Below are positions 1 to 64,000 of a DNA stretch of 64,000 nt, in pieces. Numbering within the stretch: the stretch's first letter is position 1; each line of letters starts with the position of its first letter. The notes under the pieces were generated by a model that saw nothing but the letters and a program-made list of their open reading frames with translations, did not search any database and had not been told where the DNA came from. Source of the DNA: Draconibacterium mangrovi (GTDB lineage Bacteria > Bacteroidota > Bacteroidia > Bacteroidales > Prolixibacteraceae); assembly GCF_010586825.1 (NCBI RefSeq), contig NZ_JAAAGB010000005.1, forward strand, positions 124,001 through 188,000, given 5' to 3'. The position numbers and the translations under genes were made by a program.

Positions 1-325
1 TTGTACTTATTACATTGAATGTCATTCTATGGTGGAATACAAAAATGTTGGGAGGGTCTCAATAATCGTTGGTAGAAAAAAGAAGGGGAAAGCTCTATGG
101 ACGCTTTTTGAAGATGATTGATAGTTTACAAACCCCTAAGCACAAAACCAATCATAAATACAGAAGTCGCTTTCCCCTGTATCATCTTTACCAAGAGTCA
201 TACCAAAGCTGAATGAGGTCTGACCTTTAGATGTTTAACAAAATATTATATTTTCAACCTTTCTCAATTTGGGAATTATTTCCTCATTTGAGTCCATTTC
301 CAGGTGAAGGGAAGTACGTGTGGAA
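1..325. other. Intergenic or gene-edge stretch, no gene identified
   Basis: No convincing coding region is seen. One plus-strand frame stays open from the left edge to a TGA near base 120 (about 38 codons), so it could be the tail of a gene lying to the left, but it matches no family I recognise. The rest is AT-rich and shows no clear hairpin. The neighbouring gene ends at 326 on the minus strand. Confidence 0.4.
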
Positions 326-889
326 TTACTTCTGCATGTATTTCGGTACCGGAATCATGATGTGAACATAGGGCGTTCCGCTCCACATTACCCACGGGCC
401 GCCGTTATCCGAATTTGTTGGTATTCCTTCAATAACTGATTCGTCCGGTGAGACAACGACGATATGCGGCACTTGTATTTCCATCCATTCGTTGTCGGGA
501 GTAGGACTGGTATCCCAGGGATTTGTATTGCTGCGCGGAGCTCCTCCCTGCAAAAAATAGCCAAAGCCTGTTCGGGTAATATCAGGTGTTCGTTTTTCTT
601 TTATGGCACTGAAAAGCTCAATAATTTGATCGTCGATACACATGGGATTATAACCGTCCATATGTGGATTATCGGGGAAACAGGTCCACCCGTTGGTTCC
701 TTCACGCAAAACGATTGGTTTTCCGTCGGGTTCTGACGAGTAGTCGAGAATGGTGGCATTTTTAGTAATCGAAGGTGGTCCGGCACTCATGGCTTCTTCG
801 ATTCTGGCTTTTATATCGTTGGTTTGCGCTTGTGTGGGAAGGTGCACTAAACCTAAAAGTAAAATAGTTATAATTGAAAGTGTTTTCAT
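326..889 (-). CDS. Small secreted protein of unknown function
   Basis: This 187-residue protein starts with a clean signal peptide (positively charged start, a leucine/isoleucine core to about residue 18, then TQAQ), so it is probably periplasmic or secreted. The mature part is rich in Gly, Pro and Trp. It has a GGPWVMWSGTPYVHIMIPVP stretch near the C-terminus, and similar endings occur in uncharacterised bacterial proteins annotated only as hypothetical. I recognise no catalytic motif. It lies 41 bp downstream of the TPR lipoprotein gene on the same strand, so the two are probably co-transcribed. Function unknown. Confidence 0.75.
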   Translation of the reverse strand: MKTLSIITILLLGLVHLPTQAQTNDIKARIEEAMSAGPPSITKNATILDYSSEPDGKPIVLREGTNGWTCFPDNPHMDGYNPMCIDDQIIELFSAIKEKRTPDITRTGFGYFLQGGAPRSNTNPWDTSPTPDNEWMEIQVPHIVVVSPDESVIEGIPTNSDNGGPWVMWSGTPYVHIMIPVPKYMQK

Positions 890-930
890 CTCAGTTTATA
901 ATAAGGAGTTTCAATCAGCCAAAAAAGAGA

Positions 931-2667
931 TTATTTAATCCTTGAACTGTTGATTGGAATATCTGCAGTTGCCCATATATCTGTTAATTGTTGATCGATT
1001 TCAGCAACTTTATCACTGTTTCCAAGCTTATTGTAAGCCCGTTTCAAACCGTGAAAAGCCCAACCATTTCGTGGAAAATTGGCAAGGTCTTCCCGGTAAG
1101 TCTCGATGGCATCACGGTAGTTTTCAGCTTCAATCTGAACCGCCCCTAAATGATGGCGTACCGAGAAAAACCAGTCAGGAGGTTCATTGTAGTTTAATGC
1201 ATCTTCGATTGTTATGGCTTCGGTTAGTAATTTAACCGATTGCGAATAATCTTTTTGCGTAGCCAGAATCTCAGCTTTCAAAACATGGTGCGCTATCTGA
1301 ACCAACTCGTAAGTTGAGTTAATATCCCAAATGGTCAGGTCTTTCAAACTTTCGTCCTGCGCTAAAATTTCAAGATTGTCAAGTTCCTTTTGCGCTCCGG
1401 CAACATCTTGTTTTGCCAGAAATGCCATTCCCCGGGCATAAGAACGAACTGCAGAAGGATAACTTAATGAAGGCGTCTCATCGGGTAAAGTAAGAATTTT
1501 ATCCCACTTCCCGAATTTTACATACACATAGTACGGGATAGTGTAATAATGCTGAAGAGTTCCCCAGCCGGGCTCTTTCATCAACTGTATACTAACCATT
1601 TCTCCCAATTTCTCTGATGCTAGAATTCCCCAGTAACTGTTTCCCTCCAGTGTAGCTGTAGCTGCCATAAAATGATAATTGTGCGGATAATAAGTTAGAG
1701 GATACACGCCCTGGGCATGACAGGCAGTGGTGTATGAGCTGTCGGATGCAACAGCATTTATATTCGCAACAGTTCCCTTATGATAGTGCCCTGTGCGAAT
1801 ATAAATATGCGAAGGCATATGCACTAAATGTCCTGCTCCGGGTACAAGCCCGTCGTCGAAAACCTTGGCAGAAGGAATACCTCTTTCCGGAGTATTTGAG
1901 GATTCAACTGCATGAATATATAAGTGATGAGCTCCCGGATGTAGTGGATTCTGCGCTATAATCTTTTCCAGTACTTCCTCAATTTCCGTCGTCCAGGATT
2001 TTGGTGTTCCGTCGGCATTATACAGATCCCATGGATGCAGGTTCATTAACGATTCGGCATAAAGAGTACCAATATCTGCATCTTCGGGAAAAGTTTCGAA
2101 CACCGTTTTCATCGCCTCGGCAAAAGCCTTATCCAAAGGAGCTCTGTCTATGGGCACAGCTTTGGTATAACGTTCAGCCATAGCCAGAATTAGTGCTTGT
2201 TCTTTTGGCGTAACTTTATCGGCCAGTGCAACCGCTTTTTGTATGGCATTGGATGCTGGCGGATAGTTTTTGCTTTCCATGTAGCCTGCCGTATTGTAAT
2301 TTGGCCCCAGCACGTATGCGTAGCCCCAATAGGCCATGGCACAATTAGGATCGAGTTTCGCTGCGTAATAGAACGAACGCGCTGCTTCGGCATGATTAAA
2401 TGCATAAGCCAAAATCAATCCCTGGTCGAAATATCGCTGAACCAGCTCATTTTTGGTAGTTATTGGATAGGAATAATTGCCAAGATTATTAAATAATGGT
2501 GCTTTTTTGTTGGTACTGTACCAGTCATCATCACTTGTTTCAGGTATTACATTGCAGGTTATCGTAGTATAACTTAATTGTTGTTTTTCCTTATTTTTCA
2601 TCCTGCAACCCGATAAAACGAGGAACAGAAAAGAAATAAGCAATAGCAGAGTAGTTTTAATGGTCAT
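931..2667 (-). CDS. TPR-repeat lipoprotein
   Basis: The protein has about 578 residues from the ATG at 2667. That start is chosen because it gives a proper lipoprotein signal (hydrophobic core followed by LSGC, lipidated Cys21). The open frame extends 30 codons further upstream, but the extension would bury the signal. The mature part is alpha-helical with tetratricopeptide-like repeats: an AYAFNHAEAARSFYYAAKLD segment near the start and another cluster in the last 100 residues. A central HMPSHIYIRTGHYHKG segment is typical of a widespread bacterial TPR family of unknown function. It is probably an envelope-anchored scaffold or binding protein. It precedes the small secreted protein at 326-889 in a likely two-gene operon. 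Confidence 0.82.
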   Translation of the reverse strand: MTIKTTLLLLISFLFLVLSGCRMKNKEKQQLSYTTITCNVIPETSDDDWYSTNKKAPLFNNLGNYSYPITTKNELVQRYFDQGLILAYAFNHAEAARSFYYAAKLDPNCAMAYWGYAYVLGPNYNTAGYMESKNYPPASNAIQKAVALADKVTPKEQALILAMAERYTKAVPIDRAPLDKAFAEAMKTVFETFPEDADIGTLYAESLMNLHPWDLYNADGTPKSWTTEIEEVLEKIIAQNPLHPGAHHLYIHAVESSNTPERGIPSAKVFDDGLVPGAGHLVHMPSHIYIRTGHYHKGTVANINAVASDSSYTTACHAQGVYPLTYYPHNYHFMAATATLEGNSYWGILASEKLGEMVSIQLMKEPGWGTLQHYYTIPYYVYVKFGKWDKILTLPDETPSLSYPSAVRSYARGMAFLAKQDVAGAQKELDNLEILAQDESLKDLTIWDINSTYELVQIAHHVLKAEILATQKDYSQSVKLLTEAITIEDALNYNEPPDWFFSVRHHLGAVQIEAENYRDAIETYREDLANFPRNGWAFHGLKRAYNKLGNSDKVAEIDQQLTDIWATADIPINSSRIK

Positions 2668-2765
2668 TCTTTTAATAATGTTCTGGATTCTCCTGATTAT
2701 AAATTTCTGAGAATAATGAAGGTTATAATGCTGATAAACTTCTAAAAAAGATTCCAAATCTTCTA

Positions 2766-2789
2766 ACCGTCCGTCTGATGACGGACGGT
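2766..2789. repeat. Perfect 10-bp palindrome with TGAT loop
   Basis: The arms ACCGTCCGTC and GACGGACGGT are perfectly complementary around a 4-nt loop. It sits between the stop of the FAD oxidase gene (2884) and the start of the TPR gene (2667). No T-run follows on either strand, so it is not a classic intrinsic terminator. It may be a REP-like element or an RNA-stabilising hairpin between the two transcripts. Confidence 0.7.
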
Positions 2790-2883
2790 CACCTACCCAG
2801 ATAAAATTGGGACAAACTTTTTTGAGAAATGGGAGACAAGTCTTGACATGCCATTTATTAAGTTTTTCAAAATGCTGTACTTC

Positions 2884-4308
2884 TTATTCAGCCGGCTTAA
2901 TATTCTGGTTGATGCGGAATAAATTGCCCGGATCGTATTTCTTTTTGATCACCGACAGGCGCTCGTAGTTTTCCCCGTAAGCCGATTTTACCAGGTCTGT
3001 TCCTTCTTCGCCCAAACCGGCAAAGTTGACATACAAACCACCCGGCGAAAATTCCTTCAGATCATCTAAAAAGTCGCGGGCATAGCTTATTACTTCATCA
3101 TTTGCAGCGGCATTGGCCCAAATGGCATCGATACTAAACAGGTAATTCGATTGTCGACCGGAGAAAGGCGTGGCATCGTCTTTTACACGGCTCACGGCTC
3201 CGCCAATATGCCAAATGGCGATCAGCACCATAGGTTGTGGCGGATTACTTGCTTTTGGCACAATGGCATCGATAGTTTTTGTGTCCATCCGGTTAATATA
3301 TCTCGATTTAAAATAGTACAGTTGTTCACCTTTCGGGAAGAAGGGATCGAACATGGTTTGCAGTGTCGTCCAGGGCAGAGGCGTACTCAGGTCGACCAAA
3401 GGTGTGCTCAGTTGGCGTAAAGGTTCAAGCATTTTTTGCCCTTTCTCCACATCGCCACAATGAACAGCGACAAGAATAAGTACTCTTCGGCCGTGCGCTT
3501 CTTCGGGGAAATGAGGATCCGGAGGAATAGTCCAGAACATGGCAGTGGACGATACCTCGTCGGGTGATTCATCCATAAAAGCCTGCCATGCCGGCAATAA
3601 CTCAGGCGCTTCTTCGGCAGGGTAAAAAGGAGCACACAAGGTTACCATAGGCCCTACCGGGTGCAATTGATACTGGAAAGAAGTAACCACACCAAAATTT
3701 CCACCGCCGCCACGTACGGCCCAAAACAGGTCGGAGTTTTGTTTTTCGCAGGCGGTAATAAATTGTCCGTCGGCAGTTACCACATCCACCGATATCAGGT
3801 TGTCGATACTTAATCCGTATTTTTTACGCAGATGGCCAAACCCGCCCCCAAGTGTTAAGCCGGCGACGCCTGTTGTTGATACCACTCCTGACGGAGCTAC
3901 CAACCCAAATACCTGCGTTTCGCGGTCGAGATCGGCAATGGTTACACCGCCCTGTGCATAAACGGTTTTCTTCTCAAGATCGACACGAATGCCTTTCATT
4001 TGTGATAGGTCGATCATTAGTCCGCCATCGTTAGAGGCACTACCGCCAACATTGTGGCCGCCGCCGCGCACCGAAAACAGGATGTCGTTTTCGCGGGCAA
4101 AGTTTACCGATGCCACCACATCGGCCACTCCCGAACACTGTGCTATCAGTGCCGGTTTTTTGTCGTGCATGCCGTTCCATATCTGACGAACTTCGTTGTA
4201 ACTGGCATCCGAAGCTGTTACCAATGTTCCACCCAATAATGCGCTAAAATCGTCGATCAGCTGCTGTTCGATGTTTGTTTTGTTACCGGATTTTGTAATA
4301 ATTTCCAT
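2884..4308 (-). CDS. FAD-linked oxidase, berberine-bridge enzyme-like
   Basis: This protein of about 474 residues has the VAO/PCMH flavoprotein fold. The FAD-binding half carries RGGGHNVGGSA (His85, the usual covalent FAD-linking histidine), a TGVAGLTLGGGFGHLRKKYG loop and DLFWAVRGGGGNFGVV. The C-terminus is a typical BBE domain (YVNFAG, then a segment from AYGENYERL to KKKYDPGNLFRINQNIKP). The second covalent cysteine of plant berberine-bridge enzymes is absent (Thr-Thr-Gly in that loop), so attachment is probably through histidine only. No signal peptide, hence cytoplasmic. Such enzymes oxidise sugars, alcohols or phenolic compounds, and the substrate cannot be told here. ATG 4308 is preferred because the upstream extension reads through a long hairpin (4351-4401). 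Confidence 0.88.
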   Translation of the reverse strand: MEIITKSGNKTNIEQQLIDDFSALLGGTLVTASDASYNEVRQIWNGMHDKKPALIAQCSGVADVVASVNFARENDILFSVRGGGHNVGGSASNDGGLMIDLSQMKGIRVDLEKKTVYAQGGVTIADLDRETQVFGLVAPSGVVSTTGVAGLTLGGGFGHLRKKYGLSIDNLISVDVVTADGQFITACEKQNSDLFWAVRGGGGNFGVVTSFQYQLHPVGPMVTLCAPFYPAEEAPELLPAWQAFMDESPDEVSSTAMFWTIPPDPHFPEEAHGRRVLILVAVHCGDVEKGQKMLEPLRQLSTPLVDLSTPLPWTTLQTMFDPFFPKGEQLYYFKSRYINRMDTKTIDAIVPKASNPPQPMVLIAIWHIGGAVSRVKDDATPFSGRQSNYLFSIDAIWANAAANDEVISYARDFLDDLKEFSPGGLYVNFAGLGEEGTDLVKSAYGENYERLSVIKKKYDPGNLFRINQNIKPAE

Positions 4309-4350
4309 GACTTTATAATTTTGGTTAAAACTGAAACTTATGCATGCCAG

Positions 4351-4401
4351 TTTCACAACGAATTGACATTGCAGGAATAGCAGTGTCAATTCGTTGTGAA
4401 A
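4351..4401. repeat. Long near-perfect inverted repeat (22-bp arms)
   Basis: Arms at 4351-4372 and 4380-4401 are complementary over 22 positions with a single G/T wobble, around a 7-nt loop. It lies about 43 bp upstream of the FAD oxidase ATG, inside its probable leader. There is no flanking T-run. It could be a MITE-type remnant, a binding site, or an mRNA 5' structure. Confidence 0.8.
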
Positions 4402-4475
4402 TATTATCCTGGTAATCAAAGCTTAATTGAGTGAGGATTAGTACGCGCGGGATGGTGAGTTGCTATCTCATACGG

Positions 4476-4697
4476 CTACCCGCGAAGGAAGAATTCCATA
4501 TTTTTCTCGTGAAAACATTTGGTGAAATACAATGGATTGCTGATACCAATATCCAGGGTTATTTCGATACTATTTTTATTTCGTTGTTTCATTAATGAAA
4601 GCGTTTTGCTCATGCGTAGGTCGCGAATAAAACCGTTGGGCGAAGTACCGGTACGACTTCGGATTTTTCGGTAGAAATGCGGTCGGCTCCATGAATC
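4476..4697 (-). pseudogene. Decayed AraC-type HTH gene fragment
   Basis: A minus-strand frame of about 74 codons encodes the second half of an AraC-type DNA-binding domain: PHFYRKIRSRTGTSPNGFIR, then SIEITLDIGISNPLYFTKCF, then a stop. It aligns with the end of the AraC regulator at 5958-7067 (SQIYRKMKTLIGQSPNSFIK, then ISEIAFDTGFSSPSYFTKCF), but lacks the final G-x-x-P-S-x-F segment. The frame stays open for some 40 more codons upstream without a recognisable sensor domain or a good start codon. It is best read as the remnant of a paralogous regulator beside the FAD oxidase gene. Confidence 0.75.
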
Positions 4698-4849
4698 AAT
4701 AAATACAATATTTGCATCACACCGGATTAAAGAACGATTGAGGGAGATTGAATAGAGATTAAGAACGGAAGTAATATAAATTACCGGATGATGATTCGTA
4801 TTGAAAGGTTTATTTTGCCTCTGTAAACCGGCGATTATAAATTAGCCTT

Positions 4850-4886
4850 AAAAAGGCCATCCCGGAACAAGTTCCCGAAACGGCCT
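4850..4886 (-). terminator. Intrinsic terminator after the TonB-C/TPR gene
   Basis: Read on the minus strand, AGGCC pairs with GGCCT and an inner GGAAC/GTTCC stem closes the loop, followed directly by a T-run (A-run at 4850-4854 on plus). It lies 30 bp beyond the stop at 4916. Confidence 0.7.
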
Positions 4887-4915
4887 GTGTTTAACCTTTA
4901 AAGTAATACGTTTAA

Positions 4916-5659
4916 TTATTTAGTTGCAAAAAGTTGCGAAAGTAGTTCGTATCCTTCAATGCTTTTCACGTTTTGTGCCAGTTGTTGTTCCAGGATTTCT
5001 TTATCTCCTCCCAGTTTCCTAAACCGATCAACATATGCCTGAGCTGCTTCGGTATTTCCGCGGTCAACTTCACAAAGTGCCAGCATATACAAAGTACTTT
5101 GGTCGTATGGACGGTAGCGGGCGGCTGCCTCGAAACATTTAATGGCTTTTTTGGTTTTACGGTCGAAGAATAACTTTTCAGCACCTTTGGTAAAATGGTC
5201 CTGGGCAATTGCGGTAAAATCGCGATCTTCAGCTGCCGATTCGGTCATTCCCAGTTTTATCTGAAAGGCTATTTCTTTTTCCATGGCCACCGGAACTCCG
5301 TTGTTTTTACCTGGCATCCACATGTAATTAGTTTCTTCCAGTATACTTGTTAGAATGTTATCAACTGCCGGCGAAACACTGTTTACCACCTCAATATCCG
5401 ACAAGCTACCATCGGTATTAATGGTAAATTTAATCACTTCGGTACCTTCAGTAGCCCCACCAAATTCTGCATCGTATTTAAAATTGTTGGCGATGTAGGC
5501 TTTTAGAGAATTAGTATTATCAGCAGCATTATACTTAACTGCTGTAAACTTGGGAGGTGTTACTTCCACATCTGTCATCATGTAGGGAGGAACATTTTCT
5601 TGTGCGTAAGCAAACAGGGTTGCCAACATGCAAACGAATAATAATTTAATTGTTTTCAT
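4916..5659 (-). CDS. Secreted TonB C-terminal domain protein with TPR tail
   Basis: This 247-residue protein has a signal peptide ending FAYAQ. Residues ~45-135 look like a TonB C-terminal domain: the KAYIANNFKYDAEFGG start, EGTEVIKFTINTDGSLSDIEVV, and a conserved Trp-Met-Pro-Gly before a beta strand. The last ~100 residues form a TPR-like helical hairpin pair (KAIKCFEAAARYRPYDQSTLYMLALCEVD). A classical TonB has an N-terminal membrane anchor and a proline-rich linker, and neither is present. It is therefore probably a periplasmic adaptor or partner rather than an energy transducer. The gene is monocistronic with its own terminator. Confidence 0.8.
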   Translation of the reverse strand: MKTIKLLFVCMLATLFAYAQENVPPYMMTDVEVTPPKFTAVKYNAADNTNSLKAYIANNFKYDAEFGGATEGTEVIKFTINTDGSLSDIEVVNSVSPAVDNILTSILEETNYMWMPGKNNGVPVAMEKEIAFQIKLGMTESAAEDRDFTAIAQDHFTKGAEKLFFDRKTKKAIKCFEAAARYRPYDQSTLYMLALCEVDRGNTEAAQAYVDRFRKLGGDKEILEQQLAQNVKSIEGYELLSQLFATK

Positions 5660-5957
5660 GACTTTGAGTTTTAATAGTTTTCAAATTTTAATCTTACTTT
5701 GTTTCTTTCTCTTTGTTTTCTGTTGTTTCTATATCTCTTTTTCCATTGTTTTCAATCGCTGGCCTTAACACCACAAACCGGATGTTTAGGATCTAACTAA
5801 CATTTAAAATTTATAGGGTTTGATGCTTTGGGGCCCTTCTTCAATTTTAATCCATTGAACTGTTACATGCAAATTTAAGGCAGAAGAGCGGACAGGTGTT
5901 ATCAATTTTGATTCAAAAAAAGATAAAAAAAGACCATTAGGTATTTTATAGATGGTT

Positions 5958-7067
5958 TTAGACTTTGACCATCTCCAATTGAAAGTCGGAAGGTTTTATT
6001 CCATATTCTTTCTGAAAACATTTCGTGAAGTAGGATGGGCTGCTAAAACCGGTATCGAATGCTATTTCGGAGATGTTACCGCTTTTATCTCGCAGAAGTT
6101 GTTTGGCGCGATTAAGGCGGTAGGCTTTAATAAACGAATTTGGCGATTGGCCTATAAGCGTTTTCATTTTTCTGTAGATCTGCGATTTACTGCATCCCAG
6201 GTGATCTTCGAGCATTGAGGCGTGCAGGTCATGGTTTTTCCAATTCCTCTCCATATATTCCATTAGCAGGGTAATAAAACGCAACTCGTCGGGCGACACG
6301 GATCTTATGCGGTCGCCTTTAATCACTACTTTCATACTCTCGCTTTGAAACAAATTACGCACTTCGAGGGTAGCCAATATTTTCGAGGTGGCAATGTAAC
6401 ACAACCTTTTAGCCAGTTTTACCGATTGCTGAAATTCAATATTGTTTATATTATCCAGGAAACATCCGCTTATTCCCACCTTTAGAAATAACTTTCGCTG
6501 AAGGTTTTTTAGGAGAGGGGTAAATTCTTTGTGGATTTTTAAAGCACAATAAACCGCAGCACTGGCTGTATCAAAAGTAAGCTGCGAGGAATATTGGTCG
6601 CGCAAAATAACGTTCCCTTCAAAGTGTTTGCAATAGTCAAGTACCAGTTTTTTAAACATTTTTAGCAGCGAACGTCGCTCTTCTAATTCTAAACTGTACA
6701 ATTCATTCGAATCGATACTAAGTGCCAATATTGTTGTAAGCGGCTGTGTACTGATACTATTAATGTCTACCTTTTCGGTTTGGGTTTTCGATTCGATTTG
6801 TTTGAGAAAAAAATCAATGATCCGGGAGTCGACTTCAATAATATGGTTGCGAACATTTGCATGTTCCTGCTGGTGCAGTTGTTCGATACATGCGCGGTTG
6901 GGGGCCTCGAATAAACAAAAGGCGATCTTTCGTTTTTCGTCGAACCAGTAACCCAGTTTCCGGCAATTATATCGGTGTTGAACTTTTATATCCTTAAGGT
7001 GCTTTTGTGCTATTGTTTCGGTGTGGGTATCACCATTTAGCTCGTGATTGTCGATAAAGTAAGGCAT
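5958..7067 (-). CDS. DUF4242-cyclase-like-AraC fusion transcription regulator
   Basis: The protein has 369 residues from ATG 7067, chosen because MPYFIDNHEL is the canonical start of a DUF4242 domain. Three parts are visible. Residues 1-80 are DUF4242-like (H23, YWFDEKRKIAFCLFEAPN, IIEVD). Residues ~110-250 resemble a class III nucleotidyl-cyclase homology domain (TTILALSIDS, then KLFLKVGISGC, then AKRLCYIATSKILATLEV) but show no complete catalytic Asp pair. Residues ~263-365 are a full AraC DNA-binding domain ending in YGIKPSDF. DUF4242 domains are often fused to cyclase domains. The AraC output makes this a one-component sensor whose ligand is unknown. It could control the adjacent small protein/sulfatase genes or the FAD oxidase. 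Confidence 0.85.
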   Translation of the reverse strand: MPYFIDNHELNGDTHTETIAQKHLKDIKVQHRYNCRKLGYWFDEKRKIAFCLFEAPNRACIEQLHQQEHANVRNHIIEVDSRIIDFFLKQIESKTQTEKVDINSISTQPLTTILALSIDSNELYSLELEERRSLLKMFKKLVLDYCKHFEGNVILRDQYSSQLTFDTASAAVYCALKIHKEFTPLLKNLQRKLFLKVGISGCFLDNINNIEFQQSVKLAKRLCYIATSKILATLEVRNLFQSESMKVVIKGDRIRSVSPDELRFITLLMEYMERNWKNHDLHASMLEDHLGCSKSQIYRKMKTLIGQSPNSFIKAYRLNRAKQLLRDKSGNISEIAFDTGFSSPSYFTKCFQKEYGIKPSDFQLEMVKV

Positions 7068-7442
7068 ATTCTCAAGCTTGTAATTAATGGTTAAGCACCG
7101 GGGATTGGCCAGAATGTATATAAGGATAGCCGGGTTAACGTAGTGGATGCAATTATAGAAAGAAACGTTTGCCGGGTGTAAAATGTTCAATGTCACACTT
7201 TTATTTGTTCAAAAGAACAGAAGGAGGGGAAAGGATTTGCTTTTATAATACTTTCAAAGAAATACTTCCTAATCAAATGAGTTGTATCTCATTGAATCTG
7301 TCTAAAAAGTGAACGACAAGGTCTTCTGTCTAGTATCAGGTAATATGTTGTTTTTCAGGTGTTTATTTTGTAACTTATTTAATGGAAATTCAGGCAGGCC
7401 GGGGGCGGTGTGTCTGTAGGGATTAACTATAATCAAACAATC

Positions 7443-7778
7443 ATGGAATGTTTTATTGAATTATGGAGCGCAAGAGACTCCTGGAAGCAACTGTCGCAAG
7501 AAGAGCGTGGCAGCTACCTTGGCCAGATCGGGCCACATATACAATCGTTGCTCGAAAAAGGTGTAGAAATTGTTGGCTGGGGAGTTAATGACGAGGCTAC
7601 AACACATCGGGCTAATTTTGATTTTTATGCTGTTTGGGAATTCCCTTCGCCGGATACGAAAAAGGAGTTTGAAGCCGTAGTAATGGAAGCTGGTTGGTAC
7701 AATTATTTCCACCAGGAAAATGTTTCCGGAGCAATAAATACTACCGACGATATTATTGAAAAGTTAATCGCCATGTAG
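7443..7778 (+). CDS. Small conserved protein, DUF6616-like (copy 1)
   Basis: This 111-residue cytoplasmic protein starts at ATG 7443 (MECFIELWSARDSW). The open frame begins 33 bp earlier, but the paralogue at 9835 begins exactly at this Met and both share the AAACAATC just before it. Conserved features are GVEIVGWGVNDEATTHRANFD and GWYNYFHQENVSG. It looks like a small alpha/beta (dimeric barrel-like) protein of the type annotated DUF6616. I recall the family name from memory and no function is established. It lies upstream of the sulfatase gene, and a near-identical copy lies downstream. Confidence 0.8.
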   Translation: MECFIELWSARDSWKQLSQEERGSYLGQIGPHIQSLLEKGVEIVGWGVNDEATTHRANFDFYAVWEFPSPDTKKEFEAVVMEAGWYNYFHQENVSGAINTTDDIIEKLIAM

Positions 7779-7995
7779 CAGAAATAATGATCAATCTTAG
7801 TCGCCCTTTTTAGCTCCTGATAAGAATTTTTGTTCTGAACTTGAGACACAAATTTTTTGAAAAACTCCTTTTAAATTTATGTAGAATTCCATAACTTGAT
7901 AGAAAATGTATGGGCCGCCAAACAGTTCACCCAAAAAACTTTAGGCCCTGACAAATGTTTTAGAAAGAAATGATTATGAACTTTAAATTATTAAA

Positions 7996-9552
7996 ATGAG
8001 AAAACTATTGACCTTGTTTTTGATGTGCATGAGCGTTTTTGTTATTGCACAGGAAAGACCCAACATCCTTGTCATCATGGTTGATGACGTTGCTCCCAAC
8101 GCGCTAAGTTGTTACAGTCTGGGATTACAATACCCAACGCCGAATATCGATCGGATTGCAAAAGAAGGCGTACTTTTTACCGACCACTATTCACAACCCA
8201 GTTGTACGGCTGGTCGTGCTGCTTTTATTACCGGACAAAAACCGGTTCGTACAGGATTAACTACCGTTGGGCAGCCCGGTAATCCGCTGGGCCTGAAAAA
8301 GGAAGATCCAACCCTGGCCGAGTTGCTGAAACCACTTGGTTATATGACCGCACAGTATGGAAAAAACCACTTGGGCGACCGCAACGAACACCTGCCAACC
8401 GTGCATGGATTCGACGAGTTTTTTGGAAACCTGTATCACCTGAACGTTTCGGAAGAAGAAGAACAGGCTGATTACCCGAAAAACAAGGAATTCTATGAAA
8501 AGTATGGCCCGCGTGGTATCATCGAATCGTATGCCACCGATACTTATGACCCAACAGAAGATCCGCGTTTTAGTGTAATTGGCAAACAGAAAGTTACCGA
8601 TACCGGAAAACTCACCAGCAAACGTATGGAAACCTTCGACGATGAACTGGTTGCCAAAACCGAAGATTTTATAAAACGGGCACATGATGCCGGTAAACCT
8701 TTCTTTATCTGGCATGCAACAAGCCGTATGCACGTTTACACGCACCTGAAAGAAGAGTCGCGTAACCTGGCAACACCGATAAGTACCGATATGGACTTGT
8801 TTGGTTCGGGTTTGATGGAACACGACGGACAGGTGGGTGAAATTCTGGATTATCTTGATGAACTGGGAATAGCCGAAAATACTATTGTGATTTACACTAC
8901 TGACAACGGACCGGAGCAAAGTACTTTCCCCGATGCCGGTGTAACCATGTTCCGAGGTGAAAAAATGACTACTTACGAAGGTGGTGTTCGTGCTCCGTTT
9001 ATGGTGCGCTGGCCTAAAAACATTCCTGCAGGATTAATCCGTAACGGCATTTCGGCGCACGAGGATGTGGTGCCTACCATAATGGCAGCCGTTGGCGAGC
9101 CTGAAATAAAAGACGAATTAAAAGCCGGGAAAACCATTGGCGATATGACCTACAAAGTGTACATCGACGGATTTAACAACCTGGATTACTGGGAAGGAAA
9201 AACCGATGAATCGGCACGAAACTATTTCTTCTACTACTATGAATCGGGTTTAACAGCTATGCGTGTTGGCCCATGGAAAATGCATTTTGCCACCAAGGAA
9301 CGTTATTTCGACGATATGGTAACGCATACCATGCCACAGCTTTTTAACCTGCGGAAAGACCCGTTTGAAAAATATGATGATATCTATGGTTTCGAATTGA
9401 TTATGCACAAATCGTGGGTAATGCAACCGGCTATTGGTATGTTAACGGAACATTTGTCGAGCTTTAAGGATTTTCCTCCGCGGCAGGCTGCTGCCTCATT
9501 AGATATCAATAAAGCGATTGATGCTATTTTGAAATCTGATACACGACAGTAA
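7996..9552 (+). CDS. Secreted sulfatase (S1 family)
   Basis: This 518-residue type I sulfatase has a signal peptide (residues 1-19, ending VIAQ). Metal-binding Asp30-Asp31 lie in NILVIMVDD. The formylglycine site is SCTAGRAAFITG: Cys70-Thr-Ala-Gly-Arg74, the C-x-A-x-R variant that needs conversion of Cys70 to formylglycine. A second metal site is TTDNGPEQS, and GKNHLGD supplies further conserved residues. The enzyme hydrolyses sulfate esters, probably from carbohydrates, in the periplasm or outside the cell. It is flanked by two copies of the DUF6616-like gene. No maturase gene lies in the window. Substrate specificity cannot be read from the sequence. Confidence 0.92.
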   Translation: MRKLLTLFLMCMSVFVIAQERPNILVIMVDDVAPNALSCYSLGLQYPTPNIDRIAKEGVLFTDHYSQPSCTAGRAAFITGQKPVRTGLTTVGQPGNPLGLKKEDPTLAELLKPLGYMTAQYGKNHLGDRNEHLPTVHGFDEFFGNLYHLNVSEEEEQADYPKNKEFYEKYGPRGIIESYATDTYDPTEDPRFSVIGKQKVTDTGKLTSKRMETFDDELVAKTEDFIKRAHDAGKPFFIWHATSRMHVYTHLKEESRNLATPISTDMDLFGSGLMEHDGQVGEILDYLDELGIAENTIVIYTTDNGPEQSTFPDAGVTMFRGEKMTTYEGGVRAPFMVRWPKNIPAGLIRNGISAHEDVVPTIMAAVGEPEIKDELKAGKTIGDMTYKVYIDGFNNLDYWEGKTDESARNYFFYYYESGLTAMRVGPWKMHFATKERYFDDMVTHTMPQLFNLRKDPFEKYDDIYGFELIMHKSWVMQPAIGMLTEHLSSFKDFPPRQAAASLDINKAIDAILKSDTRQ

Positions 9553-9576
9553 AGTCAGAATTTATAGAAACGATAG

Positions 9577-9602
9577 AGGGTATCCGGTTGGGTGCCCTTT
9601 TT
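9577..9602 (+). terminator. Intrinsic terminator after the sulfatase gene
   Basis: AGGGTATCC and GGGTGCCCT pair over 9 positions (two G-T wobbles) around a GGTT loop, followed by a T-run. It begins 25 bp beyond the sulfatase stop. Confidence 0.8.
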
Positions 9603-9834
9603 GTTTTCATGGAAAGTTGATTAGGAAGATCATTAATGATGAGTTCCTTTCTATTTTTTCATTAACTGCAGTATTATTTCAAGTCGTCGTTTAGTAGTTG
9701 TGTATTAGGAAGGAGTTTAATGTGTTGTTTCTCAGTTGTTTGTTTTGTGACTTATATGATTGTAAAGCTGGGCAGGCAGTCTCAGACTTATTTGGCCGGA
9801 ATACTTTAATTCATCAATTAAAAACCAAACAATC

Positions 9835-10170
9835 ATGGAATGTTTTATTGAATTATGGAGTGCCCGCGATGCCTGGAAACAACTGTCGGATGACGAGCGT
9901 GGCAGTTACCTTGAACAAATAGGGCCGCATGTGCAGGACTTGCTCAACAAGGGAGTAGAAATTGTTGGCTGGGGCATAAACGATGAGGCCACAACCCATC
10001 GGGCTAATTTTGATTTTTATGCCGTCTGGAAATTTCCAACCTTGGATATAAAAAAAGAATTTGAAGCCCTTGTGATGGAAACCGGATGGTACAACTATTT
10101 TCATCAGGAAAACGTGTCGGGAGAATTGACTACTCCCGATGAAATTATTGGCAAACTCATTTCAATGTAA
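9835..10170 (+). CDS. Small conserved protein, DUF6616-like (copy 2)
   Basis: This 111-residue paralogue of the protein at 7443-7778 is identical at most positions (MECFIELWSARDAW, GVEIVGWGINDEATTHRANFD, GWYNYFHQENVSGE). The roughly 100 bp upstream of both genes also align (shared TGTTGTTT, CAG, TTTTGT and GGCAGG blocks), so the duplication carried its promoter region. The next gene, a lipoprotein at 10222, follows 51 bp later and may be co-transcribed. Function unknown. Confidence 0.8.
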   Translation: MECFIELWSARDAWKQLSDDERGSYLEQIGPHVQDLLNKGVEIVGWGINDEATTHRANFDFYAVWKFPTLDIKKEFEALVMETGWYNYFHQENVSGELTTPDEIIGKLISM

Positions 10171-10221
10171 GTATTCTCAAAAATCACCATAACTTTAACT
10201 CAAATCAAAATTACTAATCAA

Positions 10222-10728
10222 ATGAGAACCATTTCAATCCTTTTAACCGCAGGTTTGTTCGTGCTTGCTGCATGTACAAACAACGCTGAAAAACCACTTT
10301 CTGAAACAGAAAAAGAAGTTTTAGCCCAAGAGGTGCAAACCACCATTAATACCATGATGGATGGTATGAAAAACATGGATGTAAAACAGGCCTTCGAGGC
10401 AAATTTTTTACTCGATAAAGATTTTAAGTACATCGGAATTCATGGAGAAACAATGAATGTGGATGCTTTTACCAAAGAGGTTCATGGGATATTCGATAAT
10501 CTTGAAAAAGTAGATTTTAGCTTTTCGTCTCCCGATATTCGGATAGTTACCCGCGATGTTGCTATTGTTACCATGCCCTATAAAGGGAAATTTTATTTTC
10601 CGGGCTCCACTTTAAGTTTCCCGGAATGTGGAAGTACCCTGATGCTGCAAAAAATAGAAAGCAAGTGGAAAGTGATCCATTTTCATGAATCGTTACAGGA
10701 ATCGGAATTTGTTACTTCAGATTTATAA
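10222..10728 (+). CDS. NTF2/SnoaL-like lipoprotein
   Basis: This 168-residue protein has a lipoprotein signal (LFVLAAC, lipidated Cys18). The mature part looks like an NTF2-like fold of the DUF4440/SnoaL type: an N-terminal helix TTINTMMDGMKNMDVKQAF, then alternating strands ending KIESKWKVIHFHESL. It is envelope-anchored. Such domains bind small molecules or act as simple isomerases, but no catalytic residue can be assigned. It is likely co-transcribed with the DUF6616-like gene and ends at a bidirectional hairpin shared with the convergent gene at 10800. Confidence 0.78.
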   Translation: MRTISILLTAGLFVLAACTNNAEKPLSETEKEVLAQEVQTTINTMMDGMKNMDVKQAFEANFLLDKDFKYIGIHGETMNVDAFTKEVHGIFDNLEKVDFSFSSPDIRIVTRDVAIVTMPYKGKFYFPGSTLSFPECGSTLMLQKIESKWKVIHFHESLQESEFVTSDL

Positions 10729-10742
10729 TTCGTAATAAAAAA

Positions 10743-10780
10743 TAAACCATCCATTATTCATACGAAATATGGATGGTTTA
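10743..10780. terminator. Bidirectional terminator between convergent lipoprotein genes
   Basis: Perfect 12-bp arms TAAACCATCCAT and ATGGATGGTTTA surround a 14-nt loop. The A-rich left flank gives a T-run for the minus-strand transcript. The right flank is only weakly T-rich for the plus transcript. Confidence 0.72.
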
Positions 10781-10799
10781 CTGATATGAATAGATTCTG

Positions 10800-11555
10800 T
10801 TACAAATCCTCAACCTTCAGATAGATCTGATTCTCCATTAGTTTCGAAGCTTCTTCCGGGAAATTATTCGAAATAGTTTGCCAGGCTTCACTATTGTGTA
10901 CGGCATCATAGGTTTCCTGGTTTTTCCAGTTTCCTTTTACAAAGTAGTTGTACTCGTCGTTACTACCCGGAACCACTTGCATAACGGTGTAACCACAATC
11001 CCAGAAACCCATTTCGGCAATGGCCTTGTTAAATTTATCCATGGCATTTAGTATTGCGTCAATTGATCCGCCTTCTGGTACTTTAAGTAAGTGTAGGCTG
11101 GCCAGATTTACATCGCTTTTATCGGGTAGGTGTGTGCTATGGCAGTAATGCATCAGCCATTTATTGTTCACTTTTTTGAACACATACGTTTCGTAGGCTT
11201 CAATACTCATTTTTGCATCGCCCATTGCAATATCGGCATTAAAATTAACCACTGAAAAAGCCATATTGCCAGATATTTCGGTGCTTTTTATATCGATAGC
11301 AACATTAAAAGCTGCGCCTTCCATCGATTTCACCGATTCAATAAAACCATCCAGATCCTGATGGTCGAATCCGGTTTCGTAAAGACTAAAATCGGAAGTA
11401 CACAGTGCTCTCACGGCATCGTAATTAAAATCTTCCATGGCAGCATAAAAGTCAGTAAGCGTAGTTTCAACAGCAGCTTTCTCTTGCGCCGGATCAACAG
11501 TTTGACAAGCCATTAGCAGAGCTAAAAGCCCAAAAAGAAGAAATAAGTTTTTCAT
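10800..11555 (-). CDS. Lipoprotein with NTF2-like domain and C-terminal extension
   Basis: This 251-residue protein has a lipoprotein signal ending LLMAC (Cys17). Residues ~25-140 form a SnoaL/DUF4440-like domain (VETTLTDFYAAMEDFNYDAVRALC, then WLMHYCHSTHLP). The C-terminal ~110 residues (NYFVKGNWKNQETYDAVHNS) resemble a dimeric alpha-beta barrel, seen in monooxygenase-like or stress-response proteins. The combination suggests an envelope small-molecule-binding protein. It is convergent with the lipoprotein at 10222 and shares the same fold type, so the two may be distant paralogues. Function unknown. Confidence 0.75.
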   Translation of the reverse strand: MKNLFLLFGLLALLMACQTVDPAQEKAAVETTLTDFYAAMEDFNYDAVRALCTSDFSLYETGFDHQDLDGFIESVKSMEGAAFNVAIDIKSTEISGNMAFSVVNFNADIAMGDAKMSIEAYETYVFKKVNNKWLMHYCHSTHLPDKSDVNLASLHLLKVPEGGSIDAILNAMDKFNKAIAEMGFWDCGYTVMQVVPGSNDEYNYFVKGNWKNQETYDAVHNSEAWQTISNNFPEEASKLMENQIYLKVEDL

Positions 11556-11684
11556 AATAGTTGTGATTAAAGTTTCCCACTAATACGTGAGAACACGATA
11601 AAGGTTAACCCCGCAATTTTTTGTTTTTCCGGGCCCGAATTTGATTTGCTGATATCCATCATTCCAAAATCAGGATGTAAAAGG

Positions 11685-11714
11685 TTGATTTATGCATGCA
11701 TTTTTGTACCTTTT
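11685..11714 (+). promoter_or_regulatory. Probable hutI promoter
   Basis: TTG at 11685-11687, a 19-bp spacer and TACCTTTT at 11707-11714 approximate the Bacteroidota -33/-7 consensus. It lies about 125 bp upstream of hutI, which leaves a leader containing one small open frame (11754-11828). Confidence 0.4.
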
Positions 11715-11753
11715 TAAAACAAACAGAATAACAGCAAGGCAAATGAAACGACC

Positions 11754-11828
11754 ATGAGAAAATTTTTCAAACAAACGCGAATGATTATCTTCATGGGAGT
11801 TCCATCTGTTACCTTAAAAAATAAATAA
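11754..11828 (+). CDS. Possible 24-residue leader ORF upstream of hutI
   Basis: An ATG-initiated frame of 24 codons ends in TAA 10 bp before the hutI start. The peptide is basic at the front (MRKFFKQTR) and then hydrophobic (MIIFMGVPSV). It has no His run that would suggest attenuation by histidine. It may be chance or a small leader peptide. Confidence 0.2.
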   Translation: MRKFFKQTRMIIFMGVPSVTLKNK

Positions 11829-11838
11829 TTATAAACAG

Positions 11839-13092
11839 ATGAAATTATTACTCGAGAATATAAAAGAACTGGTTCAGGTTGAAGATCAACCCGTTTTGTT
11901 CAGAGCCGGAAAAGAAATGACAAAAGTGAATACCATAAAAAATGCCTTTCTGATTATCCGCGATGAATTGATTGAGGACTTCGGCACAATGGATCAGCTA
12001 AAAGACAAATATTTTGATGATGACCTGCTGATAGAGATCGACTGCTCGAACCGGCTGGTTTACCCCAGTTTTTGCGATTCGCACACGCATTTGGTTTATG
12101 CGGCACCTCGCGAAAAAGAATTTGTAGACCGCATAAAGGGCTTGTCGTACGAAGAGATTGCGCGCCGGGGAGGAGGAATATTGAATTCGGCCAAACTGTT
12201 GCACGAAACTTCGGAAGATGAGCTGTACGAAAGTGCCATGGAGCGCGTTTTGGAGATTGTAAAAATGGGAACCGGTGCAGTGGAAATAAAAAGTGGTTAT
12301 GGCCTGAACACCGAAGATGAATTGAAAATGTTGCGTGTTATTCAACGGATTAAACGCACTTCGCCCATTTGTGTGCGTGCCAATTTTCTGGGGGCACACG
12401 CCATTCCGTCGGAGTATAAAAACAATCCGGCAGAATATGTCGATATCATCATTAATGAAATGATTCCGCAGGTAGCTGCCGAAGAACTGGCCGATTTTAT
12501 TGACGTTTTTTGCGACCGGGGTTTTTTCTCGGTGGAAGATACTGAACGAATTCTTATGGCCGGTTTGAAATACGGTTTGCGACCAAAAATCCATGCCAAC
12601 GAACTGGGATTAACAGGTGGTATTCAGGCCGGGGTGAAATACAATGCCCTTTCGGTCGATCATCTGGAATATGTGGGAGAGGAAGAAATTGCAGCGCTAA
12701 AAGATTCGGAAACCATGCCGACAGTATTACCGGGAGCAGCATTCTTTTTGAATATGAAATTGTCGCCGGTGCGCGAAATGATAGAGGCCGGTTTGCCGGT
12801 GGCGCTGGCATCCGATTTTAACCCGGGATCATCGCCAAGTGGAAATATGAGTTTGATTTCGGCAATGGGCTGCATAAACTTTAAAATGTTGCCTGAAGAG
12901 GTGATTAATGCCACCACGCTAAATACGGCCTACGCCATGGGAATTAGCGAAAGCTACGGAAGTATTGCCCGCGGAAAGATTGCGAACCTTTTTATTACCA
13001 GCGAAGTTCCGGGAATTGAGTATTTGCCGTATGCATACGGTTCAAACCTGGTAGAAACGGTGATCATTAACGGAGAGGTGCAAAACTTCTAG
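11839..13092 (+). CDS. hutI: Imidazolonepropionase
   Basis: This 417-residue amidohydrolase carries out the third step of histidine degradation, hydrolysing 4-imidazolone-5-propionate to N-formimino-L-glutamate in the cytoplasm. Family signatures are clear: metal ligands in SHTHLVYAAPRE (His82, His84), the RRGGGILNSAK substrate loop, EIKSGYGL, KIHANELGLTGG and LASDFNPGSSPSGNM. The length is normal. ftcD, the next pathway enzyme, follows 325 bp downstream on the same strand. Histidase and urocanase genes (hutH, hutU) are not in the window. Confidence 0.96.
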   Translation: MKLLLENIKELVQVEDQPVLFRAGKEMTKVNTIKNAFLIIRDELIEDFGTMDQLKDKYFDDDLLIEIDCSNRLVYPSFCDSHTHLVYAAPREKEFVDRIKGLSYEEIARRGGGILNSAKLLHETSEDELYESAMERVLEIVKMGTGAVEIKSGYGLNTEDELKMLRVIQRIKRTSPICVRANFLGAHAIPSEYKNNPAEYVDIIINEMIPQVAAEELADFIDVFCDRGFFSVEDTERILMAGLKYGLRPKIHANELGLTGGIQAGVKYNALSVDHLEYVGEEEIAALKDSETMPTVLPGAAFFLNMKLSPVREMIEAGLPVALASDFNPGSSPSGNMSLISAMGCINFKMLPEEVINATTLNTAYAMGISESYGSIARGKIANLFITSEVPGIEYLPYAYGSNLVETVIINGEVQNF

Positions 13093-13417
13093 GTTTAGCT
13101 TTCAATATTGGATTTATACCAGTGATTTGTCTGGAAGGATATTCTGACAGAAAGTACATACAGATTGATGGAAGATTGAGTTAGATTGATGGTGCTCAAA
13201 TCGATCTTTATCAATCTCTTCAATCTTATCAGTCCTCAAGATATTTCATTTCTAGTGCTTAAATTAGATTGATTTTGAAAAATACTACCTGATGATAAAT
13301 CATGAACAATCACTGCAAAAAATCATGAGCTAAGTCTACGTGTATTTCTATTTTCGTATTGTCAAGGGAATACAAACTTCGGGCTTCCGGCTTCGGACTC
13401 CCGACTAAAATTAAACT
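13093..13417. other. Intergenic region between hutI and ftcD
   Basis: This 325-bp gap has no gene. It holds an imperfect inverted repeat built from the heptamer AGATTGA and its complement TCAATCT (13162-13226), a possible -7 element TATTTTCG at 13349-13356 for ftcD, and a short CTTCGG/CTTCCGG low-complexity stretch at about 13377-13403. Confidence 0.6.
13162..13226. repeat. AGATTGA/TCAATCT inverted heptamer cluster
   Basis: AGATTGA occurs three times (13162, 13173, 13183) and its complement TCAATCT twice (13211, 13220), so the RNA could fold into an imperfect hairpin. The same TCAATCT heptamer is clustered upstream of the alcohol dehydrogenase gene at 39102-39137. Confidence 0.6.
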
Positions 13418-15115
13418 ATGAAAAAGATAATTGAATGCGTTCCAAACTTCTCTGAAGGGCGCGATATGAGTATAATCAAGGAAATTACCAATGCTATTGA
13501 AAGTGTTGCCGATATAAGTTTGCTGGATGTTGATCCGGGAAAAGCCACCAACCGCACAGTGGTAACTTTTGTTGGTACACCGGATGATGTTATCGAAGCT
13601 GCTTTTCGCGGAATAAAACGCGCTGCCGAGTTGATCGATATGAGTCAGCACCATGGTGAACACCCGCGTTTTGGAGCCACCGATGTTTGTCCCTTAGTGC
13701 CCGTTGCCAATGTTAGCATGGAAGAAGCCATTGAATACGCCCGAAAACTTGGGCAACGCGTTGGTGAAGAACTGGGAATTCCGGTATTTAGTTACGAGTT
13801 TGCTGCGTTTAAAGAAGAACGCCGCAGTTTGGCCAATTGTCGCTCAGGAGAGTACGAGGCTTTAAAAGAGCGCATTACAACTGAAAAATGGAGACCCGAT
13901 TTTGGACCGAATGAGTGGAATAAAAGAGTTGCCGGAAGTGGTGCCACGGCAATTGGGGCACGTAACTTTTTGGTAGCATACAATATCAATCTGAATACAA
14001 CCTCAACCCGCCGCGCCAATGCCATTGCTTTTGATATTCGTGAGGCAGGGCGTGTAAAACGCGAAGGAGATCCCATTACCGGAAAAATTGTTACTGATGA
14101 AAACGGTGAACCGGTTCGCATACCGGGTAGTCTGAAAAAGACCCGCGCCATTGGCTGGTATATCGAAGAATATGGTGTTGCCCAAATATCGATTAACCTG
14201 ACCGACATAACAGTTACGCCTGTGCACGTAGCTTTTGATGAAACCTGCAAAAAAGCTACTGAACGTGGAATTCGTGTAACCGGTTCAGAGTTGGTGGGAT
14301 TAATTCCGCTTCAGGCGATGTTGGATGCCGGGAAATATTTTCTGCGTAAACAGGAACGGTCAACCGGAATTTCGGATGAGGAGATTATAAAGATTGCCAT
14401 AAAGTCCCTTGGGTTGGATGAACTTGGGCCATTCGATCCTAAAAAGAAGATCATTGAATATGTGATCGAAGATAAATCGGCGAAAAAGCTGATTGATATG
14501 ACTCTAACGCAGTTTAAAGATGAAACAGCTTCTGAATCACCGGCTCCGGGCGGTGGTTCTATTTCCGCTTATGTTGGTGCATTGGGTGGTGCCCTGGGTG
14601 CTATGGTGGCCAACTTATCGGCACATAAACGTGGCTGGGATGAGCGTTGGGAAGAATTCTCAGACTGGGCTGAAAAAGGCAAATACTACCACACCGCATT
14701 GCTGAACTGCGTAGATGAAGATACCGATGCTTTCAATAAAATTATGGCTGCTTTTGGATTGCCAAAATCCAGCGAACAGGAAAAAGCCGAACGCAAACAA
14801 GCCATTCACGATGCAACAAAAAATGCCATTGAAGTTCCGTTAAAAGTGATGCAACTGGCGCACGACTCGCTGGAAGTGATGCAGGCCATGGCCGAAGTTG
14901 GTAATCCGAATTCGGTTTCCGATGCCGGAGTAGGGGCTTTGTGTGCGAGAACGGCAGTTCACGGTGCTTACCTGAATGTAAAAATCAATGCAGCTGGTTT
15001 TGCCGATGCTGAGTACCTGGAGAAGGCTTTGACAAAAGCAGAGAATTTGCTGAAGGCAGCTAAAGAAAAAGAGGCGGCAATTCTGGAAATCGTAAATAAA
15101 AAGATTGAAGGTTAA
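13418..15115 (+). CDS. ftcD: Glutamate formiminotransferase / formimino-THF cyclodeaminase fusion
   Basis: This 565-residue bifunctional enzyme of histidine degradation has two parts. Residues 1-~330 are the formiminotransferase (IIECVPNFSEGRD, QHHGEHPRFGATDVCPLVP), which moves the formimino group from formiminoglutamate to tetrahydrofolate. Residues ~345-560 are the cyclodeaminase (SPAPGGGSISAYVGALGGALGAMV), which releases ammonia to give 5,10-methenyl-THF. The length matches the fused form found in animals and many Bacteroidota. It follows hutI and feeds one-carbon units to folate. The open frame is intact. Confidence 0.96.
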   Translation: MKKIIECVPNFSEGRDMSIIKEITNAIESVADISLLDVDPGKATNRTVVTFVGTPDDVIEAAFRGIKRAAELIDMSQHHGEHPRFGATDVCPLVPVANVSMEEAIEYARKLGQRVGEELGIPVFSYEFAAFKEERRSLANCRSGEYEALKERITTEKWRPDFGPNEWNKRVAGSGATAIGARNFLVAYNINLNTTSTRRANAIAFDIREAGRVKREGDPITGKIVTDENGEPVRIPGSLKKTRAIGWYIEEYGVAQISINLTDITVTPVHVAFDETCKKATERGIRVTGSELVGLIPLQAMLDAGKYFLRKQERSTGISDEEIIKIAIKSLGLDELGPFDPKKKIIEYVIEDKSAKKLIDMTLTQFKDETASESPAPGGGSISAYVGALGGALGAMVANLSAHKRGWDERWEEFSDWAEKGKYYHTALLNCVDEDTDAFNKIMAAFGLPKSSEQEKAERKQAIHDATKNAIEVPLKVMQLAHDSLEVMQAMAEVGNPNSVSDAGVGALCARTAVHGAYLNVKINAAGFADAEYLEKALTKAENLLKAAKEKEAAILEIVNKKIEG

Positions 15116-15149
15116 TAAATTTTACGCGCTTAGCGCATAAACAAAAAAC

Positions 15150-15187
15150 TAAGGCGGTGAAAGCAAATTTCATCGCCTTAATTTTTC
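15150..15187. terminator. Bidirectional terminator after ftcD
   Basis: The 13-nt arms TAAGGCGGTGAAA and TTTCATCGCCTTA pair with one wobble around a 5-nt loop and are followed by ATTTTTC on the plus strand. An A-run at about 15143-15148 serves the minus strand. The stop codon of the convergent DUF5995 gene lies inside the right arm. Confidence 0.8.
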
Positions 15188-15922
15188 AATTTTATCGGCA
15201 ACCGTGCCTCGTTCGGTCCAGCGTATTACACGGAACAAAAAGCGGATGACTTTCCCGGGATCCGTTATTAGCCGGGTTTTATCAGCTACTTTTTTATCTC
15301 TGACTGTAATTGTTTCCGGCCAATCGTTTTTATTAACTGTAGCTATTTCTTTGGCAAATTTCCAGGCGCCGTTACGCGCGATTTTCATACTAAAATCCAC
15401 CAGTAAATTATCGGCCTGACCCAACCACGAAAGGAGCTTTCGGAGAAATGGCCAGATGGAAGAAAGTCCGTTTTGCACTTCGTCTACCATCGAAGCAAGA
15501 ATATCGTTTATCCGGTTAAAATCATCTTCCAACTCAGCGATGTTATTGCTTTTTGAAATTTCTGCCGCCGCAATACCTAGATCGAGATTAATATGGGCGT
15601 TCATTCCCAATAAAAGGTGTTGAACCACCAGCAGATTATTGTTTCGGGTTTCCGTAAAGGCAATCGTCCACGAGTGAGTTACCGGCTCATTGTTTTTCCA
15701 AGCAAAATAGGCATCGATGTAACGTTTGGCAAAAACAACATCCAGCTTTTCCATTCGCGGGCCGTCATCAAAATAATTATTCTGAATTTCCTCTTTTACC
15801 CTGACAGTTACCTTTTGGTATAGCACAGCAAAATAACCCAGTGTGTCGCCGGTTTTCAACGAGTCTTCTATAATAGAATCCAGGATAAGGATAACGTCAT
15901 CGATGCTTTCGATTGGTATCAT
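15170..15922 (-). CDS. DUF5995 family protein
   Basis: This 250-residue cytoplasmic, mostly helical protein has no signal peptide. Conserved stretches are YFAVLYQKVTVRVKEEI, FDDGPRMEKLDVVFAKRYIDAYFAW and LLLGMNAHINLDLGIAAAE, which I recognise as the uncharacterised DUF5995 family. The conserved His and Asp in NAHINLDLG could bind a metal, but no reaction is known. It is convergent with ftcD and its stop codon lies in the shared terminator. Confidence 0.8.
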   Translation of the reverse strand: MIPIESIDDVILILDSIIEDSLKTGDTLGYFAVLYQKVTVRVKEEIQNNYFDDGPRMEKLDVVFAKRYIDAYFAWKNNEPVTHSWTIAFTETRNNNLLVVQHLLLGMNAHINLDLGIAAAEISKSNNIAELEDDFNRINDILASMVDEVQNGLSSIWPFLRKLLSWLGQADNLLVDFSMKIARNGAWKFAKEIATVNKNDWPETITVRDKKVADKTRLITDPGKVIRFLFRVIRWTERGTVADKIEKLRR

Positions 15923-16022
15923 TTAGTGCTTAATTTGTTGATGTTATTATTAAGCAACAACAAAACGAGGCAAGTGTTGAAATTATGCGCTATGCGGATA
16001 GAAAGGCAAAAAAAAGTGAAAT

Positions 16023-16102
16023 GTCATTTCGATGAAGAATGAGGAGAAATCTGTTACATTATAGTTGAAAAGTAACAGATTTCTCTCTTCGTTCGAAATG
16101 AC
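16023..16102. repeat. MITE-like inverted repeat (GTCATTTCGA ends)
   Basis: The element begins GTCATTTCGA and ends TCGAAATGAC. A ~16-bp inner stem (AGAAATCTGTTAC/GTAACAGATTTCT) closes a 14-nt loop. Arms are 35 and 31 nt, with the mismatches concentrated in the middle. Similar elements with the same ends are scattered in many Bacteroidota genomes. It sits between the DUF5995 gene and the membrane protein gene, both on minus. No coding content. Confidence 0.8.
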
Positions 16103-16110
16103 AATAGTGT

Positions 16111-16488
16111 TCAATTGTTTTCCTGCGGCTGGTAGTTTTTTTGCAGACTTACGAGTACAACAATACCCAATCGCGTTAAAGCAAATACCAGAATTCCGCA
16201 CAAAGGAGCAACAAGGGCTATTTTTAATCCGTCGGCAAAAACACTTGGCGCCACATCGCCCATTGCCTGAACTTTATCGAAGATCATAATCAGTCCGAAA
16301 GTACGCCCCAAAAATCCCCAGGCTACCGCAAACCAACTTATTTGCTTCATTAATTCAATGGTCTTGTATTTTTCCCCTTTCATTAAAATTCCACGCACAA
16401 ACAGCCCGATTAATATCAAAAATGTAAGTACAATAATGTAAGTAAAAGCAGGGCCGCCATCGTTAAGTTTTTCAATCAGTGCATTCAT
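16111..16488 (-). CDS. MotA/TolQ/ExbB-like small membrane protein
   Basis: This 125-residue protein starts at ATG 16488 (MNALIEKLNDGGPAFTYIIV). The open frame runs 18 codons further upstream without a better start. Three membrane segments are visible at ~14-31, ~45-65 and ~90-113, with a conserved GFLGRTFGLIMIFD turn and a final IALVAPLCGILVFALTRLG helix. This is the layout of a short MotA/TolQ/ExbB-type proton channel protein. Neither an ExbD/TolR partner nor a motor gene is adjacent, so its role is uncertain. Confidence 0.75.
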   Translation of the reverse strand: MNALIEKLNDGGPAFTYIIVLTFLILIGLFVRGILMKGEKYKTIELMKQISWFAVAWGFLGRTFGLIMIFDKVQAMGDVAPSVFADGLKIALVAPLCGILVFALTRLGIVVLVSLQKNYQPQENN

Positions 16489-16699
16489 AATTTTAGTTTT
16501 TAAATAAATACTAATCAAATGTATGTCAGAAAATGATCGCATTTATTTTATTGCGACAGATGGAAGATTCTGTACGTGTTTTTTCAAAATTAAGCTTATA
16601 AACCGAAAATGAAATGTTATGAATGCAACAAAGCGATGAAAACCCGTAATTCGTCGCTAAAAAAATGCCGGTTCACGAAAAATAAGTAGTATTGTATTA

Positions 16700-17785
16700 A
16701 TGAACTTTTGGAAGAAAATAAATTTTAAAACGATTCTTTTCCATTCGCTGTTCTGGGTGGCGGTATGGTTTTTCTTTTTCTATTTTTTTAGCTACAATTC
16801 GGATAAAGTAGATTATGCGCTGTGGTTTTCGAGCGGATTATTGCCGCTTACCATTGCCGTTACCTACTTTGTTAATTACCGCCTTATTCCGCGGTATCTG
16901 CTGGCTAAACGTTACTGGAAGTTTGCGCTGTACAGTTTTTATACTTTTGTTTACATTTCCTATGTCATCTCGTTACTTATTTATACCTGCCTGATTTTGG
17001 TGCTTAAATTTAACCTGGATGAGATGCCGCCAATGAGCAAAAATTTCTTCTTTGTTTTGCTGCTGGTTATTATTGTTGTTGGCGTAATTAGTTTTGTAAG
17101 TATTCTGAATCAGAGTTTTAAAACCGCTACGGCAAACAAGGAGTTACAGAACAAAATACTTGAAACGCAGCTTCAGTTAAAGGAGCAGGAGTTGCATTAT
17201 TTAAAACGCCAGATTCATCCGCATTTTCTGTTTAATACTTTAAATACGATTTATGGTTTTGCCCTAAAGCAGTCGAAACAAACGCCCAATATTATTCTGA
17301 AACTCTCGAATTTGCTCGATTATATATTGTACCAGGTAAATAAACCGCTGGTAAGTTTGAAAGAAGAAGTACTGCATATTCAGGAGTACATCGAGTTGGA
17401 AAAAGTACGTTTTCAGGATACGCTGAAAGTGGATTTCAAATCGACAGAAGTGGATGAGGAAATTCAGGTGGCGCCGATGTTGTTGATTCCGTTTGTTGAA
17501 AATGCCTTTAAACATGGTAACTTAGTGGATGGATTTTTGAGAATAGAAATCGAGGTGCGGGTAGACAATGACTGCCTGGAATTTGAAATTGGAAATTCGT
17601 TTATTGATGAGGGTAACGAGCACAAAAATGGCGGGCTGGGACTTCTGAATATTCGAAAACGTCTGGATTTGAATTATCCGAACAATTATGAACTGGCGCA
17701 CGCAGTAAAAGACAACTGGCACAGTGCAAAACTTGTAATTTGTGACCTGACAAAAACTGAACAATCCAAGCGGAAAAATGACTAA
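16700..17785 (+). CDS. LytS/YehU-type sensor histidine kinase
   Basis: This 361-residue membrane kinase has four N-terminal membrane helices (~11-30, 42-60, 75-105, 115-138) and a short coiled coil (~140-170). The His_kinase segment QIHPHFLFNTLNTIYG has the predicted phospho-acceptor His175. The ATP-binding part shows LLIPFVENAFKHG (N box) and GGLGLLNIRKRL. No extracytoplasmic sensor domain is present, so the signal is probably sensed in the membrane. It overlaps the next gene by 8 bp and forms a LytS/LytTR two-component pair with it. Confidence 0.92.
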   Translation: MNFWKKINFKTILFHSLFWVAVWFFFFYFFSYNSDKVDYALWFSSGLLPLTIAVTYFVNYRLIPRYLLAKRYWKFALYSFYTFVYISYVISLLIYTCLILVLKFNLDEMPPMSKNFFFVLLLVIIVVGVISFVSILNQSFKTATANKELQNKILETQLQLKEQELHYLKRQIHPHFLFNTLNTIYGFALKQSKQTPNIILKLSNLLDYILYQVNKPLVSLKEEVLHIQEYIELEKVRFQDTLKVDFKSTEVDEEIQVAPMLLIPFVENAFKHGNLVDGFLRIEIEVRVDNDCLEFEIGNSFIDEGNEHKNGGLGLLNIRKRLDLNYPNNYELAHAVKDNWHSAKLVICDLTKTEQSKRKND

Positions 17786-18491
17786 AAAGATACGCTGCAT
17801 AATAGTTGATGACGAGCCCATGGCGCGCGAAATTCTGGAAAGTCACCTCCGGAAGATCGAAACCGTAAAAATTGTTGCGTTGTGTAAAAATGCTGTCGAG
17901 GCTTTTAATGTGATCAGCAGCCAAGCGGTTGATCTGGTTTTTCTGGATATAAATATGCCGGAAATTTCGGGCCTGTCGTTTGCCAGGTCGATTAACAATG
18001 CGGTGAAAGTAATTTTCACCACGGCTTATCGCGAGTATGCGGTTGATGGTTTTGATTTGCAGGCCGTTGATTATTTACTGAAACCCATCTCGTTTGGCCG
18101 CTTAATGCAAAGTATTAATAAATACCTGAGCGAAAATCAGCAGGTAGATTTTGAAGAACCGGCGCGAATTCAGCCCGAAAAAAGCGAGTCGATTTTTGTG
18201 CGCTCCGACCGCAAAATGATAAAAATAAATTTCCCGGAGATCCTTTACATTGAAAGTCTGGCCGATTACATAAAGATCCATTTGGTTGATAAAACCATTG
18301 TTACCCGCGAAACCATTTCGAGTATTGAAGCCAAATTGCCGCAACAGGATTTTCTGCGCGTGCACCGCTCCTTTATTGTGGCTGTGAATGCGATTGATTC
18401 GTTTACTGCCGAAATCATTGAAATTGGCAAAAAGCAAATTCCTGTAAGTCGCAGTTATAAGGATTCGGTGCTAAAAAAACTTCAATCTTAA
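17778..18491 (+). CDS. LytTR-family response regulator
   Basis: This 237-residue protein has a receiver domain (residues 5-~120) with Asp11/Asp12, the phospho-acceptor Asp57 in LVFLDINMP, and Lys in YLLKPI. The C-terminal LytTR DNA-binding domain (~135-235) includes FVRSDRKMIKINFPEILYIESLADYIKIH and FLRVHRSFIVAVNAID. It is translationally coupled to the kinase gene by an 8-bp overlap. The TetR/ABC operon begins 80 bp downstream, but that operon has its own operator. Confidence 0.93.
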   Translation: MTKKIRCIIVDDEPMAREILESHLRKIETVKIVALCKNAVEAFNVISSQAVDLVFLDINMPEISGLSFARSINNAVKVIFTTAYREYAVDGFDLQAVDYLLKPISFGRLMQSINKYLSENQQVDFEEPARIQPEKSESIFVRSDRKMIKINFPEILYIESLADYIKIHLVDKTIVTRETISSIEAKLPQQDFLRVHRSFIVAVNAIDSFTAEIIEIGKKQIPVSRSYKDSVLKKLQS

Positions 18492-18518
18492 ATTCAACTT
18501 ATCTTTTTATTTGATAAA

Positions 18519-18568
18519 TGTGACCATGTAGTCATATTTATTTCTATATTTGTGACCAGGTAGTCATA
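18519..18568 (+). promoter_or_regulatory. Double operator with overlapping promoter, TetR/ABC operon
   Basis: Two 18-bp direct copies, TGTGACCATGTAGTCATA (18519-18536) and TGTGACCAGGTAGTCATA (18551-18568), differ at one base and are spaced 32 bp start to start (about three helical turns). Each contains the palindrome TGAC-N6-GTCA. A Bacteroidota -7 box TATATTTG (18545-18552) runs into the second copy, which ends 3 bp before the ATG of the TetR gene. This is the expected layout of an autorepressed TetR operon. Confidence 0.85.
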
Positions 18569-18571
18569 ATT

Positions 18572-19231
18572 ATGCCAAAAGAAACATTCATAAAACTGAA
18601 GAAAGAAAAGAAAAAGCAGATCACAGACGCTTTTTTAAGGGAGTTTGCGGTGAAGACCTACGACGAATCTTCCATTTCGATGGTAGTAAAACAGTTGGGA
18701 ATTGCCAAAGGCAGCGTTTACCAGTATTTTAACGATAAACTCGATTTGTTTATGTACCTGGTAAACGAATCGGTGGCCGTTAAATCAAAGTACACAGAAT
18801 CGGTGACGCGCGAAGATTACCCCGATTTTTGGGCTTTCTTTTCTGCTTTGTACGAACACGGATTTCGCTTTGATGATGAAAATCCGCTGCACAGTCATTT
18901 TTTGCATAACCTGACACAAAATCTCAATTCGCCTTCCATAAAACATTTGTACAACGAGTTGCTGTCGCAGGTTGTGACAGGTTTTGAAAAGATGGTTGAA
19001 TATGAGGTGGAAAAGGGCTTGTTTCGTTCTGATATTCCGGTAAAAACACAGGGTTTCTTTTTGTATAAGCTGGGCATCAGTATTCAGGAGCAACTGGAAG
19101 TCAGCGGCGTAATCAATCCCAGGGAAAGCATAGAAAAAAAACAACCGGTGTATTTTGGTAAAAAGAACGATTTAATGCAGGTAGTTGCTGACTATATAAA
19201 ACTGGCCAAACCGGCTTTTGATAAAAACTAA
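18572..19231 (+). CDS. TetR-family repressor
   Basis: This 219-residue protein has an N-terminal TetR helix-turn-helix (residues ~12-60: KKKQITDAFLREFAVKTYDESSISMVVKQLGIAKGSVYQYF, read in two parts around the recognition helix GIAKGSVYQYF). The remaining helical part is the ligand-binding and dimerisation domain. The ABC transporter genes follow at once. With the double operator in front of its own gene, it probably represses the whole exporter operon until an inducer, perhaps a transported compound, binds. No specific ligand can be predicted. Confidence 0.9.
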   Translation: MPKETFIKLKKEKKKQITDAFLREFAVKTYDESSISMVVKQLGIAKGSVYQYFNDKLDLFMYLVNESVAVKSKYTESVTREDYPDFWAFFSALYEHGFRFDDENPLHSHFLHNLTQNLNSPSIKHLYNELLSQVVTGFEKMVEYEVEKGLFRSDIPVKTQGFFLYKLGISIQEQLEVSGVINPRESIEKKQPVYFGKKNDLMQVVADYIKLAKPAFDKN

Positions 19232-19235
19232 ACGA

Positions 19236-20090
19236 ATGATACAGGTTGAAAATTTGGTGTTTCAATACCCCGGAAACGATGGGCCAACATTAAAAGGCCT
19301 TGACTTTTCCATTGCAAAAGGTGAGATATTTGGTTTTCTCGGGCCTTCAGGAGCCGGGAAAAGTACGGCACAAAAGGTGTTGTATAAAATTCTGGAAGGC
19401 TACAAGGGACAGGTAAATATTGATGGGAAAAACCTTTCGGAGTGGAATAATTCGTATTTCGAGCGTATAGGTGTTGGTTTTGAGTTACCCAATCATTACC
19501 TGAAATTAAGCGGGAAAGAAAACCTGGAGTTGTTTGCGGCTTTCTACACAAACGGGAAAAAACATAACAGTACAGAGCTGTTTGAAATGGTAGACCTTGC
19601 AGATGCCATGGATAAGCCGGTTGAAACCTATTCGAAAGGAATGAAAATGCGCCTGAATTTTATCCGTGCCATTCAGCACGATCCCGATATTTTGTTTTTC
19701 GATGAGCCAACCTCCGGCCTCGATCCGGTAAATGCGCACAAAATAAAACAGCACATCCTAAATCTGAAGAACCAGGGGAAAACCATTTTTGTAACCACGC
19801 ACAGCATGGAAACTGCCGATGGTATTTGCGACCGTGTATCGTTTATTGTAGATGGGAAACTGGTGCTGACCGACACGCCCCGTAACCTGAAAAGCAGTTA
19901 TGGTAAAGAGGCTGTTAAAGTTGATTTGAAAAACGGGCAGTCGGAGGAGTTTCCATTGAAAGATCTTGGTGCAAATCCGCAATTTCTGGAATTTTTAAAA
20001 CAGGATGAGGTGAAACGCATTCATACGCTGGAGGCAACTTTGGAAGAGGTTTTTATTCGTGTAACCGGAAAATCGCTTGGTGATGAATAG
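19236..20090 (+). CDS. ABC transporter ATP-binding protein
   Basis: This ATPase has about 284 residues from ATG 19236, 4 bp after the TetR stop. Visible motifs are Walker A GPSGAGKST (36-44), a signature-like YSKGMKMRL (a divergent form common in export ABC proteins), Walker B ILFFDEPTSGLDP and the switch His in TTHSM. It energises the two membrane proteins encoded next, so the complex is probably an exporter of drugs, lipids or peptides. The gene overlaps the first permease gene by 8 bp. Confidence 0.93.
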   Translation: MIQVENLVFQYPGNDGPTLKGLDFSIAKGEIFGFLGPSGAGKSTAQKVLYKILEGYKGQVNIDGKNLSEWNNSYFERIGVGFELPNHYLKLSGKENLELFAAFYTNGKKHNSTELFEMVDLADAMDKPVETYSKGMKMRLNFIRAIQHDPDILFFDEPTSGLDPVNAHKIKQHILNLKNQGKTIFVTTHSMETADGICDRVSFIVDGKLVLTDTPRNLKSSYGKEAVKVDLKNGQSEEFPLKDLGANPQFLEFLKQDEVKRIHTLEATLEEVFIRVTGKSLGDE

Positions 20091-20781
20091 ATTTGGCTCG
20101 CAACTACAATGGCAGTTTGTTTTGCTGCAAAAGAACAGCATAATAATGATCAGTTTTGTGGTAACACTCATGTATGGACTCGTGCTGTATTTTCTGCGCG
20201 ATATTGGCAGTTTGGATAAACTGCTGGTCGCACTTGTTCTGAATGACCCTTCGGTAATTGGTTACTTTTTTATTGCACTGGCCATTTATATCGAGATGAA
20301 ACACCAGATTTTGCAAGCCATATTTGTAACACCGTTTAATCTGCATCATCTGTTTTTGTCGAAAGTTATTTCAGTCTCGTTAATTGGAATGGTGTGTTCA
20401 TTGGGACTGGCATTTTCCGTAAAAGGATTTGACTTTAATATTGCCTGGTATGCCGTCGGTTCACTTTCAATTTGTATTCTATCCTCGCTGTTGGGATTAT
20501 ACATGCTGACTTTCTCCAACGAGTTTTTAAAATTTGCCATGACTTCCATCCCTGTTTTCCTGGCATTTGTAAACCTGCCACTTCTCCAATATCTCGGTGT
20601 TTTTGAAATGGGAGTAGTGAAATACATTTTCCCCATACAGGGAAGTCTCGATCTCATTGATTATTCGGTAAGCGGCACAGCAATTAATTTTGGTTTTGCA
20701 ATAGCATCGATTGTGGTGTTTATTCCGCTTTTTTACTGGCTTGCATATCGCCGATTTTTAAGAAAAATTGTTCACCAATAA
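20083..20781 (+). CDS. ABC transporter membrane protein 1
   Basis: This permease of about 232 residues has six predicted membrane helices. The chosen start is ATG 20083 (MNRFGSQLQWQF), which overlaps the ATPase stop in the usual ATGA manner. A TTG two codons upstream is less likely. Hydrophilic loops are short and there is no binding-protein gene, which fits an ABC-2-like exporter. The sequence is divergent and shows no substrate signature. It pairs with the second permease to form the channel. Confidence 0.85.
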   Translation: MNRFGSQLQWQFVLLQKNSIIMISFVVTLMYGLVLYFLRDIGSLDKLLVALVLNDPSVIGYFFIALAIYIEMKHQILQAIFVTPFNLHHLFLSKVISVSLIGMVCSLGLAFSVKGFDFNIAWYAVGSLSICILSSLLGLYMLTFSNEFLKFAMTSIPVFLAFVNLPLLQYLGVFEMGVVKYIFPIQGSLDLIDYSVSGTAINFGFAIASIVVFIPLFYWLAYRRFLRKIVHQ

Positions 20782-20791
20782 AACACCGGAA

Positions 20792-21502
20792 ATGAAGAAG
20801 ATTTTTAAACTGGCTTTTACTGATTTTAAGTTGATCTTTCGCGATCCGTCACTGAGATCATTTTTGGTGTTGCCCGTAATTTTGTTTGCGCTAATTATAT
20901 GGGCAGTGCCTCCGTTGATTGAAAAATATGCGATTCTGGCTCCCTACCTTTCATTGTTTTTAGTGGTTGGTGTTATTGAAGACACTCAGATGTTTAGCTT
21001 TATCAGTAGCATGGTGCTTATTGATGAGAAAGAGTCGGATGTGGCAAAAGTTTATGGAGTTGTTCCGCTAAACAAGATGGAATATGTGCTTTCGCGTTTT
21101 TTGATACCGTATTTGTTTACAGTTGTTTTAAACCTGGTTTTATTGTCGGTGCAAACTATTTGCGAGGTATCGGTGTTGGCGATACTGCTTATTTCGTTTC
21201 TGGCGGCGTTGGTGGTGCCGGTTTATGCATTGGCCATCAATTCGATGGTACAAAACCGCATGCAGGGAATGGTGTATATAAAAGCGTTTAATATGCTGGT
21301 GTTGATTCCGGTAGCAGCGTTTTTTGTTCCCGAAAAATTTGTGCATCTGTTTGGTGTTTTTCCAACGCACTGGGTATTTCAGGCAATCGATAAAGCTACA
21401 CAAAACCTGTCGATAGGTTTATTTACCGTTATTGGTTTTGTATTCTTCCTTTCTTTATTGTGGTGGGTTAGCCGCACTTTTGTTCGGAAACATTTTGTGT
21501 AG
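20792..21502 (+). CDS. ABC transporter membrane protein 2
   Basis: This second permease has about 236 residues from ATG 20792 (MKKIFKLAFTDFKLIFRDPSLR). The N-terminal FKLIFRDPSLRSFLVLPV pattern is typical of ABC-2 exporter subunits. About six membrane segments follow. It is the last gene of the TetR-ATPase-permease-permease operon, with a 10-bp gap to the permease before it. It is convergent with the Nudix regulator gene, and no clear hairpin lies between the two. Confidence 0.85.
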   Translation: MKKIFKLAFTDFKLIFRDPSLRSFLVLPVILFALIIWAVPPLIEKYAILAPYLSLFLVVGVIEDTQMFSFISSMVLIDEKESDVAKVYGVVPLNKMEYVLSRFLIPYLFTVVLNLVLLSVQTICEVSVLAILLISFLAALVVPVYALAINSMVQNRMQGMVYIKAFNMLVLIPVAAFFVPEKFVHLFGVFPTHWVFQAIDKATQNLSIGLFTVIGFVFFLSLLWWVSRTFVRKHFV

Positions 21503-21511
21503 ATATAATGT

Positions 21512-22264
21512 CTACCAAATGCCACTCAAACCATCCTCAAGTGCTTGTTTGTAGCTCTCACGGTTGAATTCGTAAAGAAACGGTGCTTTATGGGCTCCGC
21601 CTGTTTTCCGTTCATTAAGTTTATTCAGGATTTTATACGATAAAATCTTTCGTTGAAAATTTCTACGGTCGAGTTCGCGCCCCAAAATCGTTTCATAAAG
21701 TTTTTGTAGTTGCGGCATGGTAAACTTCCGGGGCAGCAATTTTAGTCCAATTGGTTGCTGATTCAGCTGTATGCGCAAGGTTGTCAGTGCTTTGTCGATA
21801 ATATCCCTGTGATCAATAAACATCTCAACATCGGCAAACGGGCTTATCCATTCACAGGATTCAGAAAGTGCATCGGGCTTAGGATCGACTTTCGAGAATT
21901 CAACCAGCGCATAAAATCCAACAGAAATAAAACGCTTTTTGAAAAATTCAAGCACCTCAGGAGGTTCGTTTTTTAAGAATTCGGGATTGGGTTTTTGAGG
22001 TTTATCCCTGTCTGGTTGGCTAAAAACATTAAATTGTTTAAGAAAAATATTATTGAGTCCGGTTCGCTCTTTTAAGGTCCGTTCAGCTGCCTGCTCCAGT
22101 GTTTCATCGTGTTTTAAAAAACCTCCGGGCAAACTGTATTCCTTTGTGCTCTTCAACCGAAGCATTAATACTTTTAATTCATTGTCGTGAAAACCAAATA
22201 TTACACAATCCAAAGAGATATGATCGAGTACCTCAGAAACGTTAAGATGAAAATTGTTAGCCAA
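21512..22264 (-). CDS. Nudix-domain transcription regulator (copy 1)
   Basis: This 250-residue protein has a Nudix domain (~15-150) and a C-terminal winged helix (~165-250: RKFTMPQLQKLYETILGRELDRRNFQRKILSY, ERKTGGAHKAPFLY). The Nudix box at 48-70 is degenerate: RTLKER replaces the catalytic REUxEE, so hydrolysis is unlikely. This is the arrangement of NrtR-like and AraR-like regulators, in which the Nudix fold senses a nucleotide or sugar. In Bacteroides such a protein controls arabinose use. It lies beside the rhamnose genes and has a close paralogue at 62095-62847 beside the fucose and GH3 genes. Probably a sugar-responsive regulator. Confidence 0.88.
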   Translation of the reverse strand: MANNFHLNVSEVLDHISLDCVIFGFHDNELKVLMLRLKSTKEYSLPGGFLKHDETLEQAAERTLKERTGLNNIFLKQFNVFSQPDRDKPQKPNPEFLKNEPPEVLEFFKKRFISVGFYALVEFSKVDPKPDALSESCEWISPFADVEMFIDHRDIIDKALTTLRIQLNQQPIGLKLLPRKFTMPQLQKLYETILGRELDRRNFQRKILSYKILNKLNERKTGGAHKAPFLYEFNRESYKQALEDGLSGIW

Positions 22265-22415
22265 TGTCTGAATATTTTAGAAACTACAAAATAACCGATT
22301 TTTTTTGAATCTCAATTCTTTGAGTGAACTTAGTTCTGTTTGCAAGGATGAGCAATGATATTTACGGATTTTTAAAGAAATACCAACATTAAATTTTGAA
22401 ACGTTTTTTAAATCA

Positions 22416-23288
22416 TTAATTCATGCGTTTGCGAAATTCCGAAGGGTTCATGCCAACTTTCTTTTTAAAGATTAAACTGAAATAATGAATGGTTTGAAAG
22501 CCAAGCTCAAGGCTGATCTCTTTAATGCTTTTATCGGTAGAAATCAGCAGTTCTTTGGCACGTATTATACGCAATTGTAAATGATATTGGCCGGGCGAAA
22601 CACCAGTGTATTTTTTAAACATTTTCCGGAAATACGAATAGCCAACATTGTGCCGACGTGCGAGCTCTTCCAAATCGAATTCCTGAGCCGCATTTTGACG
22701 CATTAAAAAACGCACCTCTTCAATTACTTTGGAGATTTGTTTTCCGGAGAATCCTTTTCGTTTTTCGAATGAAATAATGTACCCCAGCAGTTTTACAACC
22801 ATTCCTGAAGCAATTTGCTGGTAGCCGGGTTGCTCTTTCTCAACCAGATCAAATATTTTTAAATACGAGTCGATAATTTCTTCACGAATGCCACACTGGA
22901 TAACCGGTTGCTGCGACGAAAACGTTGGGTGTTTAAGAAGCTGGTTGGCAATGTGTCCGTTAAAACCAACATAGTTTTCCAACCATCCTGTTTTTTTTAT
23001 CGGGCGGTACCGGTGCCATTCATTGGGAAAAATTATAATTAAACTCCCCGGTTTTACCTGAAATTTTCCCGTTGAATTCTCAAATATTCCTGTGCCTTCA
23101 GTTATATAATTCAGCTGAAATTCATGAAGAACCCGTCCGTTTTTCCATTCAAAATAATATTCCGACGGATGATCTTTTGTTGGGTATTGGGTATCGGCTT
23201 TTATCCGGGCATATCCGGCCACCTTTAAATATAAACCCCAGTCTATATCTTCTTCACTTGTTGTTAGATATTTAAAATACTCGTTCAT
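22416..23288 (-). CDS. AraC-family activator, probable rhamnose regulator
   Basis: This 290-residue protein has an N-terminal cupin-like effector domain (~40-150: LNYITEGTGIFENSTGKFQVKPGSLIIIFPNEWHRY). The AraC DNA-binding domain spans ~190-290 (EFDLEELARRHNVGYSYFRKMFKKYTGVSPGQYHL, then GMNPSEFRKRM). It is transcribed divergently from rhaT across 133 bp that contain a good rhaT promoter. By position and family (RhaR/RhaS-like) it is the likely rhamnose-responsive activator of rhaT-rhaM-rhaA. The effector is inferred from context only. Confidence 0.88.
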   Translation of the reverse strand: MNEYFKYLTTSEEDIDWGLYLKVAGYARIKADTQYPTKDHPSEYYFEWKNGRVLHEFQLNYITEGTGIFENSTGKFQVKPGSLIIIFPNEWHRYRPIKKTGWLENYVGFNGHIANQLLKHPTFSSQQPVIQCGIREEIIDSYLKIFDLVEKEQPGYQQIASGMVVKLLGYIISFEKRKGFSGKQISKVIEEVRFLMRQNAAQEFDLEELARRHNVGYSYFRKMFKKYTGVSPGQYHLQLRIIRAKELLISTDKSIKEISLELGFQTIHYFSLIFKKKVGMNPSEFRKRMN

Positions 23289-23331
23289 TGAAATTGTGCC
23301 AAAAAATATAAATTATTTGCCACTTTCTGTA

Positions 23332-23362
23332 TTGATGAGCTAAAAAAAGCATAATATTTTTG
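23332..23362 (+). promoter_or_regulatory. rhaT operon promoter
   Basis: TTG at 23332-23334, a 20-bp spacer and TATTTTTG at 23355-23362 match the Bacteroidota -33/-7 consensus. It lies 59 bp upstream of the rhaT ATG, in the gap shared with the divergent AraC gene. Confidence 0.65.
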
Positions 23363-23421
23363 ACCAGACTTTAAAAGATAGAACTTATAACTTTTTTGAA
23401 ACCAATTAAAAATTAATCAAA

Positions 23422-24549
23422 ATGCAGGCTTTACTTGGAATTATTTTTCATTCGCTTGGGGGTATGGCATCCGGAAGTTGGTACATGCCTTATAACTGGG
23501 TGAATAAATGGCGTTGGGAAATCTACTGGATAACAGGAGGAATATTCTCATGGCTAATTATGCCTTACCTGGCTGTTGTTTTAACGATCCCCGACTGGCA
23601 GGGAATATTACAATCAGCCGAAGGAAGCGTTATCCGCAATACTTATATAATGGGTTTGCTATGGGGCGTTGGCGGACTAACTTATGGTTTGGCAATTCGT
23701 TACCTGGGCATGTCGCTGGGTAATTCTGTTTTGTTAGGTATCACTTCAGTGGTAGGATCGCTCGGATTACCGATTTTACGTAATATTCCGGGTGTTGCCG
23801 ATTTACTTCCCGATGGACTTTCTTTTTCTGATCTTTTTAGTTCTACTGGTGGACGAATTGTGTTACTGGGTATTGTTATTCTGGTAGTTGGGATTATCCT
23901 GAGCGGACGAGCCGGAATTATCAAAGACCGCGATCTGGCGGGTAATAAGGAAGGTGTTAACGAGGAGTTTAAACTGGCAAAAGGACTTATAATAGCTGTT
24001 ATTTCGGGTGTTTTGAGTGCGTTTTTTAGTTTCGGTATCGATACCGGAAAAGAAATGGCTGAAGTGGCCCGGACGATGGCGGTGGAACAGAGCTATTCTT
24101 TTGTAACAGAAAATGGCAGCGGATTTAAATACCTCTTCGAAAACAACATCATATTTTTTGTGATTTTGTGGGGAGGGTTAACAACCAACTTTTTGTGGTC
24201 GCTTGCGCTGATCTTGAAAAATAAAACAGGCAGCGATTTTGTCAACAAAAAAACGCCATTATTGCGTAACTATCTTTTCTGTGCACTTGCAGGAACCACC
24301 TGGTTTCTTCAGTTCTTTTTTTACGGAATGGGGGAAACCAAAATCGGCAACGGCGCCAGCTCCTGGACGCTCCACATGGCAACTATCATTCTGACTGCCA
24401 ATTTATGGGGATTTTACCGGAAAGAGTGGCGAAGTGTTTCACGGAAGGCTTTCAATATGATTCTTATCGGAATCGGAACCATTCTTTTATCGGTTATCGT
24501 AATAGGAATAGCCAAATGGTTATATCCTGAATTAAATGCCCTGGGATAA
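23422..24549 (+). CDS. rhaT: L-rhamnose/H+ symporter
   Basis: This 375-residue inner-membrane protein has about ten hydrophobic segments. Recognisable RhaT features are the N-terminal HSLGGMASGSWYMPYNWVNKWRWEIYW, the LLWGVGGLTYGLAIRYLGMSLGNSVLLG region and a C-terminal FFYGMGETKIG. It is slightly longer than the E. coli protein (344 residues). It imports L-rhamnose with protons. Its stop overlaps the rhaM start (TAATG), so the two are translationally coupled and head the rhamnose operon. Confidence 0.94.
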   Translation: MQALLGIIFHSLGGMASGSWYMPYNWVNKWRWEIYWITGGIFSWLIMPYLAVVLTIPDWQGILQSAEGSVIRNTYIMGLLWGVGGLTYGLAIRYLGMSLGNSVLLGITSVVGSLGLPILRNIPGVADLLPDGLSFSDLFSSTGGRIVLLGIVILVVGIILSGRAGIIKDRDLAGNKEGVNEEFKLAKGLIIAVISGVLSAFFSFGIDTGKEMAEVARTMAVEQSYSFVTENGSGFKYLFENNIIFFVILWGGLTTNFLWSLALILKNKTGSDFVNKKTPLLRNYLFCALAGTTWFLQFFFYGMGETKIGNGASSWTLHMATIILTANLWGFYRKEWRSVSRKAFNMILIGIGTILLSVIVIGIAKWLYPELNALG

Positions 24550-24863
24550 TGGAACGACTGGCTTTTAAAATGTACCTCAACGAGGGGCAAAAGGAGGAAT
24601 ATAAAAAACGACACGCTGAAATTTGGCCTGAGCTGAAACAATTGCTAAAAGAGGCCGGAATAAGCGAATACTCCATTTTTTTGGATGACGAAACAAACAC
24701 CTTGTTTGCGTTTCAGAAGGTAATTGGCGACAGTGGTTCGCAGGATTTGGAGCAAACAGAAATTGTACAAAAGTGGTGGGCTTATATGAAAGATATCATG
24801 AAATCAAATCCGGATAATTCGCCTGTTTCGATTCCGCTTGAGGAAGTATTTTTTATGGAATAA
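24549..24863 (+). CDS. rhaM: L-rhamnose mutarotase
   Basis: This 104-residue dimeric alpha-beta barrel protein interconverts alpha and beta L-rhamnopyranose. His22 in EEYKKRHAEIWPEL matches the catalytic His22 of E. coli RhaM in number and context. The QKWWAYMKDIM stretch carries the conserved paired tryptophan/tyrosine. Full length. It lies between rhaT and rhaA and overlaps rhaT by one base, so it is part of the same transcript. Confidence 0.95.
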   Translation: MERLAFKMYLNEGQKEEYKKRHAEIWPELKQLLKEAGISEYSIFLDDETNTLFAFQKVIGDSGSQDLEQTEIVQKWWAYMKDIMKSNPDNSPVSIPLEEVFFME

Positions 24864-24881
24864 AACGATTAAGTAAATTAT

Positions 24882-26141
24882 ATGAGTGAATTAATCAAAA
24901 AAGCTTACGAAATAGCTAAAGAACAATATGTTGCAATTGGCGTAGATACTGATGCTGCCATTGCCAAAATGAGAGATGTAAATATTTCGTTGCATTGCTG
25001 GCAAACCGATGATGTTGGTGGCTTTGAAACGGCTGATGGCGAACTTTCAGGTGGAATTCAGGCAACCGGGAATTATCCGGGTAAGGCAACAACCATTGAG
25101 CAAATGCGTGCCGACCTTGAAAAAGTACTGGCATTGCTTCCCGGGAAACAGCGCCTGAATCTGCATGCCATTTATGGCGATTTTCAGGGCGAAAAAGTTG
25201 ATCGCAACGAAATTGAGGTAAAACATTTTCAAAGCTGGATAGATTGGTGTAAAGCACAGGGAATTGGCATGGATTTTAACGCCACTTGCTTCTCGCATGA
25301 ACGTGCTGCCGATGGTTTTACCTTGTCGAGCAAAAACGAAGAAAACCGTAAGTTCTGGGTAGAGCACGTAAAACGTTGCCGGGCGATTTCAGCTGAAATT
25401 GGTAAACAATTGGGTACTCCTTGTATACACAATACCTGGATTCCGGACGGATCGAAAGATGTTCCGGTTGACAGAAACGGGTACCGTACTTTGTTGAAAA
25501 AGTCGCTTGACGAAGCTATGGAAACCGAGTACCCGAAAGAACAGATGAAAGATGCTGTGGAGAGTAAATTGTTTGGTATCGGAGTGGAGTCGATGACAGT
25601 TGGGTCACACGATTTTTACCTGGGTTATGCCATTAAAAACAATAAATTAATTTGTTTGGATAACGGGCACTTCCACCCAACCGAGCAGGTGGGCGATAAA
25701 ATTTCGTCTGTGCTTCAGTTTGTTGATGAGGTGTTGTTACATGTAACTCGTCCGGTACGTTGGGATTCTGACCACGTTGTAACATTAAACGAAGACGTTC
25801 AGCTGATTGCCTCTGAAATTATGCGCAACGATTTTCTCGATCGTGTAAATGTCGGTTTGGATTTCTTCGATGCATCGATTAACCGTATCGGAGCCTATGT
25901 AACCGGAACCCGAGCCGCCATGAAAGCTTTCCTTATTGCAGCATTGGAGCCAACAAAAGATTTGGTTGCAGTTGAAGAAGCCGGTAAGAATTTCGAACGA
26001 TTGGCGATGTTGGAAGAACTGAAAACAATGCCATTCGGCGCTGTTTGGGATTACTACTGTTTGCAGGAAGGCGTTCCTACAGGTATGGATTATATTGGTG
26101 AAATTCAGCAGTACGAAAAAGACGTGCTGTTAAAAAGATAA
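24882..26141 (+). CDS. rhaA: L-rhamnose isomerase
   Basis: This 419-residue TIM-barrel enzyme converts L-rhamnose to L-rhamnulose in the cytoplasm. It has the exact length of the E. coli protein and family blocks: ISLHCWQTDDVGGFE, MDFNATCFSHERAADGFTL, HNTWIPDGSKD, CLDNGHFHPTE and RPVRWDSDHVV, which carry the metal-binding Glu/Asp/His residues. It follows rhaM by 18 bp. A hairpin with a T-run lies right after the gene and may lower expression of the kinase gene that follows. Confidence 0.97.
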   Translation: MSELIKKAYEIAKEQYVAIGVDTDAAIAKMRDVNISLHCWQTDDVGGFETADGELSGGIQATGNYPGKATTIEQMRADLEKVLALLPGKQRLNLHAIYGDFQGEKVDRNEIEVKHFQSWIDWCKAQGIGMDFNATCFSHERAADGFTLSSKNEENRKFWVEHVKRCRAISAEIGKQLGTPCIHNTWIPDGSKDVPVDRNGYRTLLKKSLDEAMETEYPKEQMKDAVESKLFGIGVESMTVGSHDFYLGYAIKNNKLICLDNGHFHPTEQVGDKISSVLQFVDEVLLHVTRPVRWDSDHVVTLNEDVQLIASEIMRNDFLDRVNVGLDFFDASINRIGAYVTGTRAAMKAFLIAALEPTKDLVAVEEAGKNFERLAMLEELKTMPFGAVWDYYCLQEGVPTGMDYIGEIQQYEKDVLLKR

Positions 26142-26158
26142 GTTGAGTTTATAATTTG

Positions 26159-26200
26159 AATCCTTTTTTGCCTGATAATAAGGTGGAAAAGGATTTTTTT
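26159..26200 (+). terminator. Intercistronic terminator/attenuator after rhaA
   Basis: AATCCTTTT and AAAAGGATT (9-bp arms) close a loop that contains a short CCT/AGG helix, and a T-run follows. It lies between rhaA and the FGGY kinase gene, where partial termination would set the isomerase:kinase ratio. Confidence 0.6.
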
Positions 26201-26210
26201 ACCTGCAAAA

Positions 26211-27572
26211 ATGACCGAAGTAATAGCAGTTTTCGACATAGGAAAAACCAACAAAAAAATATTGTTGTTCGACAGTAACTTCAAAGTTGTAAAACAACAC
26301 GAAGAGAAGTTCCCGGTGATATCCGACGATGATGGATTTGAGTGCGACAATATTGATCTGATAACATCATGGATAAGAAAAAGCCTGGAAGAAATTGTCG
26401 CCGGTAACGAATACGATTTGAAAGGTGTGAATTTCTCAACTTACGGCGCATCGCTGATGTTTTTAGATGAGAAAGGGCAACGTCTGACACCGGTTTACAA
26501 CTATTTAAAGGAGATTCCTGAAACGATTGCAGCGGGTCTTTTTGAACAGTATGGTGGGAAAAATGAGTTTTGCCGAAAAACTGCCAGTCCTGCTTTGGGG
26601 CTGTTGCTGAATTCCGGAATTCAGATTTTATGGATGAAAGACCAGAAAACAGCGGTTTACGAAAAGGCAAAATCTGTTTTACATTTCCCACAATATTTAT
26701 CGTACACATTATCAAACGAAATTGTATCGGAACCTACATCGATAGGTTGTCACACCTTTATGTGGGATTTCGATCAAATGAAATACCATCAGTGGATTTC
26801 GGATAACGAAATTGCTTTACCGGAGCCAATAAACAACGATGTGGTTTTCCCGGCCGATGTGGCAGGAAAAGAAGTAAAAGTAGGAACCGGTATTCATGAT
26901 AGTTCGGCATCACTAGTGCCTTATCTAAAAGCCAGTCCGGCTAAATTTATCCTTGTTTCAACCGGAACATGGTGTATCAATATGAATCCATACAACGAGG
27001 AGCCTTTAACTGCCAGTGAACTGGAGCAGGACTGCTTGTGTTTCCTTACGCCAAATAAAGAGCAGGTGAAATCTTCGCGTTTGTTCATGGGGCATTTCCA
27101 CGAAGTTTGGGCCGAAAAACTGGCCAAACATTTCGATGTCGCGCAAGACAGATTTAAAAAAGTGAAAAACGATCAGGAATTGGTTGATGCGCTTTCAAAC
27201 AAATACGGCGAGGCTTCCGTATATTTCCCCAATGGCAAGGAAAGTTTTGAAGAGGGGCTGAAGGCAGTTGACCTGAGTGTTTTTGCGAATTACGAAGAAG
27301 CTTACACCAAGTTGATGATCGATCTTACGGCACTCTGTTTAACCAGTATTAATCTGGCCGTTCCTGAAAATGATGATACCAAGATTCTTTATGTTTCAGG
27401 AGGTTTTGCGCGCAACCCGATTTTTATCGAGTTGCTGAAAAAAAGTTTCCCTGCTAAAAAAGTTCTGATTTCAGAAATTGACAACTCCAGTGCATTGGGA
27501 GCAGCAATGGTTATTTCCGATACATTGTCGGAAGCCGATGTTGCAAATCTTGATCTTGGGATTCAGGAGTAA
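26211..27572 (+). CDS. FGGY-family sugar kinase, probable L-rhamnulokinase
   Basis: This 453-residue kinase of the FGGY/ASKHA fold has the N-terminal phosphate loop IAVFDIGKTNKKILLFD, STYGASLMFLD, the second phosphate motif VSTGTWCINM, and the adenosine-binding LYVSGGFARNP with a final SSALGAAM. It is shorter than E. coli RhaB (489) and divergent from it, but its place directly after rhaA makes L-rhamnulose the expected substrate. It would make L-rhamnulose 1-phosphate for the aldolases. An alternative is a related ketose kinase. Confidence 0.85.
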   Translation: MTEVIAVFDIGKTNKKILLFDSNFKVVKQHEEKFPVISDDDGFECDNIDLITSWIRKSLEEIVAGNEYDLKGVNFSTYGASLMFLDEKGQRLTPVYNYLKEIPETIAAGLFEQYGGKNEFCRKTASPALGLLLNSGIQILWMKDQKTAVYEKAKSVLHFPQYLSYTLSNEIVSEPTSIGCHTFMWDFDQMKYHQWISDNEIALPEPINNDVVFPADVAGKEVKVGTGIHDSSASLVPYLKASPAKFILVSTGTWCINMNPYNEEPLTASELEQDCLCFLTPNKEQVKSSRLFMGHFHEVWAEKLAKHFDVAQDRFKKVKNDQELVDALSNKYGEASVYFPNGKESFEEGLKAVDLSVFANYEEAYTKLMIDLTALCLTSINLAVPENDDTKILYVSGGFARNPIFIELLKKSFPAKKVLISEIDNSSALGAAMVISDTLSEADVANLDLGIQE

Positions 27573-27621
27573 GCACAGGACATTTTACCGTACCGACAGC
27601 TAACAGTTTAAAATATATAAC

Positions 27622-28917
27622 ATGAGAAATTTGAATACGAAATGGATGCATCCGCGCGACCAGATCATCATGATTATTGATAAGATCTACAAAGGAGGGT
27701 TGACTACAACTTCCGGCGGTAATATTTCGATAATCGACGACGACGGGGATGTGTGGGTAACACCTTCGGCAATCGACAAAGGAACGCTGCGTGCGACAGA
27801 TATTATTTGTGTAAAAAAAGACGGAACCATTGATGGGCGTCATAAGCCGTCATCGGAATATCCGTTTCATATTGCAATTTACAAATGTCGTCCGGAGATT
27901 AAGGCTGTAATTCATGCGCACCCGCCGGCATTGGTTTCGTTTAGTATTGTTCGTCAAATTCCTGATACCAATGTAATTCCACAGGCAAAACATGTTTGCG
28001 GACCAATTGGTTATGCACCATACGCTCTGCCTGGAAGTAATGAACTCGGCGATGTAATTGCTGATGAGTTCGCAAAAGGTGTGAACGCAGTAATTATGGA
28101 AAACCACGGAACAGTTGTAGGTGGTGCCGATTTAAGTGATGCCTATCAGCGTTTCGAGACCATGGAATTTTGTGCCCGTACCTTGATTAACGGAAGCACA
28201 ATTGGTAAACCCAATTATCTGTCGGATGAGCAGATCGATGCATTTGAAAATCAGATTCCAAGGTTGTTGCCGGAGATGACGAAAGTGGAACATCCTTCTG
28301 ATGAACGAGCCATTCGGGAGCAAATACAGCGTATTGTTTTACGTGCCTGCGATCAGGGAATGATGATCAGTTCATACGGAACAGTATCGGTGCGCTGGAA
28401 GGGCGATGATTTCCTGATCACGCCAACAAATGTAGCACGCTGGGATATTCAGCTAAAAGACATTGTGCAGATTAAAGATGGCAAACGTGAGCCCGGAAAA
28501 ATTCCGAGTCGTTCAACCTGGCTGCACCAGGAGATTTACAAACGCTTCCCACACATCAATTCCATCATTCTTACACAAACGCCTTACCTGATGGCATATA
28601 GCGTAACAGGTGAGAAAATCGATGTTCGTACGATTCCTGAGAGTTGGATCTTCCTTCAGGATATTCCAAATGTGCCGTTCGGATCGCATTTTGCAGGCGA
28701 AGAAACCATTTTGAATACTTTGGGTGAAAATACACCGGCGGTCATCATTAACAACGATTCAGTATTGGTAACCGGCGATAAACTGCTGGGAACATTCGAT
28801 AAACTGGAAGTTGCTGAGTTTAGTGCCAAATCACTGACTATGGGCGCTTCACTTGGGAAATTGGTTCCGATCAATCAGGAACAGATAGAGGATTTAAGAA
28901 AGAAATTTCTATCCTAA
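27622..28917 (+). CDS. Two-domain class II aldolase/adducin protein
   Basis: This 431-residue protein consists of two class II aldolase-like halves. The first half (~10-215) keeps the metal site: Glu79, His98 and His100 in VIHAHPP, and His162 in ENHGT. The second (~225-431) shows the same fold (SSYGTVSVRWKGDDFLITPTN, TWLHQEIYKRFPHINSIILTQTP) but has Thr-Gln-Thr-Pro where the HAHP metal ligands should be and NNDS in place of ENHG. It is therefore a catalytic domain fused to a decayed copy. As the last gene after rhaA and the kinase it could cleave L-rhamnulose 1-phosphate, although a RhaEW enzyme is also encoded at 36694. Confidence 0.85.
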   Translation: MRNLNTKWMHPRDQIIMIIDKIYKGGLTTTSGGNISIIDDDGDVWVTPSAIDKGTLRATDIICVKKDGTIDGRHKPSSEYPFHIAIYKCRPEIKAVIHAHPPALVSFSIVRQIPDTNVIPQAKHVCGPIGYAPYALPGSNELGDVIADEFAKGVNAVIMENHGTVVGGADLSDAYQRFETMEFCARTLINGSTIGKPNYLSDEQIDAFENQIPRLLPEMTKVEHPSDERAIREQIQRIVLRACDQGMMISSYGTVSVRWKGDDFLITPTNVARWDIQLKDIVQIKDGKREPGKIPSRSTWLHQEIYKRFPHINSIILTQTPYLMAYSVTGEKIDVRTIPESWIFLQDIPNVPFGSHFAGEETILNTLGENTPAVIINNDSVLVTGDKLLGTFDKLEVAEFSAKSLTMGASLGKLVPINQEQIEDLRKKFLS

Positions 28918-28928
28918 CAATATTAAGT

Positions 28929-28956
28929 AAAAAGGGCTGCGATTGTGGCCCTTTTT
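28929..28956 (+). terminator. Terminator of the rhaTMA-kinase-aldolase operon
   Basis: Arms AAAAAGGGC and GCCCTTTTT form a perfect 9-bp stem with the T-run built into the right arm. It begins 11 bp after the aldolase stop. Confidence 0.85.
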
Positions 28957-28992
28957 CATTTCAAAGTTTCTCTTCTGAAGAACCAAAAGAAG

Positions 28993-29094
28993 GTTCACGC
29001 AGAGAGCGCTAAGTTTTCGCAAAGCACGCAATGCGAATTCTGCAATAGCCTGAGCCTTTGCGAGCTTTGCGCTTCTTATTTCCTTTGCGTGAAA
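28993..29094. repeat. Intergenic TTCACGCAGAG-type repeat (copy 1)
   Basis: A ~100-bp element starts TTCACGCAGAGAGCGC and ends CTTTGCGTGAA, so its ends are inverted. The inside is made of GCAAAG/CTTTGCG words. The first 16 bases recur exactly at 36596-36611. Elements made of these words are common between genes in Bacteroidota. No coding content is believed, although frames stay open by chance. Confidence 0.75.
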
Positions 29095-29158
29095 CAATGG
29101 TAATCTCATTTCATTGCTGTTGTTGATTTACGCGGTAAAATATTTGCCTGTTTGGTTC

Positions 29159-29878
29159 TTAAAACGTTCCAAAAATAGCGTACTTCTCGCTGTTGCAATA
29201 CACCTGGCTGTAGAGGAAAAAGCCCTCACGGCTGGTTTCCATCTTGCGGTTAATATGAAGTATCGGATGGCCCTCTTTTACATTCAGGTATTCCTGAATC
29301 TTCTTGTCAGCAAGAATGGCCATCAATCGCTGCTCACCACCGGTAACTTCTATGTCATACATCGTGCGCAGTATGTTGAACAGTGATTTGTTCTCCAGGT
29401 TTCGGCTGATAAAACGCCGCAGGTTAATGTTGGGCATCATGGTAATATCATAAAAAACCGGCTGCTTGTTCATAATGCGTAGTCGTTCGAAATAAATACA
29501 GCCAAATTCTTCTTCGTCATTCAGTAGCGGGTATGCCAGATTCGAAGTGTCCCATTGCCGGATCTCCGGTTTTACAATAATCTCCGTAATAAGGTTTTCC
29601 TGTCCCACAGCGCTGGTGGTTCCTGATAGCGACAGAATTCCAACACCCTGCGGAACGCCCATTACAATACTTCCTTTTCCCTGTTTCTTTTTAATGTAAC
29701 CTTCGTGAACCAGGCGGTCAAGTGCCTTTCGTATAGTGGGGCGTGTCGTCTGATGTACCGCACAAAGTTCGTTTTCTGATGGGAGAATGTCTCCTTTTAA
29801 ATACACCCCATCTGATATGTGTTTGCGAATGATTTCGTAAACAACTTTGTATTGCGGTAGATTTTTGCTCAGACGCAT
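29159..29878 (-). CDS. GntR/HutC-type regulator with UTRA domain
   Basis: This regulator has about 239 residues from ATG 29878. The N-terminal winged helix (~5-75) reads YKVVYEIIRKHISDGVYLKGDILPSENELCAVHQTTRPTIRKAL, given here in parts around the recognition helix TTRPTIRKAL. The C-terminal UTRA effector domain (~85-235) includes LRIMNKQPVFYDITMMP and GHPILHINRKMET. A TATATTTG -7 box lies on the minus strand (29902-29909 on plus). It is divergent from the E2 gene, and the shared gap is full of TGTAAATACA-like palindromes typical of this subfamily. It probably represses the downstream catabolic run in response to a phosphorylated or free sugar intermediate. Confidence 0.92.
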   Translation of the reverse strand: MRLSKNLPQYKVVYEIIRKHISDGVYLKGDILPSENELCAVHQTTRPTIRKALDRLVHEGYIKKKQGKGSIVMGVPQGVGILSLSGTTSAVGQENLITEIIVKPEIRQWDTSNLAYPLLNDEEEFGCIYFERLRIMNKQPVFYDITMMPNINLRRFISRNLENKSLFNILRTMYDIEVTGGEQRLMAILADKKIQEYLNVKEGHPILHINRKMETSREGFFLYSQVYCNSEKYAIFGTF

Positions 29879-29927
29879 AATGATTCTTTTTTCTCGAGTG
29901 ACAAATATAAGCGATTTTCTCTTTAGA

Positions 29928-30037
29928 TGTAAATACAAAATTAAATAAATGTATTTACAAGTTACTTGTAAATGTGTTGAAAAGATTGTAAATTAGGGTT
30001 TTAAATAAAAACAAAGAATTAACTTGTAAATACAAGT
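29928..30037. promoter_or_regulatory. GntR operator cluster
   Basis: Three related sites are present: TGTAAATACA at 29928-29937; a perfect 21-bp palindrome at 29953-29973 (ATTTACAAGT, one T, ACTTGTAAAT); and ACTTGTAAATACAAGT at 30022-30037. All share the half-site ACTTGTA(A/T). The third overlaps the -33 element of the E2 promoter, and the first lies just upstream of the gntR -7 box. Confidence 0.88.
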
Positions 30038-30054
30038 AGGGTCATATAAGTTTG
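30024..30054 (+). promoter_or_regulatory. Promoter of the E2-E3-E1 run
   Basis: TTG at 30024-30026, a 20-bp spacer and TAAGTTTG at 30047-30054 match the Bacteroidota consensus exactly. The -7 box ends 18 bp before the ATG at 30073, and the -33 box lies inside the GntR palindrome. Confidence 0.8.
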
Positions 30055-30072
30055 TCAAAAATTAATAAAATT

Positions 30073-31386
30073 ATGGCTACACCGATAATAATGCCCCGCC
30101 AGGGGCAGTCTGTTGAATCCTGCATCTTTACCGAATGGACGAAAGAAGTGGGAGAGGAAGTGAAAAAGGGCGAGGCGCTCTTTGCTTATGAAACTGATAA
30201 GGCATCATTCGAGCAGGAAGCTGAGGAAGATGGTGTTTTATTGGCTGTGTTTTGCGAAGAAGGAGATGAGGTTCCTGTTTTGCAAACCATTGGCGTTATT
30301 GGCCAGCCTGGCGAAAACATAGATGAGTTTTCTGCCGGAACTGCACCTGCTGCCGCTGCTGAAGTAGAAGAAGAAGTGGAAGAAAAACCTGCTGAGAAAA
30401 AAGAAGAGCTTAAGGTTGTTCTGAAAGAAAAGGCTGAAGGTGAAAAAGTGAAAATTTCTCCTCGCGCCAAAAATCTGGCTGAGAAAGAAGCAGTTCCTTA
30501 CGAATCGATTGAAGGATCAGGTCCTAGTGGACGTGTAATAGAGCGCGATGTGAAAGCGTTTGCAGCATCGCAGCCAAAACTTTCGCCACTGGCAAAAGAA
30601 GTTGCCAAAGCCGAAGGTTTGGAAGCCGTAGGTACCGGAAGCGGGTTGGCAGGAACGGTTAAGGCGTCAGACCTTGGAACAAATCCGGTTTATGCCGGTG
30701 ATTTCGAAATCAAAAAAATGCCGCATATCCGAAAGCTGATTGCCAAAGCAATGCACCAATCGTTGCAGAACTCGGCGCAGTTAACTCACCATTTGGGTGC
30801 CGATGCAAGAAGATTATTGGCCCTACGTAAAGAAATTAAAGCCAATGAAGGTGCTCCGAATATTACATTAAACGATATGGTTTGTTTTGCCGTTATCAAA
30901 GCGCTGAAACAATTTCCTGATGTAAATGCACATTTCCTTGGAGATAGTGTGAAATATTTCAATAAAGTACATCTAGGTTTGGCCGTTGATACCGACCGAG
31001 GTTTGATGGTTCCTGTAATTAAAAATGCAGATGACCTGTCGATTATCGGACTGTCCAATCAGTTTAAAGAAGTTGCCGATGCCTGCCGTACCGGAAGTAT
31101 CGATCCTGAGCTGCTTTCTTCCGAGGCTGCATCGTTTACGGTTTCAAACCTCGGAAATTATGGCGTTGAAATGTTTACCCCGGTAATTAATCTTCCACAG
31201 GTAGCTATTCTGGGTGTAAATACAATTGTGCCGCGACCAAAAGATCTTGGTGATGGCGTTTACGGATTTGTGCCATACATGGGCTTGAGTTTGACTTACG
31301 ATCACCAGGCGCTTGATGGCGGAATGGCAACACGATTTGTGAAGCAGGTAGCTATTGAAATTGAAAACTTAACCTTTGACTATTAA
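30073..31386 (+). CDS. 2-oxoacid dehydrogenase E2 with tandem subunit-binding domains
   Basis: This acyltransferase has about 437 residues. Domain order: lipoyl domain 1-~78 (lipoylated Lys43 in YETDKASFE); an acidic Ala/Glu/Lys linker; peripheral subunit-binding domain ~126-162 (KISPRAKNLAEKEAVPYESI); a second similar domain ~169-203 (KLSPLAKEVAKAEGLEAVG); catalytic domain ~205-437 with His411 and Asp415 in HQALDGG. ATG 30073 is used because a TTG 21 bp upstream lies almost on the -7 box. It forms the core of a complex with E3 and E1 encoded next. The acyl substrate (pyruvate, branched-chain or other) cannot be read. Two binding domains in one E2 is unusual. Confidence 0.9.
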   Translation: MATPIIMPRQGQSVESCIFTEWTKEVGEEVKKGEALFAYETDKASFEQEAEEDGVLLAVFCEEGDEVPVLQTIGVIGQPGENIDEFSAGTAPAAAAEVEEEVEEKPAEKKEELKVVLKEKAEGEKVKISPRAKNLAEKEAVPYESIEGSGPSGRVIERDVKAFAASQPKLSPLAKEVAKAEGLEAVGTGSGLAGTVKASDLGTNPVYAGDFEIKKMPHIRKLIAKAMHQSLQNSAQLTHHLGADARRLLALRKEIKANEGAPNITLNDMVCFAVIKALKQFPDVNAHFLGDSVKYFNKVHLGLAVDTDRGLMVPVIKNADDLSIIGLSNQFKEVADACRTGSIDPELLSSEAASFTVSNLGNYGVEMFTPVINLPQVAILGVNTIVPRPKDLGDGVYGFVPYMGLSLTYDHQALDGGMATRFVKQVAIEIENLTFDY

Positions 31387-31393
31387 TACCGAA

Positions 31394-32755
31394 ATGAAGT
31401 ACGATTTAGCAATAATAGGTGCCGGACCGGGCGGATATGTTGCCGCTGAAAGAGCCGGAGCAAAGGGACTGAAAGTGGTTCTTTTCGAGAAGAAAGAACT
31501 TGGAGGTGTTTGTTTGAACGAAGGTTGTATTCCTACAAAAACATTGCTTTACGGAGCCAAGATTTACGATAGCGCAAAAAGCGGAAGTAAATACGGTGTG
31601 GAAGCGAACGATCTGTCGTTTAGCTTCGATAAAATGATGGCCCGTAAGAATAAAGTGGTAAAGAAATTGGTTGGCGGCGTTGGCTTGAAAATGAAGCAGT
31701 TTAACGTGGATGTAGTCAACGACGAAGCAATGATACAAAAGAGAGGTGTCGAAGGTATTGAGATTGAAGCAGGGGGTAAAGCCTATACTGCTGCTAATCT
31801 GATGATCTGTACCGGATCTGAAGCTTTTGTGCCCCCAATTCCCGGTGTTCAGGGTAATGAAGAGATTTTGACCAACCGCGAGATTTTGCAATTAAAAGAG
31901 CAGCCAAAATCGTTGGTGATCATCGGCGGAGGGGTTATCGGTATGGAGTTCGCCAGTATTTTTAACAGCCTTGGAACGAAGGTTACCATCATTGAAATGC
32001 TGGATGAGATACTGACCGGAATGGACAAAGGACAAAGTGCTATGTTGCGTCAGATGTACGCAAAAAAAGGCATCGAGTTCAATCTGTCGTCGAAAGTTAC
32101 CAAAGTTGACGGAACAAAAGTTACCTACGAAAAAGACGGGAAAGTAACAGAAATTGAAGGTGATAAAATATTGATGAGCGTTGGCCGCAAGCCGGTCATT
32201 ACAGGTTTTGGTCTTGAGAATTTAGGTGTCGAGTTGTTCAAAGGCGGAATTAAAGTCGATGAAAAAATGCGCACCAATATTCCTAACGTGTATGCAGCAG
32301 GCGATGTAACAGGGTTCTCATTGCTGGCACACACTGCCAGCCGCGAAGGCGAAGTGGTAGTAAATAACCTTTTAGGTCGCCCGGATAAAATGCGTTACAA
32401 TGCCATTCCAGGAGTGGTTTACACCAATCCTGAAATTTCAGGAGTAGGACTTACCGAAGAAACAGCAAAAGCAAAAGGAATCGACTATAAAATAGCTGAA
32501 CTGCCAATGGCTTACGCCGGACGATTTGTTGCCGAAAATGAAGGTGGCAGCGGATCGTGCAAAGTGTTGGTAGGTGCAAATTATGGCGAAGTACTGGGAG
32601 TTCACATGATTGGAAATCCATCGAGTGAAATGATCTACGGAGCCTGCATGGCCATAGAAGCCGAAATGACACTGAAAGAAATGGAAGAAGTGGTATTCCC
32701 ACATCCAACAGTTTCGGAGATATTTAAAGAAACCATTTTTAGTTTCGGTCATTAA
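31394..32755 (+). CDS. lpd: Dihydrolipoamide dehydrogenase (E3)
   Basis: This 453-residue FAD/NAD disulfide oxidoreductase has the FAD site IIGAGPGGYVAAERA, the redox disulfide in GGVCLNEGCIPTK (Cys40 and Cys45), the NAD site VIIGGGVIGMEFASIF, the second FAD motif VYAAGDVTG, and a C-terminal His437-Glu442 pair in HPTVSE. It reoxidises the lipoyl group of E2 and makes NADH. It starts 7 bp after E2, so co-translation is likely. It may be dedicated to this complex if the genome has another lpd. Confidence 0.95.
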   Translation: MKYDLAIIGAGPGGYVAAERAGAKGLKVVLFEKKELGGVCLNEGCIPTKTLLYGAKIYDSAKSGSKYGVEANDLSFSFDKMMARKNKVVKKLVGGVGLKMKQFNVDVVNDEAMIQKRGVEGIEIEAGGKAYTAANLMICTGSEAFVPPIPGVQGNEEILTNREILQLKEQPKSLVIIGGGVIGMEFASIFNSLGTKVTIIEMLDEILTGMDKGQSAMLRQMYAKKGIEFNLSSKVTKVDGTKVTYEKDGKVTEIEGDKILMSVGRKPVITGFGLENLGVELFKGGIKVDEKMRTNIPNVYAAGDVTGFSLLAHTASREGEVVVNNLLGRPDKMRYNAIPGVVYTNPEISGVGLTEETAKAKGIDYKIAELPMAYAGRFVAENEGGSGSCKVLVGANYGEVLGVHMIGNPSSEMIYGACMAIEAEMTLKEMEEVVFPHPTVSEIFKETIFSFGH

Positions 32756-32808
32756 ACACCATACTGACAAAGAAGAAAAACAAGTAAAAATTAATAAAAC
32801 AAAATATT

Positions 32809-35277
32809 ATGCCTAAGTCGCAATTTATTGATCCGGTTGAAGTAAGAAAACCGGGTTCAATTCAATTCAAAGAAATACCTGTAAATCAATACAACAAAAG
32901 TATTGAAGAGGAAAAAGCTAACTTTTCGAATGACGAATTCATCAATATCTTCCATGATATGTCGCTGATTCGTGAGTTTGAAACCATGTTGAATCTCATA
33001 AAAATCAAAGGAGAGTACGAAGGAATCGAGTACAACCATCCTGGCCCTGCTCACTTGTCAATCGGACAGGAATCGGCAGCTGTTGGTATGGCTTATCATT
33101 TGGGAGTTGAGGATTTTATTTTTGGTTCGCACCGTTCTCACGGCGAGATTTTGGCCAAAGGTATGTCGGCTATCCACAAAATGAGCGACGACGAATTGAT
33201 GGACGTAATGACCAACTTCTTTGATGGTACAATTCTGAATATTGTAAAAGAAGGTCACGAAGGCAACGTAAAATCGTTGGCGCGTCGTTTCCTTATTTAC
33301 GGAACACTGGCCGAGATTTTTGCCCGTGAAACAGGTTTCAATAAAGGTTTAGGTGGATCGATGCACGCTTTCTTTACACCGTTTGGAGTATATCCGAACA
33401 ACGCTATTGTTGGTGGTTCGGGCGACATTGCTGTGGGTGCTGCATTATTCAAAAAAGTAAATAAAAAAGATGGTATTGTGGTTGCCAATATTGGTGATGC
33501 TTCTATGGCTTGCGGTCCTGTTTGGGAAGGTCTGGCTTTTGCATCGATGGACCAGTTTGAGCAGCTTTGGGAAGGCGCTTACAAAGGTGGTCTGCCAATC
33601 ATTTTTAATATCATGAATAACCAGTACGGAATGGGTGGACAAACCTGTGGTGAAACTATGGGTTACGACATTGCCGCTCGTATTGGTGCCGGTGTAAACC
33701 GCGACAGTATGCACGCCGAGCGTGTTGACGGTTACAATCCGCTGGCAGTTATTGATGCGTACAAACGCAAAATGGAACTGCTGAAAGACAAAAAAGGTCC
33801 GGTTCTGCTCGACGTTTTAACTTACCGTTACAGTGGTCACTCACCTTCTGATGCTTCATCGTATCGTAGTAAAGAGGAAGTGGAAGCATGGGAAAAACAG
33901 GATTGTATCGCTTCGTATGCGAGCGAGTTGGTTGGAGCAGGAGTTGCAAAAGAAGCAGAGCTTGCTGATATTAAAGCCGACATCGTTGAGTTGATGAAAT
34001 ACGCGATGAAACTGGCTATTGATGAAAAAGTTTCTCCTCACATGGATATGGAAAAATATCCTGAACTGATCGGTGACATGATGTTTTCGAACGAGAGTTT
34101 GGATAAAATGGAAGACCGCGAAGTTGAGGTAAATCACCCAATGGAAGAAAATCCACGTGTACAGCAGCTGGCTAAAAAGGAGCGTTTTGCTTTTGATGCC
34201 AACGGAAAACCATTCTCAAAAATAAAACAATACCAATTGCGCGACGGTATTTTCGAAGCTGTAGTTGATCGTTTTTACAAAGATCCAACATTGGTAGCTT
34301 ACGGTGAAGAAAACCGCGATTGGGGTGGTGCATTTGCCGTTTACCGCGGACTAACTGAAGCTCTTCCGTACAATCGTTTATTTAACTCGCCAATTTCAGA
34401 GGCGTCGATTATTGGTACTGCCATTGGTTATGCCATGTGTGGCGGACGCGTAATTCCTGAAATTATGTATTGCGACTTCCTCGGACGTTGTGGTGATGAG
34501 GTTTTCAACCAGATGCCGAAGTGGCAGGCCATGTCGGGTAACGTAATTAAAATGCCGGTGGTAGTTCGCGTTTCTGTAGGATCTAAATACGGTGCACAGC
34601 ACTCGCAGGACTGGACTTCGCTGGTAGCGCATATTCCGGGATTGAAAGTGGTATTCCCTGTAACTCCGTACGATGCCAAAGGATTAATGAACACTGCATT
34701 ACAGGGAACCGATCCTGTGATTTTCTTCGAAAGTCAGCGTATTTACGACATTGGCGAGCAATTCCACGAAGGCGGAGTGCCGGAAGGATATTACGAAATC
34801 CCGTTTGGCGAGCCGGATGTAAAACGCGAAGGAAAAGACATTACAATTCTTACCATTGGTGCAACATTGTACCGCGCTCTTGAAGCTGCTGATAAATTGA
34901 AAGAAGAATACGGAATGGAAGCAGAAGTTATCGACTCCCGTTCGCTTGTTCCTTTCAATTACGAAAAAGTGTTGGAGTCGGTGAAAAAGACCGGACGAAT
35001 TATCATCTCGGGCGATGCCAACTCACGTGGTTCATTCCTGAATGATTTGGCAAGAAATATTACCGAACTGGCATTCGACGAATTGGATGCACCGCCTGTA
35101 GTTGTTGGTTCGCGTAACTGGATCACGCCGGCGTACGAACTGGAAGAGTATTTCTTCCCACAAGTTGACTGGTTCCTGGATGCGATTCACGAAAAAATCG
35201 TTCCATTGAAAGGTCATGTTGTGAAAAACAACTATACAAACGCCGAGCAAATCCGCAGAAATAAGTTAGGTATATAA
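32809..35277 (+). CDS. Fused E1 alpha/beta 2-oxoacid dehydrogenase
   Basis: This 822-residue thiamine-diphosphate decarboxylase has both E1 halves in one chain. The alpha part (~35-440) has GSGDIAVGAALF, NIGDASMACGPVWEGL and GLPIIFNIMNNQYGMGG, which bind TPP-Mg. The beta part (~475-822) has YGEENRDWGGAFAVYRGL, FNSPISEASIIGTAIGYA, SKYGAQHSQDWTSL and EVIDSRSLVPFNYE. It decarboxylates a 2-oxoacid and acylates the E2 lipoyl arm. Fused E1 chains are common in Bacteroidota and are used for pyruvate or branched-chain oxoacids. Placement in a sugar locus favours pyruvate or another sugar-derived oxoacid. Confidence 0.92.
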   Translation: MPKSQFIDPVEVRKPGSIQFKEIPVNQYNKSIEEEKANFSNDEFINIFHDMSLIREFETMLNLIKIKGEYEGIEYNHPGPAHLSIGQESAAVGMAYHLGVEDFIFGSHRSHGEILAKGMSAIHKMSDDELMDVMTNFFDGTILNIVKEGHEGNVKSLARRFLIYGTLAEIFARETGFNKGLGGSMHAFFTPFGVYPNNAIVGGSGDIAVGAALFKKVNKKDGIVVANIGDASMACGPVWEGLAFASMDQFEQLWEGAYKGGLPIIFNIMNNQYGMGGQTCGETMGYDIAARIGAGVNRDSMHAERVDGYNPLAVIDAYKRKMELLKDKKGPVLLDVLTYRYSGHSPSDASSYRSKEEVEAWEKQDCIASYASELVGAGVAKEAELADIKADIVELMKYAMKLAIDEKVSPHMDMEKYPELIGDMMFSNESLDKMEDREVEVNHPMEENPRVQQLAKKERFAFDANGKPFSKIKQYQLRDGIFEAVVDRFYKDPTLVAYGEENRDWGGAFAVYRGLTEALPYNRLFNSPISEASIIGTAIGYAMCGGRVIPEIMYCDFLGRCGDEVFNQMPKWQAMSGNVIKMPVVVRVSVGSKYGAQHSQDWTSLVAHIPGLKVVFPVTPYDAKGLMNTALQGTDPVIFFESQRIYDIGEQFHEGGVPEGYYEIPFGEPDVKREGKDITILTIGATLYRALEAADKLKEEYGMEAEVIDSRSLVPFNYEKVLESVKKTGRIIISGDANSRGSFLNDLARNITELAFDELDAPPVVVGSRNWITPAYELEEYFFPQVDWFLDAIHEKIVPLKGHVVKNNYTNAEQIRRNKLGI

Positions 35278-35290
35278 TCTTGGTTAGTTG

Positions 35291-35350
35291 AAAAGCATAG
35301 TGTGAAAAAGTTTTGGTAGGAAAGGATTTTTTATATTCACACTTGCTTTT
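35291..35350 (+). terminator. Possible weak hairpin after the E1 gene
   Basis: AAAAGCATAGTGTGAA pairs with TTCACACTTGCTTTT with one bulge over a ~29-nt loop. It lies between the E1 and PHP genes and lacks a long T-run, so it is more likely a partial terminator or an RNA-stability element. Confidence 0.35.
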
Positions 35351-35372
35351 TAACCAATAACTGATAACTGAT

Positions 35373-36590
35373 ATGAATTTTCTAAAAGAATACCCGGATA
35401 TTGAAACATTAATGCGAATTGGAGGCGATGTTAGCGTTCCTCATGTTAATGGTCACATCCATACACCATACTCATTTAGCTCTTTCGATAATATTGCGCA
35501 GATTTTTGATCTGGCAAAAGACGAAGAGGTTGATGTGTTGGGGATTAACGACTTTTTTGTTTCCGACGGTTATAACGAATTTTATAATTACGCGGTAAAA
35601 TACGGCGTATTTCCGTTGTTTAATGTTGAGTTTATCGGGCTGATTCCGGAGCTTCAACGCCGCAACGTTACCATCAATGATCCAAATAATCCGGGGCGCA
35701 TTTATTTCAGCGGTAAAGGGCTGAATTATCCTTACCGCGTTTCGGAAGAAAGCAAAAAGTTTTTGGATGATTTGATTGCTGAAAGCCAGAAACAAGTGGC
35801 GAAGATGATTGAAAAGGTGAACTATCTTTTGCAATCGATCTACCCGGAAATGAGCCTGACTTACGATGACATAAAATCGAAATACGCCAAAGAATTGGTG
35901 CGAGAAAGGCACATTGCCAAAGCTGTTCGTATTTTGGTGGAAGAGAACTATCCGAAAAAGTCGGGCAAAATGATGTTCTACACCGAACTTTTTGATGTGG
36001 AGCCCAAGTCGAATCCTGACGATATTCCTGCAATTGAAAACGAAATCCGCGGGAAATTGCTGAAAGCAGGGGGTACGGCATTTGTTCCTGAATCACCTGC
36101 ATCATTCCCGCCGGTGGAGCGCATAAGCGAGTATATTTTGGATGCTGGTGGAATTCCCTGTTATCCGGTTTTGCTTGATGACAGAAAAGGTAATCTGATC
36201 ACTTATTTCGAACGTGACTGGGAATTTATGGATGAGCAATTAAAGGCCATGAACGTGCACATGATCGAACTGATTCCGTCGCGGAATTCAGTACAGAAAC
36301 TGCGAGAGTTCATTAAATATTTCAGCAAAAAAGGATATGTAATTTCTCTGGGATCGGAACACAATACACCGGGAGTTTTCCCTCTCGAAGTGAAAGTTGA
36401 CGGAGAAGATACTCTGCCCGAAGATTTGAAAAAAGTATCGTACAACGGAGCTTGTGTTATCGCAGCCCATCAATACCTAAAAACCCATGGCGAAGAAGGA
36501 TTTGTTTTGGCAAACGGCGATCGTACTGAGCGTTCCGTTACCGATCTTATCACCCTGGGTAACGCGGTTATAAAAGAAATGATCGCATAA
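35373..36590 (+). CDS. PHP-domain metal-dependent hydrolase-like protein
   Basis: This 405-residue protein has a PHP signature near the start: VNGHIHTPYSFSSFDNI (His28, His30), followed by DEEVDVLGINDFFVSDGYNEF. A late ISLGSEHNTPGVFPLEV supplies another conserved His. These residues would bind a metal cluster for phosphoester or related hydrolysis. The middle (~100-230) is an inserted helical region without known motifs. It has no signal peptide. It lies between the E1 and RhaEW genes in the GntR-controlled run, so a role in deoxysugar breakdown (for example a phosphatase or lactonase) is inferred but unproven. Confidence 0.75.
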   Translation: MNFLKEYPDIETLMRIGGDVSVPHVNGHIHTPYSFSSFDNIAQIFDLAKDEEVDVLGINDFFVSDGYNEFYNYAVKYGVFPLFNVEFIGLIPELQRRNVTINDPNNPGRIYFSGKGLNYPYRVSEESKKFLDDLIAESQKQVAKMIEKVNYLLQSIYPEMSLTYDDIKSKYAKELVRERHIAKAVRILVEENYPKKSGKMMFYTELFDVEPKSNPDDIPAIENEIRGKLLKAGGTAFVPESPASFPPVERISEYILDAGGIPCYPVLLDDRKGNLITYFERDWEFMDEQLKAMNVHMIELIPSRNSVQKLREFIKYFSKKGYVISLGSEHNTPGVFPLEVKVDGEDTLPEDLKKVSYNGACVIAAHQYLKTHGEEGFVLANGDRTERSVTDLITLGNAVIKEMIA

Positions 36591-36595
36591 AAAAA

Positions 36596-36683
36596 TTCAC
36601 GCAGAGAGCGCAGCTATTCGCAGAGAAATAGAAGAAGAAAATCTGCGCTGATCTGCGAAATCTGCGAGCAAAATTCAAAGCGA
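36596..36683. repeat. Intergenic TTCACGCAGAG-type repeat (copy 2)
   Basis: It starts with the same TTCACGCAGAGAGCGC found at 28994 and continues with CTGCG-rich words (ATCTGCGCTGATCTGCG). It fills the gap between the PHP and RhaEW genes and ends 10 bp before the RhaEW start, so it is transcribed in the leader of that gene. Confidence 0.75.
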
Positions 36684-36693
36684 AAAAGAAAAA

Positions 36694-38655
36694 ATGGAAG
36701 GATTAGAAAATCTTATTAAGATATCGCAATTCTATGGCAAAAATCCGGAGATGGTGATTGCCGGAGGTGGAAACACCTCGTACAAAAACGACGAAAATAT
36801 TTGGGTGAAAGCCAGTGGTCATGCATTGGCCACAATTACCGAAGATGGTTTTGCAAAGCTCGATCGCAAAAAGCTTGGGCTGATCTCAGAAAAAACATAC
36901 AGCGCTGATCTGTTTGAGCGCGAACGCCAGATTAAAGACGACCTGATGGAAGCTACCATCACAAAAGACCGCCGTCCGTCGGTAGAAACATCCATGCACG
37001 ATGCCATTGAATATGCTTATGTGGTGCATCTGCATCCAACAAAAGTAAATGGTTTGATGTGTGGCAACGAGGTTGAAAAATATCTCGGTGAGTTGTTTGG
37101 CAACCAGGTGGTTTATATTCCATACATCGATCCGGGTTATGTACTGTTTAAAGAGGTTGAAAAGCAATTGGCCAAATTCAACGCAGAAAAAGGGAAAGCT
37201 GCGCAGATCATCTTTTTACAAAACCACGGAATTTTTGTGGCCGCCGATTCTATCGATGAGATTGAAACGATTTACAACGAAGTATTTGCAAAACTGAACG
37301 GTGCGTTGAAAGAGGAATTGTCGGCAGAAACACTTCCAATTCGCGATGATATTGCTGAATTTGTTCCTGCTATTCGAATGATGGTTTCTGAAGAGGAAAT
37401 CAAGACGCTGAAGCTTCGTAACAATGCAGTAATTGCACAATTCGCAAAAGATGCACAAGCATTTGAAAAGGTGGCCAGGCCATTTACGCCTGACCTGATC
37501 GTTTACTGCAAATCGAAATATGTATTTATTGAGCAAACCGAAAACGTTGAATACCTGTTGAAAGAGGCCAAAGAAAAGATCGCGGCTTTTATTTCAGCAA
37601 ACGGCTTTGCACCAAAAGTAATTTTGCTGAAAGGAATTGGTTTGTTGGCTGTTGGCGATCATGCGGCACAGTGCAACACTATTTTGGATGTGTTTGAAGA
37701 TGCGATGAAGATCAGCGCTTATTCGGAGTCGTTCGGCGGTCAGCATTTTATGACGCCTGAACAAATTGCATTTATCGATACCTGGGAGGTGGAGAATTAC
37801 CGCCGTAAAATTGCTGCCGGAACATCTGTTGGCCGCGTTCAGAATAAAACCATAATTGTAACAGGAGCTGCCATGGGATTTGGCGAAGGTATTGCCCGCC
37901 ATTTAACCGAAGAAGGTGCCAATATTGTTGTTGCTGATATTAACGAAGAGGTTGGAAATAAAACGGCTGCCGAACTGGCTGCCATGAAAGGCAACAACAG
38001 GGCGATTTTTGTAAAAACCAATGTGGCCGATATGGATAGCCTGGCCAATTTGATGAAGGAAACCGTTGCTACTTTTGGTGGTTTGGATGTGTTTGTAAGC
38101 AATGCAGGCGTGTTACGTGCGGGTGGTCTGGATGAAATGACTCCGGAGAATTTCGAGTTTGTTACCAAAATCAACTACAACGCTTATTTCTATTGTACAA
38201 AAGTAGCCTCTAAAATATTGAAACTTCAAAATGCTTTTAAACCGGATTATTACTCTGATATCATTCAAATCAACTCAAAATCGGGCTTAAAAGGAAGCAA
38301 GAAGAATTTCGCCTATGCCGGTGGTAAATTCGGTGGAATCGGGCTTACTCAGTCGTTTGCATTGGAACTGGCACCCGAAAAAATTAAGGTGAATTCGGTT
38401 TGTCCGGGTAACTTTTACGAAGGTCCGCTGTGGAGCGATCCTGAAAACGGATTGTTTATTCAGTACCTGAATGCAGGGAAAGTGCCGGGTGCAAAAACAA
38501 TCGACGATGTGAAGCAGTTTTATTTAGACCAGGTGCCACTTGGAAAAGGATGTTCGCCAAAAGACGTGGTGAAAGGAATTTTATACCTGATCGACCAGGA
38601 GAATGAAACCGGACAGGCGCTGCCAATCTCGGGTGGACAGTCGATGTTACACTAG
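36694..38655 (+). CDS. rhaEW: Bifunctional L-rhamnulose-1-phosphate aldolase / L-lactaldehyde dehydrogenase
   Basis: This 653-residue fusion has two parts. Residues 1-~370 are a class II aldolase (ETSMHDAIEY; His112 and His114 in VVHLHP; His178 in LQNHG), which splits L-rhamnulose 1-phosphate into DHAP and L-lactaldehyde. Residues ~383-653 are a short-chain dehydrogenase (TGAAMGFG at 390-397, NAG at 470, active-site Tyr541-x-x-x-Lys545), which oxidises lactaldehyde to L-lactate with NAD. This architecture is the RhaEW type known from Chloroflexus-type and Bacillus-type pathways. It makes a separate RhaD unnecessary here. It lies in the GntR-controlled run, apart from rhaA. Confidence 0.9.
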   Translation: MEGLENLIKISQFYGKNPEMVIAGGGNTSYKNDENIWVKASGHALATITEDGFAKLDRKKLGLISEKTYSADLFERERQIKDDLMEATITKDRRPSVETSMHDAIEYAYVVHLHPTKVNGLMCGNEVEKYLGELFGNQVVYIPYIDPGYVLFKEVEKQLAKFNAEKGKAAQIIFLQNHGIFVAADSIDEIETIYNEVFAKLNGALKEELSAETLPIRDDIAEFVPAIRMMVSEEEIKTLKLRNNAVIAQFAKDAQAFEKVARPFTPDLIVYCKSKYVFIEQTENVEYLLKEAKEKIAAFISANGFAPKVILLKGIGLLAVGDHAAQCNTILDVFEDAMKISAYSESFGGQHFMTPEQIAFIDTWEVENYRRKIAAGTSVGRVQNKTIIVTGAAMGFGEGIARHLTEEGANIVVADINEEVGNKTAAELAAMKGNNRAIFVKTNVADMDSLANLMKETVATFGGLDVFVSNAGVLRAGGLDEMTPENFEFVTKINYNAYFYCTKVASKILKLQNAFKPDYYSDIIQINSKSGLKGSKKNFAYAGGKFGGIGLTQSFALELAPEKIKVNSVCPGNFYEGPLWSDPENGLFIQYLNAGKVPGAKTIDDVKQFYLDQVPLGKGCSPKDVVKGILYLIDQENETGQALPISGGQSMLH

Positions 38656-38713
38656 GAATTGAAGGCAAAAGTAGAAGGAGTGACCCGTGTGAAATTGTCC
38701 GGGAAACCTTAAG

Positions 38714-38964
38714 GAATGCATGGAGAGCCGTTAAAAACGCATGAGGAACGACAAGGAATGAACGGGAAACGTTAAGGAGCTCATGGGGAACGTTAAGGAA
38801 TGAATGGAGAACGTTAAGGAGCCCATGAGGAACGTTAAGGAACTCATGAGGAACGACAAGGAATGCACGGTGAACGTTAAGGAACCCATGAGGAACGTTA
38901 AGGAACCCATGAGGAACGTTAAGGAACGAACGGGAAACGTTAAGGAACGCATGGAAAACATAAG
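38714..38964. repeat. 12-unit tandem array with exact 21-bp period
   Basis: Twelve consecutive units (eleven of 21 bp, the last of 20) share the core GGAACGTTAAGGAA with ATG-containing variable bases between. A further partial unit precedes the array. Substitutions are confined to the same unit positions (AACGTT versus AACGACA or AAACGTT). The period equals two turns of B-DNA, so the AACGTT palindromes lie on one helix face. A plus frame reads NVKEPMR repeats, but there is no independent sign of translation. Confidence 0.92.
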
Positions 38965-39065
38965 GATTTCCGGCAAGCCGGTAAAAATAACCGTTAATAA
39001 AGCAAAGTAGTAAAAAAGCAGAGGAACAAAAATTGGAAAGGATTATTGATAAGTGATGAAAAAGC

Positions 39066-39137
39066 TTCGAGCCACGAGCTACGAGTTTCGAGATAGGAGC
39101 TTCAATCTGCATCAATCTAATTCAACCTTTTCAATCT
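39066..39137. repeat. CGAG-word and TCAATCT-heptamer stretch
   Basis: CGAG words recur at 39068-39093. They are followed by TCAATCT at 39102, 39112 and 39131, just upstream of the dehydrogenase ATG (39154). The same heptamer occurs in the hutI-ftcD gap. Probably a degenerate dispersed element. Confidence 0.5.
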
Positions 39138-39153
39138 GAAAATATAAAAGAAA

Positions 39154-40428
39154 ATGAAAACAAAAGCAGTTCGATTATACGGTAAAAAAGACCTTCGGGT
39201 AGAGGAATTTGAATTACCTGAAATAAGTGATGATGAGATTTTGGCCAAGGTGGTAACCGACAGTTTGTGTATGTCGAGTTACAAAGCTGCCAACCAGGCG
39301 AGCGATCACAAACGTATTCCGGATGATATTGCTGAAAATCCGATTATGATTGGGCACGAGTTTGCCGGAGAGATTGTTGAAGTAGGAGCCAACTGGCAGG
39401 ATAAATTTACGGCAGGACAAAAATTTTCCATTCAACCGGCAATTTATTACGAAGATGGGCCGGTGGGCGTATTGAGTGCTCCGGGTTATTCGTACAAATA
39501 CATTGGCGGTGATGCCACTTACGTGATCATTCCAAAAGATGTGCTGGTGCAGGATTGTTTGCTGGCCTATGAAGGACCTGGTTATTACCCTGCGTCGCTG
39601 GCTGAACCCTTAAGCTGTGTTATTGGTGCAATGCATGCCAATTACCACACCACTGCCGGAAGCTACGTGCACAAAATGGAAATTGTTGACGGTGGTAAAA
39701 TGGCCATTCTTGCCGGTGTTGGTCCAATGGGACTGGCAGCTATCAATTACGTTTTGCGCCGCGAAGATAGAAAACCATCATTGATGGTGGTTACCGATAT
39801 CGACCAGACAAGGCTTGACCGTGCAGCTGAGCTCTACACCGTTGAGTTCGCGAAAGAGCGCGGAATCGAATTGAAATACATCAATACTGCAGAAATGGCT
39901 GATCCGGTAACCGGATTAAAAGAATTAACCGGTGGTAAAGGTTACGACGATGTATTTGTTTTTGCTCCGGTTGCTCCGGTAGTAGAGCAGGGCGATGCAA
40001 TTCTTGGTTTCGATGGTTGTCTTAACTTTTTCGCCGGCCCATCGAACACCGAATTCACGGCAAAAATGAATTTCTATAACGTACATTACGCTTACACACA
40101 TATTGTTGGAACATCAGGCGGTAACACCGATGACATGAAAGAAGCGCTGGAAATTATGACTGCAGGACTGGATCCGGCAGGATTGGTAACCCACATTGGT
40201 GGTTTAAATGCAGTACCTGAAGCAACTTTGAATCTTCCAAATATTCCTGGTGGTAAGAAATTGATTTATACACATTTTGATTTTCCGCTTACAGCAATTG
40301 CTGAATTTGAAGAGAAAGGGAAAGAAAATCCGGTGTATGCCGAGCTGGATAAGCTTTGCAAAAAGTACATGGGATTGTGGAATGTGGAAGCAGAAGCCTT
40401 TTTATTGGAAAATGGCGATAAACTCTAG
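39154..40428 (+). CDS. Zinc-type medium-chain alcohol/polyol dehydrogenase
   Basis: This 424-residue MDR-family oxidoreductase has catalytic zinc ligands Cys39 (DSLCMSSYK) and the His68-Glu69 pair in GHEFAGEIVEVG, and a Rossmann segment AILAGVGPMGLAAINYVL. The four-cysteine structural zinc lobe is missing. It resembles sugar-phosphate or polyol dehydrogenases of the L-sorbose-1-phosphate reductase type. It is the last gene of the GntR-controlled run, 498 bp after RhaEW, and may act on lactaldehyde/propanediol or a ketose phosphate. The substrate is uncertain. Confidence 0.82.
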   Translation: MKTKAVRLYGKKDLRVEEFELPEISDDEILAKVVTDSLCMSSYKAANQASDHKRIPDDIAENPIMIGHEFAGEIVEVGANWQDKFTAGQKFSIQPAIYYEDGPVGVLSAPGYSYKYIGGDATYVIIPKDVLVQDCLLAYEGPGYYPASLAEPLSCVIGAMHANYHTTAGSYVHKMEIVDGGKMAILAGVGPMGLAAINYVLRREDRKPSLMVVTDIDQTRLDRAAELYTVEFAKERGIELKYINTAEMADPVTGLKELTGGKGYDDVFVFAPVAPVVEQGDAILGFDGCLNFFAGPSNTEFTAKMNFYNVHYAYTHIVGTSGGNTDDMKEALEIMTAGLDPAGLVTHIGGLNAVPEATLNLPNIPGGKKLIYTHFDFPLTAIAEFEEKGKENPVYAELDKLCKKYMGLWNVEAEAFLLENGDKL

Positions 40429-40662
40429 TGTCGAATCAAGTATAAAGTGTTGTTTAAGCCGTCGTAATTTTTTGTGTTTTGTGAACTTAGAAAAAGTAAG
40501 CATAGCCAAAGCTACGTGAGTCTTTTTATAACAAAACAAAACCGAAAAAGTACAAGGATTGGGACGATAGATTATACTTGATTTGATACTCGAATTTAAT
40601 CGAAGATTGGTGTGTTGACGTCAATCGGGTGTTAGATATAAACTTGAAAATAAACGTAAACG

Positions 40663-40698
40663 ACAGCAGCGAGGTTCTCTTGCTGCTGTTTGTTTTTA
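40663..40698. terminator. Bidirectional terminator, alcohol dehydrogenase/GH88
   Basis: ACAGCAGCGAG and CTTGCTGCTGT pair with one wobble around a 5-nt loop, followed by TTGTTTTTA. The stop codon of the convergent GH88 gene lies in the T-rich tail. Confidence 0.75.
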
Positions 40699-41913
40699 TT
40701 TCAACTTCCCTTCTTTTATTAACTCTTTAGCACGCATTAAAGCTTCAACAAAATAATAATCAGCGTAGCTTAACGGAACGTCAACCTCGCTTTTGTTAGG
40801 CATGTGTCCAACGCTGTGTTTTAGAATGAAGTTTGCATTTTCTCCGGGTTTGGCTAGATACTTATCAGAACTTAAACTGCGAAGCTGAGTTTTGGCAATG
40901 TTGAGATACGTTTCTGCTTTTTCTGGCGAAACATAAGCGCTTAATTCAAGTAGAGCAGTACACATAATTGCTCCTGCTGAAGCATCGCGCAAAGCATTGG
41001 GAATATCCGGTGCATTAAAATCCCAGTAAGGAATTTTATCTTCCGGCAGATTGGGGTGATTGATGATAAAATCGGCAATATGTTCAGCCTGCTCTAAATA
41101 AGCTTTATCGCCTGTTTCGCGGTACATCATAGTGTAACCGTAAAGTCCCCATGCCTGACCGCGTGCCCATGCTGAATCATCAGAATATCCCTGCGAAGTG
41201 TTTTTCTTCTCTACAGCACCGGTAATGGTGTCGTACGAAATTACATGGTAGCTGCTGTAATCGTCACGAAAGTGGTTTTCCATGGTGGTGTTGGCGTGTG
41301 TGCGTGCCACGTAGCTAAATGTAGTGTCGTTAAAGGTTTTGACGCTCCATTCCAGCAATTCCAGGTTCATCATGTTATCGATAATAACCGGGTATTGCCA
41401 TTGTGCACTCCAGCTGGCATAATCCCAAGAGCGGATGCAACCAATAGTTGGGTTAAAACGTGTGATCAACGATTTTGATGCATTATGGATCACTTCTATG
41501 TATTCCGGATTTCCGGTGATGCGATACCCATTTCCAAAGCTGCAAAAGATCATAAAGCCAACATCGTGATTGTCTGTTGTGTATTGCTGGTCTTCAACAC
41601 GCAGAGTGAAGTTTTCTGCCCAATGTTTTAATGAGTCGGACGGAGAATTTTCATACAAATACCACAATACACCGGGGAAAAATCCGCTAACCCACCAATC
41701 CGAATTACAGGTAACCAACTTGCCGTTTTTGTCAATCGTTTGCGGAAGTTTATCCGGTTGATCTTTTAATGATTCAGCCATTAGTAAACTTTGTTGTGTG
41801 GCAAGCTCCAATGATTGGTCGATTACTGAAATCAATGATTGACTGTTGCTGTCGGGTGTTTTGCAGCTGAAAAACAGGATTAGAATGACGAAGAAGAAAG
41901 TGGCTTTTAACAT
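40696..41913 (-). CDS. GH88 unsaturated uronyl hydrolase, lipoprotein
   Basis: This 405-residue enzyme starts at ATG 41913 so that the lipoprotein signal (ILFFSC, Cys17) is N-terminal. The (alpha/alpha)6 barrel carries Asp117 in TDNHDVGF and Asp179 in IIDNMMNLELL, matching the two catalytic aspartates of the family. GH88 enzymes remove 4,5-unsaturated uronic acid left by polysaccharide lyases. It is thus the uronate-handling member of this locus and is anchored in the envelope. It lies downstream of the susC-susD terminator and may be expressed separately or by read-through. Confidence 0.92.
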   Translation of the reverse strand: MLKATFFFVILILFFSCKTPDSNSQSLISVIDQSLELATQQSLLMAESLKDQPDKLPQTIDKNGKLVTCNSDWWVSGFFPGVLWYLYENSPSDSLKHWAENFTLRVEDQQYTTDNHDVGFMIFCSFGNGYRITGNPEYIEVIHNASKSLITRFNPTIGCIRSWDYASWSAQWQYPVIIDNMMNLELLEWSVKTFNDTTFSYVARTHANTTMENHFRDDYSSYHVISYDTITGAVEKKNTSQGYSDDSAWARGQAWGLYGYTMMYRETGDKAYLEQAEHIADFIINHPNLPEDKIPYWDFNAPDIPNALRDASAGAIMCTALLELSAYVSPEKAETYLNIAKTQLRSLSSDKYLAKPGENANFILKHSVGHMPNKSEVDVPLSYADYYFVEALMRAKELIKEGKLK

Positions 41914-41950
41914 GATGAATTGTTTTGGACAAATAACATTGACACGTATA

Positions 41951-41980
41951 AAAATAAGAAATGCCCCGAAGGGCATTTCT
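41951..41980 (-). terminator. Terminator after susD
   Basis: On the minus strand AGAAATGCCC and GGGCATTTCT form a perfect 10-bp stem closed by a TTCG tetraloop, followed by TATTTTTA. It separates susD from the GH88 gene. Confidence 0.85.
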
Positions 41981-42051
41981 ATTCATACTAACTAATCTAG
42001 CTAAACTTGAGAACCATCAACTATTAAACCGTGGTTTCTCATGAATAAATC

Positions 42052-43764
42052 CTAATTATATCCCGGGTTTTGATCCCACTGAACATCTTTGTTACGTTGA
42101 ATTTCGCTTAACGGAATAGGTAACAACAGGTTAATCTCACTGATTCCACTGATTGTACCTTTAATGGTACTTTCTGTGTTCAATGCAGCGCGTTCAACTA
42201 AAGTTCCGGTACGCATCAATGTCATACGGCGGTTTTCTTCAGCAAACAATTCGCGTGCGCGTTCATCCAAAATAAAATCAAGGTCGATATCGGCTGACGA
42301 TACTTTTCCTAATTCGCTGTTGCCACTTTCTTCGCGTGCAGTTTTAAAAGCACGGTCGCGTAAAACGTTAATATCGTCGGCAGCACCGGCAGCATTACCG
42401 TTTTTAAAACGAGCTTCAGAACGAAGCAGGTAAGTTTCGCCAAAACGCATAATTGGGAAATCCTTAATGTTTGTCCATCCCCACTGGTCGGTAGGATCGA
42501 ATGAATCCCATTTACGTGTATAAGGGTATGCAACTTCTAAAGTATCGCTGGCTGCAATTATTGCTGTGTCGCCTTCCATAACGTCTTTTACCATAACTGC
42601 ATCCGGCGAATCTGCTGCAACTCTGAAACCGTTTGCATCTATACCCCAGGTTGCACTATACCCCGGAGCGTTGTAGTAGAATGTTCTTGTGATGTTGTTT
42701 TCCGAATTACGGATGTCGCCATCTTCGTACAACTCGTATTTTACCCAGTTACTTGGGCGAATACGGCCGTTACCACGACCTCCGTATGGATGAACAAAAC
42801 TTTCGTCAACACCATCGTAAACGTAAGTCATTCCCGGAACATTGTGATAAGCCGGGACCCAGTTACGACGTTGCTGAGGTGCGTTTGTAAATCCACCAGA
42901 GATTCCACCTTTGTTGTACTCCAGTTCGAAAGTCCAGATCGCCTCAGAGTTTCCTTCTGAGCGACGCTGGTTACCGAACTTGAACATGTCGCTGAAATAG
43001 TCGCCATTCACATCAATAGCAACACCGTAACGTTCCTCAACAATTGAGAAAAGTCCGCTATTGATAATGCTGGTCAATACAGTTTCTGCATCGGCTGGTT
43101 GATCCAGGCGCAAATACACTTCGCCCAAACTTTGCATAGCCATGTGTTTGTTGGCGCGGCTTTCGCTTACTGTCCCAGTAATGTCAGGTAAATTCTCCGA
43201 TGCATATTTTAGGTCTTCAACAACTTGAGCGTTAACCTGAGCAACAGGTGTGCGCTCCAAGTCGGTTCGTGCAGAAGATGTTGGTTCTGTAAGCAACGGA
43301 ACATCGCCATACAACGTTGCCAGGATGTTATAGCAGTATCCGCGGAAAAATCTTGCTTCGGCCATTTTAGCAGGATCGCCATCTTCGCCGATTGCTACCA
43401 TTGCATTGTTTGCATTGTTGATGATCAGGTAGCACATCGACCACATGTAGCTAACTGCGGCATTCTCCGAGTTCAGGTCTTCGTATTTAAAAAACGGAAT
43501 TTCTACGCCCTGAACGCCGCCGGGAGAACATACATCAGTTCCGTCTTGCCAAACACCGGCCCATCCTTGTTGGTCTGACCAGGTCCAGAGTCTACCAAAA
43601 TTATAGTGCAAACCTTTCAAAGCTGCTTCAATACCGGCTTCATCGGTTAATGTTTCAGGTGCATAGGAAGAATATGGTGTTTCGTCCAAAAAGTCTTCGC
43701 TGCAAGAGATGGCCAAAAAAGTTAAAGCCATCACTATCAATATGTGAAATTTATTCTTCTTCAT
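42052..43764 (-). CDS. susD: SusD-like glycan-binding lipoprotein
   Basis: This 570-residue outer-membrane lipoprotein has Cys21 in LAISCSEDFLDETPYSSY. It shows the RagB/SusD pattern: four TPR-like helices (AEARFFRGYCYNILATLYGDVPL, HMAMQSLGEVYLRLDQPADAETVL) and the C-terminal DERARELFAEENRRMTLMRTG signature, shown here in parts, with GYN at the end. It captures glycans at the cell surface as the lid of the SusC channel. Its start is 11 bp beyond the susC stop. The bound glycan cannot be read from sequence. Confidence 0.95.
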   Translation of the reverse strand: MKKNKFHILIVMALTFLAISCSEDFLDETPYSSYAPETLTDEAGIEAALKGLHYNFGRLWTWSDQQGWAGVWQDGTDVCSPGGVQGVEIPFFKYEDLNSENAAVSYMWSMCYLIINNANNAMVAIGEDGDPAKMAEARFFRGYCYNILATLYGDVPLLTEPTSSARTDLERTPVAQVNAQVVEDLKYASENLPDITGTVSESRANKHMAMQSLGEVYLRLDQPADAETVLTSIINSGLFSIVEERYGVAIDVNGDYFSDMFKFGNQRRSEGNSEAIWTFELEYNKGGISGGFTNAPQQRRNWVPAYHNVPGMTYVYDGVDESFVHPYGGRGNGRIRPSNWVKYELYEDGDIRNSENNITRTFYYNAPGYSATWGIDANGFRVAADSPDAVMVKDVMEGDTAIIAASDTLEVAYPYTRKWDSFDPTDQWGWTNIKDFPIMRFGETYLLRSEARFKNGNAAGAADDINVLRDRAFKTAREESGNSELGKVSSADIDLDFILDERARELFAEENRRMTLMRTGTLVERAALNTESTIKGTISGISEINLLLPIPLSEIQRNKDVQWDQNPGYN

Positions 43765-43775
43765 TGTTGTATTCT

Positions 43776-46700
43776 TTATAGAGTAAGGTTAATACCAAAA
43801 ACTACTGTTCTTACTGCCGGATAGTTAATATCCCAATTGTTCCATCCACGAGGAGTATCTCTTTCTTCAGGGTCCCAACCAATCCAGTCGGTAAAGGTGT
43901 ACAGGTTACGTCCACTCAGGTACAGGCTTAAAGCACTGATACCGGCTTTGTCGAGCAAATGCTGAGGCACGTCGTAGTTAAGCGTAATGTCTTTAATACG
44001 CGTGAAGTTATTTTTAACCGGGAATCCGTATCCGTGTGGATTTGAGTTCTTATTCAATGAACGCCATTCGTTACTTTGGTTTTCAGGAGTCCAGTAACCA
44101 ATGTCGGCAAAACTGTTACGGCGCTCAATTTCGTCTGATGCCATTCCAATGTGGCGGTTGCTGCGCATAGCTCCCTGCACCGTTTGGATAAATACGTTCA
44201 GTGTGAAGTTTTTATATGCGAAAGTGTTGGTTAAACCACCTGTCCATTTCGGAGCTGTTTGACCCAGAATAACGCGGTCGTCGTCGGTAATAACACCGTC
44301 TGGTACGCCGTCAGGACCACTGATATCTGCTACTTTAACATCACCAGGTTTAGCTACCGGATCCCAATCTAAATGATCGCCATTGGCAATTTCGTCCTCC
44401 TGCCAGATGCCCACTTTTTTGTAATCGCGGATAACGCCGATAGGTTCGCCAAGAAACCAGCCACTACCGATGTCGTCTAAACCATCGCCATACAATTCAA
44501 CGATCTCAGATTTGCTGTTCGAGAAAACAATAGAACTGTTCCATTTAAAGTCTGCTGTGGCAACGTTAACAGTATTCAGTGTAAGTTCTATACCTTTTGT
44601 TGAAGTTTCACCAATGTTTGCTGTTACAGAACCGAATCCTGAAGCAGATGGCAATTTACGCGACAGCAACAGATCAGAGTTGTTTGCAGAATAAAGATCA
44701 AGCGAACCGTTAATTCGGTTGTTGAAGAAGCCAAAATCCAAACCAAGGTTAAGACTTTCTTTGGTTTCCCAGCTTAAATCGCTGTTTCCTAAACGGTCGG
44801 TAACCATGGCAATATTTGTTGATCCGCCAAATGGAATTTGTCGGTCAGCCATAGTTGTAAACGTGCGGTAAACACTAACGGCCTCGTTTCCTGATTTACC
44901 ATACGATAATCTTAGTTTCAGGTTGGTAATTTTTTCGGCATTTGCCATAAAACCTTCATGACGAATGTTCCAACCAAGAGCTACTGAAGGGAATGTTCCA
45001 TATTTTACACCATCAGCAAAAACGGATGAACCATCGCGACGCACAGTAACTGTAAACAGGTAACGGCTGTCGTACGAATAGTTTAAACGTCCCATTTGCG
45101 AAACTGCAGCATATCTGTCGGCATACGAGCTAACACTTGAGCTGGCACCTGCCTGCATTCTGTCCCATCCAAGCTCGTCGTTAACAAAGTCGCTTGCCTG
45201 TGCCCAGTTGGTATTGTAAACTCTTTCCTGAGAAGAATAAACTCCGGTCAGATCGATATGGTGTTTGTTCATATCATAGTCGTAACGAAGAATATTTTCA
45301 ATGGTATATGCCTGAGTTTCACTTCTTGAAATAGTTGCTGTTCCCAACAAATCGTTAACCGATTGACCGGTGTAGTTACTATTGCGGCTTTGAATAGTAG
45401 AGTGACCGGCATTCAAGCGGTAAGTTAATCCTGTAAGTGGTTTCCAGATGTCGCCAAAAGTTACATAAGCAAAACCATTCAGGTTTACGTTAAACTGACG
45501 ACGCTCAGGACTTGTAGTAGTAGGAAGCATTGGGTTGGCCCACAAAGTTTCACCAAACATCGGGTAAATGGTGTAGGTGCCGTCATCTTCGTACATTCTT
45601 CCGTACGGGCTCATTGCTTCTGCATTTAGCAGGTTAGCACGGCCACCGTCGCGGTTGTGATAGACAATCGATGAGTTGGTACCGATTTTCAGGTAACTGG
45701 TAACCTGTGCATCAATGTTGGTTCGTATTGAGTTACGTTTGTAGTTATAACCTTTTACAACACCTTTTTGGTCTAATAAATCGCCCGAGATGTAGTAGCT
45801 TAAGTTCTCGCTTCCACCCGAAATGCTGATGTTGTGATTCTGCTGAACACCGGTTTGCGAAACTTCATCGATCCAATCGATAGTATGACCGTTTTTGTAG
45901 TTTTCTACCTCGTACTGGTATTTTACCGGAGCTTCGTACAGAGGTGAACCGTTGATGCGATTTCCTTCAGCATAACGTGCAAGCAACTCGTCGGTTGATA
46001 CCATTTCAGGAATATTGGCAAATTCCTCTACACCAAGATAACCTGAATATTTAATGGTAGGTGTTGATGATTTTCCGCTTTTAGTAGTGATAAGAATAAC
46101 ACCGTTGGCACCATTCATACCATAAATTGCAGTTGCCGAAGCATCTTTCAAAATCTCGATTGATTTGATGTCGTTAGGGTTGATATCGTTAATCGATCCT
46201 CCCATTTTAGAGATAGGAATACCGTCAACAACAACATACGGATCAGTAGAAGCTGTTAACGATCCGCCACCGCGAACCAAAACTTGCGGAGCTTCACCAG
46301 GGATAGAAGAAACCTGTGTTACACTAACACCTGAAACAGCACCCTGAACAGCCTGCATAACGTTTGAAACAGGTATTTTGGCCAGTCGCTCTTCCGATAC
46401 AGAACTTACCGAACCGGTAATGTCCGATTTCTTTTGCGTACCATAACCAACAACCACAACTTCGTCAACACCAATTACGGCGTCTTCCATGGTAACTTTA
46501 ATACTCGCCTGATCTCCCACAGTAACCTCTACTTCTTTCATACCGATAAAAGAGAAAACAAGGATGTCTTCAGAGCGAACATCGCTAAGCGTGAAGTTTC
46601 CGTCAATATCGGAAATCGTTCCGTGTGTAGTTCCTTTTACTAAAATCGATACACCGGGTATTGACTCGCCGCTAGTGCTAAGCACTGTACCAGTGATTGA

Positions 46701-46835
46701 TTTTTCTTGTAATGCAGTTCCGGAGCCGGCAAATGCTGCAGTTCCGTGAACAATGATTAACATCAATGCCAAAGCCATGGTTTTTAAAATCCCATTGCAG
46801 AAATGACATTGATTCAATTTACTCTTCTTTTTCAT
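43776..46835 (-). CDS. susC: SusC-like TonB-dependent receptor
   Basis: This 1019-residue outer-membrane beta-barrel transporter has a signal region (to ~36), a carboxypeptidase-regulatory-like domain (~45-120: SITGTVLSTSGESIPGVSILVKG), a TonB-box-like VDEVVVVGYGTQKKSDITGS, a plug domain (~140-250), then the barrel ending in VVFGINLTL. It imports oligosaccharides together with SusD. It lies between the GH16 gene (51 bp upstream) and susD on one minus-strand transcript. No anti-sigma-binding N-terminal extension is present, which fits control by the hybrid sensor encoded nearby. Confidence 0.96.
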   Translation of the reverse strand: MKKKSKLNQCHFCNGILKTMALALMLIIVHGTAAFAGSGTALQEKSITGTVLSTSGESIPGVSILVKGTTHGTISDIDGNFTLSDVRSEDILVFSFIGMKEVEVTVGDQASIKVTMEDAVIGVDEVVVVGYGTQKKSDITGSVSSVSEERLAKIPVSNVMQAVQGAVSGVSVTQVSSIPGEAPQVLVRGGGSLTASTDPYVVVDGIPISKMGGSINDINPNDIKSIEILKDASATAIYGMNGANGVILITTKSGKSSTPTIKYSGYLGVEEFANIPEMVSTDELLARYAEGNRINGSPLYEAPVKYQYEVENYKNGHTIDWIDEVSQTGVQQNHNISISGGSENLSYYISGDLLDQKGVVKGYNYKRNSIRTNIDAQVTSYLKIGTNSSIVYHNRDGGRANLLNAEAMSPYGRMYEDDGTYTIYPMFGETLWANPMLPTTTSPERRQFNVNLNGFAYVTFGDIWKPLTGLTYRLNAGHSTIQSRNSNYTGQSVNDLLGTATISRSETQAYTIENILRYDYDMNKHHIDLTGVYSSQERVYNTNWAQASDFVNDELGWDRMQAGASSSVSSYADRYAAVSQMGRLNYSYDSRYLFTVTVRRDGSSVFADGVKYGTFPSVALGWNIRHEGFMANAEKITNLKLRLSYGKSGNEAVSVYRTFTTMADRQIPFGGSTNIAMVTDRLGNSDLSWETKESLNLGLDFGFFNNRINGSLDLYSANNSDLLLSRKLPSASGFGSVTANIGETSTKGIELTLNTVNVATADFKWNSSIVFSNSKSEIVELYGDGLDDIGSGWFLGEPIGVIRDYKKVGIWQEDEIANGDHLDWDPVAKPGDVKVADISGPDGVPDGVITDDDRVILGQTAPKWTGGLTNTFAYKNFTLNVFIQTVQGAMRSNRHIGMASDEIERRNSFADIGYWTPENQSNEWRSLNKNSNPHGYGFPVKNNFTRIKDITLNYDVPQHLLDKAGISALSLYLSGRNLYTFTDWIGWDPEERDTPRGWNNWDINYPAVRTVVFGINLTL

Positions 46836-46886
46836 AAAGATTCGTGATTTAATTATTAAAATTGAAATAGTTATAATTTCGAATAT

Positions 46887-47789
46887 CTAGTTCGTTGTTT
46901 CTTTGTAGACTTTCACATAATCAACCTCAAACTGAATGGGGAACTCCGTGTGTGTAGGATCGCCGCCGTTTGCGCCAATTGCAAGGTTGAGCAACAAGTA
47001 GAATTTCTGATCGGAAGTAAAAGGATTGCCTCCGTCAGGATTAATTGTTTGTTGCAGATCGACTTGGTTCAGTAACTCGTTATCAAGGTAAATGCTGATC
47101 TGTTTTTTGTCCCAGTGCATCGACCAGGTGTGGAATTTATCGGCCCAGTCGGGATCGGTTTTCGTAAAATGTTGTAATGGAATTTTTGTGTCGTCCCACT
47201 TGGCCTGGTAATTTAATTCCGAGCCCCACGCTGCGTTTGCCAAAAGGTGTGGAACATTATTTATTCGATAGAATTCCATAATGTCTATCTCGCCGCATTG
47301 TGGCCAGCTTTGCTCGGTTCCTAACAACCAAATAGCGGGCCAGGCACCGTTTGAAATATTAATACGTGCGCTTATTTCAAAGTAGCCAAACGGAGGCCAT
47401 TCTTGCAGGTCTTTAGTAATAAGGCATGCTGATGTGTATTTTGCGCTCGAACGATTCGTGCGCCAGTCATCGCTAAGTGGATTGAAATTTGGGTTGAAAA
47501 TATTTTCTCTTTTACCCTCTATTGTTAAACGTCCATTCTTGCAATAAGCATTTTGGGGTTGATACCATTGTAGTTCACGGTTGCGCACAAAACCATATTC
47601 AAAATTCCAGTTTTGTGCATCAGGATAACCATCGTTATCAAAATTATCCTCCCAAATCAGTTGGTAATCTTTTGGCCTGTTTTTCTCTGAATCCTGTTTG
47701 TTGTTGGCGTAACTATTGTACCCAACAAAAATGCATAGTACAAGAAAAAGCTTTGTAAGAATAGTTTTCGTATGGTTAGTACGATTCAT
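46887..47789 (-). CDS. GH16 endo-beta-galactanase or laminarinase
   Basis: This 300-residue secreted hydrolase has a signal peptide (to ~29). The GH16 catalytic motif GEIDIMEF supplies Glu167, Asp169 and Glu172 in the E-x-D-x-x-E arrangement of beta-1,3-glucanase-like subfamilies. Other conserved elements are ARINISNGAWPAIWLLG and the C-terminal QFEVDYVKVYKE. It cuts internal beta-1,3 bonds of a glucan or galactan. Because it is the first gene before susC-susD and the locus also has a galactanase-like GH43, beta-1,3-galactan is as likely as laminarin. Confidence 0.9.
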   Translation of the reverse strand: MNRTNHTKTILTKLFLVLCIFVGYNSYANNKQDSEKNRPKDYQLIWEDNFDNDGYPDAQNWNFEYGFVRNRELQWYQPQNAYCKNGRLTIEGKRENIFNPNFNPLSDDWRTNRSSAKYTSACLITKDLQEWPPFGYFEISARINISNGAWPAIWLLGTEQSWPQCGEIDIMEFYRINNVPHLLANAAWGSELNYQAKWDDTKIPLQHFTKTDPDWADKFHTWSMHWDKKQISIYLDNELLNQVDLQQTINPDGGNPFTSDQKFYLLLNLAIGANGGDPTHTEFPIQFEVDYVKVYKETTN

Positions 47790-47876
47790 AAATTAAAGTT
47801 TTCGTTTATTGGTTTGTTTCTCTTCTTCCAGGAAACATTGCAAAACTCAGGTAAAAAAGATGGAATGAATTGAACA

Positions 47877-47917
47877 AAATCGATGTACACTTTCAATTAA
47901 TTGAAATCGATTGTATA
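47877..47917. promoter_or_regulatory. Candidate hybrid-sensor binding site
   Basis: TTTCAATTAATTGAAA is a perfect palindrome, and AATCGAT-type direct repeats lie on both sides. It lies ~90 bp upstream of the GH16 gene on the divergent side. Inference from position and symmetry. Confidence 0.5.
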
Positions 47918-48086
47918 AAATTGACAAAAGCTGTTACAAATTTGACATGCAGGATTTGTACAAAAGGTCGGATGTGCGTAGTGTGTAGATATACAGTGCT
48001 TTATGAGGCGATGGTTCGGGAGCCTAGGTCTTGTTATGTTTTTAACGTATATTGAATGAAGCAAACCATCTTTTTCAAATTTCATA

Positions 48087-48094
48087 TAAATTTG
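48087..48094 (+). promoter_or_regulatory. -7 box of the hybrid sensor gene
   Basis: TAAATTTG matches TAnnTTTG, 19 bp before the ATG at 48114. No good -33 TTG is seen at the right distance. Confidence 0.45.
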
Positions 48095-48113
48095 CACAAA
48101 CGCAAAAACTAAC

Positions 48114-51100
48114 ATGTTACGAATTACTAAACTGCTTTTTGTTCTTCTTTTTTGCTCTTGTGCTGCGTTGGCACAAAACGAGCTTTACTTTTCTCACCTG
48201 GGAACAGAAAACGGACTTACCATCGATAAATCAAACACCATCGCTCAGGATCAGAATGGATTTATGTGGCTTGGCACTTTAAACGGCCTGACACGTTATG
48301 ATGGTTACGACTATGTTACTTATCACCCACATTTCCATGACTCCACGTCTATCTCAAACCGAGAGATTACAAAGTTAATGGTTGACAAGGCCGGTAATTT
48401 GTGGATTGGAACAGCAAGTGGTTTAAATTTTATGAACCTGGAAACCGGTGCTTTTAAACGATATAAGATACGAAGCCGGATTTTATCGTTGGCAGAAGAT
48501 CACAAAGGGATTATTTGGATTGGTACATGGAATGATGGATTGTATAAGCTCGATCCGGAAAACAATGAAATGAAACATTACCTGGCAAGAGAGGTGGTAA
48601 GTGATATTTACGAAGACTCGCGCCAGATTTTATGGATAGCCACTTACAATGCTTTGCTTCGTTTTTATCCTGAAAGCGATGAATATAAGCGTTATGTTGC
48701 TGAGCCCGGTACAAATTCACTTTCAAATTCTACCATCACACAAATTGTTGAATCGAAAGAAGGAAACCTATGGTTTGGAACATGGAGCGGAGGTTTGAAC
48801 AAAGCAGAGGTAAATTCCGATGGCGAAATAACTCGCTTTACTGCTTATCGCGAAACGGCCAGATCGAACAGCCTTGGTGATGATGTTGTATTCAGACTTT
48901 ATTACGATCAGTTTGATAATCTGTGGATCGGATCGTGGAACGAAGGTTTAAGTCTACTGAAATACGACCAGCAGCAACTTCCGCCCGAAGAAGCAAGGTT
49001 TTGGAATTATCAAGCTTCGGTTAATAATCCGGGAAGTTTATCGTCAAATGCCGTATCCGCCATTTTTGTCGATAAAAGTGGTTTGCTTTGGGTGGGGTCT
49101 TCGAAAATCGACCGAGCCTCGATAACCGATAATGGATTAAGTCGTTACGTGTTGCCGGGAACGGTCGATAATCTTGGAAACAAAATATACATTAAAAGTT
49201 TTGCTGCTTTCAACGATCAATTGTGGATTGGCACTTCGTACAACCTTTTGCAGTACGAAAACAAAAATGGAGTGTATGTTTTAAAGAAAGATTATGGTGA
49301 GCTGATATATACTCACGACGGCCGTGAGTTTATAGCGTATACCATTTTCGACATGTATGCCGATAGTACAGGACTTTGGATTGGCACCGAAGATGCCGGG
49401 CTTATTCATTATCATTTTTCCCGCGATATGGAACTCGATCTTGCAAGCCGTGAATACTATAACGAGAATACTGAAATAGCAATTCCGGGAAATAAAGTGA
49501 TTGAATTATTTCCATCAAAAAAATACCCTAACGTAATTTATGCGGGAATTACAGAGCGTGGTTTTGTGATTTTAAAAACCAACAGAAAGAAGGTTGTTTC
49601 GGTTGAAAGCTTTTCAGCCGGCTCTGAAAATGACCATATAACCAGCAACATTATCCGGGCTTTGCAGGAAGATAGCTCGGGAGATGTTTGGATCGGAACG
49701 GAAAACGGCTTGAATTGTTACCATCCGGAAACCGGTAAATTCGACAAATATTTTTATTCAACCACCGATAAAAAATCGTTAAACGACAATGCCGTAAATG
49801 CCATTTTGGAAGATTCATTTGGCAACCTGTGGATTGGAACAACATCAGGATTAAACCGGAAAATTAAGGAAGTTGATTCATCGGGAAATGAGGTGGTGAA
49901 ATTTAAAGGTTTTCCTGAAATAGAGTATTTGCAAAACGATCTGATATCGGGAATAATGGAAGACAAATCGGGAGATTTATGGATTCGTACTTACCGAGGT
50001 ATTGTTGAGTTTGATGCAGAAAATGAGACAATTGTAAGCAAACATTTTTCGCAGGATTACCAAAATGATCGCGTGGAAAGAAATGCACAATTCGTTCTTG
50101 AAGATGGAAAAATAGTAGTGGGTAACCTCACCGGTTTTATCGTACAGGAGCCAGAAAATATTAGCCAAACGGAGCAAGCGGCAAAGGTGGTAATTACCGA
50201 CCTGTTGATTTACGACAAAAGCATGAACGATGAGCTGGAGCTCCGAACAGAATATGGAATCGACTCTGACATTCCTTACGCGGAAAAGGTGAACCTGTCG
50301 TATAAGGACAAAATGGTGACTTTTAGTTTTTCGGATATGGACTATAAAAATCCGGGGAAAAACGAATACTTCTTTCGAATGGAAGGTTTTGATGCGCAGT
50401 GGAACAGTGCCGGACCTCGAAATACAGCCACCTACACCAACCTCCCGCCCGGTAATTATACGTTTAAAGTTGTGGCAAGCTCCGGCAACGATGTTGATTT
50501 TACCAAGGCTACGACCTTTCAGGTTTCCATGTCGCCGCCCTGGTGGAAATCAATTGCTGCCTATATCGTTTATGGTTTATTGTTTTTTGCCGTTCTGTAT
50601 TTTTTTATGAAATACTCGATAATAAATGCACAAAAGAAAAGCGAGCTGGCATTTGAGCATTTGAGGGCCGAAGAATTACGAAATCTTAACGAACAAAAAA
50701 CGCTGTTCTTTACCGATATTACACACGAATTAAGAACACCGCTAACACTAATTTTAGGGCCGTCGAAAGAATTGCTTGACGACAAAAAACTGAGTGCCGA
50801 GTCGCACAAACTGGCACATTTAATAAATACCAGCGCCTATAAACTTTTACGTTTGGTAAATCAATTGCTTGAGTTCCGAAAGATTGAGAAAGGTATTCCG
50901 GAAAGTCTTTACATTCAGCATTGTAATTTGTCTAATCTGCTTTACGAGGTTTTCAATTTCTTTAAGCCAATGGCCGATTCGCGTCAAATAGAATTTAAAA
51001 TAGATACCACTCCCGAGACTGTCATGGCCTGGTTCGACCCTGATAAAATGGAGAAAATAATATTTAATCTCTTGTCGAATGCCTTCAAATATTCGCCCGA

Positions 51101-52268
51101 TGACAGCGCTATTTCGATAAAGGCATTTGAGCGAACAATCACCAACGAAGAAAAAGAGGTGGTGATTGAAGTTCAGGACAGTGGTATTGGAATTGCAAAA
51201 GAATACCAGGAGAAAATATTTGAGCGTTTCTTCCAGATAAAGCAGCTACGCACCCAAAGTACGGGCGGAATTGGTTTGTTTATGGCCAAGGCAATGATTG
51301 AGCAGCATGGCGGATCGATAGGTCTGGATAGCGAAGAAGGAAAGGGAAGCTGTTTTCGACTGGTTTTGCCGCTGAACAGCGAGCTGGCTGCACAGGCCGA
51401 AAAAAGTGAAAAATGGAAACCGGAAGATTCGGTAACGGCTTTGGCTCATCCCGAAGATACCACGTTTGATAATATTTTACACGACACGTCTTTTAGCGGA
51501 TCGGATAATACAAAACCACATGTGTTGGTTGTTGAAGACGATGCGGATTTGAAGGAGTTTTTGTGTACCGGCTTATCGAAACATTTTAATGTAAAGTGCG
51601 CCGATAATGGTGAGGAAGCACTTGAGAAAATTGAGGCAAATACTCCCGATCTTATTCTTTCGGATGTAATGATGCCCGAAATGGATGGTTTTGAACTGTG
51701 CACCCAACTGCGGAACGACCTGAATTATTCGCACATCCCGGTAATTTTCCTTACGGCCAAAACCATGCAGGAAGATCAGATAAAAGGATTAAAGCTTGGG
51801 GCGGTTGATTACATCTACAAACCGTTTAATATGGTTTCTCTGTCGCTGAAAATTTATAACCTGCTTAACCTGCAAAAACAAAAGCGGGAGCGACTGCGGA
51901 CAGAACAAATTCTGGAGCCCGAACACATAGAATTATCCTCTTTGGACGAGGAATTTTTGAAAGCAGCTGTTCAATCGGTTCAGAATAATTTGGACAATAC
52001 CGATTTTGATGTGGAAGCTTTTAGTGCCGAACTAAAAGTTAGCGCCAATCAGGCATATCGAAAAATAAAAGCACTTACCGGGCAAACGGCCAACGAATTT
52101 ATCCGTACACAACGATTAAAGGTCGCATCGGGTCTGCTGGTGCAGAAAAAACGATCGATTAGTGAAGTGATTTATATGGTTGGATTTACCAGCCCGTCGT
52201 ATTTTAGCCGTTGTTTTAAAGACTTTTACGGTTGTACTCCAAAAGAGTACATTGAGAAAAATACCTGA
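48114..52268 (+). CDS. Hybrid two-component system sensor/regulator
   Basis: This 1384-residue protein spans the inner membrane. Order: signal peptide (1-~20), two-component beta-propeller repeats (~25-730; recurring motifs such as GNLWIGT and GLLWVGS), Y_Y_Y domain (~735-800), membrane helix (~812-832), histidine kinase (FFTDITHELRTPL, phospho-His about residue 871; ATP site FNLLSNAFKYSPDD), receiver (phospho-Asp about 1184 in LILSDVMMPEMDG) and AraC DNA-binding domain (~1285-1384). The periplasmic propeller binds an oligosaccharide released by the locus and the AraC end activates the susCD and glycosidase genes. It is divergent from GH16-susC-susD and upstream of GH43-GH2. Confidence 0.95.
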   Translation: MLRITKLLFVLLFCSCAALAQNELYFSHLGTENGLTIDKSNTIAQDQNGFMWLGTLNGLTRYDGYDYVTYHPHFHDSTSISNREITKLMVDKAGNLWIGTASGLNFMNLETGAFKRYKIRSRILSLAEDHKGIIWIGTWNDGLYKLDPENNEMKHYLAREVVSDIYEDSRQILWIATYNALLRFYPESDEYKRYVAEPGTNSLSNSTITQIVESKEGNLWFGTWSGGLNKAEVNSDGEITRFTAYRETARSNSLGDDVVFRLYYDQFDNLWIGSWNEGLSLLKYDQQQLPPEEARFWNYQASVNNPGSLSSNAVSAIFVDKSGLLWVGSSKIDRASITDNGLSRYVLPGTVDNLGNKIYIKSFAAFNDQLWIGTSYNLLQYENKNGVYVLKKDYGELIYTHDGREFIAYTIFDMYADSTGLWIGTEDAGLIHYHFSRDMELDLASREYYNENTEIAIPGNKVIELFPSKKYPNVIYAGITERGFVILKTNRKKVVSVESFSAGSENDHITSNIIRALQEDSSGDVWIGTENGLNCYHPETGKFDKYFYSTTDKKSLNDNAVNAILEDSFGNLWIGTTSGLNRKIKEVDSSGNEVVKFKGFPEIEYLQNDLISGIMEDKSGDLWIRTYRGIVEFDAENETIVSKHFSQDYQNDRVERNAQFVLEDGKIVVGNLTGFIVQEPENISQTEQAAKVVITDLLIYDKSMNDELELRTEYGIDSDIPYAEKVNLSYKDKMVTFSFSDMDYKNPGKNEYFFRMEGFDAQWNSAGPRNTATYTNLPPGNYTFKVVASSGNDVDFTKATTFQVSMSPPWWKSIAAYIVYGLLFFAVLYFFMKYSIINAQKKSELAFEHLRAEELRNLNEQKTLFFTDITHELRTPLTLILGPSKELLDDKKLSAESHKLAHLINTSAYKLLRLVNQLLEFRKIEKGIPESLYIQHCNLSNLLYEVFNFFKPMADSRQIEFKIDTTPETVMAWFDPDKMEKIIFNLLSNAFKYSPDDSAISIKAFERTITNEEKEVVIEVQDSGIGIAKEYQEKIFERFFQIKQLRTQSTGGIGLFMAKAMIEQHGGSIGLDSEEGKGSCFRLVLPLNSELAAQAEKSEKWKPEDSVTALAHPEDTTFDNILHDTSFSGSDNTKPHVLVVEDDADLKEFLCTGLSKHFNVKCADNGEEALEKIEANTPDLILSDVMMPEMDGFELCTQLRNDLNYSHIPVIFLTAKTMQEDQIKGLKLGAVDYIYKPFNMVSLSLKIYNLLNLQKQKRERLRTEQILEPEHIELSSLDEEFLKAAVQSVQNNLDNTDFDVEAFSAELKVSANQAYRKIKALTGQTANEFIRTQRLKVASGLLVQKKRSISEVIYMVGFTSPSYFSRCFKDFYGCTPKEYIEKNT

Positions 52269-52422
52269 TTGAGCGGGTAAAACAGTATGCAAGTTGGTAT
52301 ATCGAATATGTACAATTTTACGTTGAATTTATGCCACTGATTGCGAAAACGGACTGATATTTTTGCTTCACTTTGTTACGACAGATTAGATTAAAATCTA
52401 TAAAGCAAAATAACCGTTTATC

Positions 52423-53604
52423 ATGAAACCACGATCGAACCAACATTTACCTATTCTCTTTACTTTTTTGTGCGCCTCGTTATTGATTGCATTAATGGGA
52501 TGCAGCCCGAAAAAAGAAGTGCCGCAAGGATTTCAAAGTTTTACTCCGGGGCAACCCTGGCCCGATGCCGATAGTGTGCACATAAATGCCCATGGCGGTG
52601 GAATTTTGTATTACAATAACACCTATTATTGGTTTGGCGAATACAAAAGCGAAAATACCAGTTCGGCCCGGGTGGGAGTGAATTGTTACTCTTCAAAAGA
52701 TTTATACAACTGGAAAACTGAAGGGGTTGTGTTGCCGGTTAGCGATAGTGTTGGAAGCGATATTGAGACCGGTTGTGTAATGGAGCGTCCGAAGGTTGTT
52801 TACAACGCGAAAACGCAACAATTTGTATTGTATTTTCACCTCGAGTTAAAAGGTAAAGGGTACAGTGCTGCACGTGTTGGGATTGCTGTTAGCGACAATG
52901 TTACCGGGCCTTACACTTATCTGCACTCATTGCGACCCAATGCAGGAGTTTGGCCGCAGAACATGACTGAAGAGCAGAAAACCAGCAGTTTAACCATGGA
53001 TGATTTTTCCGACTGGTGGACCGATGACTGGATGCAGGCTGTTCATAATGGTTTGTTTATCTGTCGTGATTTTGAAGGAGGACAAATGTCGCGCGATATG
53101 ACACTTTTTGTTGATGATGACGGTAAAGCCTATCACATTTATTCTTCGGAAGAAAACCTCACGCTGCATATTGCCGAATTGAGCGATGACTATTTAAGTT
53201 ACACAGGAAAGTATATTCGTGTTGCACCGGGCGGGCACAACGAAGCGCCTGCCATTTTTAAGAAAGACGGAAAGTATTTTATGATAACGTCCGGTTGTAC
53301 TGGTTGGGATCCGAACGCTGCGCGAATGTTTACCGCCGAATCGATTTGGGGACCTTGGGAACAACATCCAAATCCATGTGTTGGCGAGGATGCCGACTTA
53401 ACTTTCCACTCGCAAAGCACATATATTTTGCCAGTTACGGGGAAGGACGATGCCTTTATTTTTATGGCCGATCGTTGGACACCTAAAAAGCCAATCGAGG
53501 CCAGTTACATTTGGTTGCCCATTCAATTTGAAAACGGATTACCGGTTCTAAAATGGATGGATCAGTGGAACCTCAGCATTTTTGACGAAACAAACGAATT
53601 ATAA
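52423..53604 (+). CDS. GH43 family lipoprotein, exo-beta-1,3-galactanase-like
   Basis: This 393-residue five-bladed propeller glycosidase has a lipoprotein signal (LIALMGC, Cys27). The first blade has HINAHGGGILYYNNTYYWFGEYKSE in parts: the AHGGG-x-x-YYWFGE pattern is the hallmark of the GH43_24/34-type galactan enzymes rather than arabinanases, which carry an Asp base there. The general acid is probably Glu in GGHNEAPAIF. It would release galactose from beta-1,3-galactan, stepping over side chains. It is followed 12 bp later by a GH2 gene in the same operon. The subfamily call is from memory of motifs. Confidence 0.82.
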   Translation: MKPRSNQHLPILFTFLCASLLIALMGCSPKKEVPQGFQSFTPGQPWPDADSVHINAHGGGILYYNNTYYWFGEYKSENTSSARVGVNCYSSKDLYNWKTEGVVLPVSDSVGSDIETGCVMERPKVVYNAKTQQFVLYFHLELKGKGYSAARVGIAVSDNVTGPYTYLHSLRPNAGVWPQNMTEEQKTSSLTMDDFSDWWTDDWMQAVHNGLFICRDFEGGQMSRDMTLFVDDDGKAYHIYSSEENLTLHIAELSDDYLSYTGKYIRVAPGGHNEAPAIFKKDGKYFMITSGCTGWDPNAARMFTAESIWGPWEQHPNPCVGEDADLTFHSQSTYILPVTGKDDAFIFMADRWTPKKPIEASYIWLPIQFENGLPVLKWMDQWNLSIFDETNEL

Positions 53605-53616
53605 TAGATAGAAATA

Positions 53617-55425
53617 ATGAAGAAATTAGCAGTATTTGCATTGCTCCTGTTGCCATTTATTGGTTTGGCGCAGGATGTTTTTATTCAGAATGCAAACGGA
53701 CGGGAATTCACCAGCCTGAACGGGAAGTGGAAATATGTACTTGATCCTTACGAACAAGGGCAAATCGGTTTTATGCCCGTTTATGAAAATGTAAAACAAA
53801 AGGACAAATCAGACCGGGTTGAATATAGTTTCGACGATGCGCAAACGCTTTGGGTGCCTGGTGCCTGGGATGCACAAAAAACTGAACTTTCCTATTTCGA
53901 AGGAAGTATCTGGTACCGGAAAACCTTTCATAAAACTGATCTTTCGAACGACAAACGCTATTTCGTTTATGTTGGTGCTGCCAATTATATTAGCACCGTA
54001 ACACTTAACGGAAAAGTACTGGGAGTTCATGAAGGTGGTTTTACGCCTTTCGCTTTCGAGATCACCGACGTGCTTAAAGAGAAGGACAATTTTCTGATTA
54101 TCGGTGTAAACAACAGCCGCAGAAAAGGTGGAATTCCTGCTCCGGTAACCGATTGGTTTAATCACGGAGGTATTACTCGTGAAGTGAAATTAATCGAGGT
54201 TCCAAAAACTTTTGTGTGCAACTATTTCCTGTCGTTAGACAAAAGCGCACTTAATTCAAAAACCAAACAGATTAACGGAAAACTGGAATTGAGCGGAAAG
54301 CTTTTTCCAAAGAAAGCACGTATTGAAATTCCTGAATTAAAGGTTAACGAAGAAATTAATGTTGATGCCGACGGGACTTGCAATTTTACCATCAATGTAA
54401 AAAATCTGGAGTTGTGGTCGCCCAAAAATCCAAAATTGTACGAGGTTTCTATTTCTGCCGCAAATGATAAAGTAAGCGATCAAATCGGATTCAGAACGAT
54501 TGAGACCGAAGGTAAAAAAATTCTTTTGAATGGAGAACAAGTTTTCTTGAGAGGAATTTCGTTGCACGATGAAAATCCGCTTCGTGCTGACCGTGCCAAT
54601 TCTGTTGAAGATGCACAGCTAGTTTTGGGCTGGGCAAAAGAACTGGGATGTAATTTTATCCGTTTGGCGCATTATCCACACCAGGAAAATATTCTTCGCG
54701 AGGCGGATAAAATGGGTATTCTGCTTTGGGAAGAATTGCCTTTGTACTGGGGAATCGACTGGGAAGATCAGAACGTTCTGCGAAAAGCAAAACAACAGTA
54801 TTTCGAAGTGATCAACCGCGATTATAACCGTGCAAGTTCAATTATCTGGTCTATCGCAAATGAAACAACTCCATCTGATTCGCGAAACGCATTTTTGGGC
54901 GCAGTTGCCGATCATATTCGCTCAATTGACAATACCCGTTTGTTGTCGGCGGCGTGTAAAAAGGATCAACCCGGAGATGGAAATAAAGAAAAATATTACA
55001 CCATTAATGATCCGTTGATGAAGTACCTCGATATTGTAAGCTTTAACGAATATTTGGGATGGTACGGAGGTTTACCCGACGAGTGCCGCGAAAAAATTAT
55101 ATCATCGGATGAAGACAAGCCAATTATTGTTAGCGAATTTGGAGGTGGCGCCTTGCAAGGGTTTCACGCCGATAGTCTTACCCGTTGGAGTGAAGAATTT
55201 CAGGAATATCTATACCATGAAAGTATTGGTATGTTTGATAAAATAGACGGTTTGGCAGGAATGACTCCCTGGATTCTGGTTGATTTTATGTCGCCACTTC
55301 GTCAATTGCCCGATGTTCAGGATGGCTGGAACCGCAAAGGTTTGATTTCTGAAAAAGGGTATAAAAAGAAAGCTTTCTTCGAATTGCAAAAGTATTACGA
55401 AAAGAAAGCAGCAGAATACGAATAG
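53617..55425 (+). CDS. GH2 beta-glycosidase (beta-glucuronidase-like)
   Basis: This 602-residue secreted enzyme has a signal peptide ending FIGLAQ. The GH2 order is jelly-roll sugar-binding domain (~20-190, YFEGSIWYRKTF and GGFTPFAFEIT), immunoglobulin-like domain (~195-295) and TIM barrel (~300-602). The acid/base is Glu416 in IWSIANET and the nucleophile Glu507 in IVSEFGGG. FIRLAHYPHQ is also typical. The ~600-residue length fits beta-glucuronidases more than the long beta-galactosidases, but the substrate needs testing. A strong terminator follows. Confidence 0.9.
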   Translation: MKKLAVFALLLLPFIGLAQDVFIQNANGREFTSLNGKWKYVLDPYEQGQIGFMPVYENVKQKDKSDRVEYSFDDAQTLWVPGAWDAQKTELSYFEGSIWYRKTFHKTDLSNDKRYFVYVGAANYISTVTLNGKVLGVHEGGFTPFAFEITDVLKEKDNFLIIGVNNSRRKGGIPAPVTDWFNHGGITREVKLIEVPKTFVCNYFLSLDKSALNSKTKQINGKLELSGKLFPKKARIEIPELKVNEEINVDADGTCNFTINVKNLELWSPKNPKLYEVSISAANDKVSDQIGFRTIETEGKKILLNGEQVFLRGISLHDENPLRADRANSVEDAQLVLGWAKELGCNFIRLAHYPHQENILREADKMGILLWEELPLYWGIDWEDQNVLRKAKQQYFEVINRDYNRASSIIWSIANETTPSDSRNAFLGAVADHIRSIDNTRLLSAACKKDQPGDGNKEKYYTINDPLMKYLDIVSFNEYLGWYGGLPDECREKIISSDEDKPIIVSEFGGGALQGFHADSLTRWSEEFQEYLYHESIGMFDKIDGLAGMTPWILVDFMSPLRQLPDVQDGWNRKGLISEKGYKKKAFFELQKYYEKKAAEYE

Positions 55426-55461
55426 ATTTTTGGAAATAAATAGATATTGATTATTTGGAAG

Positions 55462-55494
55462 CAGCAGCAGGAATTTCTTGCTGCTGTTTTTTTT
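55462..55494 (+). terminator. Terminator of the GH43-GH2 operon
   Basis: CAGCAGCAGGA and TCTTGCTGCTG pair over 11 positions with one wobble around a 3-nt loop, followed by eight T residues. It lies 36 bp after the GH2 stop. Confidence 0.9.
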
Positions 55495-55541
55495 GAAAGT
55501 CTCTCGAAAATCAATAGCACAATTTTGCTCAAAGTTATTAG

Positions 55542-55608
55542 ACTCACCCTGATTGTACCTTCGACACAATCGTCCCTCTCTACTCGTAGAGAGGGAATGA
55601 GGGAGAGT
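55542..55608. repeat. Nested palindromic intergenic element
   Basis: An outer stem ACTCACCCT/AGGGAGAGT encloses two hairpins: GATTGT/ACAATC, and the perfect 11-bp TCCCTCTCTAC/GTAGAGAGGGA with a 2-nt loop. The whole can fold as a three-way junction. It lies between the convergent GH2 and AraC genes. Elements with these words recur in Bacteroidota genomes. Confidence 0.75.
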
Positions 55609-55668
55609 TTTAAGTTCATGGTTTTTATTTTTATTCAAGTTTGTGATTCCAAAAATCACAAATGTTAA

Positions 55669-56580
55669 TCAGGTACTCATCCCAAATTCCTTCTTGTATC
55701 GCGCCGGAGAAATGCTTGTATATTGTTTAAAGATCCGGGAGAAATGGTAGCGATCGGCAAAACCTGTTTTTAGAGCTATTTCATCGATACTCAAATTAGA
55801 GTGGTGAAGCATAATACATGCACTGTCAATGCGTTTGTTGCGAATATACTTTTGCACCGAGATACCAACCTCGTTCGAAAAAAGACGGATAAAAGCATTT
55901 GTCGCCATTTTGGCTTTTTCGGCTAACGTTGGATTGCTTAAATCATCCGTTAAATGTCTTTCAATGTATCGTAAACAGCTGATAATCCGATGATCGTTTG
56001 AGATTAGGTTCCAGTTTGATTCGGGGAGGTCGGTAAGTAAATCAGCAATTAAAGCTTTTATCACCAAACTGATGTGGAAGCTAAAAAATTTATGCTCCTT
56101 GTTCAGGTGGTTTTTTATTAGCTCAAGTTTCGACTGGAGATGTTCGTTGAGTTCAAAACTAAAAACTCCGGGTGAGATATTGTCGTAAGGTATTCCAATA
56201 TTGAAGTGTATAAACAAATGTTGAAGGCTTGGTTTTGAAGCGGCTATTTGTCGGTCGGAATTCAAATCAACACGTTCTCCTACCAATGAGAAGCCTTCCT
56301 TTGGTATCTTGTGATCGTATAAACGTGTTGAGTAGGAAGTGTTCGGAGATATCAAAATTATTTTGTGGGGAGATAAATTGTACTCCGTTTCATTGTGCAT
56401 GATTTTGGCGCCTTCAGCATTGTTGTGGTATATGCGCCAGTAGGGGAATGACAGTTCCGAGTACTCCCAGTTCTCAAGCCACCAATGGCGGCAGCAAAGT
56501 AGCTGAATATTATAGTTTGGAAATAGCTGAACAACATCTGACGGATCGCCCTTTTCAGGCTTTATTTTAGGTAAGTTCAT
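55669..56580 (-). CDS. AraC-family regulator, probable fucose regulator
   Basis: This 303-residue protein has an N-terminal cupin-type effector domain (~30-140: FPYWRIYHNNAEGAKIMHNETEYNLSPHKIILISPNTSY, in parts) and an AraC DNA-binding domain (~200-300: NPTLAEKAKMATNAFIRLFSNEVGISVQKYIRNKR, then SISPARYKKEFG). It is divergent from fucI across 121 bp, so it is the likely activator of fucI-fucK and the aldolase. The fucose effector is inferred from position. Confidence 0.87.
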   Translation of the reverse strand: MNLPKIKPEKGDPSDVVQLFPNYNIQLLCCRHWWLENWEYSELSFPYWRIYHNNAEGAKIMHNETEYNLSPHKIILISPNTSYSTRLYDHKIPKEGFSLVGERVDLNSDRQIAASKPSLQHLFIHFNIGIPYDNISPGVFSFELNEHLQSKLELIKNHLNKEHKFFSFHISLVIKALIADLLTDLPESNWNLISNDHRIISCLRYIERHLTDDLSNPTLAEKAKMATNAFIRLFSNEVGISVQKYIRNKRIDSACIMLHHSNLSIDEIALKTGFADRYHFSRIFKQYTSISPARYKKEFGMST

Positions 56581-56625
56581 TTAAGCTGATGTTAGAATCA
56601 GATACAAATGTAATAAAAATAGCCA

Positions 56626-56655
56626 TTGCTTTTGGGAGGGTTTAGTGGTACTTTG
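56626..56655 (+). promoter_or_regulatory. Possible fucI promoter
   Basis: TTG at 56626-56628, a 20-bp spacer and TACTTTG at 56649-56655 (one base short of TAnnTTTG) lie 46 bp upstream of the fucI ATG. Confidence 0.4.
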
Positions 56656-56701
56656 TGCTCATTAAATAAATGCGATAAAATATAAATCTAAACAATAAGT
56701 T

Positions 56702-58489
56702 ATGGCTAACAGACTAATTGGCGACTTGCCAAAAGTAGGTATTCGTCCCGTTATTGACGGACGTGAACGTGGTGTTCGGGAGTCGCTTGAAACACAAGTA
56801 ATGACGCTTGCTCAAACAGCAGCAGCTTTGATCAGCGATCAGTTAAAATTTCCGAGCGGTGAAAAGGTAGAATGTGTTATTGCCGATACGTGTATCGGAG
56901 GTGTAGCCGAGGCGGCTATGTGTGCTGAGAAATTCAGAAAAGAAGGCGTTGGCGTGTCGTTAACGGTTACACCGTGCTGGTGTTACGGTACTGAGGTGAT
57001 GGATACTGATCCGTTGGTGCCAAAAGCCGTTTGGGGATTTAACGGAACAGAACGTCCGGGAGCGGTTTATCTGGCTGCAGCTTTGGCCGGATACACGCAA
57101 AAAGGATTACCAGCTTTCGGGATTTATGGTCGCGATGTGCAGGATGTCGGCGACACAACAATACCGGATGATGTAAAAGAAAAAATAGTACGCTTTGTAA
57201 AATCGGGGCTGGCAGTTGCACAAATGAAAGGAAAATCGTATTTGTCGATCGGCTACAGTTCGATGGGAATTGCCGGTTCAATGGTAGATTCATCATTCTT
57301 TCAAAAGTATTTGGGAATTCGCACTGAATTTGTCGAATCGGTAGAGATTCTTCGACGTATTGACGAAGGTATTTACGATGAGGAAGAGTACCAAAAAGCA
57401 CTGGCCTGGACAAAAGAGAATTGCAAGGAAGGTAGAGATGTAAACAAACCGGAAGACCAGGCTGATGCTGCCCGAAAAGAAGTAGAGTGGGAGACAGTGG
57501 TTAAAATGACTTTGATCTGCCGTGATATGATGATCGGTAATGAAAAGGTTATTGCCAAAGGTTATCGCGAAGAAGGTTTAGGAAGAAATGCCATCCTTGG
57601 TGGTTTTCAGGGGCAACGCCAGTGGACCGATTATAAACCAAATGCCGATTTTACTGAGGCTATTCTAAACTCGTCAATCGACTGGAACGGCATTCGTCAG
57701 GCCTTTGTTTTTGCAACTGAAAACGACAGTTTGAATGGTGTTTCCATGTTGTTCGGGCACTTACTCAGCAACACCAGCCAGATTTTCTCTGACGTGCGTA
57801 CATACTGGAGTCCGGAAGCTGTTAAACGTGTTTGTGGAAAAGAATTAACCGGTTTGGCTGAAGGTGGAATTATTCACCTTATCAACTCGGGCTCAACAAC
57901 GCTCGATGCAACAGCACAGCAACGCGATGCCGAAGGAAATCCTGCTATGAAACCTTTCTGGGAGATTACCGAAGAAGAAGCGCAGAAGTGTTTGGATAAT
58001 ACACTGTGGCCTCAGGCTGAACGGGGATATTTTCGTGGAGGAGGTTATTCGTCACAGTTTAAAACAGCTGGACAAATGCCGGTTACCATGAGCCGTGTAA
58101 ACCTGGTTGATGGGCTGGGACCTGTACTTCAAATTGCTGAAGGCTGGACGGTTGAACTCCCTGATGATATTCATGAAATTTTGGATGAGCGCACCAATCC
58201 AACCTGGCCAACAACTTGGTTTGTGCCACGGACAAATGGCGAGGGAGCGTTTAAAGATGTGTATTCGGTTATGGCCAATTGGGGCGCGAACCACGGTGCA
58301 ATTAGTTATGGTCATATTGGTGCCGACCTGATTACACTGGCTTCAATGTTGCGTATTCCGGTGAACATGCATAATGTTGATGGCGATAAGGTTTTCAGAC
58401 CAAGTGCATGGGCATCTTTTGGCGAAAATAGAGAAGGTTCAGATTTTCGTGCCTGTGAAACTTACGGGCCACTTTACGGTAAAAAATAG
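56702..58489 (+). CDS. fucI: L-fucose isomerase
   Basis: This 595-residue cytoplasmic hexameric isomerase converts L-fucose to L-fuculose with Mn2+. It aligns with E. coli FucI from the first residues ([21 protein letters not shown]). The metal-binding Glu340 ([10 protein letters not shown]) and Asp364 ([10 protein letters not shown]) match E. coli Glu337 and Asp361 with a constant offset of three. The C-terminal [28 protein letters not shown], seen in parts, supplies the conserved His. It is the first gene of the fuc operon, and the kinase gene starts 5 bp after its stop. Confidence 0.97.
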
Positions 58490-58494
58490 CGAAT

Positions 58495-59970
58495 ATGCCT
58501 GAAAAAGATCTGGCAATAGTATTCGATTGCGGAGCCACAAACCTGCGGGTGATTGCTATGGATGTGCGTGGCAAAATTGTGGCTTCGGAATCGACTGCAA
58601 ACAATACAAGTCCTGATCCTGAATTTCCGGGTGGCGTAATTTGGGATGTGGAAGAAATGTGGGGGAAGCTTTGTGCTGCTTCGAAAAAAGTAATGGCCGC
58701 AATCGATATAAAACGGATTGCGGGCGTTACGGTTACCACTTTTGGAGTTGATGGTGCTTTTGTGGATAAGGAAGGCAAGCTGTTGTACCCTGTCATTTCG
58801 TGGCAATGTCAGCGTACCTCGCCAATTATGGATGAGATTGGGAAATATATTCCACTTGAAGAACTGTACGCCGAAGCTGCCACTTTTCCGTACGCATTTA
58901 ATACCATCAACAAAATGGTATGGATGAAGGAAAACAGGCCGGAGGTGATTGAAAAGGCACATCGTTTTTTGTTTATCACATCGCTGTTTATTTTTAAGTT
59001 GACGGGCGAGCTGCGTAACGACGCGACCATGGCCGGTACTTCTATGTTAATGGATATGCAAAAACGGCAGCCTTCCGAAAAGATATTTGCGGCCTTGGAT
59101 ATTCGACCTGATATTTTGGGTGATATTGCTGAATCCGGAGAGCTCGCCGGAGCCGTTCATCAAAAGGCTGAAAGAGAAACCGGAATTCCAACGGATGTGC
59201 CGGTATTTTTTGGCGGACACGATACACAGTTTGCAGTATTTGGTTCGGGGGCCAATGAAAATGAACTGGTGCTGAGTAGTGGAACCTGGGAAATTATTAT
59301 GGCGCGAAGTGCCGGTTTTAAATCGACAAAAAAGGAACTGGCAGCGCAATTAACCACTGAGCTTGATGCAGTGAAAGGACTATTCAATATCGGACAGAAT
59401 TACCTCGCTTCAGGAATCTTGGAGTGGTTTGCCAAGAATTTTTACTCCGAACTAAGTGGTGTTGCTTTGTACACCAAAATGATTGAAGATGCCAGTTCAG
59501 TTCAGCCCGGAGGATCTTCAGTTTGGGTAAATCCATCGTTTTATGGCGAAGGCGGAAGCAATAGTTTTGGTACGATAAACGGTTTAACAATTCATACTAA
59601 ACGGGGTGAAATCTATCGGGCATTTCTGGAAAGCCTGGCGTACCGTTTGAGATTTGGTATTGAGGCGCTGGAAAATGCCGGTGGTTTTAAAGCTGAGAAA
59701 ATAATTTGTGTGGGAGGTGGATCAAAAAACTATCTTTGGAATCAATTGCGTGCCGACGTTTGCAATTTGCCTATACAATTGGTCGATCAGAAAGAGACAA
59801 CCGTTTTGGGAGCAGCCTTGTTCGTATTTGCCGGAAGTGGTGTAGCTAAATCGCCCGAAGATGCCCGGCAGTTGGTGGATTATAATCCTAAAATTATTGA
59901 GCCATCGGAAAATCAAAAGCTGTACGGCGAATTGTATCAGAAATTTAAAGAACGCATGCAATACATTTAG
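58495..59970 (+). CDS. fucK: L-fuculokinase (FGGY family)
   Basis: This 491-residue FGGY kinase has the N-terminal phosphate loop LAIVFDCGATNLRVIAMD, the GGHDTQFAVFGSGA hinge, LSSGTWEIIM and the adenosine-binding IICVGGGSKNYLWNQLRADV. It phosphorylates L-fuculose to L-fuculose 1-phosphate, and length and context agree. It lies 5 bp after fucI and 32 bp before the aldolase gene. Alternatives within FGGY kinases are possible, but the adjacent isomerase is a strong guide. Confidence 0.92.
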   Translation: MPEKDLAIVFDCGATNLRVIAMDVRGKIVASESTANNTSPDPEFPGGVIWDVEEMWGKLCAASKKVMAAIDIKRIAGVTVTTFGVDGAFVDKEGKLLYPVISWQCQRTSPIMDEIGKYIPLEELYAEAATFPYAFNTINKMVWMKENRPEVIEKAHRFLFITSLFIFKLTGELRNDATMAGTSMLMDMQKRQPSEKIFAALDIRPDILGDIAESGELAGAVHQKAERETGIPTDVPVFFGGHDTQFAVFGSGANENELVLSSGTWEIIMARSAGFKSTKKELAAQLTTELDAVKGLFNIGQNYLASGILEWFAKNFYSELSGVALYTKMIEDASSVQPGGSSVWVNPSFYGEGGSNSFGTINGLTIHTKRGEIYRAFLESLAYRLRFGIEALENAGGFKAEKIICVGGGSKNYLWNQLRADVCNLPIQLVDQKETTVLGAALFVFAGSGVAKSPEDARQLVDYNPKIIEPSENQKLYGELYQKFKERMQYI

Positions 59971-60002
59971 TAATGAAGTGTTGAACAACTTAGTCATTAA
60001 CT

Positions 60003-60797
60003 GTGGATGCATTAAAAAAACTTCCGGCGGAGGTCGTAAAACATATTTATCAGGTTAGCGAAGTTGCTGGTTATTTATGGGAAAAGGAATGGACCGAAAA
60101 AAGCTCGGGAAATATTTCCATTGATTTGAGTGGACTTTTCCCAGAATCATCGATCAACCGGATTCATTACGAAGTTTCCTTCGATTTTCCTATCGATGCA
60201 GCCGGGATGGTACTTTTTGTTACCGGGTCGGGTTGTCGGTTGCGGCATCTTGTAGATAGGGTAGATGAAGTTGCAGCAATTATAGCTGTTAATTCAACCG
60301 CTACGGCCTATTCGGTTTTGTGGGGAGGCAAAAGTGCCGGTTTTAAACCCACTTCTGAATTGAGGGCACACATAAAAATTCATCTTTTTAATGCGGCAAA
60401 TCATACCGGCCGAAAAGCTGTTGTTCATGCACATCCCAGCGAGTTGGTGGTTTTAAGCCACCATAAATTGTTTAACGATGAGGCTTTGTTTAATCACTCG
60501 CTATGGAAAATGTGCCCGGAAATTAAGTTGTATGTTCCGCGTGGAGTTGGCTGCTGCGAATATGCGCGATATGGAACCGAAGAACTGGCAAATCTTACGC
60601 TGGAAGGATTAAAAACTCACGATGTTGTGTTGTGGGAAAAACACGGTACTTTAGCCACCGGAGTTGATATGGAAGAGGCCTTCGACTTTTTGGATGTGGC
60701 CAATAAAGGAGCGAAACTTTTGTTGTTGGCCTGGAGTGCCGGTTTCGATCCTGAAGGACTCTCGCCCGATCAGTTGGATGAGCTGCTTAATACATGA
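60003..60797 (+). CDS. RhaD-type class II aldolase in the fuc operon
   Basis: This 264-residue zinc aldolase starts at GTG 60003, because an in-frame stop lies just upstream and no ATG fits. Zinc and acid/base residues are Glu119 (SELRAH), His142 and His144 (VVHAHP) and His214 (EKHGT), matching E. coli RhaD Glu117, His141, His143 and His212. The length and sequence are RhaD-like, not the ~215-residue FucA type. As the aldolase next to fucI-fucK it should cleave L-fuculose 1-phosphate, giving DHAP and L-lactaldehyde, and it may also act on rhamnulose 1-phosphate. Confidence 0.88.
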   Translation: MDALKKLPAEVVKHIYQVSEVAGYLWEKEWTEKSSGNISIDLSGLFPESSINRIHYEVSFDFPIDAAGMVLFVTGSGCRLRHLVDRVDEVAAIIAVNSTATAYSVLWGGKSAGFKPTSELRAHIKIHLFNAANHTGRKAVVHAHPSELVVLSHHKLFNDEALFNHSLWKMCPEIKLYVPRGVGCCEYARYGTEELANLTLEGLKTHDVVLWEKHGTLATGVDMEEAFDFLDVANKGAKLLLLAWSAGFDPEGLSPDQLDELLNT

Positions 60798-60887
60798 ACG
60801 TGTTAAATTCAGAAGAGGCATGCACATAATAATTCAGGTCTTCGTTTAAAACTTATACCTTCGCGCCCAAATGGAAACGAGAGAAGT

Positions 60888-62090
60888 ATGAGTTTAAACC
60901 GTTCAGGCAAATTTTTTATTCCCGTATTAACAATGGTTATGGCTGCTATGGTGGCCATGTCGCCGTTTGCAATTGACACCTACATAGCCGCTTTACCCGA
61001 TATTGCTGCGTTTTTTGGCGTAAAGCTAAACGTAGCCGAGTTAACCATCACTTTGTATTTTCTGGGATTTGCTTTTGGTAACTTTTTCGGTGGACCCTTG
61101 TCTGATGCTTTTGGACGAAAGACAATTGCTCTCACCGGAATTGCACTTTACGGATTGGCTTCTATGCTAATAACTACCTGCACAAAAATTGAATATGTGC
61201 TTTTGTTGCGTGTGCTTCAGGCTTTTGGAGGAGGATTTGCAACGGTTACCGGAAATGTGTTTATCCGCGACTGGTACAGCGGAAAACAGGTGGCTCGTTT
61301 CGTTACTATTATTAGTATGATCATTATGCTGGCTCCTCTGTTTGCTCCGGTTATGGGTGCGGCATTAATTCATTGGTATGGATGGGTGAGTATCTTCTGG
61401 TTTTTGCTGGCATTTGCCATTCTGTTGTTCTTATCCATGTGGTTGCTTATTCCCGAATCACGAGCTCCGGAGCTGATCACCCGAAAAATTACAGGCCGGC
61501 AGCTGTTGGAAAAGTACCGGGTATTTTTCGCGAACAAACAAAGTACTATTCTGCTGTTTGCCATTAGTTTGCCCATGTCGGGCTTGTACATTTTTATTAC
61601 GGCGGCTTCGTTTATTTATATCGAGTATTTTAAAATAAGCCAAATGCGCTTTCCACTGTTTTTTAGTGCGAATGTTGTTCTTAACATCTTGCTTTCGTTT
61701 TTAAATACCATGCTTCTGAAGAAATACGATCCTGAAAAGATTTTACGTTACGGCTTGTTGTTGCAGCTGTTTTCAGGAGTTACGCTAGCCATTTCGGTGT
61801 TGATGCCCGAGCCGCAATTGTGGGCAGTGTTTGCATCGATTGTGCTGTATGTAGGCAGTTTAGGTTTGGTTTTTGGAAACGGAACAGCCACAATTCTGAA
61901 TCATAATCCTGAAGTTGCAGGATCGGCAAATGCTACTATCGGAATTGCCCGCTTTGCCATTAGTGCTCTAATCGGAAGTATAATGGCGATGTTTCATACC
62001 GGCGATCTTATTCCATTCGGCTTGGTGTTGTTTTTCTGTACTCTCTCAGGAAATATTCTGTATAATTGGGCTTTGCGGATAAAAGTGTAA
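60888..62090 (+). CDS. Bcr/CflA-type MFS efflux transporter
   Basis: This 400-residue inner-membrane protein has 12 predicted helices. The DHA1/Bcr-CflA signature is seen in MSPFAIDTYIAALPDIAAFF, then GGPLSDAFGRKTIALTG (the loop 2-3 motif) and LLLRVLQAFGGGFATVTGNVFIRDWY. Members export drugs or small metabolites, and some export sugars. It is not the FucP permease fold that a fucose importer would be expected to have. A -7-like TACCTTCG lies at 60856-60863, so it may have its own promoter. Confidence 0.9.
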   Translation: MSLNRSGKFFIPVLTMVMAAMVAMSPFAIDTYIAALPDIAAFFGVKLNVAELTITLYFLGFAFGNFFGGPLSDAFGRKTIALTGIALYGLASMLITTCTKIEYVLLLRVLQAFGGGFATVTGNVFIRDWYSGKQVARFVTIISMIIMLAPLFAPVMGAALIHWYGWVSIFWFLLAFAILLFLSMWLLIPESRAPELITRKITGRQLLEKYRVFFANKQSTILLFAISLPMSGLYIFITAASFIYIEYFKISQMRFPLFFSANVVLNILLSFLNTMLLKKYDPEKILRYGLLLQLFSGVTLAISVLMPEPQLWAVFASIVLYVGSLGLVFGNGTATILNHNPEVAGSANATIGIARFAISALIGSIMAMFHTGDLIPFGLVLFFCTLSGNILYNWALRIKV

Positions 62091-62094
62091 CCTC

Positions 62095-62847
62095 TTACCA
62101 GATTCCACTCAAACCATCTTCCAACGCTTTTTGGTAGCGTTCCATATTAAAAGAATACAAGTACGGCGATTTGTGTGCACCGCCTGTTTTCCGTTCTTTT
62201 AACTTATCAAGAATATTGTAGTTTAACATTTTGCGCTGAAAATTGCGGCGGTCCAGATCGCGGCCAAGAATCGTTTCATAAAGTGTCTGAAGCTCGGGCA
62301 TGGTAAATTTGCGGGGTAACAGTTTTAAACCAATGGGTTGTTGGCTAAGCTGTAAACGCAAGGTGCTAATGGCATTCTCTATAATTAGTTTATGGTCGAG
62401 CAGCATCGAAACATCGGTGTTTAAAGAAACCCAATCGCAATGGTCGGAAAAAAGGTCGGGGGTTGGTTTTACTTTCCTAAAGTCAACCAAAGCATAAAAT
62501 CCTACAGAGATAAAACGTTTGTCAAAAAAACTCTTGTCTGGCTTTATGCCTGCCATGTCGGCGTCGAATATCGCTTTATTCGATTTTGATCTGTCGGGAT
62601 CGCTAAATACCTTAAATTGTTTTAAAAACAGCTTGTCAAGTCCGGTGCGCTCTTTAACTATGCGTTGCGCAGCCTGCTCCAACGTTTCATCGTATTTTAA
62701 AAATCCTCCGGGGAGTGCATATTCTTTTGAATATTTTAAATGCAAAAGCAAAACTTTAAGCTCGTTGTTATTAAATCCAAATATCACGCAGTCGAGTGAT
62801 ATATGATTCATGTACTCTGTTGAGTTAAATGGCTTGGTCTCTGTCAA
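62095..62847 (-). CDS. Nudix-domain transcription regulator (copy 2)
   Basis: This 250-residue close paralogue of the protein at 21512-22264 is nearly identical in the C-terminal winged helix (QQPIGLKLLPRKFTMPELQ, ERKTGGAHKSPYLY). Its Nudix box is degenerate in the same way (RIVKER), so it is probably a sensor rather than a hydrolase. It is divergent from the GH3 gene at 63033 and ends 4 bp from the MFS stop (convergent). It likely controls the GH3 gene and perhaps the fuc operon. The effector is unknown. Confidence 0.88.
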   Translation of the reverse strand: MTETKPFNSTEYMNHISLDCVIFGFNNNELKVLLLHLKYSKEYALPGGFLKYDETLEQAAQRIVKERTGLDKLFLKQFKVFSDPDRSKSNKAIFDADMAGIKPDKSFFDKRFISVGFYALVDFRKVKPTPDLFSDHCDWVSLNTDVSMLLDHKLIIENAISTLRLQLSQQPIGLKLLPRKFTMPELQTLYETILGRDLDRRNFQRKMLNYNILDKLKERKTGGAHKSPYLYSFNMERYQKALEDGLSGIW

Positions 62848-62923
62848 AGTCTTTAATTTTTATGCTTACAAATTAGAAAAAATTCTCGAAGTATTAAGTG
62901 AATATGTTTTAAAATATAATAAT

Positions 62924-62971
62924 GTGTCGCAATGACACTAGGTGTGAAATTTATTTCTATATTCGACGTCG
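62924..62971. promoter_or_regulatory. Palindromes and -7 box in the Nudix-GH3 gap
   Basis: GTGTC-GCAAT-GACAC (62924-62938) is an inverted repeat with a 5-bp centre. TATATTCG (62958-62965) resembles a -7 box for the GH3 gene and runs into CGACGTCG (62964-62971), a perfect 8-bp palindrome. These are candidate operators for the adjacent Nudix regulator. Confidence 0.5.
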
Positions 62972-63032
62972 TAGATAAAACATATAGATAAACTAAAACA
63001 ATAAATTTTTAATTAGAACTAAATCATTCACC

Positions 63033-64000
63033 ATGATCGGTAACAAACTAAAACTAAACAGTGTGCTAGCCCTCATTATACTATTTCTTGTATCAGGTAG
63101 TCTGTCGGCAAGTGTTTCACAAAAAAGCGTAAAAGAAATCGTTAAGTCGATGACTGTGGAGCAGAAAGCCCAGTTGGTAATTGGTACTGGAATGTATTTC
63201 CCTTTACCCGATTCCATTCGCGAAAAAATGCCTCCGATGTTTGGCGGCGATCTCGATACCAGCACTCCTTACGGAAAAATGGTAGAAAAAATCAGGGGAT
63301 ATTTGCCCGGAACTGCCGGAGTTACTGCAGAATATACTAGTTTGGGAGTTACGAGCCAAACTCTGGCTGATGGTCCTGCAGGATTGCGCATCAGTCCAAT
63401 CCGCGAAGGTGAAACCGATACTTATTATTGTACAGCTTTCCCGATTGCAACTGTGTTGGCTTCATCGTGGGATACCGAGTTAGTAGAATCGGTTGGAAAA
63501 GCGATGGGTAAAGAGGTGCTGGAATATGGTGCCGATGTTCTTTTAGCACCTGCATTGAATATCCAGCGCGATCCATTGTGCGGACGAAACTTCGAATATT
63601 ATTCGGAAGATCCGCTGGTAGCTGGAAAAATGGCGGCTGCCATGGTAAAGGGTATCCAATCGAATGGCGTGGGAACTTCCATCAAACACTTTGCAGTAAA
63701 CAATCAGGAAACCAATCGTATGTCGGTTGATGTTGTGGTTGGCGAACGCGCATTACGCGAGATTTACCTGAAAGGATTTGAGATTGCAGTAAAAGAAAGT
63801 GAGCCATGGACAGTGATGTCGTCTTACAATAAAGTAAATGGAGTTTATACTTCAGAGAGTCATGATCTGTTGACTAAAATTCTTCGCGATGATTGGGGAT
63901 ATGGAGGATATGTAATGACCGACTGGGGTGGTGGCAGCGATGTTGTTGCACAAATGAAAGCTGGAAATGATATGATCCAACCGGGTTCGCCGGAGACGAT
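63033..64000 (+). CDS. GH3 beta-glycosidase, N-terminal part (cut by window edge)
   Basis: An open frame from ATG 63033 runs off the right edge (322 codons seen; GH3 enzymes are usually 700 or more). Signal peptide at the start ([13 protein letters not shown]). GH3 blocks are clear: [61 protein letters not shown] and the nucleophile Asp297 in VMTDWGG. It is a periplasmic exo-beta-glucosidase- or xylosidase-like enzyme. It is preceded by a Nudix regulator transcribed divergently. Confidence 0.93.

What the first reader, a model, noticed from the sequence alone, without database searches (positions are those of the whole stretch)
29159..40428. GntR-controlled module: 2-oxoacid dehydrogenase complex with PHP protein, RhaEW aldolase/dehydrogenase and alcohol dehydrogenase
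A GntR/UTRA regulator faces a same-strand run encoding E2, E3, fused E1, a PHP-domain protein, RhaEW and an MDR dehydrogenase, beside the rhaTMA operon. Family knowledge gives DHAP plus lactaldehyde to lactate through RhaEW. A dedicated oxoacid dehydrogenase in a rhamnose locus is not standard. It suggests direct coupling of deoxysugar cleavage to acyl-CoA formation, possibly with an unusual oxoacid, with the PHP protein in an unassigned step.
Basis: partly seen in the sequence, partly recalled or inferred. Interest (0 to 1): 0.75.

Follow-up and report, generated by a model that had tools for sequence, protein, structure and literature searches.

The report
Sugar-phosphate module with acetoin-type dehydrogenase
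Beside the rhamnose genes of a bacterium close to Draconibacterium lies a conserved gene set that looks built to shift the keto group of a sugar phosphate and then split it straight to acetyl-CoA, which would be a new way to use deoxy sugars.

Summary
The seven genes are real and at the stated coordinates: GntR divergent from E2-E3-fused E1, then PHP, aldolase-SDR and MDR. The host is close to Draconibacterium. The set is conserved: E1 in 110 of 140 family genomes, PHP in 104, both in 100; in 62 of those 100 they lie within 11.2 kb.

Two labels change. The MDR is a full-length relative (about 50%) of L-sorbose-1-phosphate reductase SorE. The SDR half fits sorbitol-6-phosphate dehydrogenase (223 bits) far better than RhaW (134), and the aldolase half is missing in 22 of 65 loci opened, so this is not RhaEW. 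E1 is a separate fused subfamily, nearer acetoin dehydrogenase than the genome's other E1s; five rhizobial relatives opened sit in sugar loci beside a lipoyl protein and an alpha/beta hydrolase. The genome also has PFOR.

Best reading (0.4): rhamnulose- or fuculose-1-phosphate is reduced by MDR, re-oxidised at the other end by SDR to a 1-deoxyketose-6-phosphate, and cleaved by E1-E2-E3 to acetyl-CoA and a tetrose phosphate. Families and linkage are shown; substrates, stereochemistry and the PHP step are inferred. Most relatives show no rha/fuc genes nearby, the main weakness.

The parts
29159..29938 (-). GntR/UTRA regulator, divergent from the operon; likely start at the ATG of MRLSKN (about 29878)
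   Evidence: Pfam GntR 61.7 and UTRA 67.2 bits; a relative's ORF begins at MRLNKN (L140)
29947..29962 (.). weaker operator copy AAATGTATTTACAAGT (2 mismatches)
30022..30037 (.). GntR operator palindrome ACTTGTAAATACAAGT, the only perfect copy in the genome
   Evidence: core perfect in 23 of 25 fetched GntR-E2 gaps, 1 mismatch in the other 2
30052..31386 (+). E2: one lipoyl domain, E3-binding domain, acyltransferase domain
   Evidence: Pfam; ETDKA and DHQALDG motifs
31376..32755 (+). E3 dihydrolipoyl dehydrogenase
   Evidence: TIGR01350 495.5 bits, above cut-off 408.8
32809..35277 (+). fused E1 alpha/beta, 822 aa, subfamily tied to sugar loci
35373..36590 (+). PHP-domain protein, lineage-specific, presumed metal-dependent hydrolase or phosphatase
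   Evidence: PF02811 29.4 bits, cut-off 26.4; 104 of 140 family genomes, one weak hit dropped; H28, H30, D60, E86, H180, H330, H366 invariant in 23 sequences
36694..38655 (+). class II aldolase fused to a sorbitol-6-phosphate-dehydrogenase-like SDR
39154..40428 (+). SorE-like MDR (ketose-1-phosphate/polyol-phosphate oxidoreductase)
   Evidence: 49.4-50.1% identity over the whole query to three annotated sorE products; alignment
23422..28917 (+). neighbouring rhaT-rhaM-rhaA-FGGY kinase-tandem aldolase run, the likely source of rhamnulose-1-phosphate
   Evidence: the same run without the tandem aldolase abuts the module in L136, L139 and L140

Best explanation
A sugar-phosphate catabolic module. 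Input is a 6-deoxyketose-1-phosphate made by the neighbouring rha or fuc enzymes. The SorE-like MDR reduces the C2 ketone to a 6-deoxyhexitol phosphate; the sorbitol-6-phosphate-dehydrogenase-like SDR oxidises C5, giving a 1-deoxyketose-6-phosphate, a methyl ketone with an acyloin group like acetoin. The fused E1 with TPP cleaves it between C2 and C3; E2 and E3 carry the two-carbon unit to acetyl-CoA and NADH, and a tetrose-4-phosphate is released. If the MDR keeps SorE stereochemistry, rhamnulose-1-P and fuculose-1-P both give acetyl-CoA plus D-threose-4-phosphate, because the centre in which they differ becomes the aldehyde carbon. The tetrose phosphate is then handled by FSA/transaldolase-type enzymes and possibly PHP. 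Shown: gene identities at family level, conserved linkage, the palindrome. Inferred: substrates, order of steps, products, stereochemistry, that GntR binds the palindrome, and the roles of PHP and the aldolase half.
For: MDR about 50% over full length to SorE, whose loss blocks reduction of L-sorbose-1-P to sorbitol-6-P (PMC12817954, passages). SDR best match is a sorbitol-6-P dehydrogenase model, 223 v 134 bits for the RhaW part, and PDB 5o3z. So two polyol-phosphate-type enzymes stand side by side, as in the sor operon. E1: 16 of 30 listed plasmid rows at 52.5-54.9%, the rest 31-35%; in all 5 of the 16 loci that I opened the next two genes are a lipoyl protein and an alpha/beta hydrolase, with sugar kinases, sugar-type regulators or sugar ABC genes around; the one hydrolase scanned against NCBIfam is nearest the acetoin dehydrogenase acetyltransferase, 180 bits, below its cut-off of 307. 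E1 is 33-37% identical to one AcoAB pair and 20-27% to the genome's two other fused E1s. The two non-family Bacteroidota genomes found with E1 have beside it the same MDR and a mannitol-1-P-dehydrogenase-like protein (below its cut-offs); one also has E2 and a transaldolase. FSA-like follows the trio in 18 of 65 loci, and an ortholog is elsewhere in this genome. In L136 and L139 rhaT-rhaM-rhaA-kinase abut the module with no class II aldolase in the stretch besides the fusion; in L140 the module lies between rha and fuc genes. PDH E1 mutants make the deoxyketose DXP, the reverse chemistry (PMC3424233, passages). E1 and FucI: both 101, E1 only 9, FucI only 12, neither 18.
Against: rha or fuc genes lie within the fetched stretch in only 12 of 65 loci, 11 of them Draconibacterium-like. 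The window's rha and fuc operons carry their own class II aldolases, so a second outlet is not required. The FucI association is not corrected for kinship or completeness. No palindrome with up to 2 mismatches stands directly before the stand-alone trios or the rha/fuc operons. SDR is only 25-28% identical to the two SDRs of sor-like operons compared, and the Serratia one belongs to another sorbitol-6-P dehydrogenase model. E1 is as close to three E1 pairs of other rhizobial plasmids (34-37%) as to AcoAB; no characterised PDH E1 was in the tree, which warned of long branches. Its substrate pocket was not modelled. G259 has no E2 or E3 beside E1. The kinase called rhaB is presumed. PHP has no assigned step.
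Confidence: 0.4

Rival explanations
1. The fused protein is a RhaEW: it cuts rhamnulose-1-P to DHAP and lactaldehyde, oxidises the latter to lactate, and the E1-E2-E3 complex is a dedicated pyruvate dehydrogenase downstream of lactate.
For: Fold and fusion order as in RhaEW, 256 bits in all; aldolase motifs present; rha run without another aldolase in the stretch in L136 and L139. RhaEW activity is proven for C. aurantiacus and B. subtilis (PMC3870299, passages).
Against: SDR half fits sorbitol-6-P dehydrogenase far better than RhaW; aldolase half missing in 22 of 65 loci while SDR, MDR and PHP stay; true RhaEW is said to lie always in rha loci, this one mostly shows no rha genes nearby; a SorE-like MDR has no place in it; PFOR can serve pyruvate.
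Confidence: 0.15
2. The complex acts on ordinary ketose phosphates (fructose-6-P, xylulose-5-P or another polyol-derived ketose) like a CoA-linked phosphoketolase, with MDR and SDR feeding hexitol phosphates and FSA/transaldolase handling erythrose-4-P.
For: MDR and SDR relatives act on sorbose and sorbitol phosphates; transaldolase-family partners; rhizobial relatives beside xylulokinase, fructokinase-like, ketose-3-epimerase-like and mannitol dehydrogenase genes; 53 of 65 loci show no rha/fuc genes in the stretch.
Against: I know of no E1-lipoyl enzyme that does this (recalled, not searched); ordinary ketose phosphates need no special complex; Draconibacterium placement beside rha and fuc genes.
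Confidence: 0.2
3. Same chemistry, but the natural substrate is 5-deoxyribulose-1-phosphate from 5'-deoxyadenosine; with SorE stereochemistry the product of MDR plus SDR would be exactly 1-deoxy-D-xylulose-5-phosphate, which E1 would cut to acetyl-CoA and glyceraldehyde-3-P.
For: Stereochemical fit (own working, no tool); wide spread in the family without sugar genes beside it; a shift of methylthioribulose-1-P that ends in DXP is known in R. rubrum by other enzymes (PMC4958253, passages).
Against: Deoxyadenosine salvage genes were not looked for; Draconibacterium placement points to hexoses; the module is absent from nearly all Bacteroidota sampled, most of which should also make 5'-deoxyadenosine (recalled).
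Confidence: 0.1
4. A plain alternative pyruvate or branched-chain oxoacid dehydrogenase whose neighbours are metabolically unrelated.
For: All catalytic parts of a 2-oxoacid dehydrogenase complex; the best models for E1 and E2 at family level are PDH-like.
Against: Below the PDH E1 alpha equivalog cut-offs (201.7 v 393.85); linked to the same MDR in genomes of another class; sugar loci in rhizobia.
Confidence: 0.1

Closest known systems
L-sorbose operon: SorE with its sorbitol-6-phosphate dehydrogenase
   Same: MDR about 50% identical to SorE over full length; paired with a sorbitol-6-phosphate-dehydrogenase-type SDR, so the same two-step shift of a keto group through a polyol phosphate
   Different: No PTS; SDR nearer the PRK12384 model than the PRK06171 model to which the Serratia sor SDR belongs, and fused to an aldolase or carrying an N-terminal extension; joined to E1-E2-E3, PHP and often an FSA-like gene
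Acetoin dehydrogenase complex (AcoABC plus E3)
   Same: E1 nearer to AcoAB than to the genome's other fused E1s; rhizobial relatives have a lipoyl protein and an alpha/beta hydrolase (AcoC-like in the one scanned) and in one locus LipA; proposed TPP cleavage of an acyloin to acetyl-CoA
   Different: Fused E1 with about 160 more residues, 33-37% identity, classical E2 here, sugar-phosphate-type neighbours, no acoR or acoX-like genes
RhaEW (YuxG) bifunctional rhamnulose-1-P aldolase/lactaldehyde dehydrogenase
   Same: Class II aldolase then SDR on one chain; near rha genes in Draconibacterium-like genomes
   Different: Far below the model cut-off, SDR of another type, aldolase half missing in 22 of 65 loci, mostly no rha genes nearby
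MTA-isoprenoid shunt of Rhodospirillum rubrum
   Same: A ketose-1-phosphate is isomerised so that a 1-substituted ketose-5-phosphate arises, leading to the 1-deoxyketose DXP
   Different: Done by a RubisCO-like protein and a cupin, not by two dehydrogenases; no cleavage to acetyl-CoA

Membership tests
RhaEW | Score over the curated model of the bifunctional aldolase/dehydrogenase | tested here: not met
   256.4 bits against cut-off 567.75
RhaEW | SDR half of the RhaW type | tested here: not met
   223 bits to sorbitol-6-P dehydrogenase, 134 to the RhaW part
RhaEW | Always encoded within rha loci | tested here: not met
   rha/fuc genes in the stretch in 12 of 65 loci; criterion from PMC3870299, passages
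RhaEW | Converts L-rhamnulose-1-P to DHAP and L-lactate | not testable with these tools
   needs an enzyme assay
SorE (L-sorbose-1-phosphate reductase) family | Full-length homology to SorE | tested here: met
   49.4-50.1% over 100% of the query to three annotated sorE products; alignment
SorE (L-sorbose-1-phosphate reductase) family | Reduces a ketose-1-phosphate to a hexitol-6-phosphate | not testable with these tools
   needs an enzyme assay
Sorbitol-6-phosphate dehydrogenase (PRK12384 equivalog) | Score over the curated model | tested here: not met
   best family, but 223 bits against cut-off 307; a works-like claim only
Acetoin dehydrogenase E1 | Operon with acoR/acoX, acoC and lipA | tested here: not met
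   not among the window's neighbours; an AcoC-like gene and, in one locus, lipA occur beside rhizobial relatives
Acetoin dehydrogenase E1 | Cleaves an acyloin with TPP and passes the acetyl unit to lipoyl | not testable with these tools
   needs an enzyme assay
Pyruvate dehydrogenase E1 | Score over PDH E1 alpha equivalog models | tested here: not met
   201.7 v 393.85 and 129.6 v 411.35
2-oxoacid dehydrogenase complex (general) | E1, E2 with lipoyl domain and catalytic HxxxDG, E3 with CxxxxC | tested here: met

The most novel reading that the evidence does not exclude
A new catabolic route for 6-deoxy sugars: keto-group transposition through a 6-deoxyhexitol phosphate, then acetoin-dehydrogenase-type cleavage of a 1-deoxyketose-6-phosphate to acetyl-CoA and a tetrose phosphate, giving rhamnose and fucose one common outlet without lactaldehyde.
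Probability: 0.33. Interest if true: 0.82.

Novelty: new variant of a known kind. Interest (0 to 1): 0.62.

Why it matters
If right, deoxy sugars such as fucose and rhamnose can be turned into acetyl-CoA without lactaldehyde, lactate or propanediol, which changes the fermentation products predicted for these bacteria. It would also give a function to a fused E1 subfamily that rhizobial plasmid records mostly call only an alpha-ketoacid dehydrogenase, and show that lipoyl-linked TPP complexes are used on sugar phosphates. It names cheap, decisive assays.

Tried and rejected
Rejected: RhaEW identity. Rejected: plain PDH. Rejected: an IolM-like inosose dehydrogenase for the MDR, suggested by the top NCBIfam hit at 65 bits, after SorE products gave 394-396 bits. 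Rejected: a GntR regulon that takes in rha and fuc; the two other 1-mismatch sites of the genome lie inside ORFs of unrelated look, and the reversed-pattern control also gave 1 site.

Led nowhere: AlphaFold model of PHP from 5 close sequences, mean pLDDT 47, so no fold search was made. PHP against PDB, best E 0.028; PHP in plasmids, no match; PHP in the phylum, 7 of 395 genomes, of which 6 are fragments at E 2.6e-4 to 8.7e-4 and one is the own genome. E1 in a class sample: only the own genome of 345. tblastn of the whole fusion in plasmids hit the 5000-record limit and was of little use. Nine of the ten paper searches looked for a published version and found none; of all papers listed I saw passages of four and only listings of the rest.
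Full report
What is there. The ORFs are as the finding says and Pfam agrees with the domain calls. The complex looks competent: lipoyl lysine and DHQALDG in E2, CLNEGC in E3, GDA...NN in E1. The nearest public relatives of PHP are Draconibacterium: 93% in D. orientale, 95% in D. sediminis, 93% and 83% in two uncultured Draconibacterium. That the window is from this group is inferred from the relatives; no tool names the genome.

Conservation. Within the family, PHP is matched in 105 of 140 genomes; I drop one 53-residue hit (G033), leaving 104. E1 is matched in 110 of 140. Both occur in 100, PHP alone in 4, E1 alone in 10, neither in 26; several of the single-gene genomes are incomplete or fragmented, but not all, and the odds ratio of 65 ignores kinship. 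Of the 100, 69 have both genes on one contig and 62 within 11.2 kb start to start; 31 have them on different contigs. I opened 65 relative loci, of 103 PHP-positive relatives: 4, 20, 2 and 39. The last 39 were picked because PHP and E1 were near each other, so they do not measure how often that is so. In all 65, PHP, SDR (or fusion) and MDR stand in that order; an FSA-like gene follows in 18. Where the two halves are merged the usual order is GntR, E2, (E3), E1, PHP, SDR, MDR, with exceptions such as L063; E3 is not found beside E2 in several genera. Outside the family E1 is rare: one further genome in a phylum sample of 296, none besides the own in a class sample of 345, 2 of 149 in the class of that further genome, itself included. 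MDR is likewise found in only the own and that genome of 296 at E 1e-30.

What the enzymes are. The MDR is not a generic alcohol dehydrogenase. In plasmids it finds annotated sorE products of Klebsiella, Serratia and Citrobacter at 49.4-50.1% identity over the whole query, and an E. coli zinc-binding dehydrogenase at 53.7%; the alignment is collinear with the catalytic GHE site. The SDR half was scanned alone: sorbitol-6-phosphate dehydrogenase (PRK12384) 223 bits, RhaD_aldol-ADH 134; best solved structure 5o3z, sorbitol-6-phosphate dehydrogenase. It is below the PRK12384 cut-off of 307, so I claim likeness, not membership; the SDR of the Serratia sor operon belongs to another model, PRK06171, and is only 25% identical. 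The aldolase half keeps its zinc motifs but is absent in 22 of 65 loci, with no match at E 1e-3 in the stretch; by the genus labels these are in seven genera. So the constant parts are PHP, SDR and MDR, and the aldolase is optional.

The E1. It scores far below the PDH E1 alpha cut-offs. Fourteen E1s were compared: eight of this subfamily from three lineages share 51-85%; identity to an acoAB pair from Mycetohabitans (locus) is 33-37%, to three E1 pairs from other rhizobial plasmids 34-37%, and to the two other fused E1s of this genome 20-27%. The tree groups the eight with full support, but it warns of long branches and holds no characterised PDH, so I use it only for the grouping. Of 30 plasmid rows listed (734 records matched), 16 are at 52.5-54.9% and the others at 31-35%. 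I opened 5 of the 16; in one of them E1 is annotated as two pieces. In all five the next two genes are a short lipoyl protein and an alpha/beta hydrolase; the one hydrolase scanned in NCBIfam is nearest the acetoin dehydrogenase acetyltransferase, at 180 bits, below the cut-off of 307. Around them are PfkB or FGGY kinases, sugar-type regulators and ABC genes; in two loci a mannitol dehydrogenase, in one lipoyl synthase, in one a gene like ketose 3-epimerases.

An independent lineage repeats the logic. In G259 the E1 (60%) is followed by the MDR (50%) and preceded by a protein like mannitol-1-phosphate dehydrogenase, without E2 or E3 in the run. In G592 the same kind of dehydrogenase, E2, E1, MDR and a transaldolase (over its cut-offs) form one run. 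The dehydrogenase is far below the MtlD cut-offs (93 to 110 bits), so its substrate is open. Still, a polyol-phosphate-type dehydrogenase, the SorE-like MDR and E1 travel together in both groups, with a transaldolase-family enzyme in part of each.

Link to deoxy sugars. In the window and in 12 of 65 loci, 11 Draconibacterium-like and G099 (L084), rha or fuc genes stand within the stretch; in one Draconibacterium-like locus (L142) and in the other 52 I saw none. In L136 and L139 rhaT-rhaM-rhaA-kinase abut GntR, with no class II aldolase in the stretch besides the fusion at E 1e-3 for three queries; in L140 the rha run likewise lacks the tandem aldolase, the module lies between it and fucI-fucK-aldolase, and the fuc aldolase is present. 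Whether a rhamnulose aldolase lies elsewhere in those genomes was not searched. FucI, verified as L-fucose isomerase at 1066 bits, was found in 113 of 140 genomes; with E1 the counts are both 101, E1 only 9, FucI only 12, neither 18. This is association, confounded by kinship and completeness.

Regulation. An 18-base palindrome AACTTGTA-NN-TACAAGTT marks the GntR-E2 gap. Its 16-base core is perfect in 23 of 25 fetched gaps and has one mismatch in two. In this genome it occurs once without mismatch; two one-mismatch sites lie inside ORFs, and the reversed pattern gives one site. With up to 2 mismatches it is not directly before the stand-alone trios or before the window's rha and fuc runs; scattered weaker copies occur elsewhere (L052, L054, L084). 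So GntR looks like a local regulator; its binding and its ligand are untested.

Mechanism. SorE reduces L-sorbose-1-P to sorbitol-6-P (PMC12817954, passages), and sorbitol-6-P dehydrogenase then makes fructose-6-P (recalled). The net effect carries the keto group to the other end. Applied to a 6-deoxyketose-1-phosphate this gives a methyl ketone beside a hydroxyl, which is what an acetoin-type E1 attacks. The reverse condensation has a precedent: mutated PDH E1 in E. coli makes enough DXP to rescue dxs mutants (PMC3424233, passages). With SorE's stereochemistry both L-rhamnulose-1-P and L-fuculose-1-P yield D-threose-4-P (own working, no tool). That would explain one module serving either operon. 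That PHP and FSA act on the tetrose phosphate or its isomers is a guess.

Alternatives and limits. The same logic on 5-deoxyribulose-1-P would give DXP itself, a striking fit that I cannot exclude. Ordinary ketose phosphates also remain possible. Nothing here measures a substrate. The genome has PFOR and a 2-oxoglutarate dehydrogenase E1, so acetyl-CoA from pyruvate need not depend on this complex.

Novelty. Nine paper searches of an open-access library gave no description of such a route; subscription papers are mostly missing there, so this is weak evidence. Each enzyme class is known; the combination is what is new.

Noticed in passing
27622-28917 (+): Tandem class II aldolase in the rha run: the first half keeps SSE, HAHP and NHG, the second has SRS, TQTP and NND in their place, so it has probably lost its zinc site.
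   Followed up: partly
38701-38954: Array of about 12 copies of a 21-base unit (GGGGAACGTTAAGGAACGCAT) in the gap between the aldolase-SDR and MDR genes; the gap is much shorter in some relatives.
   Followed up: no
42052-55425: Polysaccharide utilisation cluster (SusC/SusD, GH16, GH43, GH2, hybrid two-component regulator) between the module and the fuc run.
   Followed up: no
60888-62090 (+): The transporter at the end of the fuc run is of the Bcr/CflA MFS family, not the fucose permease that one would expect there.
   Followed up: partly
7996-9552 (+): Sulfatase gene, perhaps for sulfated glycans.
   Followed up: no
L114 4968-8337, L116 4932-9772, L117 4992-8398: Another E1 alpha/beta-E2 type in rhizobial plasmids, each behind an 'NAD(P)H-dependent oxidoreductase' gene; near GutM, PTS sorbitol and DeoC genes in L114, a sugar-binding regulator in L116, a MurR/RpiR regulator in L117: perhaps a second sugar-linked dehydrogenase complex.
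   Followed up: no
L093 12001-19047: Agrobacterium pAt15955: lipoyl synthase and mannitol dehydrogenase genes beside the fused E1.
   Followed up: partly
L108 5805-8216 (-): A lone fused E1 (803 aa) in the same genome, 24% identical to the finding's E1, without E2 beside it in the stretch.
   Followed up: no
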